Of a DNA stretch of 20,300 nucleotides, positions 1 to 20,300 are shown in pieces. How positions within the stretch are numbered: position 1 is the first letter of the stretch; every line of letters starts with the position of its first letter. Location: positions 1-20,300 of IMG/VR virus record IMGVR_UViG_3300037993_000313. The stretch is one strand, 5' to 3'. The notes beneath the pieces were generated by a model. That model searched no databases. It saw nothing but the letters and a program-made list of their open reading frames with translations, and was not told the DNA's origin. This DNA comes from a virus. The position numbers were made by a program, and so were the translations under genes.

Positions 1-640
1 TCGCACGGATCAGGGAAGCCGCGCTCTTGACCCGGACGAGCGAGGCGGCGCTCTTCGCACGGATCAGGGAAGCCGCGCTCTTGACCCGGACGAGCGAGGC
101 GGCACTCTTCGCGCGGACCTTCGAGGACGCGGTCCGGGAGACGAGACTCCGCGACGCCAGGCTCTTCGCACGGACCAAAGATGCTGCACTCTTGACTCGC
201 GCCAGCGATGCCGCGCTCTTGGCCCGAATTACACTGCGGGAATGCCTCGCGCGCGACGCCGCGCTCTTCGCCCGGACTAACGAGGCCGCGCTCTTGGCGC
301 GGACCAATGACGCCGCTGATTTCACACGGACGAGCGATGCCGATGCCGCAGATTTCACGCGCACCAGCGACGCTGCGCTCTTCGCCCGGACGAGCGATGC
401 TGCGCTCTTGACGCGCACCAGCGACGCAGCGCTCTTGGCACGGACGAGCGATGCGGCGCTCTTGACGCGCACCAGCGACGCCGCGCTCTTCGCCCGGACG
501 AGCGATGCGGCGCTCTTGACGCGCACCAGCGACGCCGCGCTCTTGCGGACGACGCTGCGGGAATGGCGCGCGCGGGATGCCGCGCTCTTCACACGGGCGA
601 GCGACGCCGCGCTCTTCGCCCGGACGAGCGATGCGGCGCT
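1..640 (-). repeat. 27-bp tandem repeat array, degenerate, with about 54-bp alternation
   Basis: Units such as CGCTCTTGACGCGCACCAGC alternate with CGCTCTTCGCCCGGACGAGC, so two 27-bp versions (encoding KSAASLVRV and KSAASLVRA) form a 54-bp alternating pattern, clearest at about 370-540. The array stays in frame throughout, with no unique spacers, so it is a coding satellite. Confidence 0.85.
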
Positions 641-751
641 CTTGACCCGAACGGCGGACGCGGACGCGCTGCGCGATCGGCTCTGGGATCGTTCCTCGAT
701 CACTGCCTGTGGAATCGCCGGCGCGCAGAACCTCGGCGGGAAATGTCTCAT
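1..751 (-). CDS. Lys/Ser/Ala nonapeptide-repeat protein (partial, runs off left edge)
   Basis: I do not recognise a family. The ATG at 751 is preceded by AAGGAG at 757-762 with a 5-base spacer, and the frame is open for all 250 codons to the window edge; I scanned it for stops. After about 20 unique residues (MRHFPPRFCAPAIPQAV...) and a short Ser-Arg run, the protein becomes a nine-residue repeat, KSAASLVR followed by V or A, in roughly two dozen copies. A variant block, KSAASRARHSRSV, interrupts it twice, near 241-300 and 541-600, so there is a higher-order repeat. The DNA repeat is 27 bp. The neighbouring gene carries the same nonapeptide near its C-terminus and a matching HSRSIVRKSSASLIR block, so the two are probably paralogous. 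The position after the tail-tip genes suggests a virion surface or fibre role, but that is inference. The C-terminus is not visible. Confidence 0.8.
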   Translation of the reverse strand, partial: MRHFPPRFCAPAIPQAVIEERSQSRSRSASASAVRVKSAASLVRAKSAASLARVKSAASRARHSRSVVRKSAASLVRVKSAASLVRAKSAASLVRVKSAASLVRAKSAASLVRVKSAASLVRAKSAASLVRVKSAASASLVRVKSAASLVRAKSAASLVRAKSAASRARHSRSVIRAKSAASLARVKSAASLVRAKSLASRSLVSRTASSKVRAKSAASLVRVKSAASLIRAKSAASLVRVKSAASLIRA

Positions 752-756
752 GTCCG

Positions 757-762
757 CTCCTT
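757..762 (-). promoter_or_regulatory. Ribosome binding site deciding the 751 start
   Basis: AAGGAG on the minus strand, five bases upstream of the ATG at 751-749 and just after the TAA of the preceding gene (771-769). It shows that the nonapeptide-repeat protein is a separate cistron and not a continuation of the Ser/Arg-rich gene. Confidence 0.75.
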
Positions 763-768
763 ATCGGC

Positions 769-2409
769 TTAACAAGGGCCGTTCGCCACGCTTCGTGCGC
801 CGGAGTTAGCGCCCGCAAGCGAACCACTGTAGCTGTAGAACGTGTATGGGTTTCCCGAAGTCGGATCGACCGGGTGCTGACCGGTAGGTGTGACCTCATA
901 ATATGCGGGAGGGCCGGAGGGTCCCGACATTTCCAAAATCCAAGCCTTCTGCGAATCGTCAATATCCGAGGTCTTCCACTCAAGCGTTATGGGGACGAGT
1001 AGTGATGAATACACCGGCCCCAGCGCACGAGTGAGCGTCCACGATCCGTTCAGGTAAGCGAAATCGCCGGTCATCCCGGAAACGGTGAGGCAGAGATAAT
1101 CCGGGGGCGGCGCGGCCTCCGAACGCGATCTCTTGCTCTTCCAGCGAACGAGAGAGGCTGCGCTCTTCGACCGTATCAGCGACGCCGCACTCTTGGCGCG
1201 TATCAGCGACGCGGCGCTCTTCGACCGGACGAGGGACGCGGCGCTCTTCGACCGGACGAGGGACGCTGCGCTGAGCCGCTTGACCACGCTGCGGCTCTTC
1301 TTGCTCGCGCTGTGCCGCTTGACCGTGCTGCGGCTCTTCTTGCTCGCGCTTCTCGCCCGAATAAGCGACGCCGAGCTCTTCCGGACGATGCTCCGGGAGT
1401 GCCGGTGTACCTGAGAGAAATGCCGGCTCGTGGACCGATGTTCCGACGCCTTCCGGCTGACCGATTTGTGATGGGAGACCACGCTCTTGCTCATGCGGCT
1501 ATAGGATCTCGCCAGGCTGAGACTCAAACGGCTCCGACTGCGGACCTTGCTCCGGCTGATCCGGCTGCGGCTGATCCGGCTCCGGCTGATCCGGCTGCGG
1601 CTGATCCGGCTCCGGCTGATCCGGCTGCGACTCATCCGGCTCTTGCTCCGCGCGACACTGCGGCTGATGTGACTGCGGCTGCGGGCCAGGCTTCGGCTCA
1701 ATCGGCTGCGGCTTCGCCGGTGGCTCATCGCACTGCTGCTGCGGGCGATGCTCCGGCTGATCCGGCTGCGGGATTTTGCCAGGCTCCGGCTGATCCGGCT
1801 CCGGCTGAGGCGGCTTCGACTGAGTCGGCTGCGGCTGATCCGGCTTCGGCTCAGGCGGGATCGGCTCAACCGGCTCCGGCTGATGCGGCTGCGGCTGATG
1901 CGACTCCGGCTGATTCCGCTCCTGCTCTTCCCCATGCTTGCGCTGCGTCCCTTGCTGCCGCTGACATGGCTCCGGCTGTGGACGACGCTCTTGCTCAGGC
2001 GGCTGCGGCTGACGCGGCTGCGGCTCAACCGGCTGCGACTGATCCGGCTGCGGCTCATGCGACTGCGACGCAGTTTCCGGCTGGCGCTGCGGATGTCGCT
2101 CGCGCTTTCGCTGCGGTCCAGACTTCTGCTGACTTTGCGGCTCGCGCTGCGGATGTCGCTGGCGCTCTCGCTGCGGTCGCGGCTGGCGCTGCGGACGTCG
2201 CTCGCGCTCTCGCTGCGTTCCCGGCTCTTGCTCTCGAATTTCGATCTGCTGCGGTCTCTGGATTGCGAGCCGCTCACGCTCGCCGCGGCGGACCGGCCGC
2301 CGAGTTGCACGCCGCCGTCGGGCAGCCTGCGAGCCCAGAGGCCGGGGCCAAGCTCGACGATGTTGCCCTCAGCCTGCGTCGCGTCGTCGTTGATGAAAAC
2401 AATCTGCAT
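769..2409 (-). CDS. Ser/Arg pentapeptide-repeat putative tail protein with C-terminal globular domain
   Basis: 546 aa from the ATG at 2409, which overlaps the TGA of the upstream gene by one base (TGATG). A longer in-frame ATG at 2529 would add 40 residues inside that gene and is less likely. Layout: residues 1-38 are a short ordinary segment (MQIVFINDDATQAEGNIVEL...). Residues 39-112 are Ser-rich with mixed charge and repeat DRSESASDIRSASRK. Residues 113-290 are mostly SRSR plus I, L, V or M, with an interlude around 206-259 where hydrophobics are spaced 4 then 7. Residues 290-377 are His/Lys/Ser-rich. Residues 378-424 hold KSAASLVRx nonapeptides. Residues 436-546 form a globular, aromatic-rich domain (LTVSGMTGDFAYLNGSWTL near its start). 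The function is unknown. Its place downstream of the tape measure and tail-tip genes suggests a fibre, adhesin or other virion-exposed protein. The extreme Arg content is very unusual for a phage structural protein. Confidence 0.85.
   Translation of the reverse strand: MQIVFINDDATQAEGNIVELGPGLWARRLPDGGVQLGGRSAAASVSGSQSRDRSRSKFESKSRERSESASDVRSASRDRSESASDIRSASRKVSRSLDRSESASDIRSASRKLRRSRMSRSRISRSRLSRSRVSRSRLSKSVVHSRSHVSGSKGRSASMGKSRSGISRSRISRSRISRSRLSRSRLSRSRISRSRLSRSRLSRSRISRSLAKSRSRISRSIARSSSAMSHRRSRSRLSRSLARSRSHISRSVARSKSRMSRSRISRSRISRSRISRSRISRSRISRSKVRSRSRLSLSLARSYSRMSKSVVSHHKSVSRKASEHRSTSRHFSQVHRHSRSIVRKSSASLIRARSASKKSRSTVKRHSASKKSRSVVKRLSAASLVRSKSAASLVRSKSAASLIRAKSAASLIRSKSAASLVRWKSKRSRSEAAPPPDYLCLTVSGMTGDFAYLNGSWTLTRALGPVYSSLLVPITLEWKTSDIDDSQKAWILEMSGPSGPPAYYEVTPTGQHPVDPTSGNPYTFYSYSGSLAGANSGARSVANGPC
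1138..1278 (-). repeat. 27-bp tandem repeats (KSAASLVRx block) inside the Ser/Arg gene
   Basis: About five tandem 27-bp units encode KSAASLVRS, KSAASLIRA and similar in residues 378-424 of the Ser/Arg-rich protein. The same unit makes up most of the gene that starts at 751, giving two nearby tracts of homologous satellite-like DNA in the same orientation. Confidence 0.85.
1540..2073 (-). repeat. 15-bp tandem repeats encoding SRSR[ILVM] pentads
   Basis: On the plus strand the sequence is dominated by units such as CTGATCCGGCTGCGG and CTGATCCGGCTCCGG, with the longest regular runs near 1555-1635. Read on the minus strand the unit gives Ser-Arg-Ser-Arg plus one aliphatic residue. Third positions vary between copies, so protein sequence is kept more strictly than DNA sequence, which points to selection on the protein. 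Confidence 0.8.
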
Positions 2410-3086
2410 CAGCTTCCCGCCTCGATCCGAACAATTCCGGGCGATTTCTGCGTGGCATACAAAGGCGCGCTCAGCCGGATGTAATAGGCGTCCTGCCACC
2501 AGTCGCTGGCGCGGCTTCTGATAAACCACGAACCGGCGCGCTCGCGGGTGATCTCGACGATCGCGCAGCCGTCGCCATTGTCGAAGTCATCCGCCAGGTC
2601 CTGGACGCGCAGCGGGCCGGCCTCGCTGAAGATGGCCAGCGGGCTTCGCATCGAGCAGCCGAGCCGGTCTCCCGATTGCAGGTCCCAGGGCCATCCATCG
2701 GGAAGACTGTCTTTGTCGTAGCGAACCGGCGAGGGACCGGCGTATCGCACCCAGGGCACATCGCCGTCCTTGACGCCGGTGAACTGAATGATGCCGAGCC
2801 GAGAGAGTCCGCCCGTCGTCGGCATCCGGCAACCGCCGTACTGAGGACTGAGGCCCTCCGGGAACTGGTAAATCTCGACCACGGACCAGGGCTCGGCGTC
2901 GTCGCCGGAATAAGCCGCCTGGATGCAGTCGCGGAGGTCCTGCGGCGTCGGCTGGAGGCCGAAGGTGACGCCGGATGGTCCGGCGCGTCCGGCGACGCCG
3001 GGGCCGGCGCGGAAGCGGTCCGCCATGGCGGCGCCGCGCTGGACGTCGCGGAAGAACTTGGAATTCAGCTTGTCGCCTGCGTTCAT
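2409..3086 (-). CDS. Putative tail-tip / minor tail protein, unrecognised
   Basis: 225 aa with no family I can name. The ATG at 3086 follows the upstream TGA after one base (TGACATGA), and the gene's own TGA overlaps the next ATG by one base, so it is tightly coupled in the tail operon. The N-terminal 50 residues are polar and Gly/Ala-rich (NAGDKLNSKFFRDVQRGAAM). Residues 50-225 look like a mixed beta fold rich in aromatics (WSVVEIYQFPEG, GPLRVQDLADDFDNGDGCAIVEI, WFIRSRASDWWQDAYYIRL). No transmembrane segment or catalytic motif is evident. Position between a tail protein and the repeat proteins suggests a tail-tip or fibre-attachment component; this is inference from gene order only. Confidence 0.7.
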   Translation of the reverse strand: MNAGDKLNSKFFRDVQRGAAMADRFRAGPGVAGRAGPSGVTFGLQPTPQDLRDCIQAAYSGDDAEPWSVVEIYQFPEGLSPQYGGCRMPTTGGLSRLGIIQFTGVKDGDVPWVRYAGPSPVRYDKDSLPDGWPWDLQSGDRLGCSMRSPLAIFSEAGPLRVQDLADDFDNGDGCAIVEITRERAGSWFIRSRASDWWQDAYYIRLSAPLYATQKSPGIVRIEAGS

Positions 3087-3087
3087 G

Positions 3088-3939
3088 TCACCAGTCTTCC
3101 TGAGAGCCGCTCATGTTCAGGTCGCCGAAGTTGTACGCTTCCAGCAGATCGTTTCCGGCGGTGAGATATCGCCGCGGCATCCGCACATTGCCGAGGATGC
3201 TGATCGTGTAGCGCGTCTTGTCGCCCGTGGTGGATTTGTCCGCCGGCTGAAGATTTGTGTATGCCCACGGATGCTGATGCATGGGGTACGCGACGCCGTT
3301 ATAGATTTGGAGAAGGTGCTCGAACTGGAAGGTGCAGACGTAGAACGGGCTGCGCTGGCGCGTCAATTCCGCCATCGAGAACAGCCAGTAGCCTTCGCTG
3401 TAACTCTCGGCCGGGCTGTCGGTGACGAAGAAATCGGGGGACCATCCGTCCTCATTCACGGAACCGACGAGCAGCTCGCAGATCTCGCGCTGGCCTTCTG
3501 CGCCCTCGACCATGTCGGCGGTCAGCGCTGCAACGATCGTGAGCGTTGAGAGCGGGATGATCCTCGGCTCGCCAATGTTGTCCGCATTCATCGCCTGGGG
3601 CGGATCGTCCAGGGAGACGATGAGGTTTTCGGTCTGCCCCTGCGCGCGCTCATCCCACCGCACGATTCCGGGATTGAAGCCTTCGTACATCAGGGTGACG
3701 AGGGATGCGCTTTGCGAGAAGCGATCCGCGCCGTAGTCCACGAGATAGACCTTCGTGTCGTCGCCGTCCACCGTGATGTCTATCGTGTCCGGCACTCCGC
3801 TCAAGTCGCTGATCGCATCCTCGGGATCGTCGTCACAGAGGTACATTCGCTGGACGGTGATCTGGCGCGCAAAGCCGTCATATTTGACCTTGCCGAGCGT
3901 GCGCGTGGCGTCGGTTTCGTAGAGACGATCGTAGCTCAT
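3088..3939 (-). CDS. Putative tail structural protein, unrecognised
   Basis: 283 aa, ATG at 3939, one base after the TGA of the tape-measure-like frame (TGACATGA). Acidic and rich in predicted beta sequence (RQITVQRMYLCDDDPEDAI, DTIDITVDGDDTKVYLVDYG, KTRYTISILGNVRMPRRYL), with no transmembrane or signal sequence. Its place immediately downstream of the tape measure corresponds to the distal tail or baseplate-hub position in siphoviruses, but I see no diagnostic Dit or Tal motif. The call rests on synteny only. Confidence 0.7.
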   Translation of the reverse strand: MSYDRLYETDATRTLGKVKYDGFARQITVQRMYLCDDDPEDAISDLSGVPDTIDITVDGDDTKVYLVDYGADRFSQSASLVTLMYEGFNPGIVRWDERAQGQTENLIVSLDDPPQAMNADNIGEPRIIPLSTLTIVAALTADMVEGAEGQREICELLVGSVNEDGWSPDFFVTDSPAESYSEGYWLFSMAELTRQRSPFYVCTFQFEHLLQIYNGVAYPMHQHPWAYTNLQPADKSTTGDKTRYTISILGNVRMPRRYLTAGNDLLEAYNFGDLNMSGSQEDW

Positions 3940-3940
3940 G

Positions 3941-4510
3941 TCAGTTCCCGACGATCAGAGGCTGGCCGGCATTCCGGCGCAATTGATCGAGAATCGCGTC
4001 GAGCTTCGCGCCCAGGTCGCCGGACGCCTGCGGCACGGCGCCGGCGACGACGCCCTGGGCGCCCGGCGCGCCGGCGGCGTAGATCGTCCTGTCGAGCTTC
4101 CGCGTCTTTTCGATGTCGCGGGCCGCGCGCTCGTAGCCGGTCGCCTGGACGCCGGCTTCCTGAGTGGCGGCTTCTTCAGCTTCGGCCGTGGTCAGTTGCG
4201 CGTGGCCGGCGTGCAGGGCGAGCGCACCCGCAGTCGCACCGAGAGGGCCGGCTGCACCCACAGCCGCTTTGACGTACCAGGGTTGGTCCTGGAATTGCGC
4301 GCCAAGCGAGCCGCGGCGGCCTTGCGCGTCCTGATAAAGTTTATCCTGCAAAGCCCGCGCGTCCGCGGCTTTCCGGCGAAGTTCGGTTTCCTGCGTGGCC
4401 AGGTCGCGGTCCTGTCGCTCCGCTTCCAGCGTGCGCATGATGGGCGCGGGCGTGCCGAGCGCCTTCGCGGCGGCGAGCTCGGCTTTTTCGCGCGCGGCGC
4501 GCGCCGCTTT
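3941..4510 (-). CDS. Tape-measure-like protein, C-terminal part downstream of in-frame TAG
   Basis: The reading frame continues for 189 sense codons directly after the amber codon at 4513-4511, in the same frame as the upstream part. It opens with Ala/Lys/Glu helix (KAARAAREKAELAAAKAL) and a coiled-coil-like stretch (LEAERQDRDLATQETELRRK). It then has one hydrophobic Gly/Ala segment (VKAAVGAAGPLGATAGALAL) typical of tape measure proteins, followed by further helix. The only clear internal ATG is at 4438, and no Shine-Dalgarno sequence precedes it, so independent translation is doubtful. With the upstream part the whole frame is 335 codons plus stop, short for a siphovirus tape measure. It may be a disrupted single gene, a readthrough product or a sequencing error. 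Confidence 0.6.
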   Translation of the reverse strand, partial: KAARAAREKAELAAAKALGTPAPIMRTLEAERQDRDLATQETELRRKAADARALQDKLYQDAQGRRGSLGAQFQDQPWYVKAAVGAAGPLGATAGALALHAGHAQLTTAEAEEAATQEAGVQATGYERAARDIEKTRKLDRTIYAAGAPGAQGVVAGAVPQASGDLGAKLDAILDQLRRNAGQPLIVGN

Positions 4511-4948
4511 CTACGCCTCGGGACCGCCCTGGAGCGCCTCCAGCTTGCGCTGCTGGAGTTCGAGCGCAGCATCGCCGCTGATGGTCCGGGAAATCTGCGT
4601 GGCGACGCCGCCGACGAAAGGAAGATCGCGGAGGATTTCGCGCTGCGCCTCGCGGAACTTGATGAGGTGCTGGAGCGCCTCATTCCCCTTGCCGGGATCA
4701 ATGAGGTTCTGTTCCTCGATCGCCTTCAGGCCGCCGGCCACGGATGCGCTCGCCAGGCGCACGCCTTCCATGATCCCGATGCCGCGAAGAATCTGCGATT
4801 TGAAATGGCCGGTGAGCTTTTCGCCGAGCGACGTGCCCGCGCGCTCGGCCTCCGCGCCGGCTTCCTGATGCGCGGCGCGCAGGCCGCCCGAGAGTTCCTG
4901 CGCGTCCGCGCGGATTTTCACGAAGACGTCGCCCAGATCTTCACCCAC
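4511..4948 (-). CDS. Tape-measure-like protein, N-terminal part (ends at amber TAG)
   Basis: 145 aa from a GTG at 4948, with AAAGGA upstream. It begins just after the TAG (4954-4952) that ends the frameshift extension of the tail chaperone, as expected for a tape measure gene. The N-terminal pattern GDVFVKIRADAQELSGGLRAA is the type seen at the start of tail tape measure proteins. The rest is mainly helical (LASASVAGGLKAIEEQN, LQQRKLEALQGG). Tape measures set tail length and occupy the tail tube before DNA ejection. The frame stops at TAG inside what should be a continuous helix, and coding continues in frame beyond it. The mutated codon could have been CAG, GAG or AAG. Assignment is by position and composition. 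Confidence 0.7.
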   Translation of the reverse strand: MGEDLGDVFVKIRADAQELSGGLRAAHQEAGAEAERAGTSLGEKLTGHFKSQILRGIGIMEGVRLASASVAGGLKAIEEQNLIDPGKGNEALQHLIKFREAQREILRDLPFVGGVATQISRTISGDAALELQQRKLEALQGGPEA

Positions 4949-4951
4949 GGT

Positions 4952-5496
4952 CTAAGTTCCTTTGCGCATGGCCGCGTACTGCGGCCATTCTAGGTTCCAG
5001 AATTCCAGCCACGTCAGGCCGAACCGATCGCGGAGGCGCTCGAACTCGCCGATCCAGTTTATTTCGGCGAGTCCGGAGTAGGGTCCGCGCCGGGCGCCCG
5101 CCCGGGATCCGGCGGCGCCGTCAGCTTGCTCTCGAAGAGCAGCCGATCGGTCAGCGCGGGATTCTCATCGCACCAGGCGATGACCTGCTCTTCGGTCACG
5201 TCCTTGTGGTTCCGCGCGATGCAGCGCCAGAAGAGGAAGGCGCTGCCTTCGGGCGAGAGCATCGCCTCCAGGCGTTCCTTCTGCGACGGATCGCGCGCGA
5301 TGACCTGCGCCAGGACCTGCGCCGCGGTCTCCGGCGCCAGCTTCATCCGATGGCGCATGACCGTCTCCACGCGCTCATCACGGATGCGCTGCGCGAGCGC
5401 CACCAGGTCGCTCAGCCGCACGCGGCTGACCTGATAATTCTTGTCCCCGATCGTGATCGTCATCAGCGCCGCGCCGATACTCGCTTCATCGGACAT
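4952..5496 (-). CDS. Tail assembly chaperone, apparent -1 frameshift product (GT-type)
   Basis: After the TAA of the chaperone (5061-5059), an overlapping frame shifted by -1 carries clear protein sequence: AEINWIGEFERLRDRFG followed by LTWLEFWNLEWPQYAAMRKG, ending at TAG 4954-4952, four bases before the tape measure GTG. This frame has no ATG, GTG or TTG between its own upstream stop (5167-5165) and the aromatic-rich core, so it should be reached by frameshifting between about 5164 and 5062. Siphoviruses commonly make a short chaperone (G) and a frameshifted one (GT) exactly between tail tube and tape measure. I see no perfect XXXYYYZ slippery heptamer; the best spots are CCT after GAC, or AAA just before the TAA. 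The extension is convincing; the mechanism is inferred. Confidence 0.7.
5059..5496 (-). CDS. Tail assembly chaperone (G-type)
   Basis: 145 aa from the ATG at 5496, chosen because GAGGAG lies six bases upstream; another ATG at 5514 would add only six residues and has no such site. Sequence: MTITIGDKNYQVSRVRLSDLV near the start, then a helical segment (LAQRIRDERVETVMRHRMKL), and RCIARNHKDVTEEQVIAWCDE. The tail is Pro/Asp-rich and low in complexity (APPDPGRAPGADPTPDSPK), a usual linker before a frameshift site. These are features of tail assembly chaperones that bind the tape measure during tail assembly. It lies between tail tube and tape measure. A host-like palindromic element lies immediately upstream. 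Confidence 0.7.
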   Translation of the reverse strand: MSDEASIGAALMTITIGDKNYQVSRVRLSDLVALAQRIRDERVETVMRHRMKLAPETAAQVLAQVIARDPSQKERLEAMLSPEGSAFLFWRCIARNHKDVTEEQVIAWCDENPALTDRLLFESKLTAPPDPGRAPGADPTPDSPK

Positions 5497-5521
5497 CTTG
5501 TGCTCCTCAATCAAAAACAGT

Positions 5522-5700
5522 TCTCACGCAAAGGCGCAAAGACGCCAAGTCCTCGGAAGGGCATCGCGCCCACGGCCGACCAGACGCAAAGTGGCAAAGC
5601 CGCCAAGGTTAATGAACTCATTTGCGCCCTTGCTTCTTTGCGTCCGTCCGAGCGGACGTAAACCGAAACGGACCTTGCGTCTTTGCGCCTTTGCGTGAAA
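5522..5700. mobile_element. Palindromic intergenic element with 22-bp perfect terminal inverted repeats (MITE/REP-like)
   Basis: The gap between tail tube and chaperone is filled by a symmetrical element. Positions 5524-5545 and 5677-5698 are perfect reverse complements over 22 bp, built of CGCAAAGG/CGCAAAGACG-type units. Inside lies a second inverted pair, GACGCAAAG at 5583-5591 and CTTTGCGTC at 5636-5644, and a small hairpin near 5645-5658. It encodes no convincing protein. From general knowledge, GCAAAG-rich palindromic repeats recur between genes in several bacterial phyla; I cannot check the match here. It looks like an inserted non-autonomous or host-spread repeat. Transcribed, it would form a long hairpin between two tail cistrons. 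Confidence 0.7.
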
Positions 5701-5711
5701 CATGTTGTTCT

Positions 5712-6446
5712 CTATGCCGCCGTGATCGCGCCGAGGCCGAGGAAGCCGATATTCCACTCGGCATCGGGCTGATCACGGTTGACGCCGATCTCCGCTGTCG
5801 TGACGACGATGTTGCCGCTGAACTGCCGACCGCCGGAATCCGCGATCAGTGTCGCGGCGCCCGTCGCGCCGCCTTCAGGCGGACTTCCGGTCAGCGTCGG
5901 GTTTGCGGTGGCCTTCCACGGGATCCGCGCCATCCTGGACGAGCCGTCCACATGGACGCCGATCGTGATGTCGTCACAGATGATGAGCGGGACGGAATAG
6001 CTCAGCCCGGTCGCAATGGTGAAGACGCCGGTCGCGACCGTCAGCGGGAGCGGCAGCGCGGTCGTGTCCTCGACATAGACCTGGAAATCGCCCTCGATGA
6101 ACTTGAGGACGTTCACCGAGACGTAGTTTCGCCACGTGTCCCCAAACTTCGTCGCGTGAAGCTGCTCGGCATTGCAGCCCATCCGCAGCGTAAAGGCGAA
6201 GGGGTTTGCGAGATAGGCCGGCCCGGTGATCGCGGCCGTCGCATTCACGGTTTGCCGGCATTTGTACGACCCCTTCATGCCCATCAGATTGGCGGAGGCG
6301 AATGTGCGGTAGCCATTCGTCGGCTGAAATGGCGTCGTCTCGCGCACGAGACCGGCGATCCGCGCCTCCCACGAAAACGGGCTCTGCGCGAAGCCGCTTA
6401 CGAAGGTCACATTTCCCTTGGAACCGGAAATCGGCAGGTCCGGCAT
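5712..6446 (-). CDS. Major tail (tube) protein
   Basis: 244 aa from the ATG at 6446, chosen because AGGAG at 6454-6458 gives a 7-base spacer; the longer frame to 6506 is not supported. The sequence is beta-rich with tube-protein features: an N-terminal PDLPISGSKGNVTFVSGF, FSWEARIAGLVRETTPF, FTLRMGCNAEQLHATKF, and a long Gly/Ser/Thr C-terminal part (NPTLTGSPPEGGATGAATL, FSGNIVVTTAEIGV). Position between the tail terminator and the tail chaperone is exactly that of the tail tube gene in siphoviruses. It stops with TAG at 5714-5712, directly before the palindromic element. It should be a high-copy protein, consistent with its own ribosome binding site and non-overlapping start. The family was not identified by motif. 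Confidence 0.7.
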   Translation of the reverse strand: MPDLPISGSKGNVTFVSGFAQSPFSWEARIAGLVRETTPFQPTNGYRTFASANLMGMKGSYKCRQTVNATAAITGPAYLANPFAFTLRMGCNAEQLHATKFGDTWRNYVSVNVLKFIEGDFQVYVEDTTALPLPLTVATGVFTIATGLSYSVPLIICDDITIGVHVDGSSRMARIPWKATANPTLTGSPPEGGATGAATLIADSGGRQFSGNIVVTTAEIGVNRDQPDAEWNIGFLGLGAITAA

Positions 6447-6492
6447 CGGCGTTCTCCTAATTCTGAGCCAACCCGGCAGTAAAGCAACGCGC

Positions 6493-6918
6493 TTACTGCG
6501 GGGCAAGCTGGTACTGGACCATCCATTCGGCCCAGATCTTTATGATGTAAGAGTCCACCACTTCCTGCGGGATCGTCTCGCGGCGGACCTGGATGCAGGT
6601 TGCATCCTGGAGCCGCAAGGTCGCGTCGAGCAGCTCGGCATCGAGCTGCTTCACGATCGCGAGGGCGCGCGCGCCGCGGTCGAACTCGAATTCGTCATAG
6701 ACGTCCACCTGGACGCGCGGCTCCTCGATGTTGCGGCCGCCGAAGATGCGCAGGATTGGTCCGCCAATCGGCGTGAGGATGACGCGCGGAAATCCCGCGT
6801 CGCCGATGGACTTCGGCGCCAGAATCTCGTAGATGCGCCCTCCGACGCGCGCCGTCGTCGCATTCGCGCCCGGCCGCGACTTCAGATAATCCATCATCGC
6901 GCTGATGACTTCGGTCAT
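6493..6918 (-). CDS. Tail terminator / tail completion protein (DUF3168/gp17-like)
   Basis: 141 aa. The start ATG at 6918 overlaps the upstream stop by four bases (ATGA). Pattern: an N-terminal helix (EVISAMMDYLKSRPG), a GGRIYEILAP strand, FPRVILTPIGG, then PRVQVDVYDEFEFDRGARAL followed by a helix. This arrangement (short, bound edge strands with 'RVQVDVYD' and a following helix) is typical of tail terminator proteins that cap the tail tube and join it to the head. Neighbours agree: an HK97 gp10-like protein upstream and the tail tube downstream. Ends with TAA, 46 bases before the tail tube start. Confidence 0.75.
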   Translation of the reverse strand: MTEVISAMMDYLKSRPGANATTARVGGRIYEILAPKSIGDAGFPRVILTPIGGPILRIFGGRNIEEPRVQVDVYDEFEFDRGARALAIVKQLDAELLDATLRLQDATCIQVRRETIPQEVVDSYIIKIWAEWMVQYQLAPQ

Positions 6919-7487
6919 TTGCCGATCCCTCGCGCGAGGATCTCCCGGATCTTCTTCAGGTTATTTCGCAGCGCCGGCCGCAGATAGGGCCGCGCGGGAA
7001 TGACGACGGTCAGCTTGGACTTCTTCGTCAGCGCGATGCCCTTGTAGAAGTCGGATTGATCGGCTGCCGATTGCGCGCCGGACATTTCGGCCATTCCTTT
7101 GCCCTTCAACCCGCTGCGGAATGCGCGCGCGCTGCGCTTCATGCCCGTTCGCGCTGCGCCTTCCATTTTGTAGTACATCGCCCAGGCCCAGGCGCGCATG
7201 CGCGCCGTCACGGTCGGATGCGTCGTGCCGCCGAGTTCGTGGATCCGCGCGTAGATCAGCTTCACGACACCGATGCGGCCGGTGATCTCCGGTCCTTCGC
7301 CCTGGATGTCGTAATTGATCGAATTGATGAGTTGTCCCGATCGGCGATGCAAACCGCTCTCGCCGCCGGTTCGCACGTTCTGCCGCGCGGCGCGTTGCAC
7401 GAGGATGCACGCGGCCTCGACATTGCCTTTCAGCCGCGCCTCGATCTTCCGCGCAATCTCATCGCCGTGATAGGTGTTTTCGGCCAT
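6915..7487 (-). CDS. HK97 gp10-like head-tail connector / tail completion protein
   Basis: 190 aa from the ATG at 7487 (MAENTYHGDEIARK), preceded by a weak GGTGA; the frame is open to 7532 but the extra residues look non-coding. Diagnostic features: a helical N-terminus, LHRRSGQLINSINYDIQ, a central IYARIHELGGTTH (the 'YA..hE.G' motif of the family) and near the end VIPARPYLRPALRNNLKKI, matching the 'ipARPfLrPAl' ending of HK97 gp10 relatives. These proteins act at the head-tail interface or in tail completion. A basic insert (GMKRSARAFRSGLKGKGM) lies between the two motifs. The gene follows a 132-base gap carrying a dyad element and overlaps the next gene by ATGA. Confidence 0.8.
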   Translation of the reverse strand: MAENTYHGDEIARKIEARLKGNVEAACILVQRAARQNVRTGGESGLHRRSGQLINSINYDIQGEGPEITGRIGVVKLIYARIHELGGTTHPTVTARMRAWAWAMYYKMEGAARTGMKRSARAFRSGLKGKGMAEMSGAQSAADQSDFYKGIALTKKSKLTVVIPARPYLRPALRNNLKKIREILARGIGK

Positions 7488-7526
7488 TACATATTCACCA
7501 AGTTTGAAACTACGGACCGCTTCGCG

Positions 7527-7587
7527 GCACACGGATAACGCACGGGGCGGAAGTTCGGAACTTTCCGCACTGTGTAAATCCGTGTGC
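7527..7587. repeat. Nested inverted repeat in the connector-gene gap
   Basis: Outer arms GCACACGGAT (7527-7536) and ATCCGTGTGC (7578-7587) are perfect reverse complements. Inside them GCGGAAGTT (7547-7555) pairs with AACTTTCCGC (7559-7568) with one bulge. Just beyond lies a GGCGCC-type palindrome and CCGTGGTTGAAA (7600-7611). The ATCCGTG/CCGTGGTTG wording resembles short intergenic repeats scattered in some bacterial chromosomes. It fills most of the only sizeable gap (7488-7619) among the connector genes. Confidence 0.6.
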
Positions 7588-7619
7588 GCCGAAGGCGCCC
7601 GTGGTTGAAATTTGCATTG

Positions 7620-7931
7620 TCACCAGCTCTCGCAATCGAGCAAAAGAAACTTGTCCGCAAAATCCGGGTTCTTGATCGTCAGGATCCGGAAGAGCGTTCC
7701 CTCAAAGTTCACGCGATCGGTCGCGAGCACGTCGAGCCGCGCATTCGGGAGAAGAATGAGATGCGTCCCCATCGCGTCCGGCGCGCCGCCGCGCATGCGG
7801 ACCTGCTCGCTCGGCGTCGTCACGCGGCACAGGACCGCTTCGTGCAACGGCTGCCAGTTTTCGGGCTGGCCATCCGCCGCGCGGTTGCGCTCGATGGCGA
7901 TCCGATGAATGCACATCGCTCGTCGGCTCAT
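7620..7931 (-). CDS. Head closure / head-tail adaptor protein
   Basis: 103 aa from the ATG at 7931, which overlaps the upstream TGA by four bases (ATGA); the frame extends to 7991 but that start lies inside the previous gene. Beta-barrel-type sequence: MSRRAMCIHRIAIERNRAAD, NWQPLHEAVLCRVTTPS, GTHLILLPNARLDVLATDRV, FEGTLFRILTIKNPDFADKF. The order 'parameters that should be converted to strands, D-x-V, then F...ILTIKNP' resembles head closure or adaptor proteins (SPP1 gp16 / HK97 adaptor type) that seal the connector after packaging. It follows the gp6-like adaptor, as expected. Family membership is inferred from pattern, length and synteny. Confidence 0.65.
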   Translation of the reverse strand: MSRRAMCIHRIAIERNRAADGQPENWQPLHEAVLCRVTTPSEQVRMRGGAPDAMGTHLILLPNARLDVLATDRVNFEGTLFRILTIKNPDFADKFLLLDCESW

Positions 7932-8128
7932 CGCTCTGCCGTCCAATCCGACACGCAGACGTTGCGAGGCTGCGTTTTCGTCTTTGACCAAAGATGAACT
8001 TCGGCCGCCTTGTAGCGGCCGGTGGTGAAGATGCGGTAAACGAACCGCAACTCGGCGTTCGTCAGCTTCCGCAGAAGTCCATTGCGGGCGGTGACAACCA
8101 TCGCCGTCCTGCGCGCGTCATTGCTCAT
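7928..8128 (-). CDS. Small basic protein of the connector cluster, unrecognised
   Basis: 66 aa, overlapping both neighbours by four bases (ATGA at each end), which supports it as real despite its size. Sequence is basic with a central helix-like stretch (RNGLLRKLTNAELRFVYRIF) followed by TTGRYKAAEVHLWSKTKTQ. No known domain is recognised. It lies between the gp6-like adaptor and the head closure protein. It may be a connector accessory or a minor structural protein. Confidence 0.65.
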   Translation of the reverse strand: MSNDARRTAMVVTARNGLLRKLTNAELRFVYRIFTTGRYKAAEVHLWSKTKTQPRNVCVSDWTAER

Positions 8129-9012
8129 AAGATGATCCTCCGGTGGAGCGCCAGGGCGGATTGCAGGTCTGCGCCGCGCTCGATGATGCTCTTCGAGTGC
8201 CAGGTCAGCCCGCCGAAGGTTTGATCCTTCAGATTCTGATCGCCCTCGATGTCATCGAGCAGCCTCTTGACCATCTCGATGCAGATCTGTTCGATCTCGG
8301 CCGGGACGGTCGTGAAGCCGCCGGTGTAATCCACGAAGATGTTGCGCTTGCCCTGCGGCCATCCGGCCTGGCGCCAGATGCGGCCCGAGGTTTCGTCCAC
8401 TTCGAGGTCCTGCACCGGCGATCCGGCGCAATCGAGCGTGTACGCCGCATTGAGGCAGCCGGCGGACATGACTGGCCGGATCTCCCTCGCCGGCCAGGGC
8501 GACGCGCCGGCGGGAATCGTCGCGCTCCAGTTCGAGCCGAGCGCGTTGATCGCTGCGGCCAGCGTCGCAATGGTCGTGTACGCGGCGAATAGCAGCGAGG
8601 AATTGCCCGCGCTCGCGCCGCCGGCGACGATGAGCGTGAGCGCCGTCGCGGACGCGCTGATGACGGCATACGCCGCATCCGGAGACGTATTCACGATCGT
8701 CAGGCAGTCGCGCCGATCCACGCAGCAGCGGCGCAGAGCCGTGATCGGATAGTTCGGCAGCCACATCGCGCGATGATGTCCGCTGTCCGGCCATTGGACG
8801 TAACCGAGGTACGGCGCCATGTCCTCATTCCGCGCGCCGATCCCGTCCAGCCAGGCGAGATAATCGCGGCTGACGAAATTGCGCTGGCAGAAATGCTCGA
8901 TCTCGCCGCTCGCGGCCTCGATCAGGCGAGCAAGGAGCGTCGTGTCGTCCGCGTGCGTGCCGAGATATGCTTGCACGTTCGCCAGCGTGGTCAGCGCGTA
9001 AGGATCGCTCAT
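8125..9012 (-). CDS. gp6-like head-tail connector (adaptor) with inserted domain
   Basis: 295 aa; ATG at 9012 overlaps the upstream stop by four bases. The N-terminus (LTTLANVQAYLGTHADDTTLLARLIEAASGEIEHFCQRNF) is the typical helical start of gp6/YqbG-type adaptors that attach below the portal. The C-terminal portion (RNIFVDYTGGFTTVPAEIEQICIEMVKRLLDD) is also characteristic, 'v.Y.gGf..vP.di...c..la'. Between them, about residues 105-205, sits an extra Ala/Thr/Ser-rich beta domain (SATALTLIVAGGASAGNSSL, ATLAAAINALGSNWSATI), which makes this longer than the usual adaptor; insertions of this style are known in some connector proteins. Confidence 0.8.
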   Translation of the reverse strand: MSDPYALTTLANVQAYLGTHADDTTLLARLIEAASGEIEHFCQRNFVSRDYLAWLDGIGARNEDMAPYLGYVQWPDSGHHRAMWLPNYPITALRRCCVDRRDCLTIVNTSPDAAYAVISASATALTLIVAGGASAGNSSLLFAAYTTIATLAAAINALGSNWSATIPAGASPWPAREIRPVMSAGCLNAAYTLDCAGSPVQDLEVDETSGRIWRQAGWPQGKRNIFVDYTGGFTTVPAEIEQICIEMVKRLLDDIEGDQNLKDQTFGGLTWHSKSIIERGADLQSALALHRRIIL

Positions 9013-9251
9013 CCGTGCACCTTGATCTTGTCGAGTTCCGCTTTCGGGATCCGGAATCCGCCGGGCTGATGGCGCCGCAGCTCGATCCGCGTTTTTATCA
9101 GGTCATTTTCCGTCAGTTCCAGGCGCGCGGTCAGCGCCCGATTTTCGGCCGTCAGCTTTTCGATCTGCGCCGGCATCTGGCGCAGCATCGCGGCGATCAT
9201 CTGCGCGATCAGGCGCGGCCAGAATAACGCCAGGCGAAACCACTTTTTCAT
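9009..9251 (-). CDS. Small membrane-associated coiled-coil protein
   Basis: 80 aa from the ATG at 9251 (MKKWFRLALFWPRLIAQMI), supported by AAAGG eight bases upstream; another in-frame ATG at 9290 would add 13 residues. The N-terminal 30 residues are hydrophobic and amphipathic, able to associate with a membrane. A leucine/glutamate coiled-coil segment follows (QIEKLTAENRALTARLELTE). The ATGA at its end overlaps the gp6-like gene. The function is not recognised. A second frame from 9342 overlaps its 5' part and is noted separately. Confidence 0.65.
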   Translation of the reverse strand: MKKWFRLALFWPRLIAQMIAAMLRQMPAQIEKLTAENRALTARLELTENDLIKTRIELRRHQPGGFRIPKAELDKIKVHG

Positions 9252-9338
9252 TTGCGCGCCTTTCTTCTGTGATCCTTCGGCGGAATTCATTCTCCGCCTG
9301 CCAGTGCAACTTCTCAGCCAGCGGTGATCGTCGCCGCA

Positions 9339-9842
9339 TCATGCCGAAGTCCCGATGACGTAGATATCGTAGGTGATCGTCGCAGCGCCGGCGTCAATTT
9401 TCAGGAGATCGCCGGTTCCTGGAGTGACCACGTATGCGTCTGTCGGCGACCAGAGCAACAGAATTCCGCCCGGCCCGACGATGACCGTATCCGTCGTTGC
9501 GCCGAACATCGAGGCGAGCGCATTTGCCGCCGCGCCGCCGATCGTCAGGGCCGCGCCGGAGAGCGTCGCCTTGTTCGCAATCACGAGACCGCGAATCTTC
9601 TTGAACGTGAGCACAGCGCCGAAGACGTTCACCGGACCGGCCGCGAAGTCCAGCGTTTCACTCGCACCGATCAGAGACCGCTCGTCGTACCAGACGAGAT
9701 CGGCTTGCTCGGCGCCGGTCCCCTGCGCCAAGCTGTCGCTCAGGTCGAGCCGGAAATCATCCAGCGGCGCGCCGATGTCCGGCGCGTTCTGGTAGAGATG
9801 CTGGAGCACCAGCTTCAGGGTCATGTTCAGTGTCGTGCTCAT
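9339..9842 (-). CDS. Putative capsid or connector-associated structural protein
   Basis: 167 aa, ATG at 9842 overlapping the previous TGA by four bases. The N-terminus (TTLNMTLKLVLQHLYQNAPDIGAPLDDFRLDLSDSLAQG) is helical then extended. The rest is Gly/Ala/Thr-rich beta sequence (ETLDFAAGPVNVFGAVLTF, KKIRGLVIANKATLSGAAL, TPGTGDLLKIDAGAATITYD), consistent with a beta-sandwich structural protein such as a small decoration or fibre protein. No signal peptide is present. Position is between capsid-block genes and the connectors. Family not recognised. Confidence 0.65.
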   Translation of the reverse strand: MSTTLNMTLKLVLQHLYQNAPDIGAPLDDFRLDLSDSLAQGTGAEQADLVWYDERSLIGASETLDFAAGPVNVFGAVLTFKKIRGLVIANKATLSGAALTIGGAAANALASMFGATTDTVIVGPGGILLLWSPTDAYVVTPGTGDLLKIDAGAATITYDIYVIGTSA

Positions 9843-10153
9843 TTGATCTGCGCGCCTTTCATCATCTTGTCCGCCGGCGCGGAGGTCAGCGCCTTTCCTT
9901 CGGACCCTGAGTTCTCAGGAGGAATGGGTGGCCGGAGCTTGCCATCGTGCCATTGCAAGGTCTTCGGATCGGCCGGCGCGGGCTTCGCGGCCGGATCGGC
10001 CGGCGCGGATACATAGGCCTTCGCGCTGATGTCGCTCATGGCTTTCCCTTCCGCAACAAGCACCTGTCCGGTCGCGACCGGCAGGTGCAGAATCATGCCG
10101 CGCGGATAACCGCCGTACTTCGTGAGCAGCCGGAATGGCGCTCGGTCAGCCAT
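9839..10153 (-). CDS. Small Pro/Ala-rich protein of the capsid block, unrecognised
   Basis: 104 aa, ATG at 10153, nine bases after the upstream stop with a GAGAGG-type binding site across it. The N-terminal 45 residues look folded (FRLLTKYGGYPRGMILHLPV, GQVLVAEGKAM). The remainder is low-complexity Pro/Ala/Asp/Lys (SAPADPAAKPAPADPKTLQW), with APADP repeats. Short proteins with 'G.y..G.i..lp...a..Lv..G.A' N-termini occur beside capsid genes in other phages. Role unknown. ATGA overlap with the next gene. Confidence 0.65.
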   Translation of the reverse strand: MADRAPFRLLTKYGGYPRGMILHLPVATGQVLVAEGKAMSDISAKAYVSAPADPAAKPAPADPKTLQWHDGKLRPPIPPENSGSEGKALTSAPADKMMKGAQIK

Positions 10154-10162
10154 CGCAGCCTC

Positions 10163-10567
10163 TCATGCCGAGAAATAGAGAATGAATTGCGTCTTCGCCC
10201 CGGCGTTGGTGTTGCCGGAAATCTTCAGCGTCAATTTGTTGCTCGGCGCGATCACCGGCGGAACGCTCGTCGCGGCCATGATGGTCGGAATGTCTTGAAC
10301 CGTCGCCGTGTCGAGCGCGGCGGCGAGTCCCTGCAACACATCCACGCCGTTCTCATCCACCAGCGAAGCGCTATAAGCGTTCGTCGGAGCCGGAGTGCCG
10401 GGCACGGCGGTCAGACGGCACAGGAATCCATCAATGCTCTCGGACAGCAGCGCGTTGGCAAAGCTGCCGTCGCCGCTGTCGAACGTCACCGCGAGCACGA
10501 GTTTCTTCACGGTGCCGAGATGACACCAGCTCTGCGCGACGGAACTGTCATGATTCGGATTCGCCAT
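10163..10567 (-). CDS. Putative structural protein (small, beta-rich)
   Basis: 134 aa from the ATG at 10567 (MANPNHDSSVAQSW), chosen because a GAGGAG lies about seven bases upstream; the ATG at 10582 is part of that binding site. Sequence: VKKLVLAVTFDSGDGSFANALL, FLCRLTAVPGTPAPTNAYSA, LVDENGVDVLQGLAAALDTA, and the ending NKLTLKISGNTNAGAKTQFILYF. This shape (N-terminal strand, 'D..G.d.l.g', final beta hairpin) recurs in small proteins of the capsid-connector region, but I cannot assign a family. The gene follows a 131-base gap with two GC-rich stem-loops. Confidence 0.65.
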   Translation of the reverse strand: MANPNHDSSVAQSWCHLGTVKKLVLAVTFDSGDGSFANALLSESIDGFLCRLTAVPGTPAPTNAYSASLVDENGVDVLQGLAAALDTATVQDIPTIMAATSVPPVIAPSNKLTLKISGNTNAGAKTQFILYFSA

Positions 10568-10594
10568 CGGTTCACTCCTCATTCATCGCGGCCC

Positions 10595-10616
10595 GGCCGG
10601 AGCCGCATCTCCGGCC
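10595..10616. other. Perfect 8-bp stem-loop upstream of 10567 gene
   Basis: GGCCGGAG (10595-10602) and CTCCGGCC (10609-10616) pair perfectly around a 6-base loop. It lies 28 bases upstream of the ATG at 10567, close to its binding site. No U-tract follows on the minus strand, so it is not a clear terminator. Confidence 0.6.
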
Positions 10617-10644
10617 GAGCGAGTTTGCTCATTTTTTCTTCACG

Positions 10645-10670
10645 CCCGGCCGCGCCGCGGAACGGCCGGG
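10645..10670. other. GC-rich stem-loop downstream of 10699 stop
   Basis: CCCGGCCG (10645-10652) pairs with CGGCCGGG (10663-10670) around a 10-base loop. On the minus strand it is followed by GCGTGAAGAAAAAATG, an A-tract and not a U-tract, so it is more likely an RNA-stabilising or processing hairpin than a terminator. Confidence 0.55.
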
Positions 10671-10698
10671 TACGCCTGGCTGCCTTTAGGTATTTTCC

Positions 10699-11412
10699 TT
10701 ACACGAACTGCATCACGCGATACCAGTCGAGGGACATCGTTCTCGGCGTGGTGTCGCCATTGTTCATGCCGAACGAAAGCGAGAGCGCAGCGGACGGGAT
10801 ATTCGTCGTCACCGCCGTTCCGGCCACGCCGTTGAGATATGGGATTACTTTGGTGCTCTGGATCCAGAGACCGAGCCGCATCCAGGTGTTGTCCACCAGG
10901 TCCGTCCCGGTCACGGCAGCGGCGCCAGTCCCGGCCGCGCGGACCTGGAGGCGGATGTGCGCATCGCCGTTGACGCCGGTGAACATGATCACGTTGTCGG
11001 GCACGCTGGCGATGATGCTCGTGTCGAGCGCGGCCAGGCCGAGGAACCAATTCGGCACATTCGCCGTCGAGAGCTTCATCCGGGCCTCGAAGAAGATGTC
11101 CTTGTTCGCCGCCGGGAGGAAATTGGCGACGATATTCTGGCACTCGATGCCCGCGCCCGCATGCGTTGCGCCGACGAGACCCAGGACGCCGCCGGCTGCA
11201 CCCGAGGTCATCACAAGCGTTCCGGCGTCGGTGTCCGTGAGCACTGTCACCGTGAATCCGCCCATCGCGGTGGTGCTGGTCAGCTTCGAGAGCATGAAGT
11301 GATCGAAGAGCCCGTAATAGTCCTGCGCGAAAAGCTCCGGCGCGAAGACGGTCCGGCAAAAGCCGTCGCGGCCCACGAGCGCGGAGTTCATCCATTCGCT
11401 GTTCCTGCTCAT
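10699..11412 (-). CDS. Putative decoration protein with concanavalin-like beta-sandwich
   Basis: 237 aa, ATG at 11412 with GAAAGGG about seven bases upstream. After an N-terminal arm (RNSEWMNSALVGRDGFCRTVF) the sequence reads like a LamG/concanavalin-type jelly roll: KDIFFEARMKLSTANVPNWF, LGLAALDTSII, DAHIRLQVRAAGTGAAAV, a strand with WMRLGLWIQSTKVIPYLNGV, and a final SLDWYRVMQFV. Such domains are used in phages as capsid decoration or surface-binding proteins. It lies two genes after the major capsid gene and is set apart by hairpin-bearing gaps on both sides, as for an independently tuned, abundant product. The fold call is by pattern only. Confidence 0.65.
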   Translation of the reverse strand: MSRNSEWMNSALVGRDGFCRTVFAPELFAQDYYGLFDHFMLSKLTSTTAMGGFTVTVLTDTDAGTLVMTSGAAGGVLGLVGATHAGAGIECQNIVANFLPAANKDIFFEARMKLSTANVPNWFLGLAALDTSIIASVPDNVIMFTGVNGDAHIRLQVRAAGTGAAAVTGTDLVDNTWMRLGLWIQSTKVIPYLNGVAGTAVTTNIPSAALSLSFGMNNGDTTPRTMSLDWYRVMQFV

Positions 11413-11595
11413 CAGTCGGCCCTTTCAGGCTGGCCGTCCCGCCGACTCGGCGGAACGACTGACTTTGAATGTGGATCCCCGCTCCACAACGGAGCGGGGA
11501 TCCGTTTCACCTCACCCGGAGGACTCGTTCGCCGAGGCGAACGCCGGGCGCCGCTTGGCCGAGGATCTCCTGCCTGCAGCCAAGACTTTTCAGCC
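11413..11595. other. Hairpin cluster in the gap between two capsid-block genes
   Basis: This 183-base gap carries three perfect inverted repeats. GTTCGCC/GGCGAAC occupies 11527-11542. A 13-bp stem (11473-11485 with 11491-11503, loop ACAAC) is the strongest in the window. CCGCCGA/TCGGCGG lies near 11446-11460. No U-run follows on the minus strand. The region encodes no convincing protein. It could stabilise, process or attenuate the mRNA. Confidence 0.65.
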
Positions 11596-12084
11596 TCAGT
11601 CCACGATCCCGCTGACCAGCTTGTCCACGGCCTCGGCGTGCCGCGGCCCGTACAGGACCGCCATGCAGGCTGCAATGTTGCTCGCGCTGCTCAGCGCCAT
11701 GTTGAGCCGGACGACGGGGAAGCCATCGCCGAGTTCCGCCCCCTTCACGTCCACCAGGTAGATGGACGATCCGGTGCCAGTGGTGCTCGGCGTGATGCTG
11801 GTCGCCGCCGCGCCGGCGGTGAACGTATCCGCGACGAGCGGGGTGTCCTCGCACTTCGCCCAGTGGTTCATCATGATGCCGGCGCTCGCGCCGACGCCGC
11901 TGATGAGCGGCGACTTGTCGAGCGTGATGATCCCCGAGCTCGCCGCGCCCTGGGCGATGTGAACGATGAAGAGGCACCCGAAGTACGCCTTCAGGCTGAG
12001 ATACGCGCTGTGGACTGCGCCGGCCAGCGTCTGCGGCTTCCAGCCCTCGCACGCATGGACGTCTTCCATCAGAATGGTGAGCAT
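11596..12084 (-). CDS. Putative capsid-associated (head decoration/fibre) protein
   Basis: 162 aa, ATG at 12084 preceded by GGAGGG about nine bases upstream. It begins LTILMEDVHACEGWKPQTLAG, continues with AYFGCLFIVHIAQGAASSGIITL, MMNHWAKCEDTPLVADTFTA, GTGSSIYLVDVKGAELGDGF and ends RLNMALSSASNIAACMAVLYGPRH. The 'W.k.eDt..ad...ag' and 'DvKgaeLgdGf..vrl.m.ls.as..aa..avl...R' layout is one I associate with small proteins placed right after the capsid gene, probably virion structural. No enzyme motif, no signal peptide. Assignment is by position. Confidence 0.65.
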   Translation of the reverse strand: MLTILMEDVHACEGWKPQTLAGAVHSAYLSLKAYFGCLFIVHIAQGAASSGIITLDKSPLISGVGASAGIMMNHWAKCEDTPLVADTFTAGAAATSITPSTTGTGSSIYLVDVKGAELGDGFPVVRLNMALSSASNIAACMAVLYGPRHAEAVDKLVSGIVD

Positions 12085-12123
12085 CGTTCGATCCCTCCAA
12101 ACTTCAGCTTCTCGGAACGTCTC

Positions 12124-12148
12124 GGGGACCGGGCCGATCCCGGTCCCC
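12124..12148. other. Perfect 10-bp stem-loop just after the capsid gene
   Basis: GGGGACCGGG (12124-12133) pairs perfectly with CCCGGTCCCC (12139-12148) around a 5-base loop. It starts 11 bases downstream of the major capsid TGA on the minus strand. It lacks a U-tract, so it may trim or protect the 3' end of the capsid message rather than end transcription. Confidence 0.65.
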
Positions 12149-12159
12149 GCGAATCAACT

Positions 12160-13542
12160 TCAGGTGCGGCTCGCCAGCGCGACGAACGGGCTGACGGTGT
12201 TCACGGACCGGCGCGGCGTCAGCGCCTGGCTCCACCACGGCTGTCCGTCCGTGTAGAGCAGGAACCGGAACGCCGTCTCGTTGTAATCGAATCTCAGATG
12301 GATCGAGGCGTCGGCGACGATGCCGCCAGTCTGCGACGCCATCTGATTCGTCCCGATGAGGTACTCCTCGAAGTCGGCCAAGATGATGTCGCCGAGGGTG
12401 CCGCAGGTTTGCGGCTTCTCGCTGAGGATCACCGGGCGGCCGTAGATCGTGCCGTTCGGCGCGGACTCGATGCCGTTGATGCCGTTCGGCTGCCAGACCG
12501 GGATCCCGGCCGTGCCGATCTTCCGGTGCAGCCCTGCGAGCTGCGGGAAGCTGTCCAGCCCGACGAGCCAGATCGCCCGCTTCTGCGAAGCCGGGTTCAA
12601 CCGCGAGAGCATCTTGTCGATGTTCTCTACAACGATCGTTCCGGCCGTCTGTCCGGTTTCCGGCTGCACGGTGACGAGGCACGGAGCTTTCATGATGCCC
12701 ATCGCGCTGTTGGCGCCGTTGCCCCAGATGTTGCGGTCGTCTTCCTCGAACGCGATCGCTTCGCCGAAGAGCTTGAAGAGGAGCGGCTCCAGCGAGATGG
12801 GAGACCACTGCAGGATCGTGTTGTCCACGTAGCAGAGGCCATAAAGCTCCCGGAGCGTGAGCGTGATCTTTTGCAGTTTCGGCATGCTGCCGCTCATCTG
12901 CTGCGTCTTGTCGCGCCCGGCCGGCGTGATGCCGCCGTAGACGGACGAGACGTGCGAGATATCGTTGATGGCCGGGATCTGGATCGAGCCGGACATCATC
13001 GGCACCGCCGTGGCGCGCGGCCGGACGATGCTGTCTTCCAGCGCCCGCTTGAGCAGCGCCTCGCGGAACTCGACCGGGATGAGGAAGCCGCCGAACGAGC
13101 CGACATCCGGCCGCATCTCGTCCGAACCCGGCGCCTTGATGCTCCAGCCGTCGACGTCGAAGTTCTTCGAGGACCACTTCCGGAAGGCTTCCGTCGTCGA
13201 GCCGACCTGCCCGCAGCCCGCCTTGAAGACGTCGTAGGCGAAGTGCGAGAAGCCCTTGAAGCCGCCCTTCCGGTCCGGATCGGCGATCCCGCCGATCACT
13301 TTCGCCTTCTTCATCCGGTTCGCCTTGTCGGCATCCCACTTCTGCTTCTGGTCTTCGAGGAGCTTCTGCTTGAGCTCGGCCTTATACTCCTCGGGCGTCT
13401 GCTCGACGATGCGGTCCGAATCCACCAGCGCCTTCGCCAGGTCCTCATCGAGGTCCTCGATGAACTTCCCGGCCTCGACGTGCAGATCGCCGAAGTCGGT
13501 GTCCACCTTCACGCGGTACGTCTTTCCCGTCGCGGTAGGCAT
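12160..13542 (-). CDS. Major capsid protein (HK97 fold)
   Basis: 460 aa from the ATG at 13542 (MPTATGKTYRVKV), chosen because AAGGA lies nine bases upstream; the ATG at 13551 is too close to that site. Residues 1-130 are charged and helical (EEYKAELKQKLLEDQKQKW), like the delta/scaffold domain cleaved by the prohead protease. Downstream are typical HK97 capsid features: GGFLIPVEFREALLKRALED (the 'GGylVP' start of the shell domain), SGSIQIPAINDIS, ESAPNGTIYGRPVILSE, LGDIILADFEEYLIG and VADASIHLRFDYNETAFRFL. Neighbours are the protease upstream and decoration-type genes downstream. It is expected to be the most abundant product and is flanked by gaps with stem-loops on both sides. Confidence 0.9.
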   Translation of the reverse strand: MPTATGKTYRVKVDTDFGDLHVEAGKFIEDLDEDLAKALVDSDRIVEQTPEEYKAELKQKLLEDQKQKWDADKANRMKKAKVIGGIADPDRKGGFKGFSHFAYDVFKAGCGQVGSTTEAFRKWSSKNFDVDGWSIKAPGSDEMRPDVGSFGGFLIPVEFREALLKRALEDSIVRPRATAVPMMSGSIQIPAINDISHVSSVYGGITPAGRDKTQQMSGSMPKLQKITLTLRELYGLCYVDNTILQWSPISLEPLLFKLFGEAIAFEEDDRNIWGNGANSAMGIMKAPCLVTVQPETGQTAGTIVVENIDKMLSRLNPASQKRAIWLVGLDSFPQLAGLHRKIGTAGIPVWQPNGINGIESAPNGTIYGRPVILSEKPQTCGTLGDIILADFEEYLIGTNQMASQTGGIVADASIHLRFDYNETAFRFLLYTDGQPWWSQALTPRRSVNTVSPFVALASRT

Positions 13543-13798
13543 TGCAGTCATTCCTTTTCGCTAACCGCAATGACCTACGTTCTCCATCGGCCCGAGCCTG
13601 ATCGTTCTCGTGCGCCAAACCGATCTCCGGCCCGCACAAACCGACTGAACGCTCCGATCGAAACAGTCCTTTTCAGCACTACGCCAGTGTGCATGGCAAT
13701 TTCGGCTCTCGGCCGGCCTTCCAAAATGCCACAGGAAGGCCGGAAACCGTTTTAGAACGTTTCGCAAAACGTACCATGCCTAATCGTCCTCTGGCAGC
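13543..13798. other. Intergenic region between protease and major capsid genes
   Basis: 256 bases with no convincing gene. It holds a perfect 10-bp stem (CCGGCCTTCC 13713-13722 with GGAAGGCCGG 13734-13743, 11-base loop) and a palindrome ACGTTT-CGCA-AAACGT at 13757-13772. I looked for -35/-10 pairs on the minus strand and found none I would defend. The capsid ribosome binding site is at its left end. A late promoter or attenuator for the capsid gene would fit here. Confidence 0.6.
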
Positions 13799-15241
13799 TC
13801 AGCGAGCCTTCTGAGCGGCTCCCACGGTCATTTTGCCTCTGAGACGCGCCTGCTCCTCGATTTCGAGCGTTTCCGCATCGCCCACCACCCGCAAAGTCGG
13901 CTTCGCGGGCGGTTCCAGCGCGATAATCTTCGGCATGTGCGCCTTCGGCGGTTCCTGTCCATCCAGGATGCGCATCTTGCCGTCATCCGATTCCGGCTTT
14001 TCCGCCGGCTCGAACTTGATCGGCTTGAGCTTGTGCTCCGTCAGCCATTTCTTCGCCTGCTCGACCGTGAACTTCGCCGCGTCGAATCGGATCGCCTGAA
14101 GCGTCATCGAGTCGTCGCCCTTCAGCTTGCCGAAGATCGCGTGGATGCCTTTCCCGAACTTGTCGTTGATCCGGCGAAATGACTTCTCGTCGAAATCGCC
14201 CGGCTCGCGCATCCTTGCCGCGTGCTCGCTCGGATAGGGTTTCTGGCCGGTCAGGAACGCGCCATCGGCGCCGCAGGGATCGCCTTCGCTCACGCCGCAC
14301 TTCGCGCCGAGGATCTCCGCCGCCTTGTCGGCATCTTCCTGATCGTGCTCGTCCTCGTAATGCTCCTGCGTCGTCGGCATGCCGACCTTCTCGCAGTGCT
14401 CGTTGAGGTGCTCCATGACGTCCGAGGAAGCGCCGTCTTTCACCGCCTGATCGCGCGCCGCCTTCAATCCTTCGACGTGGAGATAGAGCGTTCCGTCCGT
14501 GTGCCGGCCATGCTCGCCTTCCTTCGTCGCGCCCTCGACGTGATGGTGCGCGTACATCCACGTCGGCGGCGCGGTCGGATCGCCCGGATCGGCGAACGCC
14601 TTGCGCGGGAGCTTCGACTGATCCACGTCTTTCCATTCCGGCGGATCGTGATGCTGAGTGTGATCGTGCGTGTGGCCCTTCTCCATCCGTCCGGCCAGCG
14701 CCTTCAATTCCGGCGGAAGCCAGAGTCCCTTGCCGAGCGCCAACCGCAGCGCGTTCGGATTGCTCGGGACCGGGCAAGCCGAGTATTCCAGCATGTCGCA
14801 CTCGTCGTAGATGCGGCGGACGCCGGCCCAATCCGGCCGCGCCTTGAGATCATCCTCGGTCGGCTGATGAAACTTTCCGCCGACGGGCATGAAGCCGATG
14901 GACCACGCCCGGAGAAAATCATCGGCGTAGAGATCGAAGATGCCTTGCGCGAATTCAGTCGCCGCGAACTTCGGCTTCGAGAGCAGACAATCCTTCTGCG
15001 TCTTCTCCCAGAGCGACTTTGCGATCGGCGGCTGATCGTATTTGTGCGCCCAGAGCACCACCGGATTGTTCCGATAATTCTTCAGCCCGATTCCGCGCGG
15101 GAGAATCACCTCATCGTCCCGATCGCGCGTGTCCGTCGAGACTTTCACAGTCAGCGTCTTCTCCGCGCGATCCACATCGTCCACCTTGCCGATGAAGGTC
15201 AAATCCTTCTGCTGCGGCGGCCGCGTCAGTGCGTTGCCCAT
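13799..15241 (-). CDS. Prohead serine protease (S78 family) with His-rich insertion and C-terminal extension
   Basis: 480 aa, ATG at 15241 with AGGAG six bases upstream. The N-terminal third is a caudovirus prohead protease: DDVDRAEKTLTVKVSTDTRD, VVLWAHKYDQPPIAK with the likely catalytic His66, RAWSIGFMPV with the likely catalytic Ser114, and LEYSACPVPSNPNA with an acidic Glu152. It cleaves capsid delta domains during maturation. From about residue 185 comes an unusual region: HTHDHTQHHDPPEWKDVDQS, then WMYAHHHVEGATKEGEHGRH, followed by acidic helix and a Cys-containing segment (GAKCGVSEGDPCGADG). Residues about 365-415 (IRFDAAKFTVEQAKKWLTEH) resemble the XkdF-type conserved segment. It is twice the usual protease length. 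No separate scaffold gene is seen, so the extension may serve that role. Confidence 0.85.
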   Translation of the reverse strand: MGNALTRPPQQKDLTFIGKVDDVDRAEKTLTVKVSTDTRDRDDEVILPRGIGLKNYRNNPVVLWAHKYDQPPIAKSLWEKTQKDCLLSKPKFAATEFAQGIFDLYADDFLRAWSIGFMPVGGKFHQPTEDDLKARPDWAGVRRIYDECDMLEYSACPVPSNPNALRLALGKGLWLPPELKALAGRMEKGHTHDHTQHHDPPEWKDVDQSKLPRKAFADPGDPTAPPTWMYAHHHVEGATKEGEHGRHTDGTLYLHVEGLKAARDQAVKDGASSDVMEHLNEHCEKVGMPTTQEHYEDEHDQEDADKAAEILGAKCGVSEGDPCGADGAFLTGQKPYPSEHAARMREPGDFDEKSFRRINDKFGKGIHAIFGKLKGDDSMTLQAIRFDAAKFTVEQAKKWLTEHKLKPIKFEPAEKPESDDGKMRILDGQEPPKAHMPKIIALEPPAKPTLRVVGDAETLEIEEQARLRGKMTVGAAQKAR

Positions 15242-15250
15242 CTCGTTCTC

Positions 15251-17464
15251 CTAAGCTGCAACGTGTTTCCAATGCCGGAATGCGATCCGGATCAGCATCT
15301 TCTCTCCAATGAGCACCGGCTCCAGCGCGCAGATGCAACGCGGATGGAGCGGCGGATGTGGCACGTCGGAATAGTCGCAGCGCATGTCGCCGCCGTCCGC
15401 GCCCGCGAGGATGTCGCCCTTCGCGGCGAATACTTCGCCAAGCTTCATCATCTCGCTGTCGGGACCGTATTGCTCCGCGAGCGCCCGGCAGAATTCGCAC
15501 GCGGCCGGATCCGCATCCCAGTAATAGCCTGCGACCTGGCCGGACATCTTCCACGCCTCGACCGTGCCCGCATTCAGCGCGCGCGAGCCTTCGGTCTCAG
15601 CGATCGTCAGTGATCGCGACCGTTCGGCGTAATCGAAGACGCCGTTGATCCCGTCCGCGATCTCCTTATACGTCTGCCCTTCGCCGAGTCCCTGCTTGAG
15701 GACCTGCCGCACCTGGTCATACGTAGTCTCGTTGACGGCGTGCGAGAAGCGGAACGTATAATCGTCCAGGAAGCTCTGCACTTCCGGGCGCGCGATGTCG
15801 AAGCTGATCTGTGCGCCGATCTGTTCCGCGCCGGCGGCCGCGCCGGCTTTGATGTCCTGCTGGAGCAGATCGCGCGTGCCCTTCATGAACCGCTTCACCC
15901 ATTCGTTCTGTTCTTTGAGGTCGAACAGCTTGCGGTCCGCGGACATGATCCGCGCGTAGGATGCTTCGGCGAGGACCTCTTTGCGCTGCTCGGCGAAGAG
16001 CGCCCGCAATCGCCGCGCCAGGCGCTCCTCATTCGCGGATGCTTTGATCGCCTTCCGGGATGTCGGCGTAAAGATCGAAGCGCGGACGATCCGCACCTGA
16101 TCGCCTTCCGGATTGCGCGGCTGCGCGGGCGGCGCGGAGAACGCCGCCGGCGCGCGCTCAACCAACTGCCCGTCGAGCGCCGGATCCGCTTCAAGGTCGA
16201 ATATTTTGCGGACCTCATTGACATAAACGATGCCACTCGTCTGCGCCATCGCCTGGCCCTTTTGCAGGTTATAGGCGCGGTCCGGCGGCACCGGATTATC
16301 GAACGCGAAAAACAGATCGTCGTCAAAGCGCGAAATGAAGTCACGGTTCAGGCGGCCTTCGACGCGCCTGCACTGGGGCAAAATCGCGTCGCGCATGAAT
16401 GCGATGTCGCCCTGGACGGCGGAAGCGTCGGGCTTGGAGAGATCGAGCTTCGTCAGCGGAACGTGATAACACGCCGCGATTTCTTCCTTGCTCACCTTGC
16501 GGTCGGCGAGCGCCGCGAGCATCCGCATGTTCCCCATCATCGCCTCGAACTTGACCTTGAACGGCGCGATGGCGACCTTGCCGGCGTTCAGCGTGCCGGC
16601 GTACTTCTGATTCCAGATTTCCATCAGCCGTTTCCGCTGATCCTCATCAAGCCCCTCCTCTTCGGGCGATAGGATTCCGGCAGGCACGGCATTATTTTTG
16701 AAAAAGCGATCCGTGTAATCCTCGATGGTGGACTGGATCATCGTTCCGCCGTAAGCGGCGTGGCCCGCTCCATAGCCGAGGATCTGATGGATCGGGCTCG
16801 GCTGCCGAAAGAAGATCACCTCGTCCGTCTCGAAGACCGCCTGATTCGGCAGGAAGCCGAAGACATATTCATAGACTTCACCGGCGCGCGTCCAGTGCGG
16901 CCAGGTGTATTGGCTCGGCAAGACGGTGAACGCGCGGGGCAATCCATTGTGATCGAGATCGAGCGCCCAGAACGCCATCCCGCAGAGGTCAATATAAGTC
17001 GAGGTCAGCTCGATCGCGGAGAAGAAATCCCAACCCTCATTCACGTAATAAAGCGTGTCGAGCGAGGGATGCTCCATGACTTCGACGACCTCATCGGCGC
17101 CAGTGATGTACTTCTTGAGGCTGGAATCTCCGGCGAGATATTTCTGCTGCGCATTGCTGATCGCCTTGTGCGGGAAGAGCATTTTCTCCGCCGACTTCCG
17201 CGCGTAATACAGCCGGAGCGGAACCGTGGCGACGGCAATCGCCCGGATGTTCGCGCAGGCGTAGGTCCACGAACGGTATTGCCGGATCAGTTCCAGCGCG
17301 CGCTGCGGGATCCGCTCGCCGACGAATCCCTGCTGCCAATACTGGAAGATCGGATACCAGCCGTCAACGGAATCGAAGCTGACCTGGCCGCGGTCGAGCG
17401 ACTTCTGCTCTGCCGGAATGATCTTCACGCCGGCGCGTTCGAGAAGTGCGAGTTTATCGCTCAT
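15251..17464 (-). CDS. Portal protein fused to MuF-type minor head protein
   Basis: 737 aa from the ATG at 17464, which overlaps the terminase stop by four bases (ATGA); the ATG at 17473 would leave no room for a ribosome binding site. Residues 1-430 are a HK97-family portal (SWTYACANIRAIAVATVPLR, MAFWALDLDHNGLPRAFTVL, EVIFFRQPSPIHQILGYGAG, YHVPLTKLDLS). The portal forms the packaging ring and connector. Residues about 475-580 are helical linker. Residues 580-725 are a phage Mu F-type domain: TIAETEGSRALNAG, then YYWDADPAACEFCRAL with C656 and C659, and VPHPPLHPRCICALEPV with H707, C710 and C712, probable zinc ligands. The domain normally belongs to a separate minor head protein. Nothing resembling a C-terminal toxin follows it. 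Ends with TAG inside the next ribosome binding site. Confidence 0.85.
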   Translation of the reverse strand: MSDKLALLERAGVKIIPAEQKSLDRGQVSFDSVDGWYPIFQYWQQGFVGERIPQRALELIRQYRSWTYACANIRAIAVATVPLRLYYARKSAEKMLFPHKAISNAQQKYLAGDSSLKKYITGADEVVEVMEHPSLDTLYYVNEGWDFFSAIELTSTYIDLCGMAFWALDLDHNGLPRAFTVLPSQYTWPHWTRAGEVYEYVFGFLPNQAVFETDEVIFFRQPSPIHQILGYGAGHAAYGGTMIQSTIEDYTDRFFKNNAVPAGILSPEEEGLDEDQRKRLMEIWNQKYAGTLNAGKVAIAPFKVKFEAMMGNMRMLAALADRKVSKEEIAACYHVPLTKLDLSKPDASAVQGDIAFMRDAILPQCRRVEGRLNRDFISRFDDDLFFAFDNPVPPDRAYNLQKGQAMAQTSGIVYVNEVRKIFDLEADPALDGQLVERAPAAFSAPPAQPRNPEGDQVRIVRASIFTPTSRKAIKASANEERLARRLRALFAEQRKEVLAEASYARIMSADRKLFDLKEQNEWVKRFMKGTRDLLQQDIKAGAAAGAEQIGAQISFDIARPEVQSFLDDYTFRFSHAVNETTYDQVRQVLKQGLGEGQTYKEIADGINGVFDYAERSRSLTIAETEGSRALNAGTVEAWKMSGQVAGYYWDADPAACEFCRALAEQYGPDSEMMKLGEVFAAKGDILAGADGGDMRCDYSDVPHPPLHPRCICALEPVLIGEKMLIRIAFRHWKHVAA

Positions 17465-19221
17465 CGTTGCCATCCCTTCGGCGCCGGCGTCGCCGCGTCT
17501 CCGCCGAGGATCAGGAATTCCAGGCTCACCGCCGCGCGGCGGATCAGACCGGCCAGTTTATCGTAGGCATCCGCGAGCCGCTGATGGTCAACCGCCTTCG
17601 TCCAGATGTACCGCTCGCCGCTCGGACTTTCGATTAGGACGCGCTTCGGCGCCTTCATCTGCTTGTAATACTCGCCCTGGATCAGCTTGTCGGCCGCGCG
17701 CGGGAGCCAGTTGCGGCGGTTGAGGATGTCGCTCGTCGCCGCGTCGAGCAGGCCGGTCCGGTCCACGCGGACCGTGCCTTCCTTCTCGTCCTTCTTCGGC
17801 TCCCGGATGGATTCCCCGGCGGCGAAGTCGCAGCGCCAGACGACGTTGCGCGGCGCCATCTTCTGGAACTCGATGGCCAATCGCGTTTCGGGCCGCGCGT
17901 CAATGACGCAGCTCGTGACATGGAACCTCTTGATGAGATCGAGGCACGGCTCCGGCCCGTTGAACCGGCCGATCAGCCGCGCACGGCGAATGCCCGGCTC
18001 CGGCGCGTCGGAAATTCTGACATCCCAGGTGCGCCCAACGTCGATTCCCATCGTGCAGGGACCCTCGGCGTTCTGCGCGAGATCGAAATCCTTCGCACAT
18101 CCGTTCAGCAGATCATCGGTCAGCGTCGAGCCGGCCGGCGAATAGGACAGGCCGAGCAGCGAATTGAAGACGCGCGCCGTCTCGCTCGGATCGCCGTCCG
18201 CCCCGCACCAGGCCAGATAAATATCCCGGACCTGGCTGCGCGCGGCCATGAGCTTCGAGATGTGCCAGCCGGTGATCGCGTGGCCCGGATTCATCGCATG
18301 CCAGCCGCAGAATTTCCCGTCGCGTTCGAGCCGGTCAAGCGCCGCGCCGCACTTCACGCAATAGCAGCCGATGTCGCGGTCGAGATGTTTTTGCCAAGCC
18401 GCATCTCGCAGCTCGTACCGCCTGATCTCGCCCTTGTCGTCGCGCTCGACGCGCAGAACGTTGGCAAAAAAGTCGAGCGTCTGCCACGTCGCGCAGGCGC
18501 GGCACTTGACCTGCCATTCGCGCTGGTCGGATTCCAGGAATCGCGCGGAGATCCCGAATTCGTTGTGCGTCGGATTGCCGACATCAATCCGGCGGCGGAA
18601 GCGCTTGTCGGTGCCTTCGAGCCGGTCCGGCGCCATGACCAGGTTATCCTGGTCGCACTTGTCCACCTCGTCCACGATCAGCGTCTCGGCCGCGATCTCG
18701 ACGAAGGACCGCTCCGTATCGGCGCTGACGAAGTAGATGGAGCCGGGGCCGAAGTTCTTGAAGCCCTTGTTGTCCACGTTTCCGATTGCTTCGTACATCA
18801 TCTGCTGGTAACGCGGCACGAGCAGCATCGCGCGATTGACGCGCTGATCCACGAAGCGATTGCGGACATCGAAGGTCGGCAGAACGTAGAGCACGACGCG
18901 CCCGGCGGCGGCATCGGCAAGCGTGGTAATGATATTGAATTCCGAGATGCCGCATTGGACCGATTTCATCAGCACTTTTACTTCCGAGTCGTCGTCGTAG
19001 ATCGGCCAGAGCCAGGGTTCGGAGAAATCGAGCGGGCGGCCCTTGGTCGAGACATGGCATTCACGTGCGAACTCCAGCCGGAGTTTGCGCGAGAGCGCCA
19101 GGCGGTCGCCTTCGGGCGCGATGGCGGCGCGCGGACGGGCCGAGAGGATATCCCTCTCGGCCTCGTCCAGGGCGGCGATTCCGCACGCGCGCGCGTTTTC
19201 CATTTCAGCCGTTGCGATCAT
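17461..19221 (-). CDS. terL: Terminase large subunit, lambda GpA-like
   Basis: 586 aa, ATG at 19221 overlapping the upstream TGA by one base (TGATG). Motor domain: Walker A-like KSVQCGIS at residues 86-93 and Walker B LIVDEVDK at 181-188. A zinc-binding insert follows, with C240/C243 (VKCRACATW) and C288/C291 (CYCVKCGAAL), a feature of the GpA family. Nuclease domain: GIDVGRTWD (D394), CVIDAR (D441) and an acidic/His pair late in the protein (KAVDHQRLADAYDKL). It packages genomic DNA into the prohead using ATP and cuts it at the end. The upstream neighbour is a small holin-like gene, not a recognisable small terminase. Confidence 0.93.
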   Translation of the reverse strand: MIATAEMENARACGIAALDEAERDILSARPRAAIAPEGDRLALSRKLRLEFARECHVSTKGRPLDFSEPWLWPIYDDDSEVKVLMKSVQCGISEFNIITTLADAAAGRVVLYVLPTFDVRNRFVDQRVNRAMLLVPRYQQMMYEAIGNVDNKGFKNFGPGSIYFVSADTERSFVEIAAETLIVDEVDKCDQDNLVMAPDRLEGTDKRFRRRIDVGNPTHNEFGISARFLESDQREWQVKCRACATWQTLDFFANVLRVERDDKGEIRRYELRDAAWQKHLDRDIGCYCVKCGAALDRLERDGKFCGWHAMNPGHAITGWHISKLMAARSQVRDIYLAWCGADGDPSETARVFNSLLGLSYSPAGSTLTDDLLNGCAKDFDLAQNAEGPCTMGIDVGRTWDVRISDAPEPGIRRARLIGRFNGPEPCLDLIKRFHVTSCVIDARPETRLAIEFQKMAPRNVVWRCDFAAGESIREPKKDEKEGTVRVDRTGLLDAATSDILNRRNWLPRAADKLIQGEYYKQMKAPKRVLIESPSGERYIWTKAVDHQRLADAYDKLAGLIRRAAVSLEFLILGGDAATPAPKGWQR

Positions 19222-19511
19222 CAGCTTCCCGTTGTCTTAACCGGTGAAAGGGCCGGACCGGGCGGCGCGGGCGGCGTCAGGGGCGTAGTTCCCGGATGGT
19301 CCGCCACGAGCACATGCACGACAATCCCGACAAGTGCCTCGAACGCGACGGCTGGCGCTCCGAGAACTTCCGCGAGGATTTTCTCGGCGATTAGGGCGTT
19401 GCCCTTTGCCGTCGCCTCCTTGATGAGGATGACCTGCCGCAGAGCAGCGGCCGCTCCGTAAACTACGGCCGTCCCGATGACCGTCAGAACAATTACGAGC
19501 CATGTTGGCAT
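19221..19511 (-). CDS. Holin-like small membrane protein
   Basis: 96 aa, ATG at 19511 with a near-perfect Shine-Dalgarno (AAAGGAGGT, 19521-19529) nine bases upstream. Residues 3-24 form one transmembrane helix (TWLVIVLTVIGTAVVYGAAA), then a helix with KEATAKGNALIAEKILAEVL, a second hydrophobic stretch (AVAFEALVGIVVHVLVA), and a Pro-rich tail (TTPLTPPAPPGPALSPVK). Small proteins with this shape next to a terminase or lysis cassette are often holins or packaging-associated membrane proteins; I cannot assign a family. The same frame is open far upstream without a stop, but the strong binding site marks this start. It overlaps the terminase start by one base. Confidence 0.75.
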   Translation of the reverse strand: MPTWLVIVLTVIGTAVVYGAAAALRQVILIKEATAKGNALIAEKILAEVLGAPAVAFEALVGIVVHVLVADHPGTTPLTPPAPPGPALSPVKTTGS

Positions 19512-19520
19512 GTGTTTCTC

Positions 19521-19529
19521 ACCTCCTTT
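19521..19529 (-). promoter_or_regulatory. Strong Shine-Dalgarno deciding the 19511 start
   Basis: AAAGGAGGT on the minus strand, nine bases upstream of the ATG at 19511-19509 and directly after the TAA of the membrane frame (19534-19532). It separates the holin-like gene from the open frame that runs through it from the lipoprotein. Confidence 0.85.
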
Positions 19530-19531
19530 CG

Positions 19532-19798
19532 TTATTGGAGCGGAATCGCTCCCTTGAGCAGCAGGTACGGGCCGCCCACCATGAGGACCAGTCCCGCCGC
19601 GTACATTCCCAGCACCATCAGGCACACTACCAAGCTTTCCCACCAAGTTGCCGCCGCTCCCTTGGATGACAGGAGCAACAGCATCAGCAGGATTCCCAGG
19701 ATGGTAAGTATCAACCCCAAGGCAATGGACGCGCCAACCGTCAGTGCTTTCAGCCAGCCAGGACTCAAGCCGAAACTGGTTCTGCGTGATGTTCGCAA
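19532..19798 (-). CDS. Two-helix membrane segment, +1 to lipoprotein frame
   Basis: Open frame from a TTG at 19798 to TAA at 19534-19532. The credible part starts about 19753 (LKALTVGASIALGLILTILG) and contains two hydrophobic helices, the second after WWESL (VVCLMVLGMYAAGLVLMVGG). It ends seven bases before the binding site of the next gene. The TTG has only a weak AAAGCGGGGA in front. The preceding residues (RTSRRTSFG) look like a shadow of the lipoprotein frame, so the segment may be the C-terminal end of the lipoprotein reached by a +1 shift, giving about 189 residues in total, or an overlapping gene with an unusual start. Unrecognised function. Confidence 0.6.
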   Translation of the reverse strand: MRTSRRTSFGLSPGWLKALTVGASIALGLILTILGILLMLLLLSSKGAAATWWESLVVCLMVLGMYAAGLVLMVGGPYLLLKGAIPLQ

Positions 19799-20102
19799 TC
19801 CCCGCTTTCACTGTGCCAACGTCGGACGCAGTCGCCGCGTTGACCTTCATCATCGTGTCGAGATTCCCTGCGATCTTCGCCTGTTGCGCATCCGTGTTCT
19901 GCTGCGACTTCTGGATCGCCTGAATCGCCACCGTATTCTGCTGCGCGATGGCGAGCGTTTGCGCGGTCACGTCATTCAGTTTCGCCGCCGATGACGTATC
20001 CGGCGCGATCTTCTGCGTCTGATCCAACTTCTGCGCCGGCCCACCCAGGCACCCCGCCATGATCGCCACGACCACGAATGCCAAGAATGCGATTCGCTTC
20101 AC
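19755..20102 (-). CDS. Coiled-coil lipoprotein, frame crosses into neighbour
   Basis: Starts at GTG 20102, with GGAGGG at 20109-20114 six bases upstream. Residues 1-17 are a signal peptide and lipobox (MKRIAFLAFVVVAIMAGC, lipidated Cys18). Residues about 30-116 are a Gln/Ala/Asp-rich coiled-coil-like helix (AQTLAIAQQNTVAIQAIQKS, ending ANITQNQFRLESWL). The frame has no stop until 19221; beyond codon 116 (position 19755) it becomes shadow sequence opposite the two-helix membrane frame. Natural endings are a +1 shift into that frame or a gene disrupted by a one-base insertion. A lipoprotein beside membrane proteins suggests a lysis (spanin-like) or envelope role, by analogy only. Confidence 0.65.
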
Positions 20103-20108
20103 GGCACG

Positions 20109-20114
20109 CCCTCC
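20109..20114 (-). promoter_or_regulatory. Ribosome binding site deciding the GTG start at 20102
   Basis: GGAGGG on the minus strand, six bases before GTG at 20102-20100. It supports a non-ATG start for the lipoprotein and rejects the longer open frame beginning at 20174. Confidence 0.75.
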
Positions 20115-20143
20115 ACAAAAATTACTTCGGCAGAGATTCCCGG

Positions 20144-20300
20144 TTACTTCCCCGCGAGCTTGTACCTGACCCATTCCGCGAATGCGTACATCGCCGCGCT
20201 GATCCCGGCGCCCTTCAGCATCGCAGCATTTTCCGCGTGCTTGCCGGCGGCCTCGGCGATCCGTTGCGTGTCTTCCCGCACTTCCTGCGCGAGCAACGCG
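20144..20300 (-). CDS. Unidentified protein, C-terminus only (runs off right edge)
   Basis: The last 51 codons of a gene, read from 20299 to TAA at 20146-20144. Sequence: ALLAQEVREDTQRIAEAAGK, HAENAAMLKGAGISAAMYAF, AEWVRYKLAGK. It is helical and amphipathic with a short hydrophobic patch, ends 41 bases before the GTG of the lipoprotein and is in the same operon orientation. No family can be assigned from this much. Confidence 0.7.
   Translation of the reverse strand, partial: ALLAQEVREDTQRIAEAAGKHAENAAMLKGAGISAAMYAFAEWVRYKLAGK

What the first reader, a model, noticed from the sequence alone, without database searches (positions are those of the whole stretch)
769..2409. Phage tail-region protein built of hundreds of Ser/Arg repeat residues
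A 546-residue protein with about 390 residues of Ser/Arg-rich sequence sits in the tail operon, coupled to the upstream gene by TGATG and ending in a globular domain. Known phage repeat proteins in this position are mostly collagen-like or neutral fibres; I know of none made mainly of SRSR plus an aliphatic residue. The net charge must be strongly positive. Possible roles: electrostatic adhesion to acidic cell-surface polymers, a protamine-like DNA-binding protein carried in the virion, or a spacer in a fibre. The low-complexity core is flanked by ordinary sequence, so it is not a random frame.
Basis: partly seen in the sequence, partly recalled or inferred. Interest (0 to 1): 0.8.

Follow-up and report, generated by a model that had tools for sequence, protein, structure and literature searches.

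The report
Cationic serine-arginine repeat phage tail proteins
An uncultivated phage has, at the end of its tail-gene region, two neighbouring genes for proteins built mostly of positively charged serine/arginine and serine/alanine/lysine repeats, most likely stalks or adhesive linkers at the tail tip, with a composition not found in any other phage searched here.

Summary
Differences between repeat copies fall mainly in third codon positions, so it is a maintained gene, not a stray frame. The order terminase, portal, capsid, connectors, probable tape measure, two tail genes, SR1, SR2 supports a virion/tail role. No homologue of the proteins or their ends was found in INPHARED, PHROGs, PDB, IMG/VR or 50 related contigs; DNA-pattern scans found no comparable SR gene. 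A distant relative has a Ser/Thr-rich linker between two domains in the second gene after its tape measure, so a variable low-complexity stalk at the tail tip is the best reading (about 0.5). Electrostatic adhesion and DNA binding remain untested. Short pentad tracts resemble pentapeptide repeats, but the register breaks. Verdict: a new compositional variant of repeat-stalk tail proteins; moderately interesting.

The parts
769..2409 (-). SR1: 546-aa Ser/Arg-rich protein (whole gene)
   Evidence: codon-position excess; codon choice
2296..2409 (-). SR1 N-terminal segment, aa 1-38, acidic, possible anchor
   Evidence: three short strands at block pLDDT 46-61 in the single-sequence model; no family match
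1105..2295 (-). SR1 low-complexity core, aa 39-435, net about +108
   Evidence: Pfam Pentapeptide 22.7 bits on the core alone, none on five shuffles
1996..2055 (-). pentad tract 1 (SRSR[ILV]), aa 119-138
1792..1911 (-). pentad tract 2, aa 167-206
1558..1632 (-). pentad tract 3, aa 260-284
1132..1272 (-). SR1 nonapeptide block (SAASLVRSK), shared with SR2
   Evidence: TRF array 1135-1272; protein match to SR2 62% over 90 aligned columns, E 9e-22
772..1104 (-). SR1 C-terminal segment, aa 436-546, acidic, strands predicted, no homologue
   Evidence: (low confidence)
2..751 (-). SR2: second Ser/Ala/Arg/Lys repeat protein, 250+ aa, runs off the contig; 9-residue KSAASLVR[AV] repeats (54-bp unit)
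   Evidence: DNA match to SR1 81% over 138 bp
757..762 (-). AAGGAG Shine-Dalgarno sequence of SR2
   Evidence: sequence read
2409..3086 (-). gene directly upstream, stop overlaps SR1 start (TGATG); 225 aa, no family
3088..3939 (-). gene next after the probable tape measure, 283 aa, no family
3941..4948 (-). probable tape measure gene with one in-frame TAG at 4511-4513
   Evidence: phrog_10780 E 0.0019

Best explanation
SR1 (with its paralogue SR2) is a late, virion-associated protein of the tail tip. A short N-terminal segment anchors it to the distal tail. The 397-residue Ser/Arg core is a long, mostly extended, non-globular stalk. The 111-residue beta-rich C-terminal segment is carried at the far end as the likely binding head. 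Because the stalk carries about +108 charges per chain, it would also hold the phage near acidic cell-surface polymers by electrostatics before specific binding. Shown: the gene, frame, operon position, charge, shared repeats with SR2, and selection on the protein sequence. Inferred: presence in the virion, N-terminal anchoring, stalk role, binding head, electrostatic adhesion.
For: Position: same strand and order as terminase, portal, capsid, connectors and probable tape measure, third gene after the tape measure, coupled by TGATG. Domain plan: acidic end, cationic low-complexity core, acidic beta-predicted end. The core falls on the disordered side of the charge-hydropathy line and the ends on the folded side. 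The repeats are kept at protein level. Distant relative G002 (L070/L159) shares the phrog_22694 protein (46%), portal and a protease-gene domain; its second gene after the tape measure has the plan N-terminal domain, Ser/Thr-rich linker, C-terminal domain. A repeat-rich protein also occurs downstream of the structural genes in Microcystis phage Mae-JY28.
Against: No sequence homology links SR1 or its neighbours to any known fibre, baseplate or receptor-binding protein. The match of the upstream gene to the G002 linker protein is only E 0.025 in a single comparison. The SR1 model is too poor to show a fold (mean pLDDT 39). The relative's linker is neutral Ser/Thr, so it supports a linker, not a cationic one. 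The host and its surface are unknown.
Confidence: 0.5

Rival explanations
1. Passive spacer: the core only keeps two ends apart; the Ser/Arg composition is a by-product of repeat expansion from AGC/CGN-rich units and the charge has no function of its own.
For: Tandem arrays of 15, 27 and 54 bp; blocks copied between SR1 and SR2; a relative uses neutral Ser/Thr in a similar place.
Against: Many synonymous changes with the residue pattern kept and near absence of Ser-Ser point to selection on the sequence; 121 basic against 13 acidic residues is hard to keep by drift.
Confidence: 0.22
2. Protamine-like nucleic-acid binder carried in or on the virion: the SR core binds genome or host nucleic acid electrostatically.
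For: SR-rich, pI 12, net about +100; second cationic protein beside it.
Against: It lies at the distal end of the tail genes, not by the capsid genes; it carries two acidic end segments, unlike compact protamines (own knowledge); no nucleic-acid-binding family matched.
Confidence: 0.12
3. Pentapeptide-repeat beta-helix fibre: S-R-[ILMV]-S-R pentads wind into a right-handed square helix with a cationic surface.
For: PF00805 above its cut-off (21.3 bits against 20.2 whole protein; 22.7 on the core), no match on five shuffles of the core; lag-5 and lag-20 self-similarity.
Against: Only three short tracts keep the register; spacings between hydrophobic residues are 5 in 20 of 68 cases; position i-1 is Arg, not Asp/Asn; no beta structure in the core of the (low-confidence) model.
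Confidence: 0.09
4. Non-virion host-takeover or regulatory protein expressed with the late operon.
For: No structural homologue found; the contig ends, so what lies beyond SR2 is unknown.
Against: Translational coupling to an upstream gene in the structural cluster.
Confidence: 0.07

Closest known systems
G002 (IMG/VR contig holding L070/L159): Ser/Thr-linker proteins of a distant relative
   Same: Second gene after the tape measure has an N-terminal domain, a low-complexity Ser-rich linker and a C-terminal domain; the phage shares the phrog_22694 protein and portal with the window
   Different: The linker is Ser/Thr, uncharged and shorter; neither end domain is detectably homologous to SR1
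Collagen-like phage side-tail fibres (PMC3368898)
   Same: Two terminal domains joined by a repetitive stalk in a tail protein
   Different: Gly-X-Y triple helix with known N- and C-terminal fibre domains; the SR1 core has 1.3% Gly and 0.5% Pro
Pentapeptide repeat proteins (PF00805)
   Same: Five-residue periodicity with Ser at i-2 and Ile/Leu at i in three tracts; score above cut-off
   Different: Arg instead of Asp/Asn at i-1, broken register, no fold shown
Repeat protein of Microcystis phage Mae-JY28 (L066 21071-22948)
   Same: Low-complexity repeats downstream of the structural genes in a phage sharing the phrog_22694 protein
   Different: Ala/Gly/Ser/Thr repeats of about 20 residues, not cationic; repeats follow a different N-terminal domain
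SAASNTGxx 9-residue repeat proteins of Pseudomonas phages (L161 2602-3951)
   Same: 9-residue period with SAAS motif, as in SR2
   Different: E 0.02-0.2 only, neutral NTG-containing repeats, near the CI repressor rather than tail genes

Membership tests
Phage tail fibre / receptor-binding protein | Encoded in the tail module downstream of the tape measure | tested here: inconclusive
   Order fits; the tape measure assignment is weak
Phage tail fibre / receptor-binding protein | Homology of N-terminal anchor or C-terminal head to known fibres | tested here: not met
Phage tail fibre / receptor-binding protein | Presence in virions, oligomeric, binds host | not testable with these tools
   needs virions
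Pentapeptide repeat family (PF00805) | Score above curated cut-off | tested here: met
   21.3 against 20.2 bits; 22.7 on the core, shuffles none
Pentapeptide repeat family (PF00805) | A(D/N)LXX consensus in unbroken tandem forming a beta-helix | tested here: not met
   Arg at i-1, 20 of 68 hydrophobic spacings are 5; no beta structure in core of a low-confidence model
Collagen-like phage proteins | Gly-X-Y repeats | tested here: not met
   1.3% Gly in the core
Serine-rich repeat adhesins (SRRP) | Ser-rich repeats with secretion signal and cell-wall anchor | tested here: not met
   By reading: no signal peptide at the N-terminus and no LPxTG motif or hydrophobic C-terminus (sequence); no predictor was run
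Protamine-like DNA-condensing proteins | Binds and condenses DNA | not testable with these tools
   composition alone is compatible

The most novel reading that the evidence does not exclude
The pair SR1/SR2 is the first example of cationic SR-repeat fibres: unfolded or rod-like polycationic stalks that let a phage stick to acidic cell or capsule polymers electrostatically, a way of first contact for which no description was found for tailed phages.
Probability: 0.2. Interest if true: 0.72.

Novelty: new variant of a known kind. Interest (0 to 1): 0.45.

Why it matters
Phage first contact is usually explained by folded fibres and spikes (own knowledge). A polycationic repeat stalk at the tail tip would be a different physical solution and would make a simple prediction (salt-sensitive adsorption). 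It also shows that SR-type low complexity, best known from eukaryotic proteins, is kept by selection in a prokaryotic virus.

Tried and rejected
Random or antisense frame: rejected for SR1. For SR2 the antisense ORF 3..809 has its third positions opposite those of SR2, so codon tests cannot separate them (z 5.9 against 5.4); strand rests on the Shine-Dalgarno sequence, the operon direction and in-frame repeats shared with SR1. First DNA pattern was badly made: MGN also matches Ser AGY, so nearly all hits were poly-Ser; redone with CGN (17 stretches, 9 stretches in species genomes), and all ORFs read were short, Ser-poor or cut by a contig end, apparently chance frames. The nonapeptide pattern gave nothing in IMG/VR. 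Structure prediction: SR1 uninformative (mean pLDDT 39); SR2 a long helix (mean pLDDT 70, other four models 30-56), which single-sequence prediction tends to give for such composition, so not used as proof. No fold search was run on these models. Homology between SR1 ends or neighbouring tail genes and relatives G001/G002: nothing better than E 0.008-0.025 in single comparisons. Literature searches found nothing on SR-repeat phage proteins.

Full report
Setting. The window is a 20,300-base linear IMG/VR virus record. All recognisable late genes lie on the minus strand: terminase large subunit 17461-19221, portal with MuF domain 15251-17473, maturation protease 13799-15241, HK97-type capsid 12160-13551, a phrog_22694 protein 9339-9842, head-tail adaptor 8125-9012, head completion 7620-7991, neck/tail completion 6915-7532, tail completion 6493-6918 (weak), and a probable tape measure 3941-4948 (weak). 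Then follow two genes without family (3088-3939, 2409-3086), SR1 (769-2409) and SR2 (751 to beyond the contig end). The phage is far from cultured ones: the best-covering terminase matches are about 22% identical.

The observation. SR1 is as described, on the minus strand: 546 aa, core aa 39-435 with 34.5% Ser and 23.9% Arg, net charge about +100, acidic ends, start overlapping the upstream stop as TGATG. SR1 and SR2 share repeat blocks: 81% DNA identity over 138 bp and 62% protein identity over 90 aligned columns, E 9e-22 with composition correction.

Is it a gene? In-phase comparison of repeat copies, chosen by DNA similarity and not by protein motif, gives mismatches of 59/28/99 (SR1) and 44/47/134 (SR2) at codon positions 1/2/3. 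The comparisons overlap, so these are not independent counts, but the excess at third positions is large. Synonymous codon choice fits the late genes for SR1 (z 10.4), and not for the long antisense ORF 1312..2484 (z -2.6). For SR2 the antisense ORF cannot be excluded by codon tests; the start signal, operon direction and shared in-frame repeats decide for the minus strand. Repeat number may be wrong if the assembly collapsed or expanded copies.

Relatives. Neither SR protein, nor SR1's ends, has a significant match in INPHARED, PDB (best E 0.013 to a linker-fused ribonuclease, taken as chance) or IMG/VR by peptide patterns. In PHROGs only SR2 gets a weak match, phrog_4433 of unknown function at E 0.006, taken as compositional. 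In Pfam the core scores as Pentapeptide; the ends score nothing. DNA patterns for SRSR[ILM]SRSR (IMG/VR) and three such units (84,980 species genomes) gave 17 and 9 stretches, none of them a long SR protein; two nonapeptides gave none. The SR scans fix Ser as AGY and Arg as CGN, so relatives with other codons or looser repeats would be missed. BLAST's low-complexity filter also hides the core itself from tblastn, so searches test mainly the ends. Through the phrog_22694 protein, 80 distant relatives were fetched; the upstream gene and the SR1 C-terminal end had no match in 50 records, with no positive control.

What the relatives show. G002 (L070/L159) carries Ser/Thr-rich tracts, several ending in TTTTTAP-like sequence, on several structural proteins, including its phrog_22694 protein, and its second gene after the tape measure is a 540-aa protein with a Ser/Thr-rich linker between two domains. 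Mae-JY28 and others have neutral repeat proteins near their structural genes. So variable low-complexity linkers are not rare in this loose group; what is unusual here is the composition and charge.

Fold. The core scores as Pentapeptide, shuffled cores do not, so the five-residue order is real, but only in three tracts; hydrophobic spacings are 5 in 20 of 68 cases, and the core lies on the disordered side of the charge-hydropathy plot. AlphaFold2 without alignment is uninformative for SR1 and proposes long helices for SR2; neither is proof.

Mechanism. Best reading: tail-tip stalk with a C-terminal head, the stalk adding electrostatic attraction (0.5 for a tail-tip stalk or adhesive linker as a whole; the electrostatic part alone about 0.2-0.3, a judgement). 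Rivals: passive spacer, protamine-like binder, pentapeptide beta-helix, non-virion protein. Sequence cannot separate them; salt-dependent binding, virion proteomics and CD would.

Novelty. A repeat-stalk protein in a tail region is a known kind; an SR/cationic one, and a pair of them, was not found anywhere searched. Literature searches, limited to open papers, gave nothing closer than collagen-like side-tail fibres (PMC3368898).

Noticed in passing
window 2-751, minus strand: Second Ser/Ala/Arg/Lys repeat gene (SR2) with 9-residue repeats, good Shine-Dalgarno sequence, cut by the contig end.
   Followed up: yes
window 4511-4513, minus strand: Single in-frame TAG splits the probable tape measure (3941-4948), otherwise open over 335 codons: error, pseudogene or readthrough.
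   Followed up: no
L070 4877-5479, 10341-10700, 12136-12519, 14079-15368; L159 6343-7965: In a relative phage several structural proteins, including the phrog_22694 homologue, carry Ser/Thr-rich tracts, several ending in TTTTTAP-like sequence.
   Followed up: partly
L090 485-2674; L080 5032-6675; L066 21071-22948: Other phages with the phrog_22694 protein have long repeat proteins (22-residue GQAANTLWGRLIAAVQGAYALN; Ala/Gly-rich repeats).
   Followed up: partly
window 13799-15241 (aa 334-444); L070 7111-7359; L136 5835-6152: The protease gene carries an extra C-terminal domain shared with relatives; in L070 it forms the start of the matching gene instead.
   Followed up: no
G001 25485-25967 and 34434-34880 (contig of L136): Distant relative with two copies of the phrog_22694 protein gene.
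   Followed up: no
L161 2602-3951; L162 78-900: Pseudomonas phages hold 9-residue SAASNTGxx repeat proteins that match SR2 only weakly (period and SAAS motif).
   Followed up: partly
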